DNA of 64,000 nt from Novosphingobium sp. Chol11 (GTDB lineage: Bacteria > Pseudomonadota > Alphaproteobacteria > Sphingomonadales > Sphingomonadaceae). Below are positions 1-64,000 of the stretch, in pieces; position 1 is the first letter of the stretch; every line of letters begins with the position of its first letter. A program made the position numbers and the translations under genes. The notes under the pieces are model-generated. The model was given only the letters and a program-made list of their open reading frames with translations. It was not told where the DNA came from and made no database searches. The DNA lies in contig NZ_OBMU01000005.1 of NCBI RefSeq assembly GCF_900218065.1, forward strand, positions 62,001 through 126,000, given 5' to 3'.

Positions 1-10
1 TACGCGCTTC

Positions 11-53
11 TAGCTTGTTAGAAAAAAGCGTGCTATTATCTAACAGATAGGAG
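11..53 (+). promoter_or_regulatory. Promoter, dyad and RBS of the abiE-type operon
   Basis: An extended -10 element, TGCTATTAT, lies at 31-39. A 7-bp inverted repeat flanks it: TGTTAGA at 16-22 and TCTAACA at 39-45. This is a natural place for the antitoxin to bind and autoregulate. AGGAG at 49-53 is a ribosome-binding site 8 nt before the GTG at 62. The -35 is weak, which fits an extended -10 promoter. Operator function is inferred from position and symmetry. Confidence 0.5.
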
Positions 54-61
54 CACAGCCA

Positions 62-670
62 GTGTCTGCGGTAGCCGATCGGATCATGAAGCGCGTGCGC
101 GGCAAGGGCCGCGGCTGGGTGTTCACGCCCAAGAGCTTCGTCGACTTCGGGACGCGTGGGTCGGTCGACATGGCGCTGTCGCGCCTCGTGACCGCCGGCG
201 ACATCCGGCGCATCGGCCGGGGTCTTTATGACTATCCGCGCCAGCATGACAAGCTCGGTGCGCTCAGTCCCGATCCCGCCAATGTCGCCAAGGCCCTCTC
301 GACGCAGAGCGGGGACAAGCTCGCACCGTCGGGCGCGGCGGCGGCGAACAGGCTCGGGCTATCGACCCAGGTTCCCGCCCGGGCCAGCTATGCCACGACC
401 GGCCGCACCCGGGTCAGGCAAGCGGGCGGGCGCAGCCTGACGCTCAAGCACAGCCGCGCACCGGTGCTCGACAATGCGCCGGACTCGGTCAACGCGGTCG
501 TGCAGGCGCTCGCGCATCTGGGGAAGGACAATATCGATAGCGACAAGATCCGGCACTTCGCCGCCCGCCTCGATGATCGCGACATGCGGATGCTCGCCCA
601 GGCCAGGGCCGAGATGCCCGGATGGATGGGCGACGTCGTCTTAAAGATCGGCGCCGCCCGCAATGGATGA
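62..670 (+). CDS. AbiEi-type antitoxin (DUF6088 family)
   Basis: A 202-aa protein with the architecture of AbiEi/DUF6088 antitoxins: an N-terminal winged-helix segment (about residues 15-60, including GWVFTPKSF and IRRIGRGLYDYP) followed by an AbiEi C-terminal-like domain (KLAPSGAAAANRLGLSTQ). In type IV toxin-antitoxin systems this protein counteracts the nucleotidyltransferase AbiEii and represses the operon. The GTG start has an AGGAG ribosome-binding site 8 nt upstream. The stop overlaps the start of the toxin gene by 8 nt, so translation is probably coupled. Family assignment rests on sequence character and on the AbiEii neighbour. Confidence 0.8.
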   Translation: MSAVADRIMKRVRGKGRGWVFTPKSFVDFGTRGSVDMALSRLVTAGDIRRIGRGLYDYPRQHDKLGALSPDPANVAKALSTQSGDKLAPSGAAAANRLGLSTQVPARASYATTGRTRVRQAGGRSLTLKHSRAPVLDNAPDSVNAVVQALAHLGKDNIDSDKIRHFAARLDDRDMRMLAQARAEMPGWMGDVVLKIGAARNG

Positions 671-1711
671 GTTCGCACGCAGACCAGCCGAGGATCGGCG
701 CGCCTTTATCGATGAAGCGGCGGCGCGGCGGGATCTGACGCCGATCATCATCGAGAAGGATTTCTGGGTCTGCTGGACGCTACGCCGCCTCGTCATGTGT
801 CCCGACCTCGCCGGTCACATGACCTTCAAGGGCGGGACCTCGCTGTCGAAAGCCTATGGGATCATCGCGCGCTTCTCCGAAGATATCGACCTCACCATCA
901 GCCGCGCGGCGCCGCTGCTCAGCGAAGTCGCCTCGCCGATGGACAGCGACATTACCGGCAAGGAGCGCGAGCGCCGGACCAAGGCGCTCAAGGCGGCGGC
1001 ACAGGCTTATGTCGCCACGGTCGCCATGCCGATCCTGGCGCGCGAAATCGAAGTCGCTCTCGGCACGGCCGAGGGCTGGAGCCTGGCGCTCGATTCCGAC
1101 GACAAGGACCAGCAGACGCTGCTCTTCGTCTATCCGCGCACCTCGGGTTACGGGCTCGCCTATGGCGAGAATTACGGCGGCGCGGATGAAAGCGGTTACA
1201 TCAAGCCGCGCATCAAGCTGGAATTTGGCGCCCGCGGCGACACGGAACCGTTCGCGCTTCGACCGATCTTGCCTATCTGGCCGAAGACTTTCCCGAGGAA
1301 CTGCCGGATCCGGTGACCGAGGTGCCGACGCTGGCCGTTGCGCGGACCTTCTGGGAAAAGGTCACGATCCTTCATGCGCTCCATCATAACGGCAAGCTGC
1401 GCGAGGGCATGTCGCGCCATTATTATGACGTGCTGATGCTCGACCAGGCGGGCATCACGAACGAGGCGATGGGGCGGATCGATCTGCTCGAGCAGGTCGT
1501 GCACAACAAGAGCCTGATGTTCGCGGACAGGTCGGCCTCCTATGACACCGCCGTGGTTGGAACGCTGCGCCTGTCGCCCGATGGCGCGACTTGGGAGAAG
1601 CTTGAGCGGGACTATGGCGCGATGTCGGAGATGTTCATGGCCGCGCCGCCGAAATTCGAGGCGTTGATGAAGGGTCTGGCGGCGATCGAGGGGACGATCA
1701 ACGGGCGTTGA
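663..1711 (+). pseudogene. AbiEii-type nucleotidyltransferase toxin, frameshifted
   Basis: The N-terminal half (663 to about 1260) carries AbiEii hallmarks: IIEKDFWVCWTLRRL, the GGTS motif in FKGGTSLSKAYG, and the SEDIDL metal-binding acidic motif. Near 1251-1262 the reading frame slips. The other frame then continues the same protein (TDLAYLAEDFPEELPDPVTE, then FWEKVTILHALHH) to a stop at 1711. Restoring one missing base gives a single frame of about 349 aa, the usual family size. As written, the protein ends at 1316 with an aberrant tail. This is either a real inactivating indel or a sequencing error. The preceding antitoxin gene is intact, which is compatible with a dead toxin. Confidence 0.8.
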
Positions 1712-1747
1712 TGCCGGAGACCGCGAATGAGCAAGTAATCTAAGTAT

Positions 1748-1776
1748 TTGAAATAGAACGATAAAAGACTGATAAT
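1748..1776 (+). promoter_or_regulatory. Sigma-70-like promoter in an AT-rich patch
   Basis: TTGAAA at 1748-1753 and GATAAT at 1771-1776 are separated by exactly 17 nt, close to the sigma-70 optimum. They lie in a patch (about 1736-1794) much richer in A/T than its surroundings. The promoter points at the small gene at 1975 and would leave a leader of nearly 200 nt. It follows the abiE-type operon and may be a junction relic. Confidence 0.45.
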
Positions 1777-1974
1777 ATTTCTTATGTTAAATCAGTGCCA
1801 GCATCGCACAAGCGAGTGGCGGCTCACGCACCGAAGTCTGGCGTCAAAAGCCGAAGGCGCACCGAAAAGCTGCTCGGGCTGCCGAAACCCGACAGGTTGG
1901 CAACCAGCTGGGTTTCGTGCCTGCACAAAGATGGGCTAAATGCGGGACCAATGGAATCGAGCGAGGGAACTTGC

Positions 1975-2178
1975 ATGATCACCGCCAAGCACATCCCTTG
2001 GGAGCCGATCGGCACTTTGCCGGAAGACCGGAAAGACGGCCGTCGCTTGCTGCTCTGGGAGGTTGACCTCCCTGTGATCGGGCGATGGGATAGCGACCGT
2101 GAGGGCTGGGAAAATCCCGAAAGCATGCATATCCTGGAAGAAGTCATCTACTGGGCCGACATCACCCCACCCGTGTGA
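1975..2178 (+). CDS. Small Trp-rich conserved hypothetical protein
   Basis: A 67-aa protein of a type common on alphaproteobacterial elements: WEPIGTLPEDRKDGRRLLLWE followed by IGRWDSDREGWENPES and a C-terminal YWADITPP. This recalls the W-x-P-I-x-T-x-P-x-D-G motif of small proteins linked with phages and plasmids (DUF551-like). I chose the ATG at 1975 because a GAGGGA ribosome-binding site sits 6 nt upstream. The open frame reaches back to 1795, but that extension lacks family character and a ribosome-binding site. Function unknown. Confidence 0.55.
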   Translation: MITAKHIPWEPIGTLPEDRKDGRRLLLWEVDLPVIGRWDSDREGWENPESMHILEEVIYWADITPPV

Positions 2179-2226
2179 TGAGTGGATAGGAAGGGGTTAC
2201 TTATCGGTATCCGCAGTTCGACTGAT

Positions 2227-2439
2227 TCAATAGTGCGCCAGCGTCCGGCCGATGCCGATCCGTCTGAACGGCGGCTTGGTCTTAAAGATATCGATGAGAT
2301 CGAAAGCGCCGAGCGCGAAAGCCGCGATGTCGTTGCCGGCCTTCAGGACGATGAGCTCGCCGGCATTGTGTCTCTTCGCGATCATGCTGTTGTTGGGATG
2401 AGAGGTGCTGTCTCCCGCGGCGGCTCCGCTTCGAGCCAA
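2227..2439 (-). pseudogene. Fragment resembling the C-terminus of a phospholipase-D-fold protein
   Basis: The frame encodes about 70 aa. The stretch NNSMIAKRHNAGELIVLKAG and then AAFALGAFDLIDIFK resembles the end of PLD-family proteins, where a His/Asn-containing segment is followed by a strand and a helix ending near a D-x-F/Y motif. There is no HKD motif and no room for the rest of the domain. I read it as the remnant of a truncated gene. The opposite strand is also open, so coding is uncertain. The interval 2179-2509 holds nothing else I can support. Confidence 0.3.
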
Positions 2440-2509
2440 GAGAAAATCTGGCTAAGATCGTGGTCCGTTTAGGCAGCGATCGTCACCATCGGTGGTGCCT
2501 CTCCCTTGG

Positions 2510-4282
2510 TCATGGCGCGGCCCCGCCCGCGGGATCTGCTGGAAGCGGGATCACATTGGCCTCGCCGAACAAAGCTGTCACCTTCGCCATCGCGAGCTCG
2601 CTTAGAATCTGGGTGAACAACAGCGCCAATCGGCGCTTCGGTCTGGAGCACGCGACGTAGAACAGGTTGCGATTGCTCTCGAAGGATTCGACCTTGTCTG
2701 CCGGGGGGCCTGGGTCGAGCCGTTCCAGCATCTGCGCGAAATTATACTTGTTCCAGCCACGGCCGACGATGACGAGCACGTTCTCGAACTCCGCACCCTT
2801 CACGCCGTGCTTGGTGGCGAAGGGCGTGTGACCATCGATGAACGCATCCACCGCCATCAGCTCGGTGTAGGCGACGTCCCGTAGCCTTCGCAGCTGGGCG
2901 ATCCTCCGAGACTCGCCTTCGACCGGTTCGGGTCCGGCGTCGGCCAAGCGTTGCTCGCGGTCCAGCACCGCCTCGGGCAGATGCATGTGAGCCTGGCCTT
3001 TGATGAGGTCGATGACGGCGCCGATCGTGCCGGTCGCTCGCAATTGGATAAGCTGTTCGAGAGACTGCGTCCATGCGACCTTGTCGTGATGCCGACGGAT
3101 GCACGGCCTGCCGGCGCCTAGGCTCTCAAACATCTCGCCATAGCGCTTCGCCTGAAAGGCCGCGCATGCTGGCTCGAGCTGGTCGGCCAGAAATTTGATG
3201 TGGGGGTCTTCTTTCTTGAGCCAGGCATCGTTGAACTGGCCATAAATGCTCTGGATGGTCGGATAGCCCTGTTCCTTCGCCAGCACGCTGTGGCTGAGCA
3301 TCAGGATCTTGGTGCGTTCGACGGCAAAGTCCCAGCCCTCATCCGACAATCGCTGCTTCAGGTGATCGAGATAGGCGCGTGCCGCCTCGGGGCTCGTGTC
3401 GCCAGTCCAGTGACCACCGCCCTGGCCCGTTCGGCGCTGGCCCGGCCATGCATTCGTGTGAAAGATTCGAGCCTCACCCGGCGCATCCGGGTCGCTGGGG
3501 ATCTGTTCGAGATCGGGTCGCATGCGATTGAGCACCGCGACGATGGGTTCGGCGGATCGGAAATTGGCGTTTTTGTCGATCACCTCGAGTGCTGCGTGCT
3601 CGACCGCACCGCATCCCTCACCGTAGATCTTCTGCCAATGGTCGCCGAACAGGCCAATGATAGGCCCCGTACCCGTACCTAGGAAATGCTGCTTTAGAGC
3701 CTCTACGAAGCCCGCATCGGTGTCCTGATATTCGTCAATCAGCAGCACGGGATAGCGCTTCGCTAGCACTAAGCGAAACTTGGGCCGTGCCAGCAGCTCC
3801 GTCATCAGCGTCAGCACGTCTTCGTGCTTCAATGACACCTCGTCTGGCGTCACCCGGGGATAGCCGAGGTCGTAATTGACCTTCCTCGCGCCTAGCCCCC
3901 CCACCCCGGCATCGGCGAGACGTTCTCCCCATCCCGGCAAGTCAGGCACGATCGCGCGGAGCTGGGGCTGAAAGTCCTGCAATACTGACCAACAAAATCC
4001 GTGAATGGTCTCCGGCCGAACCGCCGGGTGGGCCTGAACGCGCGCGATAATCTCATCCTTCGCCACGTTCGTGAACGTGATGCAACCAATCTGTTGGCGC
4101 TTACGCACAAGTTCCGTACCGCGAAGTTCGATCAGGCGGCGCAGCGCCTTTTCTAGGGAATATGTCTTGCCTGCGCCCGCGCCTGCCTCGAGCCGGAAGC
4201 TTTGTCCGGCATCGAAGCACGCATAGACACGCTCAAGTGCAAGGCGGCCGGCCGCGTCGGCGGCGGTCTCTTCGTCAGCCAT
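2510..4282 (-). CDS. Gabija GajB-like UvrD/Rep-family helicase
   Basis: A 590-aa superfamily 1A helicase-like protein. Walker A is GAGAGKT at residues 34-40, motif Ia lies near CITFTNVAKDEI, motif II is LLIDEYQDTD near 180-189, motif III is GDHWQKIYG, and a motif VI-like segment is NLFYVACSRPKRRLALLF near the C-terminus. It follows an OLD-family nuclease with an 8-nt overlap (ATGGCTGA), which fixes the ATG at 4282 as the likely start. The GajA (ATPase/TOPRIM nuclease) plus GajB (UvrD-like) arrangement defines the Gabija anti-phage system, in which GajB cooperates with GajA at the level of nucleotide and DNA-end sensing. Naming it Gabija is an inference from domains and order. Generic OLD-UvrD pairs also exist. 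Confidence 0.75.
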   Translation of the reverse strand: MADEETAADAAGRLALERVYACFDAGQSFRLEAGAGAGKTYSLEKALRRLIELRGTELVRKRQQIGCITFTNVAKDEIIARVQAHPAVRPETIHGFCWSVLQDFQPQLRAIVPDLPGWGERLADAGVGGLGARKVNYDLGYPRVTPDEVSLKHEDVLTLMTELLARPKFRLVLAKRYPVLLIDEYQDTDAGFVEALKQHFLGTGTGPIIGLFGDHWQKIYGEGCGAVEHAALEVIDKNANFRSAEPIVAVLNRMRPDLEQIPSDPDAPGEARIFHTNAWPGQRRTGQGGGHWTGDTSPEAARAYLDHLKQRLSDEGWDFAVERTKILMLSHSVLAKEQGYPTIQSIYGQFNDAWLKKEDPHIKFLADQLEPACAAFQAKRYGEMFESLGAGRPCIRRHHDKVAWTQSLEQLIQLRATGTIGAVIDLIKGQAHMHLPEAVLDREQRLADAGPEPVEGESRRIAQLRRLRDVAYTELMAVDAFIDGHTPFATKHGVKGAEFENVLVIVGRGWNKYNFAQMLERLDPGPPADKVESFESNRNLFYVACSRPKRRLALLFTQILSELAMAKVTALFGEANVIPLPADPAGGAAP

Positions 4283-6341
4283 CGACCTGGGCCCCATCAG
4301 CCGCGTCAATCACTTCGGCGACCAACTCGGCGGCGATCGCGTCTGGCCCGAGGGTCGGCGCTGGATTGCCTTGGGCAAGCCACCGCAACCCTTCGCCGAT
4401 GTAGCGCGGCGTCCGCCACTCGGTGTTTACGATCGCATGTTCAAGCGCAAAGCTGGACTTTTTCTGTTCGGCCGCATGCTCATAGGCGAGCGTCGCCTGG
4501 TCGCCCTCGCCGAGATCGAAGAGTTCTGGATTGGCGAGGATGAAGGCATCCTCAAAGCTGCGAGCACATGGACCGCCATCCTGCTCGGGGATCTGATAGG
4601 CGAGCCGTCGTCCGCCGTCGGTCTTCTCCTCGGTCGACTTGTCGAGCAGCTGGGCTGGGCTCACGTCGGGCTCGTACCAGCTTTTGATACAGGCATTGCT
4701 GGTGAATGTGCCCTCGGCCACACGAACCGCCACGCGCTTGTTCTTGGCCCCGGGCGCAACGGAATCGATATCGGTGATGATCAGCGTGCGCAACTCGAGG
4801 AACGCCAGCAGGCCGAAGAAGCGATGGGCGTAGGCGCCGCCGACCTCCATGACAGTGAGGTACTGACTGCTTAGTTGCGGCTCGCCTTGCGCGGCAGCGT
4901 CGGTCTTGCGGATCATCGCCGGAAGGAGAAGGCGTTCAGCGGTTCCTTCGATCAGCACCGCCTTGTCCGCAAAGAAAAGGTCGCAGCGGGATAGCGTGAG
5001 ATATTGATGAAGAAAATTGCGATCCTCTTCCGGCGCGCCGCCCATACCCTGCCGGAGATCCTTCACAACTGAGCGCCGGAGGCCCGGGCCGTCGGTAACC
5101 GACAGAAAATAGCGGAGGCTCTCGAAGCGGGCTTCGTTCGCCATGTGGGGCGAGTGGGTGGTGACGACGAACTGGACCGGCCACGGACGGTCGGCGTTCA
5201 ATTGGGCGACGAACGCGTTGGCGATGTACTCCAGCTGGCGTATGAACACCTCCTGCATCTGGGGATGCAGATGCGCCTCGGGCTCCTCGATAAAGATTAG
5301 ATGCACGCCGGCCGCTGTTGGCGTTCCCTGGAACTCGCGGAAGAAGCGCAGGAGCTGTAGTAGCATGTAAACGAGGTTGCGCGCGCCGAGGCCATTGTAG
5401 GTTTCGGGCAGGGTTACGCCGTTCACGCCCCGGTAGCGCAGGCGCGTGTGGTTGCTGAGCAGCTTGTCGACGTCGAAGCTGGTCTCTGTCACCAATCCCG
5501 GGTCTACAAGGCCAGGATATCCAAACAGGTCGAACGTGGGCAGCAGTGAGGTCAGCTTGGCGTTAAAACCGATATGCAGATCGCCCTGGATCTGATCGAC
5601 CGCCTCCTTGAGCTGCTCGGCGGTGCTGCGTCGCGTTGGATCCAGTTCGTCCGTCAATGCCGATTGGAAGAGCACCTCGACCACCTTGCCGAGCACGTCG
5701 CGCTCGCGGAATGTATCGTCATCCAGCCCGCGCTGGGCATTGATGAAGCCGCCGCCGACGAGCGCGGACAGGATCTTTGGTTCCAGTGTCTTCCGGTTGG
5801 TCGGGTCGTTCGGATCGACCGCTTCCAGCGATCCGGCATAGGCCGAGGCAATGCGATTTCCGAGTTCGCGGTAGAGCCGGGCGCGGTCCGCCTCCGGATC
5901 TTCGAGCGGCTCCGTTAAATCAACGAACAACGCCTGTAGCGCATTGGCCTTCGGCGCGAACCGGAACTCCAGCCGGGCCTCGTGGCAATCGGGATTCAAG
6001 TCGATGATGCACTCGCTAAGCGGCCCAAGATCGGCCGCATCGACGTCATAGCCGATATCGAGCACGAGCTTGATTGCTGGCAACTGTCCGAGCGTCTCGG
6101 ACGAATCTTGCTGCGCGCGGAAAGACACAAGCGATGTCCAAAAGCATTCGTGACACCCGAGCGAAAAATCTTCGAGGCGGAAACTCAGGGCGCGATCGGA
6201 CAGCAAGCGCCGGAACAGCTCGGCGATCGACGTCTTGCCGCTGTTGTTGCGGCCAACGATGAGCGTCGTCTGTTCTTCGAAACCGATCTCCACGTCGCGG
6301 AGGAGCCTGAAGTTTTCAATCTTAGCTCGGTTGATGCGCAT
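4275..6341 (-). CDS. Gabija GajA-like OLD-family ATPase/TOPRIM nuclease
   Basis: A 688-aa protein. Its N-terminal ABC-type ATPase shows Walker A GRNNSGKT at residues 30-37, Walker B LIFIEEPEAHLHP and a switch histidine in VTTHSPHMA. A C-terminal TOPRIM domain begins at AVLIEGTAERLLLPAM, with the catalytic Glu in EG and an Asp pair in LIITDID. This is the class 2 OLD layout. Known GajA proteins are nucleotide-regulated DNA nickases that act once phage replication depletes nucleotides. The start has an AGGGGGG ribosome-binding site in the 10 nt upstream, and a TATATA-containing segment lies near 6360. It is translationally coupled to the helicase gene. It is somewhat longer than typical GajA (about 580 aa). 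Confidence 0.78.
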   Translation of the reverse strand: MRINRAKIENFRLLRDVEIGFEEQTTLIVGRNNSGKTSIAELFRRLLSDRALSFRLEDFSLGCHECFWTSLVSFRAQQDSSETLGQLPAIKLVLDIGYDVDAADLGPLSECIIDLNPDCHEARLEFRFAPKANALQALFVDLTEPLEDPEADRARLYRELGNRIASAYAGSLEAVDPNDPTNRKTLEPKILSALVGGGFINAQRGLDDDTFRERDVLGKVVEVLFQSALTDELDPTRRSTAEQLKEAVDQIQGDLHIGFNAKLTSLLPTFDLFGYPGLVDPGLVTETSFDVDKLLSNHTRLRYRGVNGVTLPETYNGLGARNLVYMLLQLLRFFREFQGTPTAAGVHLIFIEEPEAHLHPQMQEVFIRQLEYIANAFVAQLNADRPWPVQFVVTTHSPHMANEARFESLRYFLSVTDGPGLRRSVVKDLRQGMGGAPEEDRNFLHQYLTLSRCDLFFADKAVLIEGTAERLLLPAMIRKTDAAAQGEPQLSSQYLTVMEVGGAYAHRFFGLLAFLELRTLIITDIDSVAPGAKNKRVAVRVAEGTFTSNACIKSWYEPDVSPAQLLDKSTEEKTDGGRRLAYQIPEQDGGPCARSFEDAFILANPELFDLGEGDQATLAYEHAAEQKKSSFALEHAIVNTEWRTPRYIGEGLRWLAQGNPAPTLGPDAIAAELVAEVIDAADGAQVDG

Positions 6342-6500
6342 TTTCCCCCCTATTTTGGCGCTATATAACCCGGGCGATGAACCCTAGCGTCAGCGCGCCC
6401 GACGCCATCGGCTTGGGCGCCGATCACCTGGACGTCCGCACGGCGGAACCAAGGATCGGTCCCGAAGATGATCATGGCGCTGTCCTCTAGCCGCATCGCG
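6342..6500. other. Gap between the Rad50-like gene and the Gabija-like operon
   Basis: These 159 nt separate the end of the SbcC/Rad50-like gene from the GajA-like start. On the minus strand GGTTATATAGCGCC near 6360-6373 offers a -10-like element, and a G-rich ribosome-binding site precedes the ATG. The Gabija-like pair therefore probably has its own promoter. No convincing gene is seen. Confidence 0.4.
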
Positions 6501-9500
6501 TCAAGCGAGCTCGCACTTCGAGTGGAGGTCGTCACCGACAACGGACTTGGCAATCTCGACAAGGTGGGGATGGTGCGTGAAGAACAGGACCTGCGTGGAA
6601 CAGGCCACCTCGGCGAGCACCCTGAACCCCGCTTCGGCGCGCTCGTCGTCGAAGTTCACGAACAAGTCATCGGCGAGAAACGGCAGGTTGACCCCAGCCT
6701 TCACCGATTGCTCCAGCGCCGCCAGCCTAAGGGCGAGGAAGAGCTGGTCGGTGGTGCCCTCGCTCATGGCGCCCACCTCCACCATTGTGCGTCGATCGTC
6801 CCTCAGGCCCAGCAGCCGCGGGACGCTTCCGTCGGCGTCCACTCGTAGCGCGGCATAGCGGCCGGCGGTCAGAATCGAGAACAAATCGCCGGCGCGCAAC
6901 AGCAACGGATCTTGATGTCTTTCGCGGTATTTCTCGATCGCCCACTTCAACGTCAGCGCCTGAGCACGCTTCAGGATGTACTGTTCGGCAAGGACTTCAA
7001 GCTCGGCCTTCGCCTGTTCCGCGTCCGATGCCGCGTCCACCGCGGCTGTCCCGCCCGCGTCGAGGGCGGTGAAAGCAGATCTGGCGTGGCCATGCGCCGT
7101 AGCCGCTGCGGCCACCTCGTCGTTCAATTCCCCCAACCGTGCATCCAGCGACGAGACGTGGCTCGCGATTTGGTCAGGATTAGAAGCGGCGACTGCGGCG
7201 ACGAGTTCGTCCAGCGTGAAGCCGTCCCCTTCCTCGACGATCCTGCGTTCTATGGCGGCCCGCTCCACCGTCAGCCGGCGCTTCGCGCGCGACCGTTCGA
7301 TCGCTTCCGATAATTCCGCGCGATCCGTCGATTTGGTTTCAGCGAGCGCGGGGGCCAGCGCCGCGTCGGCCGTGGCGAGCTTCGCCGAAGCCTCCTCGAA
7401 CTGATCCGCGCGGCGGCGCGCTTCCTCATCCAGCGAATCGATCAGCGTGGCGGCCGACTTGGCCGCCGTGAGGCAATTCCTTAGAGCGCCAAGCCGCGTC
7501 GCCGTGTCGCCCGCGGGAACGTTGGAGCCATCGGACAACTTCTCTACCCGCTCCATGTGATTGCTGGCGTCCCTGCGGATCGTCTCGACCCTCCTGCGCA
7601 GGTCTGCCTCTGCCGCGATGGCGCCACGAAGATCATCGAGTAGTTCCAGAACCGCACCGCAAGTGACGATGTCCAGCTGCAGACCGGCTTCGTCCATTAC
7701 TTCTCGCCAGGAGGTGACGTTCGACGCGTCCTCATCGTCGAGGCGCTGGTGCCGCCGGTCGAGGGCGGAGGCCTCCGCGGCGATCTGGTCCAACTGTTCT
7801 GCGGCAAGACGGCGCTGTTGCGTAAAATCCTCGTATTCAGCCCGCTTCCGCTCGGCTGCCGCGAGTACCGGCGTTAACGGTCCGCCGGCGTCCGCAACCT
7901 CCAACGCCTGCGCCAGCGCGGCCCGGCACCGGTCACGCCGTCCGACAATGGAAGCGAGATCGGCCCGCAACGTCAAGCCATCGCGATGGGCCTCGACCGC
8001 CGCGTCCCGCGCCGACCGCCAGGTTAGGAAACGGGTGGGCTCGAGGGCTGGCAGGCCGGCCGCGGTCAATCGCGCCGCCCATGCCTCCGCTGCTTCTCCA
8101 TAACGCTTGCGGGCATCTTCAATCCGGCCCTGCGCTTGTTTGGCCTGAAGATCGTGCGACGCCTTGGACCGCTCGAGCACGGAGAGGCGGCTCGACTCCT
8201 CGGCCAGCGAAAAACGGAGGACCATCTTCTCGTCCACACGGGACACGCTTGTCTCGTAGTCGGCTACGGCCGCTTCTGGAGACCCGAGTGGGGTCCCCGC
8301 AAGGACATTCTCACGGATGGGTTGCCAGCAGTCCTGGCGGCTCAAACGGACCGATGCGATCTCGTCCTCGGACACGACGGTGCCGGTCGCGAGTTGGCCA
8401 ATCTCCAGCGCAACCTTCTCGGCCTCTTCGGTCCAGTGCCGGAGCTGCTCCTCTTCACGGCGAACTTGGCCGAGAATTTCGGCCAGTTCGCTACGTGCGG
8501 ACTCGATCTCCTCGTCGCCCACCTCGGGTAGCACCAGCAGCTCGTCGATTCCGCCCGTCCACGGCGAAAGGCGGGTGAGCAGGGCGGGCAGCGACGATGC
8601 CAACGCTTCGACCCTAAGGCCGGCTCCTTCGCAACGAGCGTCGGCATCCGATCCGAGCGCGCGTGCGGCGTCGACCGCATCAATGAGCGCCTCGGAAGCC
8701 GCGGCGGCCGATGCACCATCGAGCCGGTCCTGCGCGCGCTTCCTTCGGTCGTCGAGATCGTTCCGGCTCTCGGCGATCTGCCTTCTCGCGGCGGCGTTCT
8801 CGCCGTGAGTCCGGGAGAGGTCGCGCAACTTTGCCGCCAAAGCGCGTGAAGGTGTGGCGTCCGCGTTGGGTCCCGCTTCGGCCCTCAAACGGCGAGTCAG
8901 CGCCTCCGCGACGACGAGCTCCGCCTCGCGCCGGACTAGATCCTGCGCGGCCTTCGCGACGGCGCCCCCGTCCGCGATGAGCTGGTCGATCTCGTCCGCC
9001 TTTTCCAAAAGGGTCGGATCGGCCTCGATTTTGTCCCGACGGTTTTCCGCGTCAGCCTTTAGCTGCTCTGCGGTCGACCTCTGGCGCTGGGCCTCCTCGG
9101 CCTCGCGGATCACGCGTTCCGCCTCGTCCTCGCGTTGCACACTGAGATCAACGATGGTTTCGTAGCCGAGCAGGGTCTCGGTCTGCTCGTCGCGCAGCCG
9201 TACGAGCGGGGCGAGCCGCCTTACGCGGTCTGCAGCCCTCAGCTCCGTTTGGACCACGTCGCGGGCGTCTCGAGCCAGATTGAGTGCGGCCTGTGCCTCC
9301 AGCATCGCGTTCCGTGCGTCAGACCAGGACTTGGGCTTGAGAGCTGCGTCTCGGATCGTCTTGGTGGCTTCGGCGAGCTGGCGGTGCGCGAAGGTAAAGC
9401 TGCGTCGCTGGGACGTCGTAGGCGCCCAGATGGCATCGGCCTCGCCTTCGAGCTTCTTGAGCTCGTCGGCGACGCCGGTGAGGCCAGAACCCGCGGCGAA

Positions 9501-9941
9501 CAACGTGCGGCCGAGGTCGTTCTTGGCTTCTACCATTGCCTTGCCTCCCGAGCGCAGGGCATCCTGGTCGAGACTGAAGGAGAGGCTGAAGGTTTCGCGG
9601 GTCTGCCCTTTCAGCATCGAGGCAAGGGGAGCCTCGTCGATCGCTGCGTCATTCGTGTCAAGCAGCGTGCCGGCCGTACCCTTTTTCCGGCGGCACGCGA
9701 ACGTCCGACTACCGTCCTCCAGTACCGCACCGACCCTGAGGAGGATGTAATCGAACATGAAGTTGTACGGCGACCGCTGGGGGAATCCGAAAAGGAGGTC
9801 TGACACCGCCGCCAGCGAGGTCGTCTTGCCGGCTTCGTTCGCCCCATAGATGATGTGGAGGTCGGGGTCGCCGGACCGAAAGTTTAGCTCGCAGTCCGCG
9901 AAGCGGCCGTAACGTTCGAGGGAAAGGCGGGAGAAACGCAT
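6501..9941 (-). CDS. Rad50/SbcC-like (YhaN-type) coiled-coil ATPase
   Basis: An 1146-aa SMC-like ATPase. The N-terminal half-domain has Walker A GANEAGKT at residues 33-40. A very long Ala/Glu/Arg-rich coiled coil occupies roughly residues 170-1000. The C-terminal half-domain has the signature SEGTTDQLFLALRLA, Walker B FLADDLFVNFDDER and a His switch in LFFTHHPHLVEI. The opening RYGRFADCELNF recalls YhaN, the short-form Rad50 partner of the phosphoesterase YhaO. I see no clear CxxC zinc hook. The phosphoesterase gene ends only 2 nt upstream, so the two form one unit. Expected role: DNA-end tethering and ATP control of the nuclease. The defence setting suggests action on invading DNA. Confidence 0.8.
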   Translation of the reverse strand: MRFSRLSLERYGRFADCELNFRSGDPDLHIIYGANEAGKTTSLAAVSDLLFGFPQRSPYNFMFDYILLRVGAVLEDGSRTFACRRKKGTAGTLLDTNDAAIDEAPLASMLKGQTRETFSLSFSLDQDALRSGGKAMVEAKNDLGRTLFAAGSGLTGVADELKKLEGEADAIWAPTTSQRRSFTFAHRQLAEATKTIRDAALKPKSWSDARNAMLEAQAALNLARDARDVVQTELRAADRVRRLAPLVRLRDEQTETLLGYETIVDLSVQREDEAERVIREAEEAQRQRSTAEQLKADAENRRDKIEADPTLLEKADEIDQLIADGGAVAKAAQDLVRREAELVVAEALTRRLRAEAGPNADATPSRALAAKLRDLSRTHGENAAARRQIAESRNDLDDRRKRAQDRLDGASAAAASEALIDAVDAARALGSDADARCEGAGLRVEALASSLPALLTRLSPWTGGIDELLVLPEVGDEEIESARSELAEILGQVRREEEQLRHWTEEAEKVALEIGQLATGTVVSEDEIASVRLSRQDCWQPIRENVLAGTPLGSPEAAVADYETSVSRVDEKMVLRFSLAEESSRLSVLERSKASHDLQAKQAQGRIEDARKRYGEAAEAWAARLTAAGLPALEPTRFLTWRSARDAAVEAHRDGLTLRADLASIVGRRDRCRAALAQALEVADAGGPLTPVLAAAERKRAEYEDFTQQRRLAAEQLDQIAAEASALDRRHQRLDDEDASNVTSWREVMDEAGLQLDIVTCGAVLELLDDLRGAIAAEADLRRRVETIRRDASNHMERVEKLSDGSNVPAGDTATRLGALRNCLTAAKSAATLIDSLDEEARRRADQFEEASAKLATADAALAPALAETKSTDRAELSEAIERSRAKRRLTVERAAIERRIVEEGDGFTLDELVAAVAASNPDQIASHVSSLDARLGELNDEVAAAATAHGHARSAFTALDAGGTAAVDAASDAEQAKAELEVLAEQYILKRAQALTLKWAIEKYRERHQDPLLLRAGDLFSILTAGRYAALRVDADGSVPRLLGLRDDRRTMVEVGAMSEGTTDQLFLALRLAALEQSVKAGVNLPFLADDLFVNFDDERAEAGFRVLAEVACSTQVLFFTHHPHLVEIAKSVVGDDLHSKCELA

Positions 9942-9943
9942 TG

Positions 9944-11197
9944 TCAGGCTTCCGGCGTCAGGCGCGACCGCAACGCCGTTGATGCGGTGCCGAGGATTCC
10001 TGCCCAGTCGCCCTGTGCCGCTAACAGACGCAATTCACCGTCCTCCGACTCACCGAGCGCGCTCTTCGCCAGAACCATGAAGCGCTCCAGATCCGCCTCA
10101 ATCGCCGCCGCTAGTCCGAGGTCCGAGGAGCCCTCGCCGATCAATTCATCGAGATCCTCGCCGAGCACGGCGTGTTGTTCCGTGGTCGGCTCCGACACCA
10201 GTACCTTCACCTTCTCGACATGAAGGTCTGGCGAGATCGACGTGGCGATGGCGCGCACGTCGTCCCGAATGGCCCCAGCCTTGTCGATGAGCGCGCCTGC
10301 GCCTGCGAGCTCGCCCCTCAGGCTCACGCGGACGATCATTGGCCGACCGGAGCCATCGGCGCCGTGGATGCGCGTCAGTTCGGCGCGGATCAGGTCCGGG
10401 AGGCCGCCCGGCGATGAGCCGGCGCAATCGATGTCGAGGCGGATCCAGCGCACAACGTCCAGATCGATGCGATCAATGGACGAAACCTCGCCATCCACCA
10501 CCGTCACGATGACTGCACCCTTTGCGCCCGCCTCGCGTATAGTGCGGCCCTGCACGTTGCCTGGAAAGACGACATAGGGGTTGTCGTTGACGATTTCGAA
10601 CTCGTGCACATGGCCGAGTGCCCAGTAGTCGTAGCCCTTCCCGCGTAAATCTTCGACGCCACAGGGCGCGTATTTGGCGTGCCCCGGCCGCCCCGCCAAG
10701 GCGGTGTGGAGTACGCCGATGTTGAACGAGTTCGCTTCTGCGGCCGGATAGGAGAGGACGAGGTTGTCGGTGACGGCCGGCGTGGAAAAGCTCTGGCCGT
10801 GCAGCGCCACAGCGAGGTTCGGCAGCCTGTGGGTTTCGGGACGCCTCGGTCCGAATTGGCGAACGTTTGGCGGCCAAGTCAACGTCCGCGAGATCGCCGA
10901 GGCGGCGTCGTGGTTGCCGGCAATAATGAACGCTGGAATGCCGGCCTGATCGAGACGGCCCATGGCCCGGGCAAAGTAGAGTCCCGTCCCCATATCGCGC
11001 CAGTCGCCATCGAATAGATCGCCGGCGATGACGACAAAGTCCACCGCCTCGTCGATCGCGCATTGGATGAGGTTGTCAAACGCGGATCGCGTGGCCGACC
11101 GGATCTCCTCGACGGGAAGTCCATCGTACCGCGATAGGCCATGCAATGGACTGTCCAAATGGATGTCCGCAGCATGCAGGAAGCGGAAACTCGACAC
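9944..11197 (-). CDS. Mre11/SbcD-like (YhaO-type) metallophosphoesterase
   Basis: A 417-aa calcineurin-like phosphoesterase with all active-site blocks: D11 and H13 in HAADIHLDSP, VIAGDLFDGD, IIAGNHDAA, a His in VLHTAL, and GHVHEF. It is followed by a capping region. Such proteins are Mn-dependent nucleases that pair with Rad50-like ATPases. It is immediately followed by the Rad50-like gene (2-nt gap) and preceded, after 91 nt, by a restriction-methylation enzyme. Housekeeping SbcCD would not normally lie between R-M and Gabija genes, so I infer an accessory defensive role. Confidence 0.82.
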   Translation of the reverse strand: MSSFRFLHAADIHLDSPLHGLSRYDGLPVEEIRSATRSAFDNLIQCAIDEAVDFVVIAGDLFDGDWRDMGTGLYFARAMGRLDQAGIPAFIIAGNHDAASAISRTLTWPPNVRQFGPRRPETHRLPNLAVALHGQSFSTPAVTDNLVLSYPAAEANSFNIGVLHTALAGRPGHAKYAPCGVEDLRGKGYDYWALGHVHEFEIVNDNPYVVFPGNVQGRTIREAGAKGAVIVTVVDGEVSSIDRIDLDVVRWIRLDIDCAGSSPGGLPDLIRAELTRIHGADGSGRPMIVRVSLRGELAGAGALIDKAGAIRDDVRAIATSISPDLHVEKVKVLVSEPTTEQHAVLGEDLDELIGEGSSDLGLAAAIEADLERFMVLAKSALGESEDGELRLLAAQGDWAGILGTASTALRSRLTPEA

Positions 11198-11288
11198 GGT
11201 GATGTTCCCCCCTGGCAGTCAGTGCCTACCGTTTATGAAGATAAGAGCGGCAAATGGAGACGTTGGCCATTTGCCGAAGCGCAGCTTC

Positions 11289-14200
11289 TCAGGCCGCATA
11301 GCGGCCGTCCTCAAGCTTTCGTACCATCCCCATTCCTGCAAGCGCATCAAGCACTGGCGCGACTGTAGAGGCGCGTTTCCCTTTGAATGCACGGGCAACA
11401 TCTTTGGGCGCCAATGGTTTGGCGGACCGCGCCACGACGCTTGCGACGGCAACCACTTGTTCTGGAAGGGCGCTTGGCCAATCCCGCTCCACCTTCTTTG
11501 CCTTGGTGCCTCTGCGAAGTTGCAGGACGACTTGGGCCGGCTTCTTTCGGAGGGATTTCGCCTGGAAAGAGGGCCGAACCCACCGGATCTGCCCCGCACG
11601 CTCCTCCTCGGCTCGCTCGTCATTCAAAGCAACAAGCCTGACCAGCATTTCCTCATGTTCCAAGTCGCGCGGCCAACCGTATGCTTCAGCGACAGCCTCA
11701 TCTATCTGTTGGTGATAATGGCGGATGAGCGAGACTTCGCCGCGTTCGGCGATGGACCGGTATTTGGGATCAAGAACTCCACCCTTGGCATCTCGCATAC
11801 GGGCGAGCGTGGTATAAAGTGCTGTCAGGGTCAGATCCGAATGGCGCGCTAGAACCTTCCGGCGCAACCTGTCCAATTTGCGCGCTGCAATCCGAATCCT
11901 CTGCTCCAGTTCCGGCACGCTCGGCGGAAAGGGAAACGGATCAAAACAGGTTTCATTTTGATAACGCGGATCGTCGCCCGACCCCATCCGCCCGCCCGCA
12001 CGAAGCGCCCACACGGTGTGCGCTGTGCTCGAGACCACGCCGAGAACATAGGGGTCGTCGGACGCAATCGCTATAACTGAGCCATCCACGAGACGGCCCG
12101 CACTGGGAATAAACTTGAAGAACCTCTCCGTAGCTGTTTCGCTGGTGACGATGTAGCGCCGGAGACCGCTGATGGCTGCACGAAGCCTCGGTCGAGGTTC
12201 TGCGAAGCGCCACCAATTGAGGCGGTACTGCTCCCTGTCGTTTTCATCGCGCTCTGGCTTCACATGATCGAACAGGTAGCGGTGCACGCCAGGGAAGCGA
12301 TCATGCAACTCGTCCTCAGTCTCGATGTCGAAGAAGTCGAGAGCGTAAGTGTTACTTTGAGACTCAGTCACATCCGTGCCGGCCACAACCAGCGGCATTC
12401 GTTCCGGCGGCACGCCATCGGCGATGAAGCGGGCTCGCTGCTCGGTATTGATTTTGAATCCGTCACCGGACATTTTCACACCCATACGACAGATGTTGCC
12501 GTTGGCTCTGAGTGAGGTGGCGCCGGCGACGTTGGCGCCGGTAGTCAGATCGATGTTAATCGGCGCAACTTGCTCCTCAAACTCGAGCAGTGTTTCACCT
12601 TTTTTGCGCTTCTCCAGTGAAACGCTCGACAGCCGTCCTGCGCCTTGTCCGGCAGCAGCCGCAGTCATCGCGATCCGCACCGCAGCGGTTGTTTCCTGAT
12701 CGTGCCACGGATGGTTCGGAATCGCGAAGGTCAGGTAGAGTTTGCCACCGCGCTCAGGATCGAGATAGCGGCTAAGCACCGAGCGATTACTCGATTGGGC
12801 AATAGTCTTCGTCGTGATGAGACCAAATCCTCGAACAGAGCCATTCGCTACCTGCTCGGCACTTCGTGCCCACCAATAGGTCACGAAATCGATCTCGCCA
12901 GAAAGGTCGCCGTACACGCTCCGGAGCGTATCGACGTAGGGCGACCCGAGGCGCTTGCGCATTCGGCGGCATCCGATGAAGGGCGGGTTCCCGATGATGA
13001 AGTCTGCCTCCGGCCAGACTTGCCGCCGCGGATTGACGTACCGATATACCGTTAGCCGACCGGAGTGATCGGGAACGGGTCGCCCGGTCACTGGATGCGG
13101 CTTCATCGACGTACCATCCCAGATCGTCTTTGGCTCGCCGTTCTCCATCTCAGGAAGCTTCTCGTCCCAATCAAGCAGGGCATCGGCTGGGATGATCGTT
13201 CTGACATCACGCAAAACGGGGGGCTCGGGCATCCGATCTTCTCCGTTCACACGAAAATGCCATTGAAGATAGCCAATCCAGAGCACGAGTTGAGCGATCT
13301 GTGCAGCCCGAGGATTGATTTCGAGGCCATGGAAGTTGGCAGGAGTAATCGTGTGGCTGCCGAGCTCAAGAAGATAGCGCTCATCGCCGAGTGCTTCGAG
13401 CAATTCGAGCACCTCTCCTTCCAACTCCTTAAGTCGCGCAAGCGCGACATAAAGGAAATTGCCCGTTCCGCAGGCCGGGTCTAGAATGACGATGTTTGCG
13501 AGCTTGGTGTGAAAGCGTTCGACCTCAAGACGCGCGGTCTCCTTGTCGCCTGCTTCCGCAGCCAAGGTTGCTGCGGTTCGCGCACCTTCCCAATCAGCGC
13601 GCAGGGGTTCCATTACGGTGGGGCCGACCAGTCGCTCTACATAGGCGCGCGGAGTGAAATGCGCGCCAAGCTTGGCGCGTTCTTTGGCATTCAGCGCACG
13701 CTCAAGCAAGGTTCCGAAAATTGCTGGCTCGACCTGGCGCCAGTCCGATGCCGCTGCGTCGATGAGGACGTTGATCTCACGCTGATCAAGCGCCAGCGCA
13801 CTGGCATCCTTAAAGAGGTATCCATTGAACTGACGCACAACCTCCCCTGCCTCACCAAGGCCAAACGCAAGGCCACCGGTATCCATCGCCTCCCATAGCT
13901 GACTGAGTTGGGGGGCCAGGAGTTCGGGGCGATCGCGGACTTTTTTCAAGAGCGCGCTGAAACTCGCCTTCGGAATAAGACCAGTGTCCTCCGCGAACAT
14001 GGTAAAGAGGAGACGCATAAGGAAGGCCGCCACGCGATCCGGGTCCTGCTCTCGAGCTTCGATACCCTGGGCTAGAACAGCCAGATGATCCGCAATTTTT
14101 CGCGTAACCCGTGCCGCCTCGGCCGAGGGGTCGAGCGACATTGGCATGGTCCAAATTGCCGCCAGGCGCTCCCGGACTGTCTTGTCGCGCAGTTCATCGA

Positions 14201-14759
14201 GGGTAATTCGATACCGACGACGGTCGGGAAATGGCGCATAGCCTTTCCCGTTGCGTTGAAAGTCCGCATAGACGTCGATGCAATATCCAACGTCGCTGAC
14301 CAGCAGGAAAGGTGGCCAGCCATGTGAGCGGGGCAAATTCTTAGCGTAGCCCTCCGCTTGACTTGCAGCTCGCTGCATAGCGCCGGTCCATGCAGCGGTG
14401 TCTCGACGAGCCATGCCGCGCTTGAAGCGGTCCTCCGCAGTCTGGCCAAAGAAGTCGCGAAGCGAGTAACCTTGACCAGCGTCGACTGCCGCCAGGTCGG
14501 CACTGCTACCTTGCTTAGCCTCTAAGATGAAACTGCCACGCTTATAGCAATCAATCCAGCCGTTGGATGTAGCGCCATCAATCTCGGTTTTGATGACATG
14601 ACGTTCGAAGACGTAATCATTCTGCGCTGTGTCACTTAGCGTTGGCCGCGGGGCCTCTACGCCGAGCAGTTGACACAGATCGGTTAGAAACAATTGTGTG
14701 TTGGCTCGCTCGTTGCCACCTGCGGGTGCCCACTTCGCAATAAAATCTTCGACGTCCAC
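11289..14759 (-). CDS. MmeI-like (type IIL) bifunctional restriction enzyme and adenine methyltransferase
   Basis: A 1156-aa single-chain R-M enzyme. The N-terminal nuclease motif is D70-X9-E80-A-K82, matching the catalytic D70/E80/K82 reported for MmeI even in numbering. A helical connector follows, then the N6-adenine methyltransferase with motif I DPACGTGNF at 427-435 and motif IV NPPF at 591-594. A target-recognition region comes next. The last 60 or so residues look like a winged helix (PKDVARAFKGK to VRKLEDGRYAA). MmeI itself is about 919 aa, so this protein carries a C-terminal addition. In such enzymes one recognition domain serves both cutting and hemimethylation, so no separate methylase is needed, and none is present here. 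Confidence 0.85.
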   Translation of the reverse strand: MDVEDFIAKWAPAGGNERANTQLFLTDLCQLLGVEAPRPTLSDTAQNDYVFERHVIKTEIDGATSNGWIDCYKRGSFILEAKQGSSADLAAVDAGQGYSLRDFFGQTAEDRFKRGMARRDTAAWTGAMQRAASQAEGYAKNLPRSHGWPPFLLVSDVGYCIDVYADFQRNGKGYAPFPDRRRYRITLDELRDKTVRERLAAIWTMPMSLDPSAEAARVTRKIADHLAVLAQGIEAREQDPDRVAAFLMRLLFTMFAEDTGLIPKASFSALLKKVRDRPELLAPQLSQLWEAMDTGGLAFGLGEAGEVVRQFNGYLFKDASALALDQREINVLIDAAASDWRQVEPAIFGTLLERALNAKERAKLGAHFTPRAYVERLVGPTVMEPLRADWEGARTAATLAAEAGDKETARLEVERFHTKLANIVILDPACGTGNFLYVALARLKELEGEVLELLEALGDERYLLELGSHTITPANFHGLEINPRAAQIAQLVLWIGYLQWHFRVNGEDRMPEPPVLRDVRTIIPADALLDWDEKLPEMENGEPKTIWDGTSMKPHPVTGRPVPDHSGRLTVYRYVNPRRQVWPEADFIIGNPPFIGCRRMRKRLGSPYVDTLRSVYGDLSGEIDFVTYWWARSAEQVANGSVRGFGLITTKTIAQSSNRSVLSRYLDPERGGKLYLTFAIPNHPWHDQETTAAVRIAMTAAAAGQGAGRLSSVSLEKRKKGETLLEFEEQVAPINIDLTTGANVAGATSLRANGNICRMGVKMSGDGFKINTEQRARFIADGVPPERMPLVVAGTDVTESQSNTYALDFFDIETEDELHDRFPGVHRYLFDHVKPERDENDREQYRLNWWRFAEPRPRLRAAISGLRRYIVTSETATERFFKFIPSAGRLVDGSVIAIASDDPYVLGVVSSTAHTVWALRAGGRMGSGDDPRYQNETCFDPFPFPPSVPELEQRIRIAARKLDRLRRKVLARHSDLTLTALYTTLARMRDAKGGVLDPKYRSIAERGEVSLIRHYHQQIDEAVAEAYGWPRDLEHEEMLVRLVALNDERAEEERAGQIRWVRPSFQAKSLRKKPAQVVLQLRRGTKAKKVERDWPSALPEQVVAVASVVARSAKPLAPKDVARAFKGKRASTVAPVLDALAGMGMVRKLEDGRYAA

Positions 14760-14838
14760 AGGCCCCCCTTGCTCTGAGTCTTTTGGGGCTCAGGACGATG
14801 AGGATCAAGCTATTCCGTGCGAGCGGTTTCAGTCGCGC

Positions 14839-15723
14839 CTATCGACTGCGAGATCGCTGGATAGGTGGGTGAACCTTAGACGATTCCTGTCGGCCGGACG
14901 CGACTTTGACAGGCCCCCGTTCCCGTGTATCCCTGACCGTGGCAGGACGAATTTGATGACCCTGTTCGACGTGGTTTCGCAGTTTCGTGGTCGCGACCTT
15001 CATAACACGCGAGATCGCTTCGGGATTGTCGAACAATGCGGTTCGCACGACCGCCTCGATCACTCGCAACTGACTTTGCGCGGCTCGCTCGTTTCTGTCT
15101 CCGGGCGCCTCAGGTCGGGATCGCGTCGGTCGCTCGCGAGCCTGTGACTGACCTCGGCCGGACTCCAGGCTGATTGATGGAACGGCAGCCGGCGCAATAC
15201 TGTTGCGGCTCTTGTCTCGCCGTAGCCGATCCAATTCTTGTAGGTCGCGTTCGTTCGGCCGATATCCTCGTACTTCCAATCCTTGGCGACTGGCCTCGAG
15301 CCATGCTGCCCGGCGGAAGGCTTCGCTGCCAGTAAGATGAACATTCGACCATCCGCGATGCCGGGCGATGGCGACGAGATCACGCACGACCTCCTCACTC
15401 TCGCTCGAGGTGACAAGACGCCGCCCTTGGTCCCGAAATGCAGGCTCTTTTGCCTGCGCCGTCGTGAAGTAGGCCGGTTCGCCCGACCATTTGCCGGTCG
15501 ACGAAAAGTAGCGCTTTCGCAGGGGCTCCGGTATGTCGCCGGCAGAAATTGATCGGGGCTCGACCCCTGCCCCCTCCTTGCCTTTGTTAGGGGTGCCGGG
15601 ATCCTTGGGAATGTCGTCCCGCGTGTCTTTCCCAGAACGCGGTGCGGACTGACCTTCACCGATTGAAATGGCATTGGCGCGCTTCCTGGCGCCCCGCGAA
15701 TTCTCGGACTTCTCAGCGGACAT
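14839..15723 (-). CDS. LPD7-domain protein of the conjugation locus
   Basis: A 294-aa basic protein. Residues about 60-165 carry the LPD7 pattern found at the end of large relaxases and other mobile-element proteins: RRLVTSSESEEVVRDLVAIA, GWSNVHLTGSEAFRRAAWLEA and a terminal YRPNERDLQELDRL. The remainder is low-complexity and Arg/Ser-rich. The ATG at 15723 (MSAEKSENSRGARKR) overlaps the end of virD4 by 11 nt, so the gene is coupled to the coupling-protein gene. The open frame extends upstream, but that part is only virD4 in another frame. It may help with relaxosome or DNA processing. No relaxase is visible in the window. Confidence 0.65.
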   Translation of the reverse strand: MSAEKSENSRGARKRANAISIGEGQSAPRSGKDTRDDIPKDPGTPNKGKEGAGVEPRSISAGDIPEPLRKRYFSSTGKWSGEPAYFTTAQAKEPAFRDQGRRLVTSSESEEVVRDLVAIARHRGWSNVHLTGSEAFRRAAWLEASRQGLEVRGYRPNERDLQELDRLRRDKSRNSIAPAAVPSISLESGRGQSQARERPTRSRPEAPGDRNERAAQSQLRVIEAVVRTALFDNPEAISRVMKVATTKLRNHVEQGHQIRPATVRDTRERGPVKVASGRQESSKVHPPIQRSRSR

Positions 15724-17677
15724 GGGCTGTCCTTTCCTGGATAATAGATGTGGATGGCTGCCCGACCGATGGCAAAAGTGCCCGCTCGACCATCGCCGAC
15801 ACGAACGCGATCGCGGCGGCCTCGTCGCCCGGGGGCGGCAGTTCGGCCAGGTCGCCCAGAACCAGCATGTCATCCGTGATCTTGGCCGCACCTGCCAGCT
15901 CGGCGTCGGTCATTTCCCGCATCACAATTTCCTCCTGTATGGTCTCGCCCGAGCTTGTCGCCGGCTGCTGTGGGGCGCCGCTCAGACCGGGTGTACCAGC
16001 GCCCTGCCGCGCTGAAGCCGGCGTAGGTGGGGAAAGCATTGCCGCGATTGGACGGGCGGACGGCACAGGCGGAGCAACCACCCGCCGAGTGAAGCGCGGC
16101 ATCCGGTAATAGGCGATCTTGCGCCCTCGAATTGGGGGGATGCCGGCGCGAAGGAGCAGGAGCTCGTTCTTCGGCAGCTGCATGAGCTCTTGCGGTAGCA
16201 GGAGCGCGCGGCGCTGATCAGATTCCGAGATGCTCCGGTTCGCCAGTAGCCCGTGGATGGTACGGCTGCGGGATTTCACGTTCATCGTGAAAAAGCCGAG
16301 CCGTTCGGAAAGTTCGTTCGCGACCTTCAGCTCCTTAGGCGTGAAGACAACCTCGAGGCCGCAATTGGCGATGATCTCGTCGGTGACATCGGGACCGTAG
16401 ATTGCGCGAAGCTGGGATCGGCTCTGAATGACCGGAACCAGGCGCAGGCCATAGCCGGCGACGTAGGAGAAGCCGCTCGCAATCACCGAGGCTTTGCCGA
16501 GCCTGGCGAACTCGTCGAGCAGGACCAGGACCGGGACATTGCTAGCGCCCTCAGGAAGGTCGCGGGTGTTGAGATCCACGAGTTGCTGCAGGAACAGACT
16601 GTAGATCGGCGCGATGCGGTCGATATTGTCAGGCGACACGCCAAGGTAAATCGACATGCGCCGACGCCGCACCTCGCGCAGGTCGAAGTCGCTCTCCGAG
16701 GTGGCGGTATCCACCATGGGGTTGAGCCAGAGATTGAGCCGTGCGGTGATGGTCTGCTTGATCCCGGAAAAGGTGTTGTCCGAGGCCGAGGTGAAATCTT
16801 GGATCGCGGACACGCAAGCTTGGCTGAGGCGCTGGCCCACCCTGCGAGCTTCCTGAAGCGCTGCGGGAAGGTCGCTCTTGGGATCCCCGCTCGTGAGGCG
16901 GCGGTATATCTCGCCGATGGTGAAGGGCAGGCCCGGGTTGGATGCGACCAGGGCGCCGACGCCGACAAAGGCCGCTCGCGCGGCCTCCGCCCAGAAGGGA
17001 TCGGATCGCTCGGGCGCGGGGAACAGCATGCCCGCGATCTTCTGCAGCTCGTTGATGACTTCGGTGTCATCAGTCCGCCTGATGTGCGCCAGGGGGTTGT
17101 ACCGCGCCGTCCGCCCCTCCGCGTCGAGCGGATCGAACAGATGCACGGCTTGGCCGGCCCGTGCCCGATAGCCGGCGCTTGCGCCCCAGTTCTCCCGCTT
17201 CACGTCGAGCACGATCACCGAATCTGGCCAGGTCAGCAGATTGGGAATGACGACGCCCACGCCCTTGCCCGCTCGCGTGGGCGCCTCGAGCAGAACATGC
17301 TCGCTCCCGCCGAATATCAGGAAACGTCCAGCCTTGCGGCCGACAACGATGCCGGCAGCGTCGCGAAGGCCCTCCCGCCGGATCTCGCCTTCGCGCGCAA
17401 ACCGGGCGGTGCCGTGCAATGCCGGCCCGCGGCGCAGAATCCCGATTGCGAGGAGCCCGACCACAACAGCGCCCGCCAGAGCCCCGCGCTTTAGCCAAAG
17501 AATAAGCAGCGGGTCCGCCCGATAGTACCACAACCATGCGGGCAAGGCCGTGATGTCGGTGTTCGGGCCGATCTGGCCCATCCCAAAGAGGGCAACTGGC
17601 ACGGCGATGGCGCAGCACAATAAGGTGCCGCCGGCAACGGACAGGCCGATGATCCAGAAGTTACGCTGCACCGGCAT
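15713..17677 (-). CDS. virD4: Type IV coupling protein VirD4/TraG
   Basis: A 654-aa inner-membrane ATPase that delivers relaxase-bound DNA to the secretion channel. Two N-terminal membrane helices (about residues 8-30 and 55-75) precede a VirD4/TraG ATPase with Walker A EAPTRAGKGVGVVIPNLL and Walker B VLVLLDEFARLG. The C-terminal third carries the SGETIQEEIVMREMTDAEL tail. I use the ATG at 17677 (MPVQRNFWIIGLSV) because it begins just before the first membrane helix and overlaps virB11 by 17 nt. The longer open frame only reads virB11 sequence. It is the penultimate gene of the transfer operon. Confidence 0.92.
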   Translation of the reverse strand: MPVQRNFWIIGLSVAGGTLLCCAIAVPVALFGMGQIGPNTDITALPAWLWYYRADPLLILWLKRGALAGAVVVGLLAIGILRRGPALHGTARFAREGEIRREGLRDAAGIVVGRKAGRFLIFGGSEHVLLEAPTRAGKGVGVVIPNLLTWPDSVIVLDVKRENWGASAGYRARAGQAVHLFDPLDAEGRTARYNPLAHIRRTDDTEVINELQKIAGMLFPAPERSDPFWAEAARAAFVGVGALVASNPGLPFTIGEIYRRLTSGDPKSDLPAALQEARRVGQRLSQACVSAIQDFTSASDNTFSGIKQTITARLNLWLNPMVDTATSESDFDLREVRRRRMSIYLGVSPDNIDRIAPIYSLFLQQLVDLNTRDLPEGASNVPVLVLLDEFARLGKASVIASGFSYVAGYGLRLVPVIQSRSQLRAIYGPDVTDEIIANCGLEVVFTPKELKVANELSERLGFFTMNVKSRSRTIHGLLANRSISESDQRRALLLPQELMQLPKNELLLLRAGIPPIRGRKIAYYRMPRFTRRVVAPPVPSARPIAAMLSPPTPASARQGAGTPGLSGAPQQPATSSGETIQEEIVMREMTDAELAGAAKITDDMLVLGDLAELPPPGDEAAAIAFVSAMVERALLPSVGQPSTSIIQERTAHVR

Positions 17678-18665
17678 CGCCCACCTTCGGGTGGAAGTAG
17701 ACCTCTTCGACCTCAAAGCGACCGCCATGGCGCCGGGTCTGGACGACCACATCGATGAGCATTCGCAAAAGTCCGCGGATATCATCGCGCGCGAGATCGC
17801 GGCCGCCCTCGGATTCCTTGACGAGCAATGTCAGCTGCTCGAAGGCGCCCGCCGCAGAGCCAGCATGGACGGTGGTGATCGACCCAGGGTGCCCCGAGTT
17901 GACGTTGCGCAGGTAGAAGAAGGCGGTGCCGTCGCGCAGCTCCTGCAGCAGGATCCGGTCCGGGCGCATGCGCAGCGCGCTCTCGAGCAGCTGCTTGGGA
18001 CCGACCTTCGCACGGCCCTGCCCTTCGCCCGAATAGACCATGTGAACGACATTGCGATGGGGCACGATGAGTTCGCGCGTGTCCTCGATCGTAAGCAGCC
18101 GCTCGTCGGGCGGGATGAGCTGGATAAGCGCTTTCGCCAAGGTCGTCTTGCCGGACCCGGTCGCCCCGCTGACCAGGATATTCTTGCGCGCGGCGACCGC
18201 GACCTTGAAAAAGGCTGGCCAGTCGCCCGCGTCGCGAAGTGCCACCAACTCGGCGTCGGTTTCGGTAAGGTCCCGGGCGCTCGCGCGCGTCGTGTCAAAG
18301 AGGCCAGCGCGTGCGAGCTGGTCGATCGGCAGGGTTACGGTCGAGGGCTTGCGTATCGTAAAGGACGGGCAGCCGCTCGGCGTCACCGACGGGATCACGA
18401 TCTGGCAGCGCTCGCCGCCTGGGAGGACGGTCGAACAGATCGGCGTCTGCCCATCGATGTCCTGGTGCGTGAAGCTTGCCGCGGCGACGGCGAGCGTTCC
18501 AAGCCACTCGCTGTCCAGTTCAGGCAACTCATGCCATCGCCACCCCTGCCGGTCCTCGATCCCCGCCTCGCCCGGGCGGTTGATGACGAGCTCGGTTACA
18601 TCATCCGGCTCCAGCAACGGAAGAAGCGGTTCGAGATAATGGCGGAGGACGGCGGTATCGCGCAT
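17661..18665 (-). CDS. virB11: T4SS traffic ATPase VirB11
   Basis: A 334-aa hexameric secretion ATPase. Walker A is SGATGSGKTTLAKAL, the Asp box is LLTIEDTRELI, the Walker B-like segment is LLQELRDGTAFFYL, and the His box is GHPGSITTVHAGS. Length and motif order are typical. It sits on the cytoplasmic face of the channel and drives pilus assembly and DNA transfer together with VirB4 and VirD4. The start lies 3 nt after the virB10 stop. Confidence 0.95.
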   Translation of the reverse strand: MRDTAVLRHYLEPLLPLLEPDDVTELVINRPGEAGIEDRQGWRWHELPELDSEWLGTLAVAAASFTHQDIDGQTPICSTVLPGGERCQIVIPSVTPSGCPSFTIRKPSTVTLPIDQLARAGLFDTTRASARDLTETDAELVALRDAGDWPAFFKVAVAARKNILVSGATGSGKTTLAKALIQLIPPDERLLTIEDTRELIVPHRNVVHMVYSGEGQGRAKVGPKQLLESALRMRPDRILLQELRDGTAFFYLRNVNSGHPGSITTVHAGSAAGAFEQLTLLVKESEGGRDLARDDIRGLLRMLIDVVVQTRRHGGRFEVEEVYFHPKVGDAGAA

Positions 18666-18668
18666 GGC

Positions 18669-19886
18669 TTACCGCCGCAGCTCCAGATTGTAGACATCGG
18701 CGAAGTTGAAGTCCTTGGCGACGAAGATACCGACCTCCTCGCCCTGGTTCTTTTTCAGCACCGGCCGGATGTTGATGTTGTTCTGGAGCGCGATCGCGGC
18801 CCCTTCGCTCGGCGCACGCGTGACATTGTTGAAATTGCCGTTGCCGCTCGATGCGGCCTGCCCGGCAATATAGGCGGCGTCATCGACGAGCGAGAGTAGG
18901 AGCGCGCCGCCGAACCGTGCCCAGAAGAAGCTGTCGACCGCTCCGGCGAGCCCGGCGCGGCCGAGCGCGTCTGACCCAGGCGAGGCAAGGTCGATGCGGA
19001 CGCCTTGTGGCGTCACCGCCCGGGTCCAAAGCACAAAGAGGCGGTTCTGCCCCTGTTGGATGCCCCCGCGATACTCGCCGAGTACGCGCGTGCCCTTTTC
19101 CATGAGCACGACCCGGCCATTCTCGGAATACACGTCCCGTGGAATCAGGCAGGACGTGTATCCAGGCTGTGCGGAATTGATGGCCGTCTGAAGGGTGCAG
19201 GGAATCAATGTCCCCGCAGTGATCAGAAAATTGCGATTGGGGAGCATCGAGGCTCGCGCTTCGCCTACGGCTGAGCTTTGTCGCAGCAAGTCCAGCGCAT
19301 TGGGCGCACCGCCCTCCGTACTCCCTGGCGTTCCTGAATTTTCGGTCGGTTGCGCGCTCGAGGCCGCCGCCGGGCCTTGCGAGGTCTCTCCACCGAGATC
19401 GCGCCCGCCATAGGCGATGAGTGTCGACCGTCGCGCCTGGTCGGCCAGGTTCGGCCGGGCGCCTGACGGGCCGGGCGCTGCACCGGGCTGCATGGCAGGG
19501 ACGATCTGACCGTCGGGGCCAGGAACCCCGGCTGCGGGATTGAGCACCGGTGCGTTGGGATCGTTCCCGCCTGCGCCGAGCGGTCTCGGCTGCGGCGCGA
19601 CCGCCGCGTAATCGACGGTTTCCCGGGCCACGATATCGCGCCGCTCTTGGGCCGCCCCGCCCGGTGCAGTGAGGTCACGATTGGAGGCCTGTTGGCTCGT
19701 TCCGGAATTAACCCACAGGATGCCGAGTACCATCGCCGTGCCGGCAAAGATGAGGGCGGTATTACGCTTGGAAGGCGTCATCCCCCCGATCGGCTCGATA
19801 CCGCGCTCGTGCAGGATCTCGTCTTTTTCTGGCGTGAGATCGGCGCTCGGCAGAGGGCGCGAAACGGAGGATGGATCTTCAACCAT
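18669..19886 (-). CDS. virB10: T4SS core-complex protein VirB10/TrbI
   Basis: A 405-aa protein with a short cytoplasmic N-terminus, one membrane helix (NTALIFAGTAMVLGILWV, about residues 41-58), a Pro/Gly/Gln-rich periplasmic linker, and a C-terminal beta-barrel domain. That domain contains LIPCTLQTAINSAQPGYTSC, VYSENGRVVLMEKGTRVLGEY and a GGALLLSLVDDAAY antenna segment. It spans both membranes and relays ATPase energy to the outer-membrane pore. It is separated from virB9 by 3 nt and from virB11 by 3 nt. Confidence 0.95.
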   Translation of the reverse strand: MVEDPSSVSRPLPSADLTPEKDEILHERGIEPIGGMTPSKRNTALIFAGTAMVLGILWVNSGTSQQASNRDLTAPGGAAQERRDIVARETVDYAAVAPQPRPLGAGGNDPNAPVLNPAAGVPGPDGQIVPAMQPGAAPGPSGARPNLADQARRSTLIAYGGRDLGGETSQGPAAASSAQPTENSGTPGSTEGGAPNALDLLRQSSAVGEARASMLPNRNFLITAGTLIPCTLQTAINSAQPGYTSCLIPRDVYSENGRVVLMEKGTRVLGEYRGGIQQGQNRLFVLWTRAVTPQGVRIDLASPGSDALGRAGLAGAVDSFFWARFGGALLLSLVDDAAYIAGQAASSGNGNFNNVTRAPSEGAAIALQNNINIRPVLKKNQGEEVGIFVAKDFNFADVYNLELRR

Positions 19887-19889
19887 GGC

Positions 19890-20747
19890 TCATTCCTGCG
19901 GATGTGTGATGGTGCGCTCGACATGGGGCGACCCGGTGTTCGTCCCATGATCGACCCCATAGGGTTCTGGCGCCTGATTATAGATGCACAGCACCTCGCC
20001 GCCCCGCCGAAGGCGCAGCTGACGCGCCACCAGATGGACGACGACGAATTCGTCACGGACGTCGAAGGGAACCAGCGTCTCAGACCCGTCTGGTCGCACC
20101 AGATATATAGCCGGCACCTCGCGGTTCGCTGGGAAACGCAACACCGTGAACTGCCCGTTATCGGAGACCTCCGACGGCTGAAGCTCGCTGGAGCCCTGCA
20201 CCTTGTAGTTCATGTTGCGAGGCCCTTCGACGACCCCATGATCGAGAGCGCCGCGAACGGCCCGGCTCTCCAGGGCAGCCGCCTGCATGGCAATCTGCGC
20301 GGCCCTGAGACGCGCGGCGCGGTCTGCATCGTCCCTGGGATATCGGAACCGCACCTGAAAATAGGCTTGGCCGTTGCGGCCCGTGATCGGACCGCTGCGA
20401 GCGGTCAACTCGAACGCATAGCTGCGCAATTCGCCTCCGCGCGACGTGGTGACGATGAGATTGGTCGGTCCGGCACGCTCACGCGGCTTGAGGAACAGGA
20501 TGTGCCCGGCGACGGCGACCTCCCAAGATACGGTGTCGCCCAGCGCGACGTGCTGGATCGTCTCATCGTCGCTCAGGACAATCTGTGTTGCGGTCCGGAA
20601 CGTGCCGACGATCCGATAGACCTCGGTCTCTTCATATTCGACGAACTTGACGCGCGGGTCGGACGGACCACCTCGCGGAACTTCGACCGCGTGCGCCGCC
20701 GTTACAGGCACCAGCGCGCAAATGATGGCGGCGGAGAGCGCCCTCAT
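19890..20747 (-). CDS. virB9: T4SS outer-membrane core protein VirB9
   Basis: A 285-aa protein with a cleavable signal peptide (MRALSAAIICALVPVTAAHA) and the CagX/VirB9 fold: RIVGTFRTATQIVLSDDETI near the N-terminus, and TVLRFPANREVPAIYLVRPDGSE then EVLCIYNQ near the C-terminus. With VirB7 and VirB10 it forms the outer-membrane core. The ATG at 20747 is chosen for the signal peptide and for a very strong GGAGGTGAT ribosome-binding site just upstream. It overlaps virB8 by 4 nt. Confidence 0.94.
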   Translation of the reverse strand: MRALSAAIICALVPVTAAHAVEVPRGGPSDPRVKFVEYEETEVYRIVGTFRTATQIVLSDDETIQHVALGDTVSWEVAVAGHILFLKPRERAGPTNLIVTTSRGGELRSYAFELTARSGPITGRNGQAYFQVRFRYPRDDADRAARLRAAQIAMQAAALESRAVRGALDHGVVEGPRNMNYKVQGSSELQPSEVSDNGQFTVLRFPANREVPAIYLVRPDGSETLVPFDVRDEFVVVHLVARQLRLRRGGEVLCIYNQAPEPYGVDHGTNTGSPHVERTITHPQE

Positions 20748-21442
20748 CGGATCACCTCCGGATCGGCACGATAGTTTTCGACCTGGAATCCCAGCGGGTT
20801 CCGGTAGCGATCGCCTTCCGCCATGGGCGCGTTGGCGTAGGCGAACGTGATCGTGGCGATCCAATCGCTGTTCTGGATGTCGGTCTCGGTCTGGACTGTC
20901 CGCGTGAACCGGACATTGGCGACGCGATCGTTGATGAAGGCGATGTTGCGCACGCGCGCCTGCACAACTGCGTTCTTGCCCCAGACATTTTGGGGACTGG
21001 CACCATTGTTGCTACTGTAGAAGCGCGCCCAGCGCTGCTGTTCGGTCGGCTGCGAGAGGATCGTCACGAACCGAAAATTTTCTTCGGCCGCTGCCGGGAT
21101 CCAGCTTTCGCGGGTTCTCACATACTGGGCGAGGAAGTATTTGGTGACCGCCTCATCGTAGCGCATCGGCCGCTGCGTGAGCGCGGTCTGGACATCCACC
21201 GCGCCGGTGGTCTGGTTGACGCGAATAACATAGGGCACGACAGTCTTGAGAGGCGTCAGAGCCGCAACTGCGAAGATCGAGGCCGCGGCCAGGAGTGAGG
21301 CGATGGCCGCGATGCTCCAAGCGATGCGGGTCGAGCGCAGCGCGTTCCGGATCCTGTCCTGATCCCAGCTTCGTGCGTCCCGGAAATAGCGCTGCAGCCC
21401 CGATGCCGGCACCGCCTCCGAGCGGTCATCAGCAGCTCGCAT
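20744..21442 (-). CDS. virB8: T4SS inner-membrane assembly factor VirB8
   Basis: A 232-aa bitopic protein with an N-terminal cytoplasmic segment, a membrane helix (about 38-60, IAWSIAAIASLLAAASIFAV) and a periplasmic NTF2-like domain (VPYVIRVNQTTGAVDVQTAL through RNPLGFQVENYRADPEVI). VirB8 nucleates the inner-membrane complex. I start at the ATG at 21442 (MRAADDRSEAV), which overlaps the virB7-like gene by 14 nt. Upstream codons in this frame lie inside that gene and look non-native. Confidence 0.93.
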   Translation of the reverse strand: MRAADDRSEAVPASGLQRYFRDARSWDQDRIRNALRSTRIAWSIAAIASLLAAASIFAVAALTPLKTVVPYVIRVNQTTGAVDVQTALTQRPMRYDEAVTKYFLAQYVRTRESWIPAAAEENFRFVTILSQPTEQQRWARFYSSNNGASPQNVWGKNAVVQARVRNIAFINDRVANVRFTRTVQTETDIQNSDWIATITFAYANAPMAEGDRYRNPLGFQVENYRADPEVIR

Positions 21443-21767
21443 AATGCGGTCCCCTTGGTGCGAACGATACTTTGTCTCCGGAAGATGACGCGGAAGGCAC
21501 GGCGGGCGGTGGGGGTGGATCGCCGTCTCTTGGATGCGATAGCGGCGGTATGGGCGGCGCAGCTCTCGGCGCCGTGGTCGCAGGCACAGGTGAGCCCGGT
21601 AAGACGCTTCCATAGATGTTCACGTCGCGCAGGTGATGGCCATTGCAAACCGCGAGCTTCTTTGGACCGGATGCACAGCCGACGACGCCGAGCGCAGCCA
21701 GAACAACGCCCAGGCAGGTGACGCTACGGCGGAAGCTAGGCGCGAATATTGGTGAAGAAAAAGCCAT
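21429..21767 (-). CDS. VirB7-like lipoprotein
   Basis: A 112-aa exported lipoprotein. The signal sequence ends in the lipobox LGVVGC at about residues 26-31, and is followed by CASGPKKLAVCNGHHLRDVN and a Pro-rich C-terminal half. It lies between virB6 and virB8, where virB7 is expected. VirB7 lipoproteins stabilise VirB9 in the outer-membrane core. It is longer than classical VirB7 (about 50 aa), so the name rests mainly on position and the lipobox. Confidence 0.65.
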   Translation of the reverse strand: MAFSSPIFAPSFRRSVTCLGVVLAALGVVGCASGPKKLAVCNGHHLRDVNIYGSVLPGSPVPATTAPRAAPPIPPLSHPRDGDPPPPPAVPSASSSGDKVSFAPRGPHYASC

Positions 21768-21778
21768 GAGATGCCTCG

Positions 21779-22723
21779 CTACGCCGCTTCGATGGTGCCG
21801 CCGCGGTGAGCGGCGCGCTCCAAGTTGCGGCTGTTGCGCATGACGCGACGCTGTCGGAAGGGAGATGCCATCGTGCCCCAGGCCGTTCCGGCGAAGGCAC
21901 CCACGCCGGCAGCGGCTCCCCCGGCTATTCCCGTTGCAATGGCTGGAGCCTGGAAGAAGAAGATCGTGCCCAAAAATATGTACGCTGCAAACAGGACAGC
22001 ACCGAAAGCCGTATCCACGACGCCTTCAGATGCTGCTGTTGCAGCCGCTCCGAGGTCTGTGATCAGGGTCGTGATGGCTATGATTACAGCAAGGAGAACG
22101 ATATAGTTGAATACTTGCCCCAGCCAGCCGTGGAAAAAACGCCTCGTTGGCTCGAAGAGAGCTAGAGCGATGAAGATGGGGCCAAGTGCGATAATGATCG
22201 CCAACGCAACTTTGGCAAATATAGTAATAGCAAATCCAACCGCTGCCGAGAGCCCAGCTAATGCCTTCAGCCCCAGGCTCAGCGCATAGAGGACCAGTTT
22301 ATATGGGTTAATGTCGCTGTACGTTGCGGCTTCAGTCTCTATCCGTGCAACTATAGCATCACTTTGAGTGTAATAGTCGTCGAAGGCCTCTCCTACTGTG
22401 TCGATCGTCTTACCGGCGAGAGCTTGGGAGATCGCATCGGGCATTCCGTGGAAGAGCGGCGTCGTGATCCAATCGGAATAGGCGACCGTCGTCGCAGCAA
22501 CATACAGCAGACAGAGCTTCACCATCCGATAGAATAGCTCACCCCATGGTTCGCTGATGATGCCCCGCATCACCATGTAGCCGAACAGGGCGATGTAGAT
22601 AACCAGCCCGACAGCGAGCGGACCACGGACAACCTCTACGACGTTTTGGAGACGCTCGTTGAGGAAAAGATCAAGCTTCCCATCAACGTTCGCGTAAAGT
22701 GAATTGAACATGTCCGTGGCCAT
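21779..22723 (-). CDS. virB6: T4SS polytopic inner-membrane protein VirB6/TrbL
   Basis: A 314-aa protein with about six to seven membrane segments, including GPLAVGLVIYIALFGYMVMR, the 170-215 region and YIVLLAVIIAITTLI. The central periplasmic loop carries DDYYTQSDAIVARIE. VirB6 lines the translocation path with VirB8. The ATG at 22723 is preferred over a TTG 12 nt upstream because GGAG lies 7 nt before it. DNA of this gene (about 21.95-22.4 kb) is noticeably richer in A/T than its neighbours. Confidence 0.9.
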   Translation of the reverse strand: MATDMFNSLYANVDGKLDLFLNERLQNVVEVVRGPLAVGLVIYIALFGYMVMRGIISEPWGELFYRMVKLCLLYVAATTVAYSDWITTPLFHGMPDAISQALAGKTIDTVGEAFDDYYTQSDAIVARIETEAATYSDINPYKLVLYALSLGLKALAGLSAAVGFAITIFAKVALAIIIALGPIFIALALFEPTRRFFHGWLGQVFNYIVLLAVIIAITTLITDLGAAATAASEGVVDTAFGAVLFAAYIFLGTIFFFQAPAIATGIAGGAAAGVGAFAGTAWGTMASPFRQRRVMRNSRNLERAAHRGGTIEAA

Positions 22724-22744
22724 GCGAAGCTCCAAGGCGCTGGA

Positions 22745-22963
22745 TTATTTCGAAAGCGACCGCATCTTGTTGTCGAGAATCCGGAGGCTTTCAGCGTTGG
22801 AACACTCCTGTTCGTTGGGATGTGATCCGTCGGCACAGGCCTTGACGAGTCCTCTGAGCTCTTCCGGGTGAGAGGTTAGATAGTCCTTCCCGCGCGGTGC
22901 CCGCTCGCATCCTGCGAGCATTCCCGCTGCGGCAAACCCAAGCAGCAAAGCTCTCGCGGTCAT
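22745..22963 (-). CDS. eexN: EexN-type entry-exclusion lipoprotein
   Basis: A 72-aa lipoprotein with signal and lipobox AAAGMLAGC (Cys about residue 19). The mature region SHPEELRGLVKACADGSHP plus ECSNAESL matches the EexN pattern of a conserved Cys pair and an N-A-E motif. Small lipoproteins between virB5 and virB6 in IncN-like loci block entry of a second copy of the same element. The start overlaps the virB5 stop by 4 nt. Confidence 0.78.
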   Translation of the reverse strand: MTARALLLGFAAAGMLAGCERAPRGKDYLTSHPEELRGLVKACADGSHPNEQECSNAESLRILDNKMRSLSK

Positions 22964-23673
22964 TGCGACAAGCTTTCTAGCTTCGTCGCCAGTATCGCTT
23001 CGCTTTCGCGCTGTGATCGCAACTGGACGTCTGCTTCTTGCCGCATTCGCAGCGCCTGCAATTGCAAGGCGTCGTTCTGGATATGGGCATTCTCGACCCC
23101 TACCCTCGCCTGGATATCCATGACCTGCTTGGCGTCCGAAGCCGTATCCAGCGAGGTTCTCAGTTCTTCGAGCCCGGCGGTACGCTGGGCCGACACGCCA
23201 TAGGCCGCCTCCGCGATCGCGGCATCGCGCGCTGCGAGGTCGCCGTTCCGCAAGAGGTTGTCGCGGGAAGCGCGCTCATACGCCGACGCACCTGGTCGCA
23301 ATTCCGGCAAAGCGATACGGTTGGCGTCCCGGATACGGGTCGCGGAGCTCCCGAGCGAGCCCAGGCTGGCATTGTCCGACGACATCAGCCGGCTGATGTC
23401 ACGGGCCTCCCGCGGCAGAAGGTGGCGCATGGCATCGGTGGAAAGAGATGATGCGATGCCGTTGACGTCGGTGACCTGGTTGAAGCTGCCATAGAGCTGC
23501 TTCGCTTCTGCGATCTGCTCCTTCCCCTGATCGATCATCGACAGGGTGTTCTTCACCGTGGCCAGCGCCTGCAGATAGCCGGAGCTGTCGTAGACGGGGA
23601 TACCTTGCGCGACTGCAGGCCCCGCCATTCCAAGGGCGATGGCGCCAAGTGCTGCGTATATGCCCTTACCCAT
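22960..23673 (-). CDS. virB5: T4SS minor pilin VirB5/TrbJ
   Basis: A 237-aa exported protein with a signal peptide (about residues 1-22, ending PAVAQG), then YLQALATVKNTLSMIDQGKE and long amphipathic helices rich in Ala, Gln and Arg. These are typical of VirB5/TrbJ tip proteins, which decorate the pilus and contact the recipient. It lies 3 nt after the virB4 stop and overlaps eexN, as expected in the virB order. Confidence 0.9.
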   Translation of the reverse strand: MGKGIYAALGAIALGMAGPAVAQGIPVYDSSGYLQALATVKNTLSMIDQGKEQIAEAKQLYGSFNQVTDVNGIASSLSTDAMRHLLPREARDISRLMSSDNASLGSLGSSATRIRDANRIALPELRPGASAYERASRDNLLRNGDLAARDAAIAEAAYGVSAQRTAGLEELRTSLDTASDAKQVMDIQARVGVENAHIQNDALQLQALRMRQEADVQLRSQRESEAILATKLESLSQ

Positions 23674-23676
23674 AGC

Positions 23677-26088
23677 TCATCCTTTCCTGATCGATGCAGA
23701 CCGACGCTGCTGGTGAAAAAGAGGCAGCCATTTCGCCGGGTCGTCGCCGACATCAGCGCGAATGGCATCGAGGAGTGTCACGGTTTCCGTGGTGCCCGAG
23801 AGCACCGCGAGCTCGTCGGAGAGGCCGCCCAGGTCCAGTTCCACCACGATCGAGTCATGACCCTGCTTGATGAGGAAGCGGCGAGATTCCGGGTTCAGGT
23901 CGTGACGGACGAGCTTGAATTCCGCCTGGGTCAGGCCCAGCCCGTCGATATAATCCGTTTCACGCCCATAGGGGTTTGGCAGCAGGATCTTGGTCGCGAC
24001 CTGCTCTATGATACTGTGCGAGATATCCGAGCGCAGCGCATCGGCCGGGCTCTGCGTGCCGAAAACCAGGAAGGCGTTCTGCTTGCGGTAGGTCTTCAGG
24101 CCATCCTGGGCAAAGGCGCGGAAAGCGTCATCGCCCAGCGCCTTCCAGAACTCATCGATGTCGATCACCAGTCGGCGGCCATCCAGAAGGCCGTCGATGC
24201 GATGGAACATGTACATCATGATCGGCGTGCGAACTTCCGGATTGTCGAGGAAGTCGGTCATGTCGAAGCCGAGGAACGGCGCATCGAGCGACAAAGCATC
24301 GATCTCGTTGTCGAACACCCAACCCAGCGATCCGCCTCGCGACCATTTCTCAAGCCGAGCGCCGATGCCTTCCGGATCGCGCTGGCCGAGCAGCTGGCGC
24401 AGGGCCAGAATGGATCGGTTCTCCGGCGCGAGCCGCCCGAGCGACGCCAAGCCTTCGTCGATCATGCGCTCCTGGGTGACGCCCAGCGTGCTGCCGGGCG
24501 GCGTCACCAGCTGCCGGATCAGACGACCGAGAAAGACGAGGTTGCGCGGCCCATATTCGAGCGCCCGCAGCGGCGCGAAGCCGGTTGGCTCCCCGTTCTT
24601 CAGCGTCAGATAGATCCCGCCAGCAGACCGCACGTAGATCTCGGCGCCGCGATCCTTGTCGATGAAGATCTGCTGCGCGCCCGTCTTCTCGAGCTGCGCC
24701 ATCAGGAAGTTCTGAACGACCGTTTTGCCCGCGCCCGAGGGACCGATGATGAGCGTGTGGCCGAGATCCCCGACATGGAAGTTGAAATAGTAGGGCGATT
24801 GCGCGGCCGTTTTCATCAGCGCGATCGCCGGACCCCAATGATTTCCGCTCGGCCGGCCCGCGGGATAGGTATGAAAAGGCGCCAATGCGGCGAAATTCCG
24901 CGATGTGATTGCCGCCGGCCGCGCCCGCCACGCGAAATTTCCGGGAAGCTGAGCCCAGAAGGCCGCCTCGAGCGCCGGCCCTTCCCTCGCTGATACCAGG
25001 CCAGCATCCGCGAGCGCGGCCCGCGCGGCCGACAGATTATCGGCGAGTCGCCTCTGGCTCTCGGCAAACACCCCAAGCGAGAAGTGATGTTCGCCAAGGA
25101 CGAACCGATTGCTTTGAAGATCGTCGGCGGCGTCTTCAAGGTCGAGCGCCTGGCTTGCTGCCGCGTCCTCGGTCGAAGCCATCTGGTTCTGCCGGCGCCG
25201 CAGCCTTTCGGCCGCGCGCGCCTTCCCCATGAAGGTGAAGGATTGCGACACGACGAACGAGAAATCCTGGCCGAGCAGAGCGTTCATCTGACCGGGACGG
25301 GTGAGCGCGGGATATTCCCGGATGCCGAAAATGCCCAGCCAGCGGCTCGCATCATGGGCGCGGATCTCGACCGTCTCGCGTCCGAAGATCACCCGCTCGC
25401 CGTAGAGTGCGGATCCAAGATGGCCTCGGACCAGCGGCACCTTGGCCTTTGCGCCCATCATGACCTGCTCGAGCACTTCGAGCGGCCTGGAGAATAGGAG
25501 GCCATTTTGCTCATAGAGGCCGAGCCGCGCGGGGCTGCACCGCCGGAGGAGCTTTTCGATATCGCGCGCCTTCTCCTCGAAGCGGGCCAGTTCGTCGGGG
25601 TCGACCTCCTCATCGGCCGCCCTGGCTTTGGCGATGCGCTTGAGGAGAAGCCCGGTCCGATCGGCCGAGCCGACCGCCGGTCGCATGATCAGCGTCAGAT
25701 AATGCTCGTTGACGAACATGCGCTTGGCAGTCACCCGCGCGCGATATTTTTCGTCCAGATCGGCCGCGAAGTCCGAGCGGAATTGGCCTTCGGGATAGTC
25801 ATCGACCGGGCGGCGAACGATGTGGGTCCAGAGCGCGAGCCGATCGTCGGCAATGTTGCGCCAGGTGCCGTTGAGCTTCTCGTGCCAGTCATTGAGGTGG
25901 ATCGGATCCGCGGTCTCGAACGCAAGCCCTTCAAGGCGGAACATCATCATGAGGTCGCCGCTATCGAGCGCGATCACCTCCGATGTCACGTGGCGCGCAT
26001 AGGGCAGATAGCGACCCGGCTCGGCCTCTTGCCGCAATATGCGCCACGGCGTCTTGCGCGGCGGGAGCTGGGCAGCCGCGCTAGCCAC
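23677..26088 (-). CDS. virB4: T4SS ATPase VirB4/TrbE
   Basis: An 803-aa secretion ATPase with the CagE/TrbE/VirB N-terminal domain and a C-terminal ATPase. Walker A is IIGPSGAGKTVVQNFL and Walker B is RLVIDIDEFWKAL, followed by VFGTQSPADAL. VirB4 powers pilin extraction and substrate transfer. I chose the GTG at 26088 because AAGGGC sits 7 nt upstream and the GTG overlaps the virB3 stop by 8 nt. A TTG two codons earlier leaves no room for a ribosome-binding site. Confidence 0.94.
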   Translation of the reverse strand: MASAAAQLPPRKTPWRILRQEAEPGRYLPYARHVTSEVIALDSGDLMMMFRLEGLAFETADPIHLNDWHEKLNGTWRNIADDRLALWTHIVRRPVDDYPEGQFRSDFAADLDEKYRARVTAKRMFVNEHYLTLIMRPAVGSADRTGLLLKRIAKARAADEEVDPDELARFEEKARDIEKLLRRCSPARLGLYEQNGLLFSRPLEVLEQVMMGAKAKVPLVRGHLGSALYGERVIFGRETVEIRAHDASRWLGIFGIREYPALTRPGQMNALLGQDFSFVVSQSFTFMGKARAAERLRRRQNQMASTEDAAASQALDLEDAADDLQSNRFVLGEHHFSLGVFAESQRRLADNLSAARAALADAGLVSAREGPALEAAFWAQLPGNFAWRARPAAITSRNFAALAPFHTYPAGRPSGNHWGPAIALMKTAAQSPYYFNFHVGDLGHTLIIGPSGAGKTVVQNFLMAQLEKTGAQQIFIDKDRGAEIYVRSAGGIYLTLKNGEPTGFAPLRALEYGPRNLVFLGRLIRQLVTPPGSTLGVTQERMIDEGLASLGRLAPENRSILALRQLLGQRDPEGIGARLEKWSRGGSLGWVFDNEIDALSLDAPFLGFDMTDFLDNPEVRTPIMMYMFHRIDGLLDGRRLVIDIDEFWKALGDDAFRAFAQDGLKTYRKQNAFLVFGTQSPADALRSDISHSIIEQVATKILLPNPYGRETDYIDGLGLTQAEFKLVRHDLNPESRRFLIKQGHDSIVVELDLGGLSDELAVLSGTTETVTLLDAIRADVGDDPAKWLPLFHQQRRSASIRKG

Positions 26089-26431
26089 GCGCAAAGCCCT
26101 TGCGTTTCAGCCCCGCGACCGGGAGCGGCGAATAGGAACTGCCGCCCCACCAGACGCGGTTCCGGCTTCGCGCCTTGGTCATGGTCCAGAGCCACAGCAG
26201 CCGGAAGGCGTTGGCATCGTGCCGCACGATGAGCCGTGCGACGGCGAGACAGGCGCCTCCGATGGCGCCGGCATAGAGCGGGTTGCCGCTGACGATCAAA
26301 GTGAGACAGGCGGCAAGCGCGATCGGCAACGAGGCTTCGAGCGGCACGCCGAGCCACATCGTCGGGCGCGTGACCGCCAGAAACAACGTCTCCTCGCGCA
26401 GCCGCTCGTCCAGGGCGGCGCTCTCCTTCAC
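26081..26431 (-). CDS. virB3: T4SS inner-membrane protein VirB3
   Basis: A 116-aa protein with paired membrane helices (LPIALAACLTLIVSG and LYAGAIGGACLAVARLIV) after an N-terminal FLAVTRPTMWLGVPLEA, the usual VirB3 signature. It assists VirB4 in pilus biogenesis. It starts at a GTG whose first four bases form GTGA with the virB2 stop, a 4-nt overlap. The upstream extension of the frame lies inside virB2 and is rejected. Confidence 0.9.
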   Translation of the reverse strand: MKESAALDERLREETLFLAVTRPTMWLGVPLEASLPIALAACLTLIVSGNPLYAGAIGGACLAVARLIVRHDANAFRLLWLWTMTKARSRNRVWWGGSSYSPLPVAGLKRKGFARG

Positions 26432-26766
26432 GCGCCACCCGTGATGGTGTCGACGATCCACTGCGCACTGAAGACGATGAAGATGCCAACGATGACCGTC
26501 ACCAGAAGGCCGAGGCTGGCGCGCCCGGTGAAAAACATGAACCCGACGATCACGACCGCGATCACCGCGATGGTCTTGGCGAAAGTCCCGGTGAGCCAGG
26601 TCTTGATGTTCTCCGCCATCGACGTGATGCCGTCAGCCCCCTGCGCGTGTGCAGGATCGCTCAGCAGCATCGAGACAAGCAGCGCCAATGCCATCACGCC
26701 GATGACGCGCAGAAGAAGTCGCGCCCATTGGCGCCGTCCGCCCTGATGGGCGGTGATTGCTGTCAT
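26428..26766 (-). CDS. virB2: T4SS major pilin VirB2
   Basis: A 112-aa prepilin with a long signal sequence ending in DPAHAQG (about residue 42), then two hydrophobic helices (KTIAVIAVVIVGFMFFTG and LGLLVTVIVGIFIVFSAQWIV) joined by the short RASLG loop. This is the VirB2 hairpin that polymerises into the pilus. The ATG at 26766 has AAGGAC about 8 nt upstream and overlaps virB1 by 4 nt. Confidence 0.93.
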   Translation of the reverse strand: MTAITAHQGGRRQWARLLLRVIGVMALALLVSMLLSDPAHAQGADGITSMAENIKTWLTGTFAKTIAVIAVVIVGFMFFTGRASLGLLVTVIVGIFIVFSAQWIVDTITGGA

Positions 26767-27428
26767 GGATGCTGTCCTTTCTGAGATGCGGCCCCGTCGC
26801 CAAACACCATGAGCGAGGCCTGGCTCGCCCTCGCCGCTGTGTTCCACCCGGCTGCGGCCGGTGGCGAAACAGGGGTGTCGGGTGGCGGAGCGAAGGCCGG
26901 AGCCGCTGGGGCAACGACCGAGTTTCTGGTCGCCGGCGCCGTACTCCGGATCAACGGAATGACGGCTGACGCACTGGCATAGACCCTGGCGACATAGCCG
27001 TTGCGAAAGCCGCGCCGCCGGTCGCCGGTATTGTACAGCGAAAGGGCGGTCGCGATCGCATGATCCCGGCTCGGGGCAAGGCGCGCGACCGCCTGGTAGT
27101 TGGTCGCGATGACGCGGGCGGCGGCGGCCAAATTGGAGCAGGGTTCGAACGCATTTTCGACCGAAAGCCCCAGCCAGCCGAGATTGGCGCTGTTAATCTG
27201 TCCCAGGCCGAGATCGATGTTGTAGCCTCGACCAATCAGGCTGCGCGCCGCAGCGATTGCCTGCGCCTTGGTCGCGGGCTTTGGCGCGCGCACGCCGGGA
27301 CTATTGACCCCGATTGCGAGACTGTTGAACCGGCTCTCCGTGTGGACGATCGAAATGAGCGTCTCAGGCGCCACCGTCGGTGCGCAAGCTCCTGCAAGCG
27401 AAAGAAGGGTGGCGACATCGAGGATCAT
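26763..27428 (-). CDS. virB1: VirB1-type lytic transglycosylase
   Basis: A 221-aa SLT-family protein. The catalytic Glu lies in LISIVHTESRFNSLAIGVN, followed by NIDLGLGQINSANLGWLG and ALSLYNTGDRRRGFRNGYVARV. These are the ESR, GLGQIN and YNTG blocks of goose-type/SLT enzymes. It opens the peptidoglycan for channel assembly. The C-terminal 60 residues are a Pro/Ala-rich tail. It overlaps both neighbours by 4 nt. I see only a weak export signal at the N-terminus. Confidence 0.92.
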   Translation of the reverse strand: MILDVATLLSLAGACAPTVAPETLISIVHTESRFNSLAIGVNSPGVRAPKPATKAQAIAAARSLIGRGYNIDLGLGQINSANLGWLGLSVENAFEPCSNLAAAARVIATNYQAVARLAPSRDHAIATALSLYNTGDRRRGFRNGYVARVYASASAVIPLIRSTAPATRNSVVAPAAPAFAPPPDTPVSPPAAAGWNTAARASQASLMVFGDGAASQKGQHP

Positions 27429-27763
27429 CGGCGGCCGCCGTTCAAACGCTCGATGCCGGCCAGCGAGAAGGTCTGGCTGCGGCCGTCGTTGAACGTGATG
27501 ACCACCCGGCGGCGAGTTGTGGAATCGCGATCATAGACCTTCGTGCGGGCGACGCCGCCGCTACAGCCGGGAAAGGCGCCGCCGGTGGCCAAGCGTTGCC
27601 ATAGCTTGGTCATCGGCGACACGCATTGCGCGTATTGGGTCGCGCCACCGGGATTGGAAAGACACAGGAGAACCTGGCAGCCCAGGTCATTCGCCGCTGC
27701 CGGTGCGCTTGGAAGGGCTGTGGCGAGGGCGAGCATCGCCATGCCGAATATTGCACGTTGCAT
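27425..27763 (-). CDS. TrbM/KikA/MpfK-like exported protein
   Basis: A 112-aa protein with a cleavable signal peptide (ending APAAANDLG, about residue 25) and a Cys pattern CQVLLCLSNPGG, then QCVSPM and FPGC. This matches the small TrbM/KikA family encoded beside mating-pair genes. Its exact role is unsettled, but it is needed for efficient transfer in IncP and IncN relatives. It is the first gene of the mating operon proper, 63 nt downstream of phyH, with a GGGGAAG ribosome-binding site. Confidence 0.7.
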   Translation of the reverse strand: MQRAIFGMAMLALATALPSAPAAANDLGCQVLLCLSNPGGATQYAQCVSPMTKLWQRLATGGAFPGCSGGVARTKVYDRDSTTRRRVVITFNDGRSQTFSLAGIERLNGGRR

Positions 27764-27826
27764 CGGGTCTTCCCCCGCGAGAGACAGCTCCCGCGTCGGG
27801 AAATGCCGTCAGCTATCCGTTGGATT

Positions 27827-28759
27827 TCACCTCTCTTTTGTTCCGACCGCGCTCGATTTCGGCAATCCCCCTAGCCGGGGGGGGAGTTGATCGGTTTGCT
27901 GCCGCAGGAATTCGGACAGAGCGCCTTCCTGGTCGGGCCGGAGAGCATCGATTGCGGCGAGATGGTCTGGCGGATCGCCGCCGAGCAGGATGGACGGGCA
28001 CTGCCCGTCATAATTGCCGAGATTGGGGCGGTGCTGCTGGTAGCCGACCAGCGCGGCAAGCTCGGGATAGAATGCGCTGGCCACCTCGGGCGGATAGGTC
28101 AGCCACTGGTTCTCATAGGGCTTCAGCCAGCCGAGGCAGTAGCTGACGATGATGCCTCGGCGCACCGCGTTTGAACGATTCGCGCCGGCGCCATGGAGGG
28201 TCGATCCCAGGAATATGATCGCCGATCCCGGATCCGCTTCGATGGCGACCGGCTCCGCGCCGTCGTCGCCCTGCCCGCCATTGTGGCTCCCCGGCCAGAC
28301 CAGCGTCGCCCCATTTTCGGCCTTGAACGGCGAAATCGGCCACATGACGTTGACGAGATATTCGAGCTCGCCGGTCGGACCGCGCCACATGTCCTGATCC
28401 CGGTGCGGAAATTGCGCTGGCGCCCCCGGGTGCAGCTCGAGCGCTTGCGTGAGGTTGAGCTGGACCGTGTCGCACCAGGGCTCGAGGATAGCGTGGACGA
28501 GGCGCATGACGGCAGGGTTTTGGACAAGACTTTCAACCGTCGGCGCGCGCTTCAGCAGGCCACCGAAGCGTTTTGTCCGAGGGCCGTAGAATCCGCCCTG
28601 GCAGAAAGGCGTGGCGGCAAAACGCGGATGGAGGGATCGATTGATCTCCTCGATGCGTGACCGAGACTCGACATCCCGCAGGATGCAGAAGCCGTGCTGC
28701 CGCAGATTTTCGTCGGCTTTGGTCGCGGCGGAGACGCCGCGCCGTGCGATCGTGGCCAT
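27827..28759 (-). CDS. Phytanoyl-CoA dioxygenase (PhyH) family protein
   Basis: A 310-aa Fe(II)/2-oxoglutarate dioxygenase-like protein. The HxD facial-triad pair is in FPHRDQDMW, the distal His probably in LGSTLHGAGANRS, and a 2-oxoglutarate-binding Arg probably in RRGIIVSY. The ATG at 28759 follows luxI by 11 nt and has a GAGGAGG ribosome-binding site. The open frame upstream runs through luxI in another frame and is not native. Position suggests co-transcription with luxI, and that it may hydroxylate an acyl chain of the signal or a precursor. That function is inference. PhyH proteins act on many small molecules. Confidence 0.85.
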   Translation of the reverse strand: MATIARRGVSAATKADENLRQHGFCILRDVESRSRIEEINRSLHPRFAATPFCQGGFYGPRTKRFGGLLKRAPTVESLVQNPAVMRLVHAILEPWCDTVQLNLTQALELHPGAPAQFPHRDQDMWRGPTGELEYLVNVMWPISPFKAENGATLVWPGSHNGGQGDDGAEPVAIEADPGSAIIFLGSTLHGAGANRSNAVRRGIIVSYCLGWLKPYENQWLTYPPEVASAFYPELAALVGYQQHRPNLGNYDGQCPSILLGGDPPDHLAAIDALRPDQEGALSEFLRQQTDQLPPRLGGLPKSSAVGTKER

Positions 28760-28770
28760 GATCGCCCTCC

Positions 28771-29382
28771 TCATGCTGCGGCGGGAAGATCGGCAAGGCC
28801 GACAGGGCGGAAAATGCCGCTCGCGCGCAGCTGCTCGCGCGTTCGGTCGTCCACATCGATTTGCAAGGCGACGAGACTTCGCCCTTGCTCGGACGTGGGA
28901 AGACCCAATGGTCGGCAAGTCCAGCCGAAACCCAGGATCTGCTGGAACCACGGCCACTCGGCGACCCCGGTGAAGCTGTGGATCTGGTTGGCGAGGGCAT
29001 ATTCGACGAGCGCGGTGACCAGCTGATTGCGCAGCTCGAGACGCTCCCGGGCGCGCAATTTTCGCGCAAGGCAAAAGCGGGTGATTTCCAGGATAGCACT
29101 GCCGCGCGGCGGCGCTTCCTCGCAAAGATCCGGGAAGATCGTGCCGAGAATATGCTCGTGCGTGGTCGGCAGAAGCCGTGCGGAGGCCCGGTGTTCCCCG
29201 TCGTCCCCGGTAACAACGATGTAGACGGCGCGATCATTGTCGAACTGATCGATCTCGTAGCGACCGGCGATGACCGGAACGTCCCAGCGAAGAAGATCGA
29301 CGAAGACCCGCTTGCGCTCCTCGAACATGGAGCGAAACAGGCGGTGTTCCATGGCTTGCGAAAAGCCGGTCCCGATGTGCAT
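28771..29382 (-). CDS. LuxI-family acyl-homoserine-lactone synthase
   Basis: A 203-aa autoinducer synthase with the conserved charged core: FEERKRVFVDLLRWDV, EIDQFDNDRAVY, RASARLLPTT and ILEITRF. These residues bind S-adenosylmethionine and the acyl-ACP. The ATG at 29382 has AAGGAGG 6 nt upstream. A palindrome resembling a lux/tra box lies 57-72 nt before the start. Two luxR genes lie just upstream on the same strand, so this is a complete sensing circuit placed ahead of the conjugation operon. The acyl-chain type cannot be read from sequence. Confidence 0.92.
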   Translation of the reverse strand: MHIGTGFSQAMEHRLFRSMFEERKRVFVDLLRWDVPVIAGRYEIDQFDNDRAVYIVVTGDDGEHRASARLLPTTHEHILGTIFPDLCEEAPPRGSAILEITRFCLARKLRARERLELRNQLVTALVEYALANQIHSFTGVAEWPWFQQILGFGWTCRPLGLPTSEQGRSLVALQIDVDDRTREQLRASGIFRPVGLADLPAAA

Positions 29383-29438
29383 GACAGCCTCCTTTTGGTG
29401 AGGCCTGTCAGTCGATCAGAGGCGGCTTTTTTGCGTTA

Positions 29439-29454
29439 TCCCCAGTTCTGGGGA
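29439..29454 (-). promoter_or_regulatory. Candidate lux/tra box upstream of luxI
   Basis: TCCCCAG-TT-CTGGGGA (plus-strand reading) is a perfect palindrome with 7-bp arms in the 74-nt gap between luxR and luxI. Its centre is about 64 nt before the luxI ATG. That is suitable for a LuxR-type activator bound near -42 with a leader of some 20 nt. I found no second copy near the other promoters I inspected. Function is inferred from symmetry and position. Confidence 0.6.
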
Positions 29455-29456
29455 GA

Positions 29457-30203
29457 TCATCGGCCGAACACATCGGCAAAGCTGATTTGCCCTTCGAACA
29501 AGGCGCGAATGGCGAGGAGGGTGCGCTTGGTGACGCCATAGCGGTCGCGCGCATCCTTCACATGCTGGATCACCGTTTCCTGGCCGATGCCGAGGATCTG
29601 GCTGATCTCCCAATCGGTCTTGCCCCGCGCGACCAGCGCCACGCATTCGGCCTGCCTTTCGGTCAGGCTCGGGCATTCGGATTGCGGCGCGTGGATCCGG
29701 GAAATCTTGCGTGCCGCTTCGAACGCGAAGCTGCCGACGAGCTGCACGAACGGCAGCTGCCGATGGTCGAGCATCTCGCCCGCCGCCATCGCGAAGGAAC
29801 AGGATCCATTGAGCTCGCCAGGAATATGGGCCGGAACGGTGAAGCCGTCGCCCAGCCCGGCCTCGTAGGCTTCTGCCAGGATCGAGCGATCGGCGGCCGT
29901 CAGAGAGATGATCGACTGAACCGCCGACCAGGCAAAGCCCACATTGGTGCGATGGCTGGCGCGGTGGATCGGGTCGCTCGCATAGAGGCGTCTCGCCTGG
30001 AAGCGCTCCACCCAGTCTTGCGGATAGTCGACGATGTGGACCGAGCGAACCGCAGGCTTCAGGTCGACATGATGGACCAGGGCATAGTGCCGAAAGCCCA
30101 TGGCCTTCGTGATTTCGGCCATCAGGTCAGACAAGGCCGTAGCGTCCTTGATCGCGCCAGCGACAGCGCAGAAATCCTGAACTTGCCCAAGCCCGATCAT
30201 CAT
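29457..30203 (-). CDS. LuxR-family quorum-sensing regulator (proximal to luxI)
   Basis: A protein of about 248 aa with an autoinducer-binding domain (YPQDWVERFQARRLYASDPI, VGFAWSAV, GLGDGFTVPAHIPG) and a C-terminal LuxR/FixJ helix-turn-helix (LTERQAECVALVARGKTDWE through DRYGVTKRTLLAIRAL). The W, DP, W and G positions that contact acyl-homoserine lactone in TraR/LuxR are present. The start is uncertain: tandem ATGs at 30203/30200 lie just past the upstream luxR stop, and a further start at 30248 would overlap that gene by 32 nt. No strong ribosome-binding site is seen. It probably activates luxI and the transfer genes. Confidence 0.85.
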   Translation of the reverse strand: MMIGLGQVQDFCAVAGAIKDATALSDLMAEITKAMGFRHYALVHHVDLKPAVRSVHIVDYPQDWVERFQARRLYASDPIHRASHRTNVGFAWSAVQSIISLTAADRSILAEAYEAGLGDGFTVPAHIPGELNGSCSFAMAAGEMLDHRQLPFVQLVGSFAFEAARKISRIHAPQSECPSLTERQAECVALVARGKTDWEISQILGIGQETVIQHVKDARDRYGVTKRTLLAIRALFEGQISFADVFGR

Positions 30204-30216
30204 ATGGCCGGCGAGA

Positions 30217-30978
30217 TCAGAGCAGCGCTTCCATGTTGAGATGACCATCGCGAACCGCGCGCAGCATCAGCTGCGTGCGTCGTCGCACGCCATAACGCCT
30301 GCGGGCCGATTCAACATATTCGTGCACGGTATCGCGGCTGAGGCCGAGGATCTGGCCGATCTCCCAGTCGCTTTTGCCTTGCGCGACGAGCGCGATGCAT
30401 TCGACCTGGCGAGGACTGAGAGGGACGCAGGCCAATGGCCCTGCCCTTTCGCCAAGCAGCTCGCGCGCCCGATCATAAGCGACCGAGCCGAGCAGACGGG
30501 CGGTCAGAACCTCTTCTGCACTCAGCGGCTCGTCGCGTGATCGGGCCGCAGTGAAGATCGCCTCGGGCTCGCCCGGGGTCCGGATCGGCAAACTGTAGCC
30601 CGATGCAAGGTCATGATCCCGGGCGCGGTCAAGGATGCCTCGCTGGCGCGGCGTGAGCTCCAGCACGTCGCCGACACGGTCCCAGGCCAGTCCAGAGGGC
30701 GTACGTGCGCAGGCCGCATGGATGGGATCTTCGAGATAATGGCGCTCTTCGAGCACTTCCTCGAGCCAGGCCGACGGATAGGTTGTGAGGAACAGGCTTT
30801 GCTCGTCGCCGCGCCGAAGGTCGATATTGTGAAGCAGCGTGAACCAGCGGAAGCCAAGATCGCGCACGGCGGCATCGATCGTGCCATGCAGATCGCCAAG
30901 GGTTTCAGCACGCTGACAGTCCGTCGCAAAGCGCGTGAGATCATCAAGGCGGCCGCAGTCTTTTATCCTGTTCGCCAT
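30217..30978 (-). CDS. LuxR-family quorum-sensing regulator (distal, tandem paralog)
   Basis: A 253-aa paralog of the next gene. The autoinducer-binding features are YPSAWLEEVLEERHYLEDPI, SGLAWDRV and LASGYSLPIRTPG. The helix-turn-helix is LSPRQVECIALVAQGKSDWE through RRRYGVRRRTQLMLRA. ATG 30978 (MANRIKDCGRL) is a plausible start, and a GTG at 31020 would add 14 residues. Neither has a convincing ribosome-binding site. Tandem luxR genes before one luxI are unusual. One copy may be an antagonist or may sense a different ligand. Confidence 0.83.
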   Translation of the reverse strand: MANRIKDCGRLDDLTRFATDCQRAETLGDLHGTIDAAVRDLGFRWFTLLHNIDLRRGDEQSLFLTTYPSAWLEEVLEERHYLEDPIHAACARTPSGLAWDRVGDVLELTPRQRGILDRARDHDLASGYSLPIRTPGEPEAIFTAARSRDEPLSAEEVLTARLLGSVAYDRARELLGERAGPLACVPLSPRQVECIALVAQGKSDWEIGQILGLSRDTVHEYVESARRRYGVRRRTQLMLRAVRDGHLNMEALL

Positions 30979-31094
30979 AGGCGACGGAAGCTCGTTCGCG
31001 AGGAGACGGCTCGTCCACACCTAAGCGGCGAGCGCCATGATTATCAGGATGAGTTGAGAACGATTCGCAACAATCTACGATTAGAATGGATCGC

Positions 31095-31128
31095 CTATGA
31101 CACTTTATCCGCCGGCAAAGTGTCATAG
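31095..31128. promoter_or_regulatory. 12-bp perfect inverted repeat in the luxR/winged-helix divergent region
   Basis: CTATGACACTTT at 31095-31106 and AAAGTGTCATAG at 31117-31128 are exact reverse complements around a 10-nt spacer (ATCCGCCGGC). The site lies between the minus-strand luxR pair and the plus-strand gene at 31200. There is no U-tract, so a terminator is unlikely. An operator for a dimeric regulator, possibly the adjacent winged-helix protein, or a replication/recombination site are the main options. Confidence 0.55.
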
Positions 31129-31199
31129 CTGACAACCCGTCTGTGGCCGCCGATTTGGGATTCACATTGATCCTGCTTTGTGCTTGATTCCATCATGTT

Positions 31200-31769
31200 A
31201 TGTTTCATGCAGGCAAGCCTCTTGAACCCTCCATTGGCTGTGATGTCGCGGCCGTGCTCGAGACGCTGGCGACCGTATCGAGCCGGCCCCGTTATGCCTT
31301 CATGCTGCTCAACCTGATCGCCCAGGTGGCGGGGCCAGATGGAAGCGCCGGTCCCTGGGTCAGGCGGAACGATGGGCTCGTTTCCCTGCGCGATTGGCTA
31401 TGCGACGCATTGACCCCGATGGCCCAGCGTGGTCCGCGCAGCATTACGCTGGCCGAGCGGGTCGAGAGCGACCTCGCTAGAAACGGACTGCTCCCCGGCG
31501 ATCCGGAGAAAAGGCGCGGCGTGATCGCGGAGGAAATGCGGGCACGCATTCGCACAGCCGGCAAGAGTAATCTCAGTCGCGCCGTTTCCGAACTGGTGAA
31601 TGCAGGCCTGCTCCGCCGACATTATCAGGGCTATCGCGTCGACCATCGGAACCGTGGCGGCCAGCGCCACGCCGTCTATACCTTGATCGGCGATGCTCTG
31701 CGTCTAGTGCCGGGCATCAGCTCCACACCGAATCTGCCCGTGCAAGGCGAACTTGCCCTCCCAAGATGA
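31200..31769 (+). CDS. Predicted winged-helix DNA-binding protein
   Basis: A 189-aa protein I do not recognise by name. Residues about 120-165 look like a winged helix: AGKSNLSRAVSELVNAGLLR followed by a basic wing RVDHRNRGGQRHAVYTL. The N-terminal half is helical (YAFMLLNLIAQVAG and SLRDWLCDALTPMA). It is divergent from the quorum-sensing/T4SS unit, with a long inverted repeat between them, so a regulatory or replication-control role is plausible. No good ribosome-binding site precedes the ATG, so the start is uncertain. Its last 66 nt are overlapped antisense by the next gene. Confidence 0.6.
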   Translation: MFHAGKPLEPSIGCDVAAVLETLATVSSRPRYAFMLLNLIAQVAGPDGSAGPWVRRNDGLVSLRDWLCDALTPMAQRGPRSITLAERVESDLARNGLLPGDPEKRRGVIAEEMRARIRTAGKSNLSRAVSELVNAGLLRRHYQGYRVDHRNRGGQRHAVYTLIGDALRLVPGISSTPNLPVQGELALPR

Positions 31770-32558
31770 TTGCGCAGTCGAACCGGGATTGCTGCAGTAG
31801 TGTGCTGTGAGGTCGGGTAACGATGTCCGAATAATAAGGCCAGTCAGAACGTCAGCATTGACCTTGCCGGCAATTACATCAGCCATTCCCGTCAAGGATC
31901 GCCATGGCCTTCTTCGACGCGAATGGATTGTCAGATTCGGAATGAAGCCGGGCACGCGAGCCATATAATCGCGGTAAACCTCGCCGAAGTTGGCTAGCGC
32001 CTCCTTTTCCTCATGCCGAGCCAGCCGAATATACATCACGACGAGCACCGGAAACATAGCAAGGGTCAAAAGGGTCGGCCATTGTAGCAAAAAGCCGAGC
32101 ATGACGAGAATGAAGCCGACATATTGCGGGTGCCGGATCCGGGCATAAATCCCAGTAAGGGCCAATTGGTGTTTGCGCTGACTCAAGTGAAGGGCCGTCC
32201 ATGCAACCGAGATCAGCCAGTAACCCACGCCGATCAGCACAAAGCTGGCGATGTGGAATGGACCGTAATGGGGATTAACTCGCCAGCCGAACATCATCTC
32301 CAGGAGATGTCCAGCATCGTGGCTCCACCAGTCGACAGCGGGGAAATACGACTGGAGCCACCCCGAAAGCACGAAGATCGTGAGCGGGAAGCCATACATT
32401 TCCGCGAAGAGCGCTATGATGAAAGCGCTGAACGCCCCCAAACTGCGCCAGTCTCGTTTAGTTGCCGGCTTGAAGAAGCTGAACGCAAAGAGGATGAAAA
32501 CGGCGGCGTTAACCAGCGCGAGCCCCCACAGACCATAGCCATAGTCGGCGTGCGTCAT
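31704..32558 (-). CDS. Isoprenylcysteine methyltransferase-like (ICMT/PEMT) membrane protein with foreign tail
   Basis: A 284-aa polytopic protein. Residues 1-209 match the bacterial ICMT/phospholipid-methyltransferase group: four or five membrane helices, the SAM-site motif RIRHPQYVGFILVMLGFLLQW, and EEKEALANFGEVYRDYMARV. The family normally ends close to VPGFIP. Here the frame continues some 75 residues of unrelated character and runs antisense into the winged-helix gene, so the 3' end was probably replaced at a recombination junction near 31,930. The start overlaps the upstream small gene by ATGA. Relatives often accompany metal-resistance genes. The substrate is unknown. Confidence 0.78.
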   Translation of the reverse strand: MTHADYGYGLWGLALVNAAVFILFAFSFFKPATKRDWRSLGAFSAFIIALFAEMYGFPLTIFVLSGWLQSYFPAVDWWSHDAGHLLEMMFGWRVNPHYGPFHIASFVLIGVGYWLISVAWTALHLSQRKHQLALTGIYARIRHPQYVGFILVMLGFLLQWPTLLTLAMFPVLVVMYIRLARHEEKEALANFGEVYRDYMARVPGFIPNLTIHSRRRRPWRSLTGMADVIAGKVNADVLTGLIIRTSLPDLTAHYCSNPGSTAQSSWEGKFALHGQIRCGADARH

Positions 32559-32818
32559 CGCGACTCTCCTTCGATGCGGCCGTTGGGATTGGCCGGTAAG
32601 CCGGCGGGTGCCTGACCGGGCTCATGGCCATGCTGATGCCCACCATGGCCGCGGTGCATGAACAGGTGCATGAGCGGGCAGGCGAGCAGGATGAGATAGG
32701 GCAGCACACCCAGGAAGTGCGCGGTATGCTCGGTGAGGAGGAAGAAGCTAGCGACGAGCAGGAAGCCGATCAGAACGATCTTGCCGCGCTTGCGCATGCG
32801 ATGGTCATGTTCGCCCAT
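32555..32818 (-). CDS. DUF2933 small membrane protein
   Basis: An 87-aa protein: a short basic N-terminus (GEHDHRMRKRGK), a hydrophobic region IVLIGFLLVASFFLLTEHTA plus LGVLPYLILLACPLMHLF, then a His-rich tail (MHRGHGGHQHGHEP). This is the DUF2933 pattern, common next to copper and other metal-resistance genes. The His-rich end may bind metal. A GAGGAC ribosome-binding site precedes the ATG at 32818. It is translationally coupled to the methyltransferase-like gene. Confidence 0.75.
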   Translation of the reverse strand: MGEHDHRMRKRGKIVLIGFLLVASFFLLTEHTAHFLGVLPYLILLACPLMHLFMHRGHGGHQHGHEPGQAPAGLPANPNGRIEGESR

Positions 32819-33070
32819 ATGCCGTCCTCTTCTGGTCAACGTCCGGGCAGCATAGGCTCGAGTCCAAGGAGCAAGGTATAAGTAGAGACCGAAGTCCCCC
32901 GGGCATCGCGCAGGCATGGGTAAGGCGATCGATGGGATCGGCCATCGGCGTTCGGGCGACGCAGCTGTCGGGGAGCAGCAGTCGTGCTGCGGATTTTGCG
33001 TATAGGCGTGCGGCGTCCGCGAACCAATGCTGCGCTCACGAACATAATCGTGAGAGGCAGGCCCGCGTCC
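32819..33070. other. Divergent intergenic region
   Basis: These 252 nt separate the minus-strand DUF2933 operon from the plus-strand RNase/phosphorylase/PRPP operon and must hold both promoters. TGCGTATAG at 32997-33005 recalls the CGTAT element seen before the copper genes, but no matching -35 lies 15 nt upstream. Open frames across this region look like noise. Confidence 0.4.
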
Positions 33071-34519
33071 ATGCAAAAGAGAAAGAAACGGCACCATTCC
33101 CGCGTGACCATCTTCGAGCGTGAAGCAAGGATCGATCTGGCCAAGCGCCCGGCCGATGGTCTCGGCGTTGCCTTTCTCGGCGCATCGGGAACGGTCACAG
33201 GGTCGCGTTATCTGGTGGACGATGGTGAAACTCAGATCGTGGTCGATTCCGGCCTGTTTCAGGGACCCAGGGATCTGCGCCGCCTTAATTGGGCATCGAT
33301 CCCACCCGAAGTCGCGGATGTCGGCCAGGTGCTGCTGACCCACGCCCATCTCGATCACTCGGGCGCACTACCGCGCATGGCGCGCCTGGGCTGGGACGGG
33401 ACCGTCCTTGCCACGCGGGCGACCGCGGCCCTGTGCGAGCTCCTTCTTCCCGACAGCGGCCATCTGCAGGAAAAGGATGCGGAGTTCGCCAACCAGCACG
33501 GCTTCTCCAGGCACCAGCCGGCGCTGCCCCTCTACACCCAGGCCGACGCGCGTCTGGCATTGCAGCTCTTCCGCCCGATCGAGTTCGGAGCGTGGCATGC
33601 AGTCACGGACGGCATCAGGGTGCGCTACCATCGCGCCGGCCACATCCTCGGCGCGGCGTCGATCGAGATCGACTGGAAGGGGCGGACAATCCTCTTCTCA
33701 GGCGATATCGGCCGTTACGGCGATGCGGTGATGAAGGATCCCGAGCCGCCCGCGCGCGCCGACTATGTCCTGGTGGAATCGACCTATGGCGATCGGCGCC
33801 ACGAGCAGGTCGATCCGACAAAGACGCTTGGAGATCATGTCGAGCGATGCGTCGAGAGAGGCGGGACGGTGGTGATCCCGGCCTTCGCCGTGGGACGGGT
33901 TCAGTCGCTTCTCTATCATTTCTCGCGTCTGCGCGCGCAGGGACGCCTCCGCGACATCCCGATCTTCCTCGACAGCCCGATGGCGATCAACGCGAGCGGG
34001 CTGATGTGCGATTTCATGGACGAGCATCGCCTGGCTCGCGCCGAGTGCGAAGCGGCGTGCAGCGTCGCGCACTATGTGCGCGAAGTGGAGGAATCCAAGG
34101 AACTCACCGCCAACCCCACCCCCAAGGTCATCATCTCGGCCAGTGGAATGGCAACGGGCGGCCGCGTGCTCCACCATCTCAAGCGCTTCGCGCCGGATGG
34201 GAAGAACCTCATCCTCTTCTCGGGCTTCCAGGCGGCGGGCACCCGCGGCGCCGCCATGATCGGCGGCGCCCGGACGATCAAGATCCACGGCGAGTATATC
34301 CCGGTCGAAGCCGAGGTCGCCAACCTGACGATGCTCTCGGCGCATGCCGACAGCGACGAACTCATGCGCTGGCTCGGGTCGCTGCACGAGGCCCCGCGCC
34401 ACGTCTATGTCACCCATGGCGAGCCGACCGGCGCCCAGGTCCTGGCGAAGCGTGTCTCGGAGGAACTGGGTTGGGCATGCAGCGTACCGGCGCTGGGTAG
34501 CTGGGGCATGCTCGCGTGA
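33071..34519 (+). CDS. MBL-fold beta-CASP RNA exonuclease
   Basis: A 482-aa metallo-beta-lactamase RNase. Metal motifs are THAHLDHSG (HxHxDH), HRAGHILGAAS and FSGDIGRYG. The beta-CASP insert includes STYGDRRHEQ and PAFAVGRVQSLLYHF, and the C-terminal RMMBL domain has HGEYIPVEAEVANLTMLSAH and YVTHGEPTGAQ. Homologues degrade or process RNA, in the CPSF/RNase J superfamily. The ATG at 33071 gives a basic N-terminus (MQKRKKRHHSRV). A GTG at 33103 is a shorter option. The stop forms GTGA with the next start, so the three genes 33.1-37.0 kb are coupled. Confidence 0.88.
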   Translation: MQKRKKRHHSRVTIFEREARIDLAKRPADGLGVAFLGASGTVTGSRYLVDDGETQIVVDSGLFQGPRDLRRLNWASIPPEVADVGQVLLTHAHLDHSGALPRMARLGWDGTVLATRATAALCELLLPDSGHLQEKDAEFANQHGFSRHQPALPLYTQADARLALQLFRPIEFGAWHAVTDGIRVRYHRAGHILGAASIEIDWKGRTILFSGDIGRYGDAVMKDPEPPARADYVLVESTYGDRRHEQVDPTKTLGDHVERCVERGGTVVIPAFAVGRVQSLLYHFSRLRAQGRLRDIPIFLDSPMAINASGLMCDFMDEHRLARAECEAACSVAHYVREVEESKELTANPTPKVIISASGMATGGRVLHHLKRFAPDGKNLILFSGFQAAGTRGAAMIGGARTIKIHGEYIPVEAEVANLTMLSAHADSDELMRWLGSLHEAPRHVYVTHGEPTGAQVLAKRVSEELGWACSVPALGSWGMLA

Positions 34520-36054
34520 AGCCCGGGATCATCGAGGACGCCGAAGCAGAGCCTGTCGCGACGACGCTGCGGGCACGCCGCATCGGCCTGTCGGCTGCCG
34601 GAAGCGATCTGATCGCGGTCATGCGCCACGACTGTCCCGTCTGCCGCTCGGAAGGTCTTGCGTCCCGCGCGCAGGTCGCGCTGCGCGCCGGCGGGCGGGA
34701 AATCGTCGTCTCGCTGCTGCACAGCTCCGCGGAGACTCCAGCGCCCGGCGAGATCGGCCTCTCCGAATCCGCATGGCAGCGGCTCGGCGTCAGCGATGGC
34801 GATCCGGTCGAGATCGCGCACGCCCAGCCTCTCGCCTCGCTCGCCGAAGTGCGTCGGCGCATCTATGGCAATCGTCTCAGTGACGGGGCTTTTTCAGCGA
34901 TCATCACCGACATCGCCGAGCGACGCTATAGCGATGTCCATCTCTCGGCGTTCGTCACGGCCTGCTCAGCGGTCCCGCTCGATACGGACGAAACGATCAG
35001 CCTGACCAGGGCGATGGTCGATGTCGGCGAGCGATTGCAGTGGCCCGGAACGGTCATCGTCGACAAGCATAGCGTCGGTGGCTTGCCGGGCAATCGCACC
35101 ACGCCGATCATCGTCTCGATCATGGCCGCGGAGGGCCTGATCATGCCCAAGACATCGTCGCGGGCGATCACCTCACCGGCCGGCACGGCGGACACGATGG
35201 AGGTGCTGGCACCTGTCGACCTCGACGTTTCCGCAATCCGCAAGGTGGTCGAGCGCGAAGGCGGCTGCATCGCCTGGGGCGGCGCCGTCAACCTCAGCCC
35301 TGCCGACGATGTGATCATCGGCGTGGAACGGGTGCTCGATATCGATGCCGTCGGGCAGATGGTCGCCTCGGTGCTGTCCAAGAAAATCGCGGCCGGTGCG
35401 ACCCATCTGGTCATCGACATCCCGGTCGGGCCGACCGCCAAGGTACGCGGCGCCGATGCCGCCGACACGCTCGAGCGGGCGCTGAGCTCTGTCGCCCAAG
35501 CCTTCGGGCTTCGCACGCGCGTGATGCGCGGCCCCGGCGCCGAGCCGATCGGACGGGGCATCGGTCCGGCGCTCGAGGCGCAGGATATCCTTGCCGTGCT
35601 CCAGGGGCAGCCGGGCGCCGAGGATCTCGCCCACCGGGCCTGCGAGCTGGCGGGAGGACTGCTTGAGCTCGCGGACGCAGCCCCGGCCCGCGAAGGTTAT
35701 GCGCGTGCGCGGGCGTGCCTCGAAAGCGGCCGGGCCTGGGCCAAGTTCCAACGTATCTGCGAAGCGCAGGGCGGCATGCGGGCTCCACCGGTCGCCCGGT
35801 TCCAACAGGATATGATCGCTCCCTATAGCGGCCGCCTGGTGAGTATCGACAATCGCAAGCTCGCGACGGTCGCGAAGCTTGCCGGCGCGCCGATGGCCAA
35901 GGCCGCCGGCGTCGCGCTGCAGTGTCGGCTGAACCAGATGGTGGATGCCGGGGCTCCCTTGTGTAGCATTCATGCCGAGAGCCCGGGCGAGCTCGACTAT
36001 GCGGCGGCCTATGCGGTGAGCGACGGGCCGATCTTCGGGATTGAAGCGCTATGA
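34516..36054 (+). CDS. Thymidine/AMP phosphorylase-family enzyme
   Basis: A 512-aa pyrimidine-phosphorylase-fold protein with an extra N-terminal domain (about 1-95). This is the long architecture seen in AMP phosphorylases and in DeoA-like proteins near 500 aa. Core motifs are DKHSVGGLPGNRTTP (phosphate loop), SSRAITSPAGTADTME and AWGGAVNLSPADD. It would phosphorolyse nucleosides or nucleoside monophosphates to a base and a (phospho)ribose-1-phosphate. The RNase upstream and PRPP synthetase downstream, each overlapping by 4 nt, suggest recycling of RNA into phosphoribosyl pools. Substrate (thymidine versus NMP) cannot be settled here. Confidence 0.82.
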   Translation: MKPGIIEDAEAEPVATTLRARRIGLSAAGSDLIAVMRHDCPVCRSEGLASRAQVALRAGGREIVVSLLHSSAETPAPGEIGLSESAWQRLGVSDGDPVEIAHAQPLASLAEVRRRIYGNRLSDGAFSAIITDIAERRYSDVHLSAFVTACSAVPLDTDETISLTRAMVDVGERLQWPGTVIVDKHSVGGLPGNRTTPIIVSIMAAEGLIMPKTSSRAITSPAGTADTMEVLAPVDLDVSAIRKVVEREGGCIAWGGAVNLSPADDVIIGVERVLDIDAVGQMVASVLSKKIAAGATHLVIDIPVGPTAKVRGADAADTLERALSSVAQAFGLRTRVMRGPGAEPIGRGIGPALEAQDILAVLQGQPGAEDLAHRACELAGGLLELADAAPAREGYARARACLESGRAWAKFQRICEAQGGMRAPPVARFQQDMIAPYSGRLVSIDNRKLATVAKLAGAPMAKAAGVALQCRLNQMVDAGAPLCSIHAESPGELDYAAAYAVSDGPIFGIEAL

Positions 36055-36959
36055 ACCGTCCCGTGCTGTTCGCGCTGTCTGGCAGCGAGGCCCTGGCACA
36101 GCCGCTATCCGCCGCGCTCGATGCAGAGGTCGGCACGATCGAGCATCGTCAGTTTCCTGACGGGGAAACCTATCTCAGGGTCGGAAACGACGTCAGCGAC
36201 CGCGAGGTCATCCTGCTGTCCAGTCTCGATCATCCGGACGCCAAGCTGTTGCCGCTGCTGTTCGCAGCCGACACCGCGCGCGATCTTGGCGCTCGCAGGA
36301 TCGGGCTCGTCGCCCCTTACCTCGCTTACATGCGCCAGGACATACGCTTCCATGCCGGCGAGGCGGTGACGTCGCGAACCTTTGCTGCGATCCTGTCTCG
36401 CCATCTCGACTGGCTGGTGACGGTCGATCCGCATCTCCATCGCTACCATGAATTGTCGGAAATCTACCGCATCCCAACCCAGGTTGTTCATGCCGCGCCG
36501 TTTTTGGCCTCGTGGATCAAGCGCAATGTCGCTCGCCCGCTGATCATCGGTCCGGACCTGGAAAGCGAACAGTGGGTCTCGCAGGTGGCGGCCGATGCCG
36601 ATGCTCCGTTTCTCGTGTGCGAGAAAATCCGATCCGGCGACCGTCACGTCACCATCTCGATTCCGAATGCCCCAGCGTTTCTCGATCGCCAGCCGGTGCT
36701 GGTCGACGATATCGCCTCATCCGGTCGGACCCTCACCGAGGCGGCGCGCCAACTGGTCGGCATGGGGTTCGCGCGACCGGATTGCGTGGTCGTGCATCCG
36801 CTTTTTGCCGGCGATGCAGCGCAGGTTCTGGGTGGGCTTGTCGAAAGGATCGTCAGCACGAACGCGGTTGCACATGCGTCGAATGATATAGACGTCATGC
36901 CAGCGATCGCGGAGGCCGTTCGCCACCGGATTGAATGGCGTGCTGCGCGTCAGTTCTAA
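36051..36959 (+). CDS. Ribose-phosphate pyrophosphokinase (PRPP synthetase)
   Basis: A 302-aa PRPP synthetase-like protein. The PRPP-binding loop is VLVDDIASSGRTLTEAA, the N-terminal subdomain has FPDGETYLRVGNDVSDREVI and the catalytic region YLAYMRQDIRFHAGEAVTSR. It makes PRPP from ribose 5-phosphate and ATP. It is slightly shorter than housekeeping Prs (about 312 aa) and divergent, as expected for an accessory copy. The ATG overlaps the upstream stop (ATGA). Confidence 0.88.
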   Translation: MNRPVLFALSGSEALAQPLSAALDAEVGTIEHRQFPDGETYLRVGNDVSDREVILLSSLDHPDAKLLPLLFAADTARDLGARRIGLVAPYLAYMRQDIRFHAGEAVTSRTFAAILSRHLDWLVTVDPHLHRYHELSEIYRIPTQVVHAAPFLASWIKRNVARPLIIGPDLESEQWVSQVAADADAPFLVCEKIRSGDRHVTISIPNAPAFLDRQPVLVDDIASSGRTLTEAARQLVGMGFARPDCVVVHPLFAGDAAQVLGGLVERIVSTNAVAHASNDIDVMPAIAEAVRHRIEWRAARQF

Positions 36960-37081
36960 GACGGAAATGAACGCCCGGCAAACGCTGTGCGCGTCCTCAT
37001 CCATTGACCCTAAACGAGTCCGAACCAATCTCCTGAGATCTCCCTTTCGGAGAAAATCGCGGCAGGGAAGGAGGATATGTC

Positions 37082-37258
37082 GTGTCGCACACACGCTCGT
37101 TCATCGATCCCCTCGACGTTGCTGGGCACCTGAAGCTTGAGCCCGAAGTAAAGCGCGCCACCCTGCTATCCTGGGCGTCCGATCGCGCAGCCGTCAAGGG
37201 CCAACCCGCCCCCCTCGCCCGCCGGGCGCCAGTAACCCGCTGCCGGTCGACGATGTGA
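37082..37258 (+). pseudogene. Small conserved alphaproteobacterial protein, frameshifted
   Basis: A GTG with an AGGAGG ribosome-binding site starts a 58-aa frame: FIDPLDVAGHLKLEPEVKR then TLLSWASDRAAVKGQPAP. This is the pattern of a common short alphaproteobacterial protein (DPLDV, then K-R-x-x-L-x-S-W-A-S-D). The family ending appears in a different frame right afterwards (SNPLPVDDVMEA, stop, RWLD), so a frameshift near 37,205-37,225 and an in-frame TAG have broken the gene. The rest of 36,960-37,521 holds no convincing coding sequence. Confidence 0.5.
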
Positions 37259-37433
37259 TGGAAGCGTAGCGATGGCTCGATCGCGCCGAGGGCGGCGCGG
37301 GCAACTCGCATGCATCGTCCGGAGCAGAGACCCGGCAATGAGCCGCAGCGACCGCGGCATTGGTGTGAGCGGAGTAGCCGAACCCTCACAGTTTCGCTGT
37401 CCTTCGCCGTTTTGCCTCGCCAAATTTTTACTC

Positions 37434-37458
37434 TTGACCTGGGACCATAGTCCAACGT
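37434..37458 (+). promoter_or_regulatory. Possible MerR-type promoter/operator relic
   Basis: TTGACC (37434-37439) leads into an imperfect dyad, ACCTGGGAC-CATA-GTCCAACGT, resembling copper-responsive MerR (HmrR/CueR) operators that sit between -35 and -10. The -10 expected 19 nt later is poor (GCAGAG). It may be a degenerate remnant, or may serve the fixJ-like gene at 37522. Weak evidence. Confidence 0.25.
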
Positions 37459-37521
37459 GCAGAGAAGTATCCCTTGAAGCGCTGCCCTCGCGGCACTGCG
37501 TATTGATCGATCTCGGGGGCT

Positions 37522-38157
37522 ATGGGGAACAAGCGCGTCGTGCATATCGTCGATGACGAAGAGACAATACGAAAAGCACTAAGTTTCACGTTGCGGACCG
37601 CAGGGTTTGCCGTAGAAGCCTACGCTTCGGGGCCGGAGTTTCTGTTGAGCGCAGAGGACGCCGAGAAAGGCTGCGTGGTTCTCGACATGCACATGCCCGA
37701 CATGGACGGCCTGCAGGTTCAGGCGGAGCTGACGCGACGCGGTATCGACATGCCCGTCGTGGTGCTGACGGGCAATGGCGATCCTACGCTCGCCGTACAG
37801 GCGATGAAGGCGGGCGCTGCCGACTTTCTCGCCAAACCGGTCGAGAAGGCCGCATTGCTCGGCGCGATCGACCGCGGCTTCAGCTGGCTTGAGAGTATAG
37901 CCCGTCGTGCCTCCGAACAGGCCGACGCTCTTTCGAAAGCCGCGAGACTGACGCAGCGCGAACGGGCCGTTCTGAGAGGAATTTCGCGAGGCTATCCAAA
38001 TAGCCTTATCGCAGATGAACTCGGCGTCACGTCGCGCACGGTCGAGCTGCATCGGGCCAGTCTGATGATCAAACTCAACGCGCAAAGCCTGCCCGACCTG
38101 TTGCGGATCGCTTTCGCCGTCGACCTGCACGAATCGACCGAAAACGGGCACCCCTAA
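37522..38157 (+). CDS. FixJ-type response regulator (orphan)
   Basis: A 211-aa regulator with an N-terminal receiver (acid pocket VDDEE, phospho-acceptor Asp in CVVLDMHMPDMDG, Lys in FLAKPVEKAA) and a C-terminal LuxR/FixJ helix-turn-helix (LTQRERAVLRGISRGYPNSL, SRTVELHRASLMIKL). No kinase gene adjoins it. A FixL-like kinase lies 10 kb downstream with a second FixJ. The motif TGCGTATTGATC at 37497-37508 directly precedes the gene. It ends convergently with the cueR-like gene. Confidence 0.87.
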   Translation: MGNKRVVHIVDDEETIRKALSFTLRTAGFAVEAYASGPEFLLSAEDAEKGCVVLDMHMPDMDGLQVQAELTRRGIDMPVVVLTGNGDPTLAVQAMKAGAADFLAKPVEKAALLGAIDRGFSWLESIARRASEQADALSKAARLTQRERAVLRGISRGYPNSLIADELGVTSRTVELHRASLMIKLNAQSLPDLLRIAFAVDLHESTENGHP

Positions 38158-38183
38158 AATTCTCGGCCGTGCGATGCCGGATG

Positions 38184-38582
38184 CTATGCGGATCGGGCCG
38201 CGGCCAGTTCGGCGATGATCGGACAATCCGGCCGCTCGTCGCCTTGGCAGCGCTCAGCCAGGTCGATTAGCGTGTCGCGCAGCGCCGTCAACGCCTCGGC
38301 TTTGCGCTGAAACTCATCGGCGCGGGCAAGGGCAAGCCGCTTCACCTCCGCGCTGGCACGGCCGGTATTGGCCCAAAGGCTGAGCAACGTGCGGATCTCC
38401 TCGATCGGGAAGCCGAGATCGCGGGCATTGGCGATAAACCGGAGGCGATGGAGGTCGCGCTCGCCATAGTCACGATAGCCAGCACCCCGACGCGCCGGCG
38501 CCGGGATGAGGCCGATCTTTTCATAATGGCGGATCATCCGCTCAGAGACGCCGCTCTGCCGTGACGTCTCGCCGATGTTCAC
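38184..38582 (-). CDS. cueR: CueR-like MerR-family copper regulator
   Basis: A 132-aa MerR-family activator: winged helix [20 protein letters not shown], a dimerisation helix, and a C-terminal metal loop [12 protein letters not shown]. The two-Cys spacing matches the Cu(I)/Ag(I)-sensing CueR loop (C-G-D-x4-D-C-P). The gene follows the Cu-ATPase gene with an ATGA overlap, so regulator and pump share a transcript. Its likely operator is the dyad in the ATPase promoter at 40,972-40,986. Confidence 0.87.
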
Positions 38583-40936
38583 AGTGCTTTCCGGTTGAGG
38601 CGCAGCGCGTTGGTGACCACGCTCACCGAAGAGAGCGCCATCGCCGCCGCCGCGATAATGGGCGAGAGCAGAATACCGAACAGCGGATAGAGCGCACCCG
38701 CCGCTACGGGCACGCCCGCGACATTGTAGATGAAGGCGAAGACGAGATTCTGGCGGATGTTCGACATGGTCGCTTGGCTGAGCCGCCGCGCCCGGACGAT
38801 GCCAGTCAGGTCGCCCTTGAGCAGCGTGACGCCAGCGCTCTCGATCGCGACGTCGGTGCCGGAACCCATGGCGATGCCGACGTCGGCGGCGGCCAACGCG
38901 GGGGCGTCGTTGACACCGTCGCCGGCCATGGCGACGACCCGCCCCTCGCGCTTGAACCTGGCGACCACGGCGCTCTTCTGATCGGGCAGCACCTCGGCTT
39001 CGACCTCGTCGATGCCCAGGCGTCGGGCGACCGCTTCCGCGGTCGTGCGGTTGTCGCCGGTCAGCATGACCACGCGAATGCCCTCCGCCTTGAGCGCGGC
39101 GAGCGCTTCTGGTGTCGTGGCCTTCACCGGATCGGCGATCGCGAAGGCGCCGCCGACTGTGCCGTCGACCCCGATGAAGATCGCGGTGGCGCCATCCCGG
39201 CGCAGCGCGTCGGCCTGGCTGGCGAGCGCATCGGTCGCAACCCCTTCGTCGGCAAGGAACTGCGCATTGCCGAGGACGATGCGCCGCCCTTCGACCGTGC
39301 CGAGCGCGCCGCGCCCGGTCGGCGAGTCGAAGTCGATGACGTCGCTCGTGACGATGCCGCGATCCTTCGCGGCCTCGACGATTGCCAACGCGAGCGGATG
39401 CTCGGACGCCCGCTCGACCGAGGCGGCAAGACGCAGCAGCTCGGCTTCGTCGAAGCCGGGCGCCGGCACGACCTGGGTGACGGCAGGCCGGCCTTCGGTC
39501 AGCGTGCCTGTCTTGTCGACGACGAGAGTGTCGACCTTCTCCATATGCTCGAGTGCTTCGGCATTTTTGATGAGGACACCGAGCCCGGCGCCGCGGCCGA
39601 CCCCGACCATGATCGACATCGGCGTTGCCAGCCCCAGTGCGCAGGGACAGGCGATGATCAGCACGGCGACCGCCGCCACCAGCCCATAGGCGAAGCGCGG
39701 CTCGGGACCCCAGATGCCCCAGGCGATGAACGCGACGGCCGCGACCGCGATGACCACGGGCACAAACCAGCCCGACACCTGATCGGCCATGCGCTGGATC
39801 GGCGCGCGCGAGCGCTGCGCCTCAGCGACCATCTGGACGATGCGTGCGAGCATGGTATCGCGGCCGACCTTGTCGGCGACGATCACCAGCGCACCGGTCT
39901 GGTTGAGCGTGCCGCCGATCACTGTGTCGGCCTTTGCCTTGGTGACGGGCATGGATTCGCCGGTGACCATCGACTCGTCGAGCGAGGAGCGGCCGTCCTC
40001 GACTACGCCGTCGACCGGCACCTTCTCGCCCGGCCGCACCCGCAGGCGGTCGCCCACCGCAACCAGATCAAGGCTGATTTCCTCTTCGTTCCCATCAGAA
40101 CCGATCCGGCGCGCGGTCTTTGGTGCAAGGTTGAGCAGCGCCTTGATCGCGCCCGAGGTGCGTTCCCGCGCGCGCAGTTCGAGCATCTGGCCGAGCAGCA
40201 CGAGGACGGTGATCACCGCGGCCGCCTCGAAATAGACGGCAACCATGCCGTCCTCGCCGCGGAAGGCCGGCGGGAACAGCTGAGGCGCGAGCGTCGCGAT
40301 GACGCTGTAGATCCAGGCGACCCCGGTCCCCATCGCGATCAGGGTGAACATGTTGAAGTTGCGGGTCTTGAGCGAGGCCCAGCCACGCTCGAAGAACGGC
40401 CAGCCCGCCCACAGCACGACGGGTGTCGCCAGCACGAACTGGATCCATACCGAGATAGACATCGGCACGAGGCGATGGATCGCGGGAAAGACATGCGCGC
40501 CCATCTCGAGGATCAGCACCGGGAGAGCCAGCACGAGGCCGACCCAGAAGCGCCGCGTGAAATCGACTAGCTCGTGGCTGGGGCCGCTGTCGGCGGTCAC
40601 GGTCGCGGGTTCGAGCGCCATGCCGCAGATCGGACAGGACCCGGGATGGTCCTGGCGGATCTCGGGATGCATCGGGCAGGTCCAGATCGTGCCTTCGGGC
40701 GCCGCGACCGGCGGCGTCGGCGGGCCGAGATAGCGCTCGGGATCGGCGATGAATTTGGTCCGGCAGCCCGCGCTGCAGAAATGATAGCTTTCACCGCTAT
40801 GCTCGGCGTGATGCGCCGTGGTCGCCGGGTCGACGGTCATGCCGCAGACCGGGTCCTTGACGCCGGTCGCCGCTTTAGCGGTGCCGTGGCCGCCGCAGCA
40901 ACCGCCGCCATGCGCCGCTCCATGTGTCTCGTTCAT
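38579..40936 (-). CDS. copA: Copper-exporting P1B-type ATPase
   Basis: A 785-aa Cu(I) pump. The N-terminus is unusual: GGGCCGGHG, a YHS-type segment ([11 protein letters not shown] to [12 protein letters not shown]), and a heavy-metal-binding segment [20 protein letters not shown], instead of classical CxxC HMA domains. Core motifs are CPC in [24 protein letters not shown], the SEHPLA His-Pro motif and [11 protein letters not shown]. The ATG at 40936 has AAGGAG 8 nt upstream. The longer frame reads promoter and pseudogene DNA. It exports cytosolic copper for the periplasmic oxidases to handle. Confidence 0.93.
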
Positions 40937-40961
40937 CGCCTCGCTCCTTTCGACGCCTGAC

Positions 40962-40992
40962 GATCTAGGGTCTGACACCGTGTCAGGGTCAA
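40962..40992 (-). promoter_or_regulatory. MerR/CueR-type promoter of the Cu-ATPase operon
   Basis: On the minus strand, TTGACC (40987-40992) and TAGATC (40962-40967) are 19 nt apart, the lengthened spacer diagnostic of MerR-regulated promoters. A perfect 15-bp dyad, CTGACAC-C-GTGTCAG at 40972-40986, fills the spacer. CAATACGTAA (40990-40999) overlaps the -35 and recurs before two other metal genes. Regulation by the CueR-like protein encoded downstream is inferred. Confidence 0.72.
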
Positions 40993-41039
40993 TACGTAAT
41001 CGCCTAAGTGGCCAAATCGGCGGGCCCGTTCGCTTGGCC

Positions 41040-41294
41040 GCCATCAGGCCGGGGAGCACGCCGTCGGCATTGGGCTGGGTATCGTCGATGCCATCGAGCC
41101 GCTGCACGGTCAGGCGGAAGGCGAGCCGCATGAGACCCGTGCTGGCGGCCATAATCGGCGATTACCAGGCGCCAATCCGGGCGCAGCATGGCAAGCATGG
41201 CGGCACGCCACCGCTTCTCCCGCGCCCACAGGCGGATCGCGCGATCATAGTCTTTCGTCGATCCAGTCCCGCGCGGCGGGGTGTACGATTGCAT
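41040..41294 (-). pseudogene. Class I SAM methyltransferase remnant with internal deletion and frameshift
   Basis: The N-terminus (DYDRAIRLWAREKRWRAAML) is that of a common metal-island methyltransferase. The SAM-binding GCGTG region and everything up to the late strand are missing, because the frame jumps from LRPDWR directly to [12 protein letters not shown] shift to the next frame then continues the family C-terminus: [20 protein letters not shown] then [12 protein letters not shown], after which similarity ends. It lies between copD and the Cu-ATPase. Confidence 0.6.
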
Positions 41295-41330
41295 TGGCTT
41301 CTCCCAACGCGAGGCGTTCGAAACGATAAA

Positions 41331-42275
41331 CTACATCGACATGGGTGGCGACAGTGTCCCCAGCCAGGCGACCAGCCCGAGAATGACGATCGCAAGACCG
41401 CCTTCGACGACGAGGCTCGCGCGCAGCAGCGCCTGCGCCCGTGGCGCGTCCTCTTCCTCGATCGCCTGCGCAAGTGCCGGGGTCAGGCGATAACGGTTGA
41501 GCGCGGCCAGGCCCAGCATGCCGGCGAAGAGCAGCAGCTTGGCGATGAGCAGCAGGCCGTAGGTCGACTGCCCGAGAGACGCGATGTTGCCCGGGCCGAC
41601 CAGGAACCAGCCGTTCACCGTCCCGGTCAGGATCAGCAGGGCGACGATGATCGTGCCGACGAAGGAGAAGCCCCGCAGCGCTTCCTCGGCGAGCATGACC
41701 CGGTCCATGTCTTCAGTGGCGAGATCATCGGTTGCGAGCCTGGTAAGAACCAGCGCAAGGAATGCGGCAAGCGCGCCGACCCAGGCGCCCGCGGCGAGCA
41801 GATGGATGAGATCGGCCCCCAGTTGCAGCCAGCCCGCCTCGCCTTCGCCGGCCGCGCCATGCCCGCTCCAGGCGAGGGTCGCGAGTGCGACCGCGCCTGC
41901 CAGAGTGGAGGCGATGAAGGCAGGACGGGATTGCCGGCGATAGAAGGGGATGGAGAGCAGAAGAACGAGGAGCGCGACGAGGCGCGCCTTCAGCGCCGTT
42001 CCCATGGACGTGCCGTTGAACAGCTCTGCGACCATGGAAAGATCAGGCTGGGTGAGCGGCAGCCCGGTCATGGCCGCTGCCTGCAACGCGAACCCCAGCG
42101 CCGACAGCAGGAGGGCGAGACAGGCGAGACCGGCCACCATTGCTACCATCGGCAGATGCCGCTGTACCATCCGGCCGCCGCCGGGCGCATAGAGCGCGAA
42201 CAGCGGCAGGCCGAACAACAGGCCGAGATCGACGTAGAGCGCCCAGCGGACGGCGACGAGTGCCACGTCGTTCAT
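41331..42275 (-). CDS. copD: Copper resistance membrane protein CopD
   Basis: A 314-aa protein with about eight membrane helices and conserved CopD positions: RWALYVDLGLLFGLPLFALY at the start, SGHGAAGEGEAG with HLLAAGAWVGALAAF in the middle, and FVGTIIVALLILTGTVNGW plus YGLLLIAKLLLFAGMLGLAA later. CopD works with periplasmic CopC in copper uptake across the inner membrane. It starts 4 nt after the copC stop, so copC and copD form an operon. Confidence 0.9.
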   Translation of the reverse strand: MNDVALVAVRWALYVDLGLLFGLPLFALYAPGGGRMVQRHLPMVAMVAGLACLALLLSALGFALQAAAMTGLPLTQPDLSMVAELFNGTSMGTALKARLVALLVLLLSIPFYRRQSRPAFIASTLAGAVALATLAWSGHGAAGEGEAGWLQLGADLIHLLAAGAWVGALAAFLALVLTRLATDDLATEDMDRVMLAEEALRGFSFVGTIIVALLILTGTVNGWFLVGPGNIASLGQSTYGLLLIAKLLLFAGMLGLAALNRYRLTPALAQAIEEEDAPRAQALLRASLVVEGGLAIVILGLVAWLGTLSPPMSM

Positions 42276-42279
42276 GGCG

Positions 42280-42657
42280 TCACTTGACGGTAAAGGCGAG
42301 ATTGCCCTGGATGCGGTGCGTGTCGGTCGAGACGACGTGCCAGGCGACCTGATAGCTGCCCGCCATGAGCGGCTTGGCGAGCGTCAGCACGAGCGTCTTG
42401 TCGCCTTCGACGGACGTCTTGAAGCCGGTTACCGCCATGCGGTGGTTGGGCATGCCGGGCATGCCGGTCATCACGATCTCGGCGCCCGACAGCTTCGGCA
42501 TCAGACCTTCACTGAAGGTGAGCGTTATACGCGACGGCGCCGAGACGCTGGCGTTCGCGGCGGGCGTCGAGGACACAAGCTTGGGATGCGCGTAGGCCGG
42601 AGCAGAAACACTCAGGCCGACGGCGGCGATAACTGCGAGAGGCGAAAAGAAACGCAT
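42280..42657 (-). CDS. copC: Periplasmic copper chaperone CopC
   Basis: A 125-aa exported protein. The signal peptide ends SAPAYA, leaving His as mature residue 1 (HPKLVSSTPA), a key Cu(II) ligand of CopC. A Met/His cluster (MTGMPGMPNHRM) and the second Cu(II) site (WHVVSTDTHR) follow in an immunoglobulin-like beta fold. It is divergent from cnrY. A promoter-like pair CCCCTC/AATACG lies 31-57 nt upstream, and an AGGAGAA ribosome-binding site precedes the ATG. Confidence 0.92.
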   Translation of the reverse strand: MRFFSPLAVIAAVGLSVSAPAYAHPKLVSSTPAANASVSAPSRITLTFSEGLMPKLSGAEIVMTGMPGMPNHRMAVTGFKTSVEGDKTLVLTLAKPLMAGSYQVAWHVVSTDTHRIQGNLAFTVK

Positions 42658-42687
42658 TGGAACATTCTCCTGTAGATCCCATGAGAC

Positions 42688-42714
42688 AATACGCAGCCCG
42701 AGCCCCCACCCCTC
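42688..42714 (-). promoter_or_regulatory. Candidate ECF-sigma promoter of copCD
   Basis: On the minus strand GAGGGG (42709-42714) and CGTATT (42688-42693) are separated by exactly 15 nt. The same pair at the same spacing occurs before the multicopper oxidase gene, and with small changes before cnrY and the DUF411 gene. The -10-like element ends about 30 nt before the copC ATG. Assignment to the CnrH-like sigma factor encoded 1 kb away is inferred. Confidence 0.5.
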
Positions 42715-42739
42715 GCAATTATTCTTTTCAATCTACAGC

Positions 42740-42766
42740 AAGGGTTCCTGGACCATCGTGCGTATT
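42740..42766 (+). promoter_or_regulatory. Candidate ECF-sigma promoter of cnrYXH
   Basis: AAGGGT (42740-42745), 15 nt, CGTATT (42761-42766): a close variant of the copC and copA pattern, ending 24 nt before the cnrY ATG. Autoregulation of an ECF sigma operon by its own product is the usual arrangement. This site and the copC site point away from each other across a small divergent region. Confidence 0.5.
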
Positions 42767-42790
42767 GATGGATGAAGACGGAGAAGCACC

Positions 42791-43063
42791 ATGGATGAAC
42801 TTGACCACCTGCTCTCGCGGTTGCGCGATGCGCCTCTCGATCCCAGGCTCGGCGGCCTGGAAAGCCGGGTCATGGCGGAAATAGCGCGCATCCGGGCCAT
42901 ACCAAGCCTTGGCGCTATGACGTTCGGCATCGCGGCCGCAACCGCGCTGTTCATCGGAATTGCCGGCTCGGCAGTTTCGACACGGTCTGCTGATGCCAAA
43001 CCGCTATCGCCCTTCGATGCTCGGCTCGCGCTTGCGCCCTCGACGCTGCTGAGCTCGCAGTGA
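42791..43063 (+). CDS. CnrY-like anti-sigma factor
   Basis: A 90-aa protein with a cytoplasmic N-terminus (MDELDHLLSRLRDAPLDPRL), a single membrane helix (about 45-63, FGIAAATALFIGIAGSAV) and a short periplasmic tail. It precedes a CnrX-like sensor and an ECF sigma gene in the exact cnrY-X-H order, which supports the role more than its divergent sequence does. The N-terminus would clamp the sigma factor until the sensor binds metal. A GGAGAAG ribosome-binding site lies 6 nt before the ATG. Confidence 0.75.
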   Translation: MDELDHLLSRLRDAPLDPRLGGLESRVMAEIARIRAIPSLGAMTFGIAAATALFIGIAGSAVSTRSADAKPLSPFDARLALAPSTLLSSQ

Positions 43064-43503
43064 TGCGCGACCGCCGCCGGCTCCTGCTCCTCGTCCTGGT
43101 GACCTTCGCCGCGGCGATCGCTGGCGTTGTCATTGGCCGCGTCTATGTGGTTCCAGTGCGCCCGGTCGAAAATGAGCTGCACGAGCTGCTCCATCGCGAT
43201 CTGAAGCTGAATTCAGCGCAACACAGCCGACTCGAGACAATCGAGAAGAACTACGCGATCCGGCGTCAAGCGCTGGAGGCCGAATTGCGCGCCGACAATG
43301 CGCGTCTCGCGGAAGCGATCGAAGCGGAGCATGGCTATGGCCCGCAAGTCGCAACTGCGGTGGATCGCTCGCACCAGGCCATGGGCGCGCTGCAGAAAGA
43401 AACACTTGAGCATATCTTCGCGATGCGGGCCGTGCTGCGCCCGGATCAGACGGACAAATTCGACGACGCCGTGGTGAAAGCGCTGACGGCCAAATCCGAA
43501 TGA
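43063..43503 (+). CDS. CnrX-like periplasmic metal sensor
   Basis: A 146-aa protein anchored by one N-terminal helix, followed by a four-helix periplasmic hooked-hairpin domain. H40, H44, E61, H117 and M121 reproduce, with a constant offset of two, the H42/H46/E63/H119/M123 ligands of Cupriavidus CnrX, including the axial Met. The sensor should therefore bind a transition metal in a CnrX-like site. Start is ATG at 43063 (TGATG with the cnrY stop) or the GTG three bases earlier. The metal sensed here (Ni, Co or Cu) cannot be told. Confidence 0.82.
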   Translation: MRDRRRLLLLVLVTFAAAIAGVVIGRVYVVPVRPVENELHELLHRDLKLNSAQHSRLETIEKNYAIRRQALEAELRADNARLAEAIEAEHGYGPQVATAVDRSHQAMGALQKETLEHIFAMRAVLRPDQTDKFDDAVVKALTAKSE

Positions 43504-44066
43504 CCGCGTGCCTCCCCGACTGCTCGGACGGGGAGCTCGCGGCTCTGGCGCTTGGAGGCCGGCAAGCGGCCTATGGCGAGCTGGTCCGCCGGCATCAAGG
43601 TTGGGTTCACCGGCTCGTGCGCAGCCATGTCGGATCTATGGATGAGGCATTGGATGTCACCCAGGCGAGCTTCGTCGCGGCCTTTGCCGCACTCAACCGC
43701 TATGACGTAACCCGACCCTTCCAGGTCTGGATGTCCCGGATTGTCATCAACAAATGCCATGACTGGCGGCGTCGGCGAGCGGTTCGAAATTTCTTTGCCC
43801 TAGCCCTACCGCTCGGCGAGGCGGACGGCGTCGCCGACGACGCACCGCTGCCCGATCAGGCGATCGGGGCCGAACAGCAGCTCGCGCAAGCAATGAAAGC
43901 GATTGCTGCCCTGCCGTCTTCCCTCAAGGACACGCTTATTTTGCGTACGATCGACGAGAAATCGGAAGCTGAAACCGCCGAAATTCTCGGGATCAGCCAG
44001 AAGGCGGTCGAAACGCGCCTCTATCGAGCTAGGGCACGCCTTTCGGAAATATTAAAGAAAGTTTGA
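43500..44066 (+). CDS. ECF sigma factor, CnrH-like
   Basis: A 188-aa two-domain sigma factor. Region 2 (ELVRRHQGWVHRLVRSHVGS, DEALDVTQASFVAAF, RPFQVWMSRIVINKCHDWRR) would melt and bind the -10. Region 4 (LPSSLKDTLILRTIDEKSEA, ETAEILGISQKAVETRLYRA) would bind the -35. It overlaps cnrX by 4 nt. Once CnrY lets go it should transcribe targets sharing a common promoter. The repeated [GA]AGGG[GT]-N15-CGTAT element is the best local candidate. Confidence 0.87.
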   Translation: MTACLPDCSDGELAALALGGRQAAYGELVRRHQGWVHRLVRSHVGSMDEALDVTQASFVAAFAALNRYDVTRPFQVWMSRIVINKCHDWRRRRAVRNFFALALPLGEADGVADDAPLPDQAIGAEQQLAQAMKAIAALPSSLKDTLILRTIDEKSEAETAEILGISQKAVETRLYRARARLSEILKKV

Positions 44067-44091
44067 GGGGGATGAGGCCATGCTGCGTATT
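44065..44091 (+). promoter_or_regulatory. Candidate ECF-sigma promoter of copAB
   Basis: GAGGGG (44065-44070), 15 nt, CGTATT (44086-44091), identical in both hexamers and spacing to the copC site. It begins at the stop codon of the sigma gene and ends 41 nt before the multicopper oxidase ATG. This lets copAB be transcribed apart from cnrYXH. Confidence 0.5.
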
Positions 44092-44132
44092 CCCAATAGG
44101 TACGCCCTCTTTCTTAAAGCTGAGACAACCGA

Positions 44133-46058
44133 ATGATTTCTGCTCTCGACCGCCGCCAGTTCCTCCGCGGCGCGGCCCTCGCCGGCGGCGGCGCAGCATT
44201 GTCAGCCTGGCTGCCGGCCTGGGCGCAGACGATCTCGCCGGGGATGCGACCGACGCTGCCGACCGTGTCGGGCGAAGACATTACGCTCACCATCGCCCGG
44301 CAGTCGATGACCATCGACGGGCGCAAGTTCCGGGCAATCGGCCTCAACGGCACGGTCCCCGCCCCGCTGATCCGGCTGCGCGAGGGCCAGCGCGTGCGGC
44401 TCAACGTCATCAATCAGCTGGAGGAGGACAGCTCGATCCACTGGCACGGGCTGATCCTGCCGGCCAATATGGACGGTGTGCCGGGCGTGTCTTTTCCGGG
44501 CATCAAGCCGGGCTCGAACTACCTCTACCAGTTCTCCGTCGTGCAAAGCGGCACCTACTGGTACCACAGCCATTCAGGCCTGCAGGAACAGGAAGGCCAT
44601 TACGGCCCGATCATCATCGATCCCGCCGGTGCCGATCCGGTCGCCTATGACCGCGAGCATGTCATCGTGCTCGCCGATCACAGCGCGCTCTCGCCGCAGG
44701 CGATCTTCCGGCGCCTCAAGGTCAACCCCGGCCATTTCAATTTCCAGCGCCAGACCCTGGCCGGGCTCCTGTCGGGCAAGGATCAGCCGCTCAAGGACCG
44801 GCTCGACTGGGGCCAGATGCGGATGGACCCGGCCGACATCTCCGATGTGACCGGATCCACCTACACCTATCTCGTCAACGGCCATGGTCCGATGGACAAC
44901 TGGACCGCGCTCTTCACCCCGGGCGAACGGGTGCGGCTGCGGGTCATCAATGCGTCGGCGATGACCACCTTCAACGTCCGCATCCCCGGCCTGCCGCTGA
45001 CCATCGTCCAGGCCGACGGGCAGAATGTGGTGCCGGTCACCGTCGACGAGTTCCAGGTTGGTGTTGCCGAGACCTACGACGTCGTTGTCAGCCCAGGCGA
45101 TGACAAGGCCTACACCCTTGTCGGCGAGGCGATCGACCGCTCGGGCATGGCGCGTGCCACGCTCGCGCCGCGCGCCGGCATGGCCGGCGAGGTTCCCCCC
45201 TTACGCAAACGGCCGCTCGCCGACATGAAGGACATGGGCATGGACATGTCCTCGATGCCGGGCATGGAAGGCATGGACATGTCGGGCGGCGCTATGCGGG
45301 GCGTCGATCCGACGGCCGAGAAGAACGCGTCCGCGCGCCTCGCGACCGGCGCGGCGGCAGCGATGGCGACCATGGACAATAGCGCCATGGCAGGCATGGA
45401 TCATTCGGGGATGGATCATTCCGCGATGAGCGGGATGGACCACGGCGCGATGGGCGCCGATGGCCAGATGGCGGGCATGGACCATGGCGGGCACGCGATG
45501 GGGTCGATGAAGATGCGAGACTTCTCGAACGCGCCGCAGGTGAAGCGCGACCCGAGCGTCCAGACCATCTCGCCGATGCCCGTCGACCGCACCGGCGAGC
45601 CCGGCCAGGGCCTCGCCGACGTCGGCCACAAGGTGCTTGTCTACAGGGACCTGATGGCGCTCGATCGCAATCCGGACGTGCGCGCGCCGAGCCGCAGCAT
45701 CGACATTCACCTCACCGGCAACATGGAGCGGTTCATGTGGTCGTTCGACGGCGAAAAAATGTCGGACCATCACGAGCCGATCCCCTTCATCGAAGGCGAG
45801 CGGGTGCGCGTCAATCTCATCAACGACACGATGATGGGGCATCCGATCCATATTCACGGGCATTTTTTCGAGCTGGTGACGGGGCATGGCGATCATGCGC
45901 CACGCAAGCATACGGTAATCGTCCAGCCCGGCGGCAAGGTGACCTGGGACTTCACCGCCGACGCGGTCGGCGACTGGGCCTTCCACTGTCATCTCCTCTA
46001 CCACATGCATGCCGGGATGATGCGGGTCGTGAGCGTCCGTCCGAAGGGAGACGCGTAA
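44133..46058 (+). CDS. copA: Multicopper oxidase CopA/PcoA (first copy)
   Basis: A 641-aa periplasmic copper oxidase with a Tat signal (DRRQFLRGAALAGGGAALSA). The cupredoxin copper motifs are SIHWHG, TYWYHSH, GHPIHIHGHF and HCHLLYHMHAGMM, which supply type 1, 2 and 3 copper ligands. A Met/His-rich insert (about 355-445, with repeated MDHSGMDHSAM-type units) is typical of the PcoA/CopA group and may bind Cu(I). It would oxidise Cu(I) in the periplasm. Its stop overlaps the copB start by one base. Not to be confused with the CopA-type ATPase at 38.6 kb. Confidence 0.94.
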   Translation: MISALDRRQFLRGAALAGGGAALSAWLPAWAQTISPGMRPTLPTVSGEDITLTIARQSMTIDGRKFRAIGLNGTVPAPLIRLREGQRVRLNVINQLEEDSSIHWHGLILPANMDGVPGVSFPGIKPGSNYLYQFSVVQSGTYWYHSHSGLQEQEGHYGPIIIDPAGADPVAYDREHVIVLADHSALSPQAIFRRLKVNPGHFNFQRQTLAGLLSGKDQPLKDRLDWGQMRMDPADISDVTGSTYTYLVNGHGPMDNWTALFTPGERVRLRVINASAMTTFNVRIPGLPLTIVQADGQNVVPVTVDEFQVGVAETYDVVVSPGDDKAYTLVGEAIDRSGMARATLAPRAGMAGEVPPLRKRPLADMKDMGMDMSSMPGMEGMDMSGGAMRGVDPTAEKNASARLATGAAAAMATMDNSAMAGMDHSGMDHSAMSGMDHGAMGADGQMAGMDHGGHAMGSMKMRDFSNAPQVKRDPSVQTISPMPVDRTGEPGQGLADVGHKVLVYRDLMALDRNPDVRAPSRSIDIHLTGNMERFMWSFDGEKMSDHHEPIPFIEGERVRVNLINDTMMGHPIHIHGHFFELVTGHGDHAPRKHTVIVQPGGKVTWDFTADAVGDWAFHCHLLYHMHAGMMRVVSVRPKGDA

Positions 46059-47206
46059 TGACCCGCATCCTCACGCCGCTGGTGAGCGCGATCGCCCTTT
46101 TCGCTGCCGCGCCCGCCTTTGCCCAGGATCATTCAATGCACGGCATGCCCGGCATGGCGCCGCCGGGCGAGGTGCCGCCGGCGCAGGAGAAGAAGAAGGA
46201 CAAGGCCGCCGCCAGGCCGCGCGCTCAGACACCAGCGCCAGACGCCACCTCGGCGATGGACCATTCGCAGCACCAGGCCAGTCCTGCGCCGCAGGGAGAT
46301 GCGGCCGGTCAGCCGCAACCCGCGTCTCCCGCGATGCCGGACATGCCGGGCATGGACCACTCCCAGCATCAGGACGGCGCGATGCCGGACATGCCCGGGA
46401 TGGACCATTCGCAGCATGGCCAGACCGCCATGCCCGGCATGCAAATGACCGGCACGGCGCTTCCGGCCGGCAATGCGCCCCCGCCGCCTCCCCCCAGCGA
46501 CCACTTCGCCGATCGTGATTTTCCCGGCGCCGAGATGGCGCGCTCACGCGACATCATGATGAAGGACAGCGGCGGCAACAATTTCGGGCAGGTGCTGCTC
46601 AACCTGTTCGAGTATCAAGCGCATAGCGGTCGCGATGGCTATCGCTGGGATGGCGAAGGCTTTTACGGCGGCGATATCAACCGGCTCTGGCTCAAGAGCG
46701 AGGGCGAAGGCGAGTTCGGCCGCGGCATCGACAGCGCGGAGGTGCAGGTGCTCTATAGCCGGGCCATCGACCCCTATTTCAATCTTCAGGGCGGTATCCG
46801 CCAGGACTTCGGCCGCGGGCCCGACCGCACTTACGCGACGGTCGGCGTCGAGGGCCTGGCTCCCGGCATGTTCGAAGTCGAAGGCGCGCTGTTCCTCTCG
46901 ACCAAGGGCGATGTTCTGGGCCGGGTCGAGGGCTATTACGACCAGCGCATTACCCAGCGCCTGATCTTGCAGCCGCGCGCCGAGGTCAATTTCGCCGCGC
47001 AGGATATTCCGGAGAACGACATCGGTTCGGGGCTGGTCAACATAGAGCTCGGCGCGCGCCTGCGCTATGAGTTCAGCCGCCAGTTCGCACCCTATATCGG
47101 CGTCTCTTATCTGCGCAAAGCCGGCGACACGGCGCGGCTGTCGAGGCTTGCCGGCGAGGACGTCCATGCCACCAGCTTCGTCGCCGGCATCCGCTTCTGG
47201 TTCTAG
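46058..47206 (+). CDS. copB: Outer-membrane copper resistance protein CopB (first copy)
   Basis: A 382-aa protein: signal peptide (ending AAPAFAQ), a Met/His-rich periplasmic segment (MHGMPGMAPPG, MDHSQHQ repeats, about residues 20-145), then a CopB beta-barrel domain (FADRDFPGAEMARSRDIMM through FAPYIGVSYLRKAGDTARL and a C-terminal aromatic WF). The ATG at 46058 shares its A with the copA stop (TAATG) and follows an AGGGAG ribosome-binding site. It presumably sequesters or exports copper with CopA. Confidence 0.92.
   Translation: MTRILTPLVSAIALFAAAPAFAQDHSMHGMPGMAPPGEVPPAQEKKKDKAAARPRAQTPAPDATSAMDHSQHQASPAPQGDAAGQPQPASPAMPDMPGMDHSQHQDGAMPDMPGMDHSQHGQTAMPGMQMTGTALPAGNAPPPPPPSDHFADRDFPGAEMARSRDIMMKDSGGNNFGQVLLNLFEYQAHSGRDGYRWDGEGFYGGDINRLWLKSEGEGEFGRGIDSAEVQVLYSRAIDPYFNLQGGIRQDFGRGPDRTYATVGVEGLAPGMFEVEGALFLSTKGDVLGRVEGYYDQRITQRLILQPRAEVNFAAQDIPENDIGSGLVNIELGARLRYEFSRQFAPYIGVSYLRKAGDTARLSRLAGEDVHATSFVAGIRFWF
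46334..46429 (+). repeat. Two 48-bp tandem repeats in copB
   Basis: Two in-frame 16-codon units (46334-46381 and 46382-46429) each encode MPDMPGMDHSQH plus four variable residues. They differ at a few positions. They expand the Met/His metal-binding region, and such units vary in copy number among CopB proteins. Confidence 0.75.
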
Positions 47207-47296
47207 CATCGGGACGGCTGATGGCGGGGGCGAACAGGAGAGCGGGGCGTTACACTGAGACCCAGGTCGGCCTGCGCCGAACGAAGGAGATACGCC

Positions 47297-47770
47297 ATGG
47301 ATCATTCGTCCCACATGAGCACACGGAAGATGGGCGCCTATTGGAGCCTGGCCTTCCAGACCGTCATCAGCGGCGTCATCATGTATCTGGTGATGTTCGT
47401 CATGATCGACGGGCTCGACAGCTTCTACAACAACCTCAACATGCTCTACATGACGCTGATGATGGTCTCACCGATGGTGGTGCTCATGATCCTCGCCATG
47501 CGGCACATGTTCCCGTCGAAGGCCGCCAACATCGCGCTGATCGCCGCGTCGCTGGTCGCCTTCTTGGGCAGCTTCGCGTTCATCCGCACGCAGACCACGA
47601 TCGGCGACACGGCCTTTCTGCGCTCGATGATCCCACACCACTCCGGCGCGATCCTGATGTGCCAGGAAGCAAAGCTGAGCGATCCCGAAGTCATCCGGCT
47701 TTGCGAATCGATCAAGCGCTCGCAGCGGCAGGAAATCGACGAGATGAAGGCCATACTCGCGCGGCGCTGA
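47297..47770 (+). CDS. DUF305 membrane-anchored protein
   Basis: A 157-aa protein with about three membrane helices (FQTVISGVIMYLVMFVMID, MLYMTLMMVSPMVVLMILAM, ANIALIAASLVAFLGSFAFI) and a periplasmic DUF305 segment: FLRSMIPHHSGAILMCQEAK and LCESIKRSQRQEIDEMKAIL. The HHSGA and SQ..EI motifs are typical, and the family often accompanies copper and silver resistance. AAGGAG lies 8 nt upstream. Function unproven; metal binding via the paired His is plausible. Confidence 0.82.
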   Translation: MDHSSHMSTRKMGAYWSLAFQTVISGVIMYLVMFVMIDGLDSFYNNLNMLYMTLMMVSPMVVLMILAMRHMFPSKAANIALIAASLVAFLGSFAFIRTQTTIGDTAFLRSMIPHHSGAILMCQEAKLSDPEVIRLCESIKRSQRQEIDEMKAILARR

Positions 47771-47828
47771 GTGGCACGGTCCGGCTACGCCCGGATACGT
47801 GCGCCCGGCCGGGCGTGTGAGCCGGCCG

Positions 47829-49364
47829 ATGGTCTACACGAGGCGCGGGCCCGACGAGATTGCCAGGGAGGTGGCGCGGCTTGCGCCGCTGTTCCTGCGA
47901 CAGGCTGGCGGCCACGTCCTGACGCTGCTCGATCCTTCCGGGATGGTGCTGAGCTATAATGAAGAAGGCGAGCGTGCCGAATGCTGGCCGCTCGATCGCG
48001 TCCTGGGACAGCCCCACGACCTGTTCTACCCGCCCGACGAGATTGCGGCGGGGCGTCCAGGCGCAGACCTGGCGGCCGCCCTTCACGAGGGCACGCTGGA
48101 GCGCGAAGCGTGGCGGGTCTGCGAGAACGGCGCGGAATATCTGGCGCGCCTGACGATCACCGCACTGTTCGAAGGCGACACACATCGCGGCTTCGCCTGC
48201 ATCAGCCGCGATGTCACCGACGAGGCGGCGGTCCGCGCATCGATCGAGACCCGCGAGCAGCATCTGCAATCGATTCTGGCGACGGTGCCGGATGCGATGA
48301 TCATCATCGACGAGACCGGCGCCATCACGTCGTTCAGCGCAGCGGCACAACGCCTGTTCGGCTACAGCGAAGCCGAGCTCGTCGGCCGCAACGTCTCCTG
48401 CCTTATGCCCCAGCCCGATCGCGACCGTCACGACGAATATCTCGCGCATTATCTGCAGACCGGCGAGCGCCGGATCATCGGCCTCGGTCGCGTCGTGGTC
48501 GGCCAGCGCCGCGACGGCTCAACCTTCCCGATGCAGCTGTCGGTCGGCGAGGCCGGTGAAGACGGGCAGCGGTTGTTCACCGGCTTTATCCGGGATCTCA
48601 CCGCCAAGGAGCAGGATGAGCTCAGGCTCAAGGAACTGCAGGCAGAGCTGGTCCATGTCTCTCGGCTGAGCGCGATGGGCACGATGGCCTCGACGCTCGC
48701 GCATGAGCTCAACCAGCCGCTTGCCGCGGTCGCGCTCTATCTCGAGACGATCCGCGACATGCTCGACGAGCGGGACGACGAACCCTTCGTGTCGCTACGG
48801 TCGGTGATGGATGATGCGGCACAGGAAACGCTGCGGGCCGGCCATATCGTCCGGCGCCTGCGCGATTTCGTCGCCCGCGGCGAGGTCGACAAGAGCCTCC
48901 ACGAGCTGCCGCAGGTCATCGCCGAGGCGAGCCAGCTCGCGCTGGTCGGTGCACGCGAGCGCGGCATCCGCAGCTTCTTTGCGGTCGATCCCGCCGCGAC
49001 GCTGGTCCTCGTCGACAGGGTGCAGATCCAGCAGGTGCTGGTCAACCTGATGCGCAATGCCATCGAGGCGATGGCGGAGTGTCCGGTTCGCGACCTCAAG
49101 GTGGCGACCAGGTTGCGCCCTGACGGGCTGATCGAGGTGACCGTGGAGGATACCGGTCCCGGCATCGCGGACGGAATCCGCGAGCAGCTCTTCACGGCGT
49201 TCAACTCGACAAAGGCCGACGGCATGGGCCTCGGCCTCTCGATCTGCCGGACCATCATCGAAGCGCATGGCGGCCGTATCTGGATGGAGCGCCCCGACCG
49301 CGGCGGCACCCGCTTTCATTTTACCTTGATCCATGCGCGGGCGGAGGAGGAACATGGGGGATAG
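47829..49364 (+). CDS. fixL: FixL-like heme-PAS oxygen-sensing histidine kinase
   Basis: A 511-aa kinase with an N-terminal PAS-like domain (about 20-135) and a second PAS (about 145-260) with the FixL heme signature RDRHDEYLAHYLQTGERRII then GLGRVVVG. The proximal His (201) and the distal-side Arg (221) are 20 residues apart, as in rhizobial FixL (H194/R214, H200/R220). A kinase core follows (phospho-His in LAHELNQPLAA, N-box NLMRNAIEAM, GLGLSICRTIIEAHGG). ATG 47829 is preferred; a GTG at 47799 is possible. It overlaps fixJ by 11 nt. Confidence 0.88.
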   Translation: MVYTRRGPDEIAREVARLAPLFLRQAGGHVLTLLDPSGMVLSYNEEGERAECWPLDRVLGQPHDLFYPPDEIAAGRPGADLAAALHEGTLEREAWRVCENGAEYLARLTITALFEGDTHRGFACISRDVTDEAAVRASIETREQHLQSILATVPDAMIIIDETGAITSFSAAAQRLFGYSEAELVGRNVSCLMPQPDRDRHDEYLAHYLQTGERRIIGLGRVVVGQRRDGSTFPMQLSVGEAGEDGQRLFTGFIRDLTAKEQDELRLKELQAELVHVSRLSAMGTMASTLAHELNQPLAAVALYLETIRDMLDERDDEPFVSLRSVMDDAAQETLRAGHIVRRLRDFVARGEVDKSLHELPQVIAEASQLALVGARERGIRSFFAVDPAATLVLVDRVQIQQVLVNLMRNAIEAMAECPVRDLKVATRLRPDGLIEVTVEDTGPGIADGIREQLFTAFNSTKADGMGLGLSICRTIIEAHGGRIWMERPDRGGTRFHFTLIHARAEEEHGG

Positions 49365-49977
49365 ACGCGTCATCCATCTGGTCGACGACGAGGAGAGCAT
49401 CCGCAAGGCGGCGAGCTTTGCGCTCAAGACCGCGGGCTACGACGTCGTGACCTATGCCTCGGGCGTGGAGTTTCTCAAGGAGGCGAAGTCGGCGGCCGTC
49501 GGCTGCGTCATCCTTGACGTGCGCATGCCCGAGATGGACGGTCTCGAGGTTCAGGCCGCCATGGCAGCACGCGGGGTCAACATGCCGGTCATCGTCCTGA
49601 CCGGCCATGGCGACGTGTCGGTTGCGGTGCAGGCCATGAAAGGCGGCGCGGTCGACTTTCTCGAGAAGCCCTTCGAGAAAGCGGCCCTGCTCGGCGCCGT
49701 CAGCCGCGCGTTCGCGCGTCTCGACGATGTCGACTTTCGCACTCTGGAAACCTCTGAAGCCGGCGTGCGGGTCGCTGCACTGACGCCCCGGGAGCGTGAA
49801 GTGCTGGAAGGGCTGGCGAACGGCCTGCCCAATAAGACGATCGCCTATGACCTGGGCTGTTCATCGCGAACGGTCGAGGTCCATCGCGCGAGCCTGATGG
49901 CCAAGCTCGAGGTCCGCAATTTGTCCGAAGCCCTGCGGATCGCCTTTGCCGCGGGCATGGGCCGCAAGCCGAAGTGA
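49354..49977 (+). CDS. fixJ: FixJ-type response regulator
   Basis: A 207-aa regulator: receiver domain (VDDEES, phospho-Asp in CVILDVRMPEMDG, Lys in FLEKPFEKAA) and LuxR-type helix-turn-helix (LTPREREVLEGLANGLPNKT, SRTVEVHRASLMAKL). It is the cognate partner of the upstream kinase, starting inside its last codons with a GGAGG ribosome-binding site. It is a close paralog of the orphan regulator at 37.5 kb. Both may read TGCGTATT- or TACGTA-like sites near the copper promoters; this is inference. Confidence 0.9.
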   Translation: MGDRRVIHLVDDEESIRKAASFALKTAGYDVVTYASGVEFLKEAKSAAVGCVILDVRMPEMDGLEVQAAMAARGVNMPVIVLTGHGDVSVAVQAMKGGAVDFLEKPFEKAALLGAVSRAFARLDDVDFRTLETSEAGVRVAALTPREREVLEGLANGLPNKTIAYDLGCSSRTVEVHRASLMAKLEVRNLSEALRIAFAAGMGRKPK

Positions 49978-50013
49978 CTGCGACCTCTACGTAGCGACGG
50001 GACGAGGCGCGAT

Positions 50014-50466
50014 ATGCGATCGATGGTGCAATCGTCACACGGGTGTCCGCTTCTCGCAATGCCATCGGTCCGTTCCACTCAGCATGATGGCAGATACACC
50101 ATCCTCGTCTCCGACGACGATCCCGGCGTGCGGCGTGGCCTCCAGCTGCTGCTGAGATCGCGCGGCTATGCCGTGTGGGGATATACGACCGGCCACGCGC
50201 TGTTGGCCGACCCCCGCGCGAAGGAGGCAGACTGCGTCATCCTCGACTATCGCATGCCCGACATCGACGGATTCGCGATGCTGCGTCACCTTCGCGAGAT
50301 CGGATGGTCGGGACGCGCCATCATGATCTCAGGCTTTCACGACACGCTGCTGGCCTGGCGGGCCGCCGAGGCGGGCTTCGATCACGTTCTCGCAAAGCCT
50401 TTGATCGGCAGGGCTTTGCTCGATGCGTTGGACCGGCACCGCGCCGAGGTTCTGCGAAAGCATTGA
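50014..50466 (+). CDS. Stand-alone receiver-domain response regulator
   Basis: A 150-aa single-domain receiver (SDDDPGVRRGLQLLL, phospho-Asp in CVILDYRMPDIDGFAML, Lys in VLAKPLIGRALL) without an output domain. Such FixJ-like receivers act as phosphate sinks or relays. It lies 36 nt after fixJ on the same strand, so it probably modulates FixLJ. The ATG at 50014 lacks a clear ribosome-binding site, and the native start may be as late as 50086 (MMADTP-like region is in another frame), so the N-terminus is uncertain. Confidence 0.75.
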   Translation: MRSMVQSSHGCPLLAMPSVRSTQHDGRYTILVSDDDPGVRRGLQLLLRSRGYAVWGYTTGHALLADPRAKEADCVILDYRMPDIDGFAMLRHLREIGWSGRAIMISGFHDTLLAWRAAEAGFDHVLAKPLIGRALLDALDRHRAEVLRKH

Positions 50467-50528
50467 GTTATGGCGGCCGGCCCCCGGCAGCCTCAGCCCG
50501 GCGCGATGTGGAAAGCCGATCTGCGCCG

Positions 50529-50924
50529 TCAAAGCCAGTGGCTACGTTTGAACCGGATGTAGAGCCCAATGCAGACCGCAGCGATGACGCCGAGGATGAC
50601 GAAATATCCCCATTGCGTCTTCAGTTCGGGCATATTCTCGAAATTCATGCCGTAGATTCCGGCAATCGCGGTAGGCACCGCGAGGATCGCGGCCCAGGCG
50701 GCAAGCTGACGCGTGATCGCACCCTGGCGCTGCTGTTCGAGCAGGTGACTCGCCTCGAACACCGAGATCAGGATGTCGCGGATGCCGGTGATGGCGCTCT
50801 CAACCCTGAGCATGTGATCGAGCAAATCACGGAAATAGGGTTTCCTTCTCACGATCTGGCTTTTGAGCCATTCGAGCATGGAATCTTTTGCCATCATGGG
50901 CGTCGTCGTCGCTCTCGGCAGCAT
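50529..50924 (-). pseudogene. corA: CorA magnesium transporter, 5'-truncated
   Basis: Only the C-terminal third of CorA is present: the end of the long stalk helix (KPYFRDLLDHMLRVESAITG, ISVFEASHLLEQQRQGAITR) and both membrane helices with the YGMNFENMPEL selectivity motif, ending FKRSHWL. CorA is normally about 320 aa, and only some 125 codons of it remain here. Similarity stops near 50,880, after which the DNA changes character, so the 5' end was lost at a rearrangement. Confidence 0.75.
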
Positions 50925-51244
50925 CGTCTACCGGGCCAGCATCCGCCGGTCATCAACGTAGGGGTCACGACGGTGGAGCGAGCGGTCGGCTCTTCAAGCC
51001 CAACGCGATCGGCTCATTTCTCGCTCACCAGTCGTGAACTAACGGCAAATTTGTCAGAATTTGAGGGTGAAAGTGATTTATGGCCCTCATTTTTGTTTCA
51101 AGCAGCGCCTGCCGAATGCATCTCTGCGATTGATGTCTTCTGCAAAAGCTTGTTGGCATCGGATGCTCGCTGATCACACCTAACCCGTAATCGTGCCTCT
51201 GGCTGACATACCCGACAAACGTATAAGCTCGCCATGCGCGGGCG
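50925..51244. other. Gene-poor junction DNA
   Basis: These 320 nt lie between truncated corA and the toxin gene. The middle is A/T-richer than the flanks. TGAGGG and CCCTCA arms near 51,062-51,089, followed by TTTTTGTTT, could form a weak hairpin terminator on the plus strand. I see no convincing gene. The open frames look random. Probably a rearrangement scar. Confidence 0.4.
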
Positions 51245-51526
51245 TCACCAACCCAATTCCGCGTGCGATCCCAAGCGCACAAGCTGCAAGGTGTCGTCAT
51301 CGGGCTTGCGGTAAATCAGCACGAGGTCGGGCTTTATGTGGCAATCGCGATGGTCGCGCCAGTCGCCGGTCAGCGCATGGTCGCGGTGGCGCGGTTCAAG
51401 CGGCTCGTCGGATGCCAGCGCCTCGATGATCGGGATCAGGTCAGCGTCCAGCGTCTTGGCGTGCTGCCCCTTCTTCTCCCGCTTGTAGTCGCGCTTGAAC
51501 CGCCCGAAGCGTTCAATCGTCCGCAT
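51245..51526 (-). CDS. YafQ/RelE-family mRNA interferase toxin
   Basis: A 93-aa RelE-superfamily toxin of the YafQ group: RFKRDYKREKKGQHAKTLDA at the start, then ALTGDWRDHRDCHIKPDLVL and IYRKPDDDTLQLVRLGSHAE. The HRDCHIKPDLVLIY block and the final SHAELGW carry the His residues used in YafQ-type ribosome-dependent mRNA cleavage. Its start overlaps the antitoxin gene by 14 nt, the classical antitoxin-first arrangement. Confidence 0.9.
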   Translation of the reverse strand: MRTIERFGRFKRDYKREKKGQHAKTLDADLIPIIEALASDEPLEPRHRDHALTGDWRDHRDCHIKPDLVLIYRKPDDDTLQLVRLGSHAELGW

Positions 51527-51776
51527 TGAGGTCGGCCATCAGGTCGACCACCGTGGCGAACCGCTTGCCCTTTCCCTCGCGCGCTTCCTTCATGGCCTCG
51601 ATCGTCTCGGCATTGGGCACCAGCGGTTCAAACGGCAAGGCCTTGTCGCGGGCAACGCGGGTCAGCATCAGGCGCACGGCATCGGAGACGGTCAGCCCCA
51701 TAGCAGCCAGCACGGTCGCGGCTTCCTCCTTCACCGCTCCGTCGATCCGGGTCTGCACAAGAGCGTTTGCGGCCAT
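51513..51776 (-). CDS. RelB/DinJ-family antitoxin
   Basis: An 87-aa antitoxin with a ribbon-helix-helix N-terminus (NALVQTRIDGAVKEEAATVL, AMGLTVSDAVRLMLTRVA) and a C-terminal toxin-binding segment. It should neutralise the adjacent YafQ-like toxin and repress the operon. The ATG at 51776 has AAGGAAA about 6 nt upstream. A promoter (TTGCAC, 17 nt, TACATC on the minus strand) lies around 51,800-51,828, right at the integrase junction. Confidence 0.9.
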   Translation of the reverse strand: MAANALVQTRIDGAVKEEAATVLAAMGLTVSDAVRLMLTRVARDKALPFEPLVPNAETIEAMKEAREGKGKRFATVVDLMADLNADD

Positions 51777-51827
51777 GTCGATTTCCTTTCTGCATGACGA
51801 TGTAATGCAAGCGAACGCAAAGTGCAA

Positions 51828-51899
51828 TCAGGCAAAGCCCCGGCTATCGACATGGCGACCGGGCTTCGCGTTTTTCACCTTCAATGCTGTGAGTGCCAT
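51828..51899 (-). pseudogene. Tyrosine-type integrase stub (N-terminal 23 codons)
   Basis: The ATG at 51899 starts MALTALKVKNAKPGRHVDSR, the arm-binding (DUF4102) opening of P4-type tyrosine integrases, and then stops after GFA. The rest of the gene, about 380 codons, is absent, replaced by the RelBE-family module. Upstream (51,900-52,080) the minus strand carries TGTGGGAACGATTGTGGGAC, the sort of leader seen before such integrases. This marks an old element end. I found no tRNA gene or clear attachment core beside it, and nothing coding in 51,900-52,160. Confidence 0.6.
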
Positions 51900-52160
51900 C
51901 GGTTCGGGGCCCTGATCGGGAATGTTGGGGCCGTTCTCACACTTTCGGTGGGCAAACGGTCCCACAATCGTTCCCACATTTTGGGCCAAATTCAGGCAAA
52001 TCAGGGAGACGACCGCGAACAACTTACAAGACAAATCGTTGCTTTTTCAGTGTAGGTAGGGGTAGGGACGCCATCAGCTCGCTTGACACAAGGTTCTACA
52101 CTCGACAGCGGGGTCCTCTACCACCGGGCAATTCTGCAGGATGCTGCAAACCGCGCGATA

Positions 52161-52598
52161 TCAATGGCGGGCGAAAATTCGCTGACCGGCGCTGCCGAAG
52201 GCCACCACCGTATAGGGTTGGCGGGCAGCGCCTGCCACTTCCATGCCCTCCGAACCGATCGGCATCCCCGCAACCGCAATGCCTTTGACGCCCGCAGGAC
52301 GGGTCGCCAGCAAGCGCTTGACGTCGGATATCGGGACATGGCCCTCGATCATATAGCCATCGACGATCGCGCTGTGGCAAGATGCCAGCGTCCGGGGCAT
52401 GCCGGCCTTGCGCTGAAGCTCGCTGCGCGACGCATCGTCACGCATGACGACCTTGCGTCCCAGCTTCGCGCGCACGGCCTGCGCCCACTTCTCGCAACAT
52501 CCACATCCCGGATCCCGGTGGACGACGATATCACTGGCCGCAAGCGCTACGCCGGGCATGGCGAGGAACAGCAAGGCGACGAATAGGCGGGTCTTCAT
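52161..52598 (-). CDS. DUF411 periplasmic metal-binding protein
   Basis: A 145-aa exported protein: a signal peptide ending MPGVALAAS, the metal motif HRDPGCGCCEKWAQAVRAKL, then RTLASCHSAIVDGYMIEGHV and a C-terminal VAGAARQPYTVVAFG. DUF411 proteins recur in copper and silver islands and probably bind Cu(I) through the C-x-C-C cluster. It is the last gene before the integrase scar. A GAGGGG-N15-CGTATA pair lies 52-78 nt upstream. Confidence 0.88.
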   Translation of the reverse strand: MKTRLFVALLFLAMPGVALAASDIVVHRDPGCGCCEKWAQAVRAKLGRKVVMRDDASRSELQRKAGMPRTLASCHSAIVDGYMIEGHVPISDVKRLLATRPAGVKGIAVAGMPIGSEGMEVAGAARQPYTVVAFGSAGQRIFARH

Positions 52599-52649
52599 GA
52601 AATGACTCCCGGAAGAACGATAAGCATGGGGCAGAGGCCCCTTCTTTTC

Positions 52650-52676
52650 TATACGCATCAATGCGCCCCTCCCCTC
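52650..52676 (-). promoter_or_regulatory. Candidate ECF-sigma promoter of the DUF411 gene
   Basis: On the minus strand GAGGGG (52671-52676), 15 nt, CGTATA (52650-52655). The -35-like hexamer and the spacing are identical to the copC and copA sites 8-10 kb away, and the -10-like hexamer differs at one base. It overlaps only the gap after the MFS gene, so it would give the DUF411 gene its own promoter. Confidence 0.5.
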
Positions 52677-52677
52677 A

Positions 52678-53916
52678 TCACGCAGATGATTTTACGATGG
52701 CGGGCGGCCTCCAGGCTAGCGGCAGGGACACAAGCAGCGCTAGCGATAGACCACCAATCCCCCACAGAACGAGCGGCTGCGCCCCGGGAGCGACGATGGC
52801 TATCGCCAGCGGCGCGAGCGCCTGCCCGATGCTGGCGGCGGAATGCTGGCAACCGAGCTTCACGCCTGAAGGGGCCCCGCCGCCGCTGATCCAGAAGCTG
52901 GTGACCAATCGAAGGGTTGCCGAGCTCCAGCCGGCAGCAACGATGATCCCACTGAGCTCGGCCATACTCGCGGCGACAGGAAACATGAAAAGTGCCACAG
53001 CCAGCAGGCCCAGCGTCAATCCGGCAAGCCGCCTCGGCACAGTGACCAGCCAATCCAGCTTTGCATGGAAGATCTGTGCCGCCAGCATGCCCAATCCGCA
53101 GAGACTGAGCATCCAGGCGATCTCTTCGCGGCTCAGCGAAATGGCGCTCCGCGTCACCAGGAGATTGACATGCATCGCCGCCAGCCCGCCGCCCGCGACG
53201 ATCGTGATAAAAAGCAGGATCAACGTCGCGCCGAGCGTAGGCGCGGGCAGGTCTCCGCCATCGATGCAAGGTGCACACCAGCGCGGCAGACGCACGGCGC
53301 AAAGCGCCGCCCCGACGGCACCGATGCCGAGAGCGAGGATCATGAGGGGAGCGCGGGGCAGGATCGCGGCCGAGACCTCCGCCACCAGCGGACCGGCGAG
53401 ATCGCCCAGAAACACGAAGGCGGTCAGCCAGGTGAAGCGGCGCGCCTGGTCCGCGCGCCCGCTTGCGGCAAAGCTCGCGCAGAGCAAGCCCAACGGTATG
53501 ATGGCGGCCGACGCCATCCCCGCCACCAGACGCAATGCATAAAGCTCAGGCAACCCGACGAGGCCGATCGGCGCGGTCACCAGCGCGAGGATGACCAGCG
53601 CTGCGCGCAACATCGCCCGATAGTCGACCCGGTCCGCGATCCAGCCCCAGAGCGGCGCCGCCAGCAAGGCTGCCAGGGGATGGACCGCAGTCAGGCTCGC
53701 GACGTGAAAATCATGAGCGCTTGACGATAGCGCGCCACGAGCCGGGTCGACCAGTGCCGGAAGGAAGGCGAGAATGGCCGTCTGTCCCGCCGACGCCGCA
53801 GCCGCCGCGAGCAACAAGACGAAAAAGGAGGCCGGCCAGCGACCGTTGGCTTGCGATCCAGCCTTGTCACGCGGCGCGTTCGCGGTCGATCCCTCGAGTG
53901 GCCATCCGCGGATCAC
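52678..53916 (-). CDS. MFS transporter
   Basis: A 412-aa major facilitator with about 12 membrane helices, the motif-A region GWIADRVDYRAMLRAALV after helix 2, and a central cytoplasmic loop with CAPCIDGGDLPAP. It is coupled to copB (GTGA overlap at 53913-53916; a second GTG three bases earlier is possible), so it belongs to the copA-copB unit. The substrate is unknown. In this setting a copper or siderophore-like cargo is plausible. Confidence 0.82.
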   Translation of the reverse strand: MIRGWPLEGSTANAPRDKAGSQANGRWPASFFVLLLAAAAASAGQTAILAFLPALVDPARGALSSSAHDFHVASLTAVHPLAALLAAPLWGWIADRVDYRAMLRAALVILALVTAPIGLVGLPELYALRLVAGMASAAIIPLGLLCASFAASGRADQARRFTWLTAFVFLGDLAGPLVAEVSAAILPRAPLMILALGIGAVGAALCAVRLPRWCAPCIDGGDLPAPTLGATLILLFITIVAGGGLAAMHVNLLVTRSAISLSREEIAWMLSLCGLGMLAAQIFHAKLDWLVTVPRRLAGLTLGLLAVALFMFPVAASMAELSGIIVAAGWSSATLRLVTSFWISGGGAPSGVKLGCQHSAASIGQALAPLAIAIVAPGAQPLVLWGIGGLSLALLVSLPLAWRPPAIVKSSA

Positions 53917-54899
53917 CACCAGGCGCGCAAGCCGATCACCAGCCTGTGTTCGGAAGGCCCTTCCCTGCGCAGGCGACGGAAATCGGCCGTGCCGTCAAAT
54001 GCGCGCTCCCAGACGAAGCCGATATAGGGCGCGAACTTGCGCGACACCTCGTAGCGCAACCGTCCGCTCAGCTCGACATTGCTGAAGCCGCTGCCGAGCT
54101 GCCGATCGCTCGACCGCTTCGAATAGATATTGGTTTCCACCTGCGGCGTAAGGATCAACCGATTGGTGAACAGGACCTCATAGGAGGCCTTGGCGCGCGC
54201 CGCGAGACGCCCATCGGTTCCTACATAGCCGGTGAGCTGGACGTCGAACCAATAGGGCGCCAGTCCCTCGACGCCGGCGGCGAGCCAGGTGGTCGCACCC
54301 TTGCCGAGATCCTGCCTGACCCCGAGCAGCGTGCCCCAGAACGGGTTCTTGCTGTGCCACCACAGCGCCTCGACGCTGCTCTCCGGATCGAGACGTTGGT
54401 CGCGGGAGTTCTTGAGCCCCTGGCTGCGCAGCCAGAGCTTGTCATTGTCCTGACCCTTGGTGACGAGCACGGTCCAGCCCACGCCCTGACCCTCGTTGCC
54501 GCTGGTGAACTCGAGCTCATCCACAAGTATCTTGGGGATCGAGAGCTTGTCGGCCATCTCATAGCCCGGCAGCGTCGAGTTGCGATAGCCGTCGGCATAA
54601 TCGTCCGAGTTGCGCGCGTCCGGCGGGGCCTTGCCACCCTGCATCGAGCCCATGTCCATCGTGGCGCCGTTACCGGACGCCTTCGTGTCGGTCATATCCA
54701 TGCCCGGCATGTCCATGCCCGCATGCTCCTGAGAGCCTTGCGCGGAAGGTGAGTTTGGATCGGGAGTGGCCGTTTGGGCAGGGGTGGCGGCGGGCGACGG
54801 GGGCAAGGCATCCTGCGCGAGGGCGGGAGCCGTGATCGCCGGCGCCAGGAAGAGGGCAACGCCAAGAGCAATGCCGCGCGAGGGGATAATCCGGATCAT
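53913..54899 (-). CDS. copB: Outer-membrane copper resistance protein CopB (second copy)
   Basis: A 328-aa protein: signal peptide (ending APALAQD), a short Met-rich segment (HAGMDMPGMDMTD, GATMDMGSMQGG), then the CopB barrel domain (YEMADKLSIPKILVDELEFT, FAPYIGFVWERAFDGTADF) ending with paired Trp. Its Met/His region is much shorter than in the first copy, and overall it looks diverged, so the two are unlikely to be recent duplicates. The ATG at 54899 overlaps the oxidase stop (ATGA). Confidence 0.9.
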   Translation of the reverse strand: MIRIIPSRGIALGVALFLAPAITAPALAQDALPPSPAATPAQTATPDPNSPSAQGSQEHAGMDMPGMDMTDTKASGNGATMDMGSMQGGKAPPDARNSDDYADGYRNSTLPGYEMADKLSIPKILVDELEFTSGNEGQGVGWTVLVTKGQDNDKLWLRSQGLKNSRDQRLDPESSVEALWWHSKNPFWGTLLGVRQDLGKGATTWLAAGVEGLAPYWFDVQLTGYVGTDGRLAARAKASYEVLFTNRLILTPQVETNIYSKRSSDRQLGSGFSNVELSGRLRYEVSRKFAPYIGFVWERAFDGTADFRRLRREGPSEHRLVIGLRAWW

Positions 54900-56602
54900 G
54901 CGACCACCACCTCCCGGAACATGCCGGCCGCCATGTGATAGAGCAGATGGCAGTGGAAGGCCCATCGGCCCATGGCGTCGGCGGTGACGCGGAAGCTCAC
55001 CCGCTGGGCGGGCTGGACCACGACCGTATGCTTGCGGACCTGGAAGGCGCCGTCCGGGCCTTCGACATCGCTCCACATGCCGTGCAGATGCATCGGATGC
55101 GCCATCATCGTGTCGTTGACGAAGGTGACGCGCAGCCGCTCGTTCGGCTTGAAATGCAGCGGCCGGGAATCGTTGAGCTTGATGCCGTCGAGCGACCAGA
55201 TGAACCGTTCCATATTGCCCGTCAGATGCAGCTCGATGTCGCGCTCGGGCTCGCGCGGGTCGGGATCGCCGCCCGGCGTGCGCAGATCGGCCAGCGTCAG
55301 CACGCGCCAGCCGCGCCCGCGCAGCCCGGCGCCGGGATCGTCCAGATTGGTGCGGGGATAGTCGACGCGCATGTCGGTATTGGCGCCATATTCGGTGCGG
55401 GCGTGCTGTGCCCTGGCCGGCATCTCGGTCATGCCGTGCCCGGCATGCGCGTCGCCTCCCATTGCGCCCATCGTCGCCATCGCGCCCATCATGTCGACCG
55501 GCTCGAGCCAGGTCCGGGCATCGAGCGGCGGCACGGCTGCCGCCATGCCCGGAGCCGGTGCGATCGTGCCGCGGGCATAGCCGCTCCGATCGATCGCCTG
55601 CGCGAAGATGGTGCGGGCGCCGCCCTCGGGCATGGTGAACTCGACGTCATAGGTCTCGCCCGGGCCGATCCGGAATTCCTCGACCGTGACCGGCTCGACC
55701 GGCTGCCCGTCGGCCGATACGACCGTCAGCTCGACCCCCGGGATCCGCACGTCGAAGAACGTCGCCGTCCCCGCGCCGACGAAGCGCAGGCGCACGCGTT
55801 CGCCGGGCGCGGCGATACCGGTCCAGTTGCCGGCGGGCGGCGCGCCGTTCATCAGATAGGTGTAGGTCGCGGCAGAGACATCGCTGTAGTCGGTCGGGTT
55901 CATCCGCGAGCTGTTCCACATCCGCCGCCGCTCGAGCGCCTTCCCAAGGCCCATGGCGCCGACATCCTTGAGGAAGTCGCCGGCTGTCGGCTGCGCAAAA
56001 TTATAGTAGCTGCTCTGCTTCTTGAGATTGAGGAAGATCTGCAGCGGCGGCTCGTCCGACCAGTCGCTGAGCACGATGCAATAGTCGCGATCGGGCGCCC
56101 GCGCCGCCGGCGCCTGTTTCGGCTCCACGATGATCGCTCCATAGAGTCCCGTCTGCTCGGCGAGCGTGTGAGCGTGATACCAGTAGGTTCCGCTCTGGCG
56201 GACCTCGAAGCGATAGGTGAAGGTCTCGCCCGGCGCGATGCCGGCAAAGCTGATGCCGGGCACGCCGTCCATCTCCGCCGGCACGATGATGCCGTGCCAA
56301 TGGATGCTCGACATCTCCTTGAGGCCGTTGCGCACACGGAGCGTGACCGTGTCGCCTTCGCGCAGGCGCAGGACCGGCGCGGGCACGCTGCCGTTCACGG
56401 CGGTCGCGATACGGCGTTTGCCGGTGAAGTTGACTGGCAGCTCGGCGATCTCGAGGTCGAACTCGGTCCCGCTAAGCTCGGCGGGCGAGACTGGGGCGGA
56501 TCGCGCGAGAAGCGCCGGGGCGAAGCCGGCAACCGCGCCGCCGATCGCCAGCCCCTGGACGAAACGGCGCCGTGCGATCGGCCGGATATGTAAGGGAGAC
56601 AT
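54896..56602 (-). CDS. copA: Multicopper oxidase CopA/PcoA (second copy)
   Basis: A 568-aa Tat-exported oxidase (IARRRFVQGLAIGGAVAGFA). Copper motifs are SIHWHGI, TYWYHAH, HPMHLHGMW and HCHLLYHMAAGMF. The Met/His insert found in the first copy is reduced here to DAHAGHGMTEM. The ATG at 56602 is chosen because the Tat motif follows at residue 11. The ribosome-binding site is weak. It heads copA-copB-MFS and lies 25 nt after the alcohol dehydrogenase gene, so it may be read through from there. Confidence 0.92.
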   Translation of the reverse strand: MSPLHIRPIARRRFVQGLAIGGAVAGFAPALLARSAPVSPAELSGTEFDLEIAELPVNFTGKRRIATAVNGSVPAPVLRLREGDTVTLRVRNGLKEMSSIHWHGIIVPAEMDGVPGISFAGIAPGETFTYRFEVRQSGTYWYHAHTLAEQTGLYGAIIVEPKQAPAARAPDRDYCIVLSDWSDEPPLQIFLNLKKQSSYYNFAQPTAGDFLKDVGAMGLGKALERRRMWNSSRMNPTDYSDVSAATYTYLMNGAPPAGNWTGIAAPGERVRLRFVGAGTATFFDVRIPGVELTVVSADGQPVEPVTVEEFRIGPGETYDVEFTMPEGGARTIFAQAIDRSGYARGTIAPAPGMAAAVPPLDARTWLEPVDMMGAMATMGAMGGDAHAGHGMTEMPARAQHARTEYGANTDMRVDYPRTNLDDPGAGLRGRGWRVLTLADLRTPGGDPDPREPERDIELHLTGNMERFIWSLDGIKLNDSRPLHFKPNERLRVTFVNDTMMAHPMHLHGMWSDVEGPDGAFQVRKHTVVVQPAQRVSFRVTADAMGRWAFHCHLLYHMAAGMFREVVVA

Positions 56603-56627
56603 GAACTGTACTTTCGCGAAGTCGGGT

Positions 56628-57653
56628 TCAGGCGAGGTCGAGGACGATCCGGCCCTCGATGTCGCCATGGTGCATGCGGGAGAAGACGTCGTTGATGTTC
56701 TCCAGCTTGTCTGCATGGACCGTGGCCTTGACCTTGCCGTCGCCGGCGAACGCCAGTGCCTCGAGCAGATCGAGCCGCGTGCCGACGATCGAGCCTCGCA
56801 CGGTAATGCCGTTCAGCACGGTGTCGAAGATCGACAGCGGGAAGTCGCCCGGCGGCAGACCATTGAGCGCGACCGTGCCGCCGCGCCGGACCATGCCGAG
56901 CGCCTGCTGGAACGCCTTGGGCGAAACGGCGGTGACGAGCGCTCCGTGCGCGCCGCCTATCGCCTTCTTGAGCGCTGCCGAAGGGTCCTCGCTGTGCGCG
57001 TTGACCGTCAGTGTGGCGCCAAGGCGTGTAGCGAGGTCGAGCTTGCTATCGTCGATGTCGACCGCGGCCACATTGAGACCCATGGCACGGGCATATTGCA
57101 CCGCCATGTGGCCGAGCCCGCCGATCCCTGAGACGACCACCCACTCGCCGGGTCGGGCCTCGGTGGCCTTCAATCCCTTGTAGACGGTGACGCCCGCGCA
57201 GAGGATCGGCGCAATGTCGAGGAAGTCGACATTGTCGGGAAGGTGACCAACATAGTTGGGATCGGCGAGGACATATTCGGCAAAGCTGCCATTGACCGAA
57301 TAGCCGGTGTTCTGCTGTTCGTGGCAAAGCGTCTCCCAGCCACCCAGGCAATGCACGCAATGCCCGCAGGCGGTGTAGAGCCAGGGCACGCCGACCCGGT
57401 CGCCTTCCTTCACATGGGTGACGCCCGCACCGACGGCGGCGACATGCCCGACGCCTTCATGGCCAGGAATGAAGGGCGGGTTGGGTTTGACCGGCCAGTC
57501 CCCTTCTGCCGCGTGCAGGTCGGTATGGCACACGCCGGTTGCCGCAATCTTGACCAGGATCTGCCCGGGGCCGACCGTCGGGATCGGCGCGTCCTCGATG
57601 ACCAGGGGCTTGCCGAATTCGCGGACGACCGCCGCCTTCATGGTTTTCGCCAT
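56628..57653 (-). CDS. adhP: Zinc-dependent alcohol dehydrogenase (AdhP-like)
   Basis: A 341-aa medium-chain dehydrogenase. The catalytic zinc site is [14 protein letters not shown] with GHEGVGHV, the structural zinc tetrad is [15 protein letters not shown], and the NAD-binding loop is [17 protein letters not shown]. It oxidises primary alcohols or reduces aldehydes with NAD(H). AAGGAG precedes the ATG. It is followed by the oxidase gene and preceded by an aldehyde dehydrogenase 26 nt upstream, so ethanol or another short alcohol would be taken to the acid. Its link to copper is unclear. Confidence 0.92.
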
Positions 57654-57679
57654 GTCCGTTTCTCCTTTTGAGCGAGGGG

Positions 57680-59200
57680 TCAGAACAGGCCGAGCGCGTG
57701 CTCGTCATAGGAGACGAGCAGGTTCTTGGTCTGCTGATAATGGTCGAGCATCATCCGGTGATTTTCACGCCCGAAGCCCGACGCCTTGTATCCGCCGAAG
57801 GCGGCATGGGCGGGGTACTGGTGATAGCAGTTGGTCCAGACCCGCCCGGCCTCGATCGCGCGGCCCAGACGGTAGGCGGTGTTGCCGCTCCGGGTCCAGA
57901 CGCCCGCGCCAAGACCGTAGGCGGTGTCGTTGGCAAGTGCGATCGCCTCCTCGACCGTCTTGAAGGTGGTGACCGCCAGGACGGGACCGAAGATCTCCTC
58001 CTGGAAGATGCGCATGTGGTTCTGACCCACGAACACGGTCGGCTGTACGAAATAGCCCTGGTCGAGCGCACCGCCCGGCAGCGCCTTGGCGCCACCGACC
58101 AGACACTGCGCGCCCTCGGCCTTGCCGATATCGATATAGCCCAGGATCTTGTGGAGCTGGTCCTCCGACGCCTGCGCGCCGACCTGGACCGAGGGGTCGA
58201 GCGGATCGCCCTGGCGGATCGCGGCGACGCGCGCCACGGCGCGCTCGATGAAGCGATCGAAGATCGACTCATGGATCAGCGCGCGCGACGGGCAGGTGCA
58301 GACCTCGCCCTTGTTGAACGCGAACAGCGTGAAGCCTTCGAGCGCCTTGTCGAAGAAGGCATCGTCCTCGTCGAGCACGTCCGCCATGAAGATGTTGGGC
58401 GACTTGCCGCCAAGCTCCATCGTCTGGGGGATCAGATGGTCGGCGGCCGCATGCATGATCTGCTTGCCGGTGACGGTCTCGCCGGTGAACGAGACCTTGG
58501 CGATGCGCGGATTGGCGGCGATCGCCTGGCCGACGGTCCGTCCCGGGCCGGTGACGACATTGAGCACGCCGGGCGGCAGGATGTCGGCGGTGAGCTCGGC
58601 GAACATCAGCAAGGTGAGCGGCGTCTGGGATGCGGGCTTGATGACGGTGCAGTTGCCCGCCGCCAGCGCCGGGGCGATCTTCCACGCCGCCATCAGCAGC
58701 GGGAAGTTCCACGGGATGATCTGGCCGACGACGCCAAGCGGCTCGCGAAAATGATAGGCGATGGTGTCGGCATCGATCGTCGAGATCCCGCCTTCCTCGG
58801 CCCGGATGCAGCCGGCGAAATAGCGGAAATGGTCGATCGCGAGCGGAACGTCGGCAGCGCGCGTCTCGCGGATCGGCTTGCCGTTGTCGATCGTCTCGGC
58901 AAGCGCCAGCAACTCCATATTATCCTCGAGCCGGTCGGCGACGCGATTGAGAATCCTGGCGCGGTCGGCGGGCGAGATCCTTGCCCATTGATCCTTGGCG
59001 GCGTGCGCCGCATCGAGCGCGCGCTCGACATCTTCCGGCGTCGACAGCGCAAACTCGGCGATCTGGGCGCCATTGATCGGGCTCGTGTCCGCGAAATACT
59101 CGCCGCTCGCTGGAGCGCTCCATCGACCACCGATGAAATTATCATAGCGGTGTCGGAAGGACGCCGCAGCATTGATGGTCCCGATCGCCTTCTCGAACAT
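57680..59200 (-). CDS. NAD-dependent aldehyde dehydrogenase (AldB/ExaC-like)
   Basis: A 506-aa aldehyde dehydrogenase with an N-terminal [38 protein letters not shown], the general-base Glu in [11 protein letters not shown], and the catalytic Cys region [20 protein letters not shown]. The C-terminal [16 protein letters not shown] and YDEHALGLF are typical of acetaldehyde/chloroacetaldehyde dehydrogenases. With the next gene it forms an alcohol-to-acid pair. Length and all motifs are intact. Confidence 0.93.
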
Positions 59201-59642
59201 CGCCTGTCTCCATCTTTACCGATGCCTGATGAAGTAGGCCTTCTGATGAGACGGCCTATAAGTAAGTTCCGCAGACAAAAATCAGGCAGAGTTTTTACGA
59301 AGCGCCAGGCTGGACACGCAAAAGAAGCCGATGATTTTCTCATCAGCTCATAGATTATCTCGTCGCCTAAGCAGGCAATGGCTCTCGCCATTCAATCGCG
59401 GCGCAGAGGTCACTGAAGTTGATCCGGCCATGCTTGGTCGGACCTCTTAATCGTAAGCGCGGACCCGCAGCTCGGTGCCAACTCCTGGAGCTTTACGCAT
59501 CGCGGGCTCCTCTCTCTCGCGGTGGACGCCTGCTTCTCGTTATGAAATCCTAGAAACTTGGAACACCTCTTGAAGAACAGGCCCGCCGCGGGGGCAGCGG
59601 CGGGCCCTCAGCCCCAGGGGTCTGTTCTCGGGGCTGGAAACC
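59201..59642. other. Intergenic region with dehydrogenase promoter and a gene remnant
   Basis: These 442 nt hold the leader of the aldehyde dehydrogenase gene and the 3' flank of the next unit. On the minus strand a short frame (GRINFSDLCAAIEWREPLPA, stop near 59,370) looks like the tail of a lost gene I cannot name. A hairpin lies at 59,581-59,605. No complete gene is visible. Confidence 0.4.
59581..59605 (-). terminator. Hairpin terminator after the Met/His-rich gene
   Basis: GCCCGCCGC and GCGGCGGGC form a perfect 9-bp GC-rich stem around a 7-nt loop, 38 nt past the stop of the gene ending at 59643. On the minus strand it is followed by CTGTTCTT, a poor but present U-rich stretch. It is consistent with an intrinsic terminator. 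Confidence 0.55.
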
Positions 59643-60044
59643 TCACATGTCGCTCATCGGCTTGTCGGCCATAGGCGTGGCCGGTTTCTTCTTGGCGGCC
59701 GGCTTTGCCTTTTTCATCGGCATCTTGCAGCAACCGCTCTTGGGCTTGCCAGCCTTGCTCGAACCGCTCCCCTGCGACGAGCCACCAGACATTCCGGCCA
59801 TGCCCGCAGCGCCCTGCTGGCCTTGCGGCTTCTGCATGCCGGCTTGGTGATCCTGCATCATTTGGTCGTGCATCTGCTGCCCTCCATGATCCATCCCCTG
59901 CTGATGGGCATGGGCGGTGGATGGCTTCGGCTGCGCAGGGGCGTGCTGGGGCGCGGCGGGTGCCGATTGCGCCAGACCCGCGCCAGCGAAGTTCAGGGTC
60001 GCCAGGCAGCCGATCGCGCCGACTAGAAGTTTCGTCTTTCGCAT
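59643..60044 (-). CDS. Exported Met/His/Gln-rich protein (putative copper binder)
   Basis: A 133-aa secreted protein: signal peptide (KTKLLVGAIGCLATLNFAGA, cleaved near AGLAQS), a Met/His/Gln-rich centre (QQGMDHGGQQMHDQMMQDHQ), then SGCCKMPMKKAKPAAKKKPA and a terminal MADKPMSDM. I do not recognise a named family. Composition and the CC pair suggest periplasmic copper buffering. GGAGAA lies 8 nt before the ATG. GAATACGTAA, a sequence shared with the Cu-ATPase promoter region, lies 90 nt upstream. Confidence 0.7.
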   Translation of the reverse strand: MRKTKLLVGAIGCLATLNFAGAGLAQSAPAAPQHAPAQPKPSTAHAHQQGMDHGGQQMHDQMMQDHQAGMQKPQGQQGAAGMAGMSGGSSQGSGSSKAGKPKSGCCKMPMKKAKPAAKKKPATPMADKPMSDM

Positions 60045-60133
60045 TGTGGTTCTCCGCATGATGAGTCCTTGCCCGATCGCCGTTTGCGACCGCGACCATA
60101 CCGACCCCTCATGCGGGCTTGGCCCTTTGGTCT

Positions 60134-60143
60134 GAATACGTAA
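60134..60143 (-). promoter_or_regulatory. TTACGTAT motif upstream of the Met/His-rich gene
   Basis: On the minus strand the sequence is TTACGTATTC, preceded by TTCGTAAC. The core recurs as TTACGTATTG at the Cu-ATPase promoter (40,990-40,999) and TTACGTATAC at 60,774-60,783. All three sit 50-110 nt before metal-related genes. It may be a regulator site or a promoter element. The binding protein is unknown. Confidence 0.35.
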
Positions 60144-60272
60144 GTTACGAATCCGCACTGGATCAGGACTGGCAGGCCCGCGATCTTGCGGGCGAAACCA
60201 TGGTCCAAGGGTCCAGCGGATTCATGACTGCATCGCATTAAAGCTCGTGCAGACCTTTATTCTGAAACGCAA

Positions 60273-60300
60273 TTGGCCCGCCGGGGAAACGGCGGACCAA
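60273..60300 (-). terminator. Hairpin terminator after the second Met/His-rich gene
   Basis: TTGGCCCGCCG (60273-60283) pairs with CGGCGGACCAA (60290-60300) through 10 of 11 positions around GGGAAA. It lies about 78 nt past the stop at 60378 in the minus direction and is followed by AATTGCGTTTC. The rest of 60,045-60,377 shows only the TTACGTAT motif and no convincing gene. Confidence 0.5.
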
Positions 60301-60377
60301 CGTTGCGGCCCGGTCAAACGATACCAACGCCTTGTATGGTGAGGCTTTGATCAACCGACCTCTGATGGGCTTTTGGT

Positions 60378-60668
60378 TCAGCACCCCCCGCCCGACCGAT
60401 GCGACATGTCAGAAGCCCCCTCCTGGCTCCCCGATTCCCGCATGGCCATCCGGTGGCCTCGCATCATCTCACCGTGCATCTGGTCCTTGCCGTGCCGCAT
60501 GCCCTCCATATGGGCCGTGCCGGACTGAGCCGGCGCAGGCTTGGCCTTGAGCGTCTCCTCGAGATCCGGCATGTCCGACGGCATGCCATCGGCGAGAACA
60601 GGCCCGGCACCGAGGGCAAGGAGGCCGAGGGCTGCGAGCGAAGTGATAACTACCGTTTTCTTGCGCAC
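60378..60668 (-). CDS. Small exported Met/His-rich protein
   Basis: A 96-aa protein: signal peptide (VRKKTVVITSLAALGLLALG, cleaved near VLADG), then PSDMPDLEETLKAKPAPAQS and a Met/His-rich end (HMEGMRHGKDQMHGEMMRGH) closing with a Gly-Gly-Cys terminus. The GTG start at 60668 is supported by GAAGGAA 6 nt upstream. Upstream codons in the frame are non-native. No family recognised. It probably binds periplasmic copper. Confidence 0.68.
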   Translation of the reverse strand: MRKKTVVITSLAALGLLALGAGPVLADGMPSDMPDLEETLKAKPAPAQSGTAHMEGMRHGKDQMHGEMMRGHRMAMRESGSQEGASDMSHRSGGGC

Positions 60669-60773
60669 TATCGATTCCTTCAAGTCTGGTTTCCGTTCGA
60701 CCGGCTTCAGATCCGGTCGTTTCTCGCTCCTCCGGGAGCTTGCCCTTGAGATGGTATCGGTCCTGACCCGGCA

Positions 60774-60783
60774 GTATACGTAA
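60774..60783 (-). promoter_or_regulatory. TTACGTAT motif upstream of the small Met/His-rich gene
   Basis: On the minus strand the sequence is TTACGTATAC, preceded by TTCGCATA, which parallels TTCGTAAC before the copy at 60,134. It lies 105 nt before the GTG at 60668 and just after the csp stop. Possible shared regulatory element; see the Cu-ATPase promoter. Confidence 0.35.
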
Positions 60784-60799
60784 TATGCGAAGCGGGTGG

Positions 60800-61237
60800 T
60801 CAGCCGGTCATGTCCGCCATCATTCGGCAGCTCGCCGCGCATTTCTTGCAGGTGGCCGAGCAACGCGCGATCCGCTGGTCCTCGCTATGACGCCCGCATT
60901 CCTCGGCGCAGCGCTCGCAAGCATCGGCGCAGGCGCGGCACAGGATGCGGTGCAGAGCCGATTCCCGCAGCATCGAGTTGGCTGTCGCCTGGCACAGTTC
61001 CGCACAGTCGTTCAGCATGGCGATCAACGACGCGCTCGCCAGCGCGCTGCTTTGCTTCGTCAGCCAGGCGGCGGTTTCGAGGCACATGCGGTGTGAAGCC
61101 AGGCAATCGTCGATGCAGTCCGTCATCGACATCGCCATCCCTTCCATTCGATGCTGCTGCCCCGCCGCCGGCGCAGCCAGCGTTCCGGCGGCGGCAAGGC
61201 CGGCGCCCGCCATCAGCAATTCGCGTCTCTCGATCAT
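60800..61237 (-). CDS. Csp1-like four-helix-bundle copper storage protein
   Basis: A 145-aa Tat-type exported protein (IERRELLMAGAGLAAAG) with 14 cysteines on predicted helices: DCIDDCLASHRMC, NDCAELC, ILCRACADACERCAEEC and RCSATCKKCAASC. This spacing lines the core of Csp four-helix bundles, which store many Cu(I) ions. It is followed by a small Met/His-rich gene. The start is one of two adjacent ATGs (61237 or 61240), and GGAGG fits the first better. Confidence 0.88.
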   Translation of the reverse strand: MIERRELLMAGAGLAAAGTLAAPAAGQQHRMEGMAMSMTDCIDDCLASHRMCLETAAWLTKQSSALASASLIAMLNDCAELCQATANSMLRESALHRILCRACADACERCAEECGRHSEDQRIARCSATCKKCAASCRMMADMTG

Positions 61238-61254
61238 CATGCACCCTCCATCGG

Positions 61255-61697
61255 CTATCCCTTGCGCGGTGTGCCGCATCCGGCGGCCTCAGCCGTCGCC
61301 GGCGACCCATCCGACGCCGCACGCGCCTTCTCCCGCGCCATCCGGGTTTCCTCCCAGGGCCAGTGACCGTTGATCTCGACCCGAGCGAGATGCTCAGGAA
61401 GGTCCGCACCAGCACAAGCCCGGCCAGCACGATGAGATCGTCGAGCGTCGGGTTGATCACCAGCGACTTGACGATGTCGCCGGCGACCAGAAATTCCAGG
61501 CCGAGCAGGATGCTGCGGCCGAGCGCCGAGCGGAACGTGCTATAGGCCTCGGTTCGGTCGCCCGCCCTCGCCCGCCGCGCAAACAGAAAGGTTGCGAGCC
61601 CCGCGCCGACCAGGATGGTCAGCGTGCCCGCCAGTTCCAGGCCGATCACGGCGAGCCGGAAGAAGGCGCTCAGCCAGTCGGCCTCAATGGTGATCAT
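61255..61697 (-). pseudogene. DUF1622 membrane protein, frameshifted
   Basis: The intact part, ITIEADWLSAFFRLAVIGLE through GLVLVRTFLSISL (105 codons), is DUF1622, a three-helix membrane protein. Right after LSISL the frame is lost: CTC-GGG-TCG replaces an expected CTC-GAG-GTC-GAG. The family ending (VEINGHWPWEETRMAREKAR, then a stop at 61,255-61,257) continues one base out of frame. A single-base deletion near 61,380-61,384 explains it. It could be an assembly error. The start overlaps the cytochrome gene by 14 nt. Confidence 0.78.
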
Positions 61698-62406
61698 ACC
61701 AGCCTCGCTTGCGGATATTGTTGAAGCTGTCGGTGGCGTGACAGGCATAGCATTGGTCGACGCGCGCCTTCGATCCGGCTGCGCGCTGCGAGACCATGCT
61801 GAAATGCTCCATGAAGTGACTGGGCGGCGCCTTATGGCACTCGGCGCACTGCGTCGAATTGACCGATGGATGGCGGTAATTGGCGATCTTCCAGCTGTCG
61901 GTCTTGTGGCAGCTCGCGCAGTCGGTGCCGAACAGGCCCTGGTGCGGATCGCGGAACGCATGGCAGCTCGCGCAATTGAGCGCGGTCTCGGGGGTCAGGC
62001 TTCGAGTGTTTGTCGACATGCCCGCCAAAGGCTGCCGCCACTTCGCCATGTCGAGCAACGCGGCGTGATCCATGCGGATGATGCCGCGCTCTCCCTCATG
62101 TTCGACGTGGCAGGAGGTGCACTGCGTCGCTTTCGCGTGGAACTGCGTCGACTGCTTCGTCCCGAAATCGGTGCCCGCATGGCAGGTGAGACAGGTCCGG
62201 GTTTCGACGCCCTTGCCCGGCGTGTGGCAGGCCGTGCATTGGCCGGCAAAGGACTGGTGCGCGCTCGAGAGCGGGCCGGGCGAGACGAGCTGCGCCACCA
62301 GGCCGGCATCCCTCGGCGCGTCCGATCGCATCCGGATCGCGACCGCGGCGACCATCACCAGCAGGGCTGCGATGAAGACGGCGTAGGAAAGACGCTGCCA
62401 GCTCAT
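61684..62406 (-). CDS. Heptaheme c-type cytochrome (cytochrome c3/NapC-like fold)
   Basis: A 240-aa protein anchored by one N-terminal helix (LSYAVFIAALLVMVAAVAI), with seven CxxCH heme sites: CTACH, CLTCH, CTSCH, CASCH, CASCH, CAECH and CYACH. Extra His residues (HRSFAG-type and FHAKATQ positions) could be distal ligands. It would carry electrons in the periplasm. It overlaps the cytochrome b gene by 4 nt (ATGA). With b-type cytochrome and NAD-linked reductase upstream, it looks like the outlet of a membrane electron conduit. Confidence 0.88.
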   Translation of the reverse strand: MSWQRLSYAVFIAALLVMVAAVAIRMRSDAPRDAGLVAQLVSPGPLSSAHQSFAGQCTACHTPGKGVETRTCLTCHAGTDFGTKQSTQFHAKATQCTSCHVEHEGERGIIRMDHAALLDMAKWRQPLAGMSTNTRSLTPETALNCASCHAFRDPHQGLFGTDCASCHKTDSWKIANYRHPSVNSTQCAECHKAPPSHFMEHFSMVSQRAAGSKARVDQCYACHATDSFNNIRKRGWYDHH

Positions 62407-63131
62407 AGCCAGCGCAGCCCGTAATAGATCGCCGCGCCGACGTGGAGCGCGAGCAGCGCGAAGATGAGACAGCCCAGCAGGATGTGCAGGAACCGCCACC
62501 GCGCGAACAGGGTGTTGGTTGCCTCTTCGGCACGGATCGCGAATTCGGTATCGGCCAGCGCTGCGGCGATCCCCGCCTTGTCCTGGGGGCGCTGGCCCGC
62601 GGACGCATCCCCGGCGACGAACAGATAGCGCTTCCAGCCCGACAGCGGCGGGGCTGCGGTATCGGCCTGCGTCGGCGCCGCCGGCTCCTCGAGGAAGGCG
62701 GCGCGAAGCGAGGCCAGTTCTGACCTGCGTCCGCGCAGCGCCCGACCAAGCTGGGCAAGCAGGTAGCGGCCGATGAAGCCGGTGATGACCGTCATCAGCA
62801 GGAGGACGGTCAGAAGCAGGCCGACCGGGCTTTCGAGCTTGTGCGCGGCGTGGACCAGACCCAGGATCGGCGCCAGCACGCCGGCATAGATGTGGATGGC
62901 GAGCAGGGTTGGCTTGCTGACGACCCGGGAGAGCGCCTTGTCGACCCAGGCGATGTGCTTGGCCGCGACATAAGGAAGCGTCAGCAGCATCAGCACGAGC
63001 GCTGCGATCCCGATGATCCCGCCGGCCAGGCTACCCGGAAAGCGGGGCGACACATGCACGAGATAGCCGAACGGGAACAGCAGCAGGAACGCGACCAGCA
63101 GGCCCACGGCAATGTCGCTGCGTTCGCGCAT
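62403..63131 (-). CDS. Membrane cytochrome b-like protein
   Basis: A 242-aa protein with about five or six membrane helices. Paired His positions in HIYAGVLAPILGLVHAAHKL and RFLHILLGCLIFALLALHVG look like heme b ligands. A cytoplasmic insert (about 130-190) lies between helices. ATG 63131 shares one base with the reductase stop (TGATG). It probably passes electrons from the cytoplasmic flavin/iron-sulfur protein to the multiheme cytochrome. Confidence 0.75.
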   Translation of the reverse strand: MRERSDIAVGLLVAFLLLFPFGYLVHVSPRFPGSLAGGIIGIAALVLMLLTLPYVAAKHIAWVDKALSRVVSKPTLLAIHIYAGVLAPILGLVHAAHKLESPVGLLLTVLLLMTVITGFIGRYLLAQLGRALRGRRSELASLRAAFLEEPAAPTQADTAAPPLSGWKRYLFVAGDASAGQRPQDKAGIAAALADTEFAIRAEEATNTLFARWRFLHILLGCLIFALLALHVGAAIYYGLRWL

Positions 63132-64000
63132 CAGGCTTCGACCACGAGCGGCGTGCCCGTCCCCTTCGCCTGGCACGCGAGCACATAGCCTTGCGCCTTG
63201 TCGGCGGGCGCAAGGCCGGATTCGACCTCCATCGTCACTTCGCCCTGCAGCAGCTTGACCACGCAGGCGCCGCATGTGCCCGCACGGCATGCATAGGGGA
63301 TCTCGACGCCCGCGCCCTCGGCCGCCTCCAGCACGGTCTCGTCCGCGGGCAAGGCCGCCGACACCCCCGACACGGAGAAGGTCACCGTGCTCGGCGCCAC
63401 CTCGGCGCTCGGGGCCGGCTTATCCGCTGGCGGGGGCGCGGGCTTGACCTCGAGATCCTCGTGGTCGGCCGGCAGCGAGGCCGGACCGAACGCCTCGGTG
63501 TGCAGCTGCGCGTCGGGGACGCCGAGTTCCGCCAGCACGCCGCGCATCGCGCCCATCATCGCCGGCGGGCCGCACATATGGATGCGCCGGCTCGCGATCT
63601 CCGGCACCGCGGCCAGGATCATCTCGCGCGTGATCGGCCCTTCGGGGCCCATCCAGACGGTGCCGGGCGCGCGCTGCATCGCGGCGACGACATGGAGGTT
63701 GGGAAAACGGCGTTCGAGCCGCTCGAGCTCGTCGCGGAACACGAATTCCTCGGTCGACCGTGCGCCGTAGAAGAAGAAGATATCACCCTTCCACGCGGTG
63801 TCGGTGAGATAGCGCAGCACCGACATCATCGGGGTGATGCCGACCCCGCCCGCGATCAGCACGATGCTCTGGGCATCCGTTCCCGTGAAGGTGAAGGCGC
63901 CGAACGGTCCGCTGACCTTCAGCAGATCGTCGGCGACGACCTTGTCGTGCAGGTATCGCGAGACCACGCCCTGCTCCTCGCGCTTGACCGTCAGTTCGAC
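63131..64000 (-). CDS. FAD/NAD(P)-binding oxidoreductase with C-terminal 2Fe-2S ferredoxin domain (partial)
   Basis: The gene is cut by the right edge, and 289 codons are visible. The NAD(P)-binding part has SIVLIAGGVGITPMMSVLRY and HMCGPPAMM, followed by a Pro-rich linker and a plant-type ferredoxin domain with CRAGTCGACVVKLL and a fourth Cys in YVLACQAKG. This is the layout of NAD(P)H:acceptor reductases whose flavin and iron-sulfur centres feed a redox partner. The FAD-binding N-terminus lies outside the window. It forms an operon with the b- and c-type cytochromes. Confidence 0.88.
   Translation of the reverse strand, partial: VELTVKREEQGVVSRYLHDKVVADDLLKVSGPFGAFTFTGTDAQSIVLIAGGVGITPMMSVLRYLTDTAWKGDIFFFYGARSTEEFVFRDELERLERRFPNLHVVAAMQRAPGTVWMGPEGPITREMILAAVPEIASRRIHMCGPPAMMGAMRGVLAELGVPDAQLHTEAFGPASLPADHEDLEVKPAPPPADKPAPSAEVAPSTVTFSVSGVSAALPADETVLEAAEGAGVEIPYACRAGTCGACVVKLLQGEVTMEVESGLAPADKAQGYVLACQAKGTGTPLVVEA

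Follow-up and report, generated by a model that had tools for sequence, protein, structure and literature searches.

What controls the copper genes in this region of Novosphingobium sp. Chol11, and do its two copper islands answer to a single regulator? The original prediction was that four promoters share one bipartite element, RAGGGK-N15-CGTATW, and that this element is read by an ECF sigma factor encoded in their midst. The window, by which we mean the whole 64-kb stretch of DNA that was analysed, carries these genes of the island and its neighbourhood:

41331-42275, minus strand: copD (Pfam CopD 3.3e-26), presumed to be cotranscribed with copC
42280-42657, minus strand: copC (Pfam CopC 4.3e-21)
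42791-43063, plus strand: putative anti-sigma factor of 90 aa, with a pair of short helices and a single membrane helix (from position and predicted architecture)
43060-43503, plus strand: CnrX-type periplasmic metal sensor (Pfam Metal_resist 6.8e-25; PDB NccX/CnrX; AF2 model matching CnrX)
43500-44066, plus strand: ECF sigma factor, CnrH homologue (Pfam Sigma70_r2 and r4_2; PDB CnrH 4cxf)
44133-46058, plus strand: multicopper oxidase of the CopA/PcoA type (Pfam Cu-oxidase_3, Cu-oxidase_2, Cu-oxidase)
46055-47206, plus strand: copB, overlapping the oxidase gene (Pfam CopB 8.4e-88)
52161-52598, minus strand: DUF411 gene (Pfam DUF411 3.3e-24), of a family whose name we take to be CopG
56716-52678, minus strand: second oxidase operon, MCO2-copB2-MFS, of the second copper island
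37522-38157, 49333-49977 and 50014-50466: response regulators in or beside the island, that at 49333-49977 resting on a single family match
47799-49364: kinase in or beside the island
38184-38582: CueR-like MerR protein in or beside the island

A sigma factor, an anti-sigma factor and a sensor had been placed between the target genes. Pfam and PDB searches bear this out for the sigma factor and the sensor, and the anti-sigma factor is putative.

The pattern has exactly four matches in the window, and they are the four that were predicted:

42688-42714, minus strand: GAGGGG-N15-CGTATT, candidate copC(D) promoter; counterpart in 73 of the best 80 of 482 related loci; 24.6 bits
42740-42766, plus strand: AAGGGT-N15-CGTATT, candidate autoregulatory promoter of the anti-sigma/sensor/sigma operon; counterpart in 76 of the best 80 of 482 related loci; 14.1 bits
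44065-44091, plus strand: GAGGGG-N15-CGTATT, candidate promoter of the oxidase-copB operon; counterpart in 76 of the best 80 of 482 related loci; 23.1 bits
52650-52676, minus strand: GAGGGG-N15-CGTATA, candidate promoter of the DUF411 gene, one base past the MFS stop codon; 23.7 bits

All four exact matches keep the 15-nt spacing and face copper genes or the regulatory operon. The gap from the end of the element to the start codon, noted beforehand as 24–51 nt, is 30 nt for copC, 24 for the anti-sigma gene, 41 for the oxidase and 51 for the DUF411 gene. The −35 box GAGGGG of the oxidase element overlaps the sigma stop codon TGA (44064-44066) by GA. The element is bipartite, non-palindromic, gene-oriented and located at promoter distance.

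None of 100 dinucleotide shuffles of the window reached four matches (mean 0.00). The wider scan proposed with the original prediction yielded five matches in the host genome (3,711,414 bases, 10 contigs) and none for the reversed pattern; the fifth, at C10:423122, falls within a LytS-like histidine-kinase ORF, on its antisense strand. Loose matching was uninformative and was dropped, since its counts were no better than the control: RAGGG-N15-GCGTAT with one mismatch gave 94 matches in the genome versus 93 for the reversed control, and the full pattern with two mismatches gave 8 in the window versus 11.9 expected. With a spacer one base longer, there were 7 matches, none of them at the four sites, versus 17 reversed controls, which is a count of off-spacing matches only. 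Three more exact matches of the shorter pattern (L050-L052) were rejected as promoters, as they overlap an ORF's first start codon or sit within an ORF.

A scoring matrix made from diverged relatives only ranked the copC, DUF411, oxidase and anti-sigma sites first to fourth in the window, with the next-best site at 11.5 bits. The anti-sigma site is the weakest of the four, and a score of 17.0 bits arose in one of five mononucleotide shuffles. Its support therefore comes from its conserved position, not from the score alone.

To follow the element beyond this strain, we used 80 related loci (1.51 Mb; the best 80 of 482), of which 28 are near copies and 52 are diverged (sigma 53–71% identical). 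GAGGG-N15-GCGTA had 222 matches and was present in all 80 of these best 80 of 482 loci, while spacers of 8–14 and 16–23 gave 0–9 matches. All three core sites (anti-sigma, copC and oxidase) occur in 69 of the best 80 of 482 loci, including 43 of the 52 diverged ones. At least one is missing in the other 11 of the best 80, nine of them diverged; L112 lacks all three, and some other site-poor loci are contig ends. Among deeper loci (sigma 34–51% identical), 14 of 15 retain the site, the sigma factor and copper genes, as do all three loci from other families. No site was found before the anti-sigma gene in two Caulobacterales loci (L171, L172) or in L177.

In annotated plasmids, the genes behind the sites are mostly copper genes; for 7 of 54 matches the annotation lists no gene beginning within 300 nt. 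With the ORF that follows each match picked by a mechanical rule, 41 of 266 RAGGG-N15-GCGTA matches fall outside the reference classes and 8 are assigned to the sensor or sigma gene. Ten genes were classed as TonB-like from a short protein motif, and Pfam confirmed two of them.

Such conservation raises the question of whether the four elements are simply recent copies of one promoter cassette that carry no functional information. The island is indeed identical or nearly identical across many plasmids. However, the four sites differ in their spacers and flanks, and in 106 non-redundant sites of the diverged loci the two boxes are retained while the spacer varies, being near random. In the same sites, the base 5′ of GAGGG is T or C in all 106 and the base 5′ of CGTA is G in 105, both being positions that the search left free. 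We give the cassette explanation practically no credence.

Does the element travel with the sigma factor? We sampled 298 genomes of the family. The 121 sigma-positive ones (about 40%) hold 448 sites, or 3.70 per genome, against 0.74 for the control. The 177 sigma-negative ones hold 103 sites, or 0.58 per genome (control 0.72), and the 114 of these that carry CopB have 0.68 per genome (control 0.74). Taken together, the window shuffles, the genome scan, the spacer counts and the co-occurrence with sigma rule out a chance origin, and the element is very probably a sigma promoter.

It is worth considering whether another regulator of the island, namely one of the response regulators, the kinase or the CueR-like MerR protein, could bind the element instead. 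Their genes are located in the island or next to it, and relatives of the response regulators 37522-38157 and 49333-49977, the kinase and CueR are found in 25, 25, 23 and 26 of the 28 near loci (among the best 80 of 482). In the 52 diverged loci of the same best 80, relatives of these four occur in only 9, 10, 8 and 21, and yet the sites persist; we therefore rejected the response regulator and CueR as readers of the element. The form of the element, gene-oriented rather than palindromic and resembling published CnrH promoters, also argues against such a binding site, which we regard as very improbable.

The sigma factor and the sensor are, judging by sequence, relatives of CnrH and CnrX. The best PDB match of the sigma factor is CnrH (4cxf, 3.9e-32), followed by SigW (6.3e-17); it is 41% identical to CnrH, and the sensor is 36% identical to CnrX. 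The sigma tree, which includes two very long outgroups, gave no firm root and allows CnrH to lie either inside or beside the copper-linked sigmas. The first structural match of the sensor AF2 model is CnrX 2y3h, with TM 0.68/0.88 to 2y3d.

The 90-aa protein was originally called CnrY. An anti-sigma role is suggested by its position and predicted architecture (hydrophobic segment 40–58; AF2 helices 2–13, 23–36 and 42–61; mean pLDDT 75.6, pTM 0.29), and it has a conserved C-terminal ALAPSTLL-like motif. The name itself did not hold up. Pfam and NCBIfam gave no match, the NCBIfam model CnrY_NccY_antiS detects CnrY of pMOL28 but not this protein, and hhalign against CnrY found no detectable relationship (probability 1.1).

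Which metal would the sensor recognise? The CnrX ligands, which we take to be H42, H46, E63, H119 and M123, have their counterparts in all 102 aligned sensors; among sensors from the three other-family loci, two carry D at H41, in one case together with I at M122. These five positions are those of nickel sensors and so do not settle the metal. H105 and M108 (His-x2-Met), in turn, are invariant in 103 of 103 sensors and are replaced by E and A in three nickel sensors: CnrX, the USMAA2-4 relative and NccX.

The sigma factor might read the promoters in response to nickel, cobalt or envelope stress rather than copper. This reading shares the promoter step with the copper reading, and the confidence placed in the two overlaps. 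It draws on the five retained ligand positions and on a CnrX crystal entry titled apo- and copper-bound, which suggests that in vitro this scaffold is not narrowly selective for metals. Against it stand the mostly copper-related targets in annotated plasmids, the invariant His-x2-Met pair and the distribution of CopB, present in 120 of 121 sigma-positive genomes versus 114 of 177 without sigma. We consider a non-copper inducer unlikely.

We are confident in the reading by which the four elements are promoters used by the sigma factor 43500-44066, released by metal, most likely copper, via the CnrX-type sensor. The small one-pass anti-sigma factor, linked to the periplasmic sensor, would keep the sigma factor inactive at the membrane. 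Binding of periplasmic metal, most likely copper, by the sensor would release it, and RNA polymerase carrying it would then read the four elements. Transcription would start about 8 nt beyond CGTAT and cover copCD, the anti-sigma-sensor-sigma operon, the oxidase-copB operon and the DUF411 gene.

The prediction of a local sigma regulon joining both copper islands is strongly supported at the sequence level by conservation, fixed spacing, sigma co-occurrence and published CnrH promoters, except that the second island would be reached only via DUF411. The operon MCO2-copB2-MFS has no element of its own in exact, two-mismatch and matrix scans of the window. Fifteen plasmid records carry the 113 bases around the DUF411 element at 100% identity, and at least five of these records have their sole sigma match more than 30 kb away from it. 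The 'integrase scar' proposed next to this gene is plausible: positions 51829-52052 align at 70.7% with a gene annotated as a site-specific integrase on one Porphyrobacter plasmid. The one ORF tested there, 51893-52288 on the plus strand, has no Pfam integrase domain.

A broader proposal, which we favour by a small measure, is that CopABCD-type resistance in about 40% of the sampled family genomes is governed by an ECF switch dedicated to periplasmic copper and using the CnrX sensor scaffold. The invariant His105-x2-Met108 would have retuned the sensor from nickel to copper, and the regulon would grow in trans as genes unrelated to one another, for DUF411, DUF305, a P-type ATPase, TonB receptors and cytochrome c, acquire GAGGG-N16-CGTAT. 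With a promoter, sigma factor, putative anti-sigma factor and sensor that can be named for the copper islands of many sphingomonad plasmids and genomes, the regulator becomes testable. Additionally, the contrast with nickel sensors singles out two residues for testing metal choice in the CnrX fold.

Among copper regulators, the available text of PMC10141476 assigns copper genes of the CopABCD set to two-component and MerR-type regulators. The structural genes copA, copB, copC and copD are the same here as in CopABCD/PcoABCD systems, but in place of the CopRS/PcoRS two-component control given in that text there is very probably an ECF switch. Like CorE of Myxococcus xanthus, as described there, the switch would place copper genes, among them one for a multicopper oxidase, under an ECF sigma factor. 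The CorE type is characterised in the same text by a cysteine-rich C-terminal extension, through which CorE is controlled, a CxC between sigma2 and sigma4 and no anti-sigma factor. The window sigma factor, in contrast, ends in ARLSEILKKV, lacks cysteine in both linker and tail, and is preceded by the putative anti-sigma factor and the sensor.

SigAb-AabA-AabB of Acinetobacter baumannii is presented in the available part of PMC12153292 as an Acinetobacter-specific, copper-stimulated and autoregulated ECF sigma factor with anti-sigmas. AabA is a small membrane anti-sigma factor (107 aa) predicted to bind in a manner similar to CnrY-CnrH, the second partner is periplasmic, and the direct regulon comprises three targets, copper genes being reached indirectly. 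By this description, SigAb differs in its promoter boxes (GTCAAC and CGTT, here GAGGG and CGTAT) and in its gene order (sigma-aabA-aabB, here anti-sigma, sensor, sigma). In the open-access literature, judged mostly from search listings and with subscription papers outside the scope, we found no copper CnrYXH.

The closest parallel is the nickel/cobalt switch CnrYXH of Cupriavidus metallidurans pMOL28. Both have the gene order anti-sigma, sensor, sigma, and in both RAGGG...CGTAT precedes the anti-sigma gene as well as the first target gene 3′ of the sigma gene. The CnrH promoters of pMOL28 read AAGGG- or GAGGG-N17-CGTAT, and their published starts, 53286 and 54660, lie 8 nt beyond CGTAT (PMC9045368, in the portion available); between RAGGG and CGTAT the spacer here is 16 and not 17. 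The architecture predicted for the anti-sigma factor, a pair of short helices plus a membrane helix, resembles that of CnrY as outlined in the accessible text of PMC7406223, although its sequence is unrecognisable as CnrY. The candidate targets here are copC, from a divergent promoter, the regulatory operon, oxidase-copB and DUF411, and not the CnrCBA RND efflux pump; the sensor also differs from CnrX at H105/M108. The best PDB sequence match of the sensor is NccX of NccYXH (4clv), named a nickel-cobalt-cadmium resistance protein, which has E/A at these positions. Since the shared signature matches nickel-sigma promoters and the sigma relative is encoded amid copper genes and in many related bacteria, this system very probably represents the known nickel switch in a copper-linked version.

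A search of the window with the bipartite pattern [GA]AGGG[GT]-N15-CGTAT[TA] returned four matches, at the very places named in the original prediction, vs a mean of 0.00 in 100 shuffles. These elements and the regulatory operon are arranged as follows:

42688–42714, minus: element before copC
42740–42766, plus: element before the anti-sigma operon
42791–43063, plus: putative anti-sigma gene (90 aa)
43060–43503, plus: sensor gene
43500–44066, plus: ECF sigma factor gene
44065–44091, plus: element before oxidase-copB
52650–52676, minus: element before the DUF411 gene

Each element ends 24–51 nt before a start codon. In the oxidase promoter, the bases GA of the −35 box are also part of the stop codon of sigma (TGA, 44064–44066), and the DUF411 element starts one spacer base past the stop codon of the MFS gene. 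The whole genome holds five matches (reversed control, 0), the fifth lying antisense inside a histidine-kinase ORF. A remnant at 51829–52052 shows 70.7% similarity to a gene annotated as a site-specific integrase; its neighbours are a YafQ/RelB pair and a fragment of CorA.

Conservation was studied with a profile of 21 sigma proteins, in the best 80 of at least 482 loci (1.51 Mb; 28 near copies with sigma identity of 88% or more and 52 diverged loci with 53–71%). In these best 80, GAGGG-N15-GCGTA occurred 222 times and in every locus; other spacers in the range 8–23 gave 0–9 occurrences. The core sites were present before the anti-sigma gene in 76, copC in 73 and the oxidase gene in 76 of the 80, and all three in 69 (26/28 near, 43/52 diverged). 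At least one is missing in 11 (L092, L101, L109, L112, L123, L125, L126, L136, L139, L144 and L153); L112 has none of the three, and contig ends truncate L101 and L153. RAGGG and CGTA are 16 bases apart in 224 of 225 core sites (15–17 permitted).

Removing redundancy left 106 of the 143 sites found in the diverged loci; the search itself fixed part of their boxes. At positions left free, T or C precedes GAGGG in 106/106, G precedes CGTA in 105/106 and position 6 is T in 76/106; the spacer is near random. A matrix built from these sites, with the window left out, ranked the window's four elements 1–4. The anti-sigma site is weak: one of five shuffles exceeded its 14.1 bits.

Does the motif follow the sigma gene or copper genes in general? 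Sigma is carried by 121 of 298 Sphingomonadaceae genomes (E<=1e-25). GAGGG-N14-Y-GCGTAW occurred 448 times in these, or 3.70 per genome against 0.74 for the reversed control; the 177 sigma-negative genomes had 103 occurrences (0.58; control 0.72). CopB is found in 234 of the 298, namely 120/121 with sigma and 114/177 without. The latter 114 show no motif excess (0.68 per genome, control 0.74); therefore the motif tracks sigma, not copper genes. The window's second copper operon (52678–56716, minus: MCO2, copB2, MFS), which lacks an element, points the same way. Some genomes (G036, G144, G196, G114, G057 and others) carry two or three sigma homologues; copies with a common promoter type may cross-talk or be insulated from each other.

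An experimental anchor comes from the CnrH promoters, that is, from a homologue and not the window's own sigma. On pMOL28, AAGGG-N17-CGTAT lies upstream of cnrY and GAGGG-N17-CGTAT upstream of cnrC; the start sites given in PMC9045368, 53286 and 54660, each fall 8 nt past CGTAT as counted on the pMOL28 record. Both corresponding sites on another Cupriavidus plasmid likewise show N17. We are nearly certain that the sigma-promoter step holds.

The 90-aa membrane protein, a sensor with a Metal_resist domain and the sigma factor form one operon, with the divergent copC/anti-sigma promoters on one side and the oxidase promoter on the other. The closest solved structure to sigma is CnrH (3.9e-32; next 6.3e-17), and those closest to the sensor are NccX/CnrX. 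The sensor's predicted model (mean pLDDT 87.0) matches CnrX (first match 2y3h; TM 0.68/0.88 to 2y3d); one of the matches is a CnrX entry whose title reads apo- and copper-bound. A single hydrophobic segment is present in the 90-aa protein, which is modelled, with moderate confidence (mean pLDDT 75.6, pTM 0.29), as two short helices followed by a membrane helix; in CnrY, according to PMC7406223, two helices wrap CnrH. Sequence comparison gave no match to CnrY/NccY. Its C-terminal end, presumably periplasmic, carries a conserved ALAPSTLL or similar motif, not seen in two CnrY sequences, which may contact the sensor.

Sensors were found in 104 of 106 loci (none recovered in L153 and L166), two being Cupriavidus nickel sensors. 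All five CnrX ligand positions are kept in 102/102 sensors of the fetched loci. H105 and M108 are invariant in 103/103 with the window included, in sequences selected via sigma and mostly from copper loci; CnrX, its USMAA2-4 relative and NccX instead have E and A. Q54, K113, Q130 and F134 are likewise invariant in the 103, so that CnrX has E, E, A, R, H, Y where these sensors have Q54, H105, M108, K113, Q130, F134. Three sensors from other families keep H105 and M108; two have D for H41, and one of these two I for M122. We hypothesize that H105 and M108 bind copper.

A loose scan (RAGGG-N15 to N18-CGTA) of 12 annotated plasmid loci (L043, L044, L170–L179) gave 54 matches; a listed gene start follows within 300 nt in 47 of them and in none of the other 7. 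Beyond the core, targets were DUF305, DUF411, P-type ATPase, cytochrome c, four-helix copper protein, DUF4396, copper-binding proteins, one TonB receptor and a few others; the anti-sigma site was absent in two Caulobacterales loci and L177. In the best 80 of at least 482 loci, 266 RAGGG-N15-GCGTA matches preceded oxidase (74), copC (69), anti-sigma (59), DUF411 (10), P-ATPase (4), DUF305 (1), sensor or sigma (8) and other ORFs (41, of which 10 TonB-receptor-like). The element lies about 84–129 nt upstream of TonB-receptor-like genes at L106:17607, L107:19225, L112:15826, L137:16464, L140:14284 and L176:13391, which suggests that outer-membrane receptors may be under copper control. A P-type ATPase gene bears the element in a set of loci that are mostly from Sphingopyxis (L131:7582, L150:6236, L151:6236, L152:6236, L176:5240); the window's ATPase gene (38579–41152) has no element and adjoins a cueR-like gene.

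The DUF411 promoter region is identical (113/113) across 15 plasmid records. In five (NZ_CP023451, NZ_CP018225, NZ_CP060037, NZ_AP018666, NZ_CP020539) the sole sigma match is >30 kb away, and sigma is therefore likely to act on it in trans. The sigma regulon originally proposed is supported, and its joining of the two copper islands stands only via DUF411.

Site, sigma and copper genes are retained together in 14 of 15 deeper loci (sigma 34–51%); the remaining one, L166, has sites and sigma but matched none of the other references. In the class sample the sensor occurs in 5/289 genomes: that of the window, another from the same family and three from other families, the last three all retaining the site along with sigma and copper genes. 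The system is thus found mainly in the window's family.

The system is read here as a CnrYXH-like switch with CnrH and CnrX homologues as sigma and sensor, an anti-sigma of another family than CnrY or diverged past recognition, and copper detoxification as its output; copper is probably the natural signal. By homology and promoter, CnrYXH is the nearest known system. SigAb of Acinetobacter is described in PMC12153292 as an ECF sigma that copper stimulates and that has small anti-sigmas, one of them with a CnrY-like model; unlike the window system, its boxes are given there as GTCAAC and CGTT and its copper regulon as indirect. CorE differs in operating, by the account in PMC10141476, without an anti-sigma.
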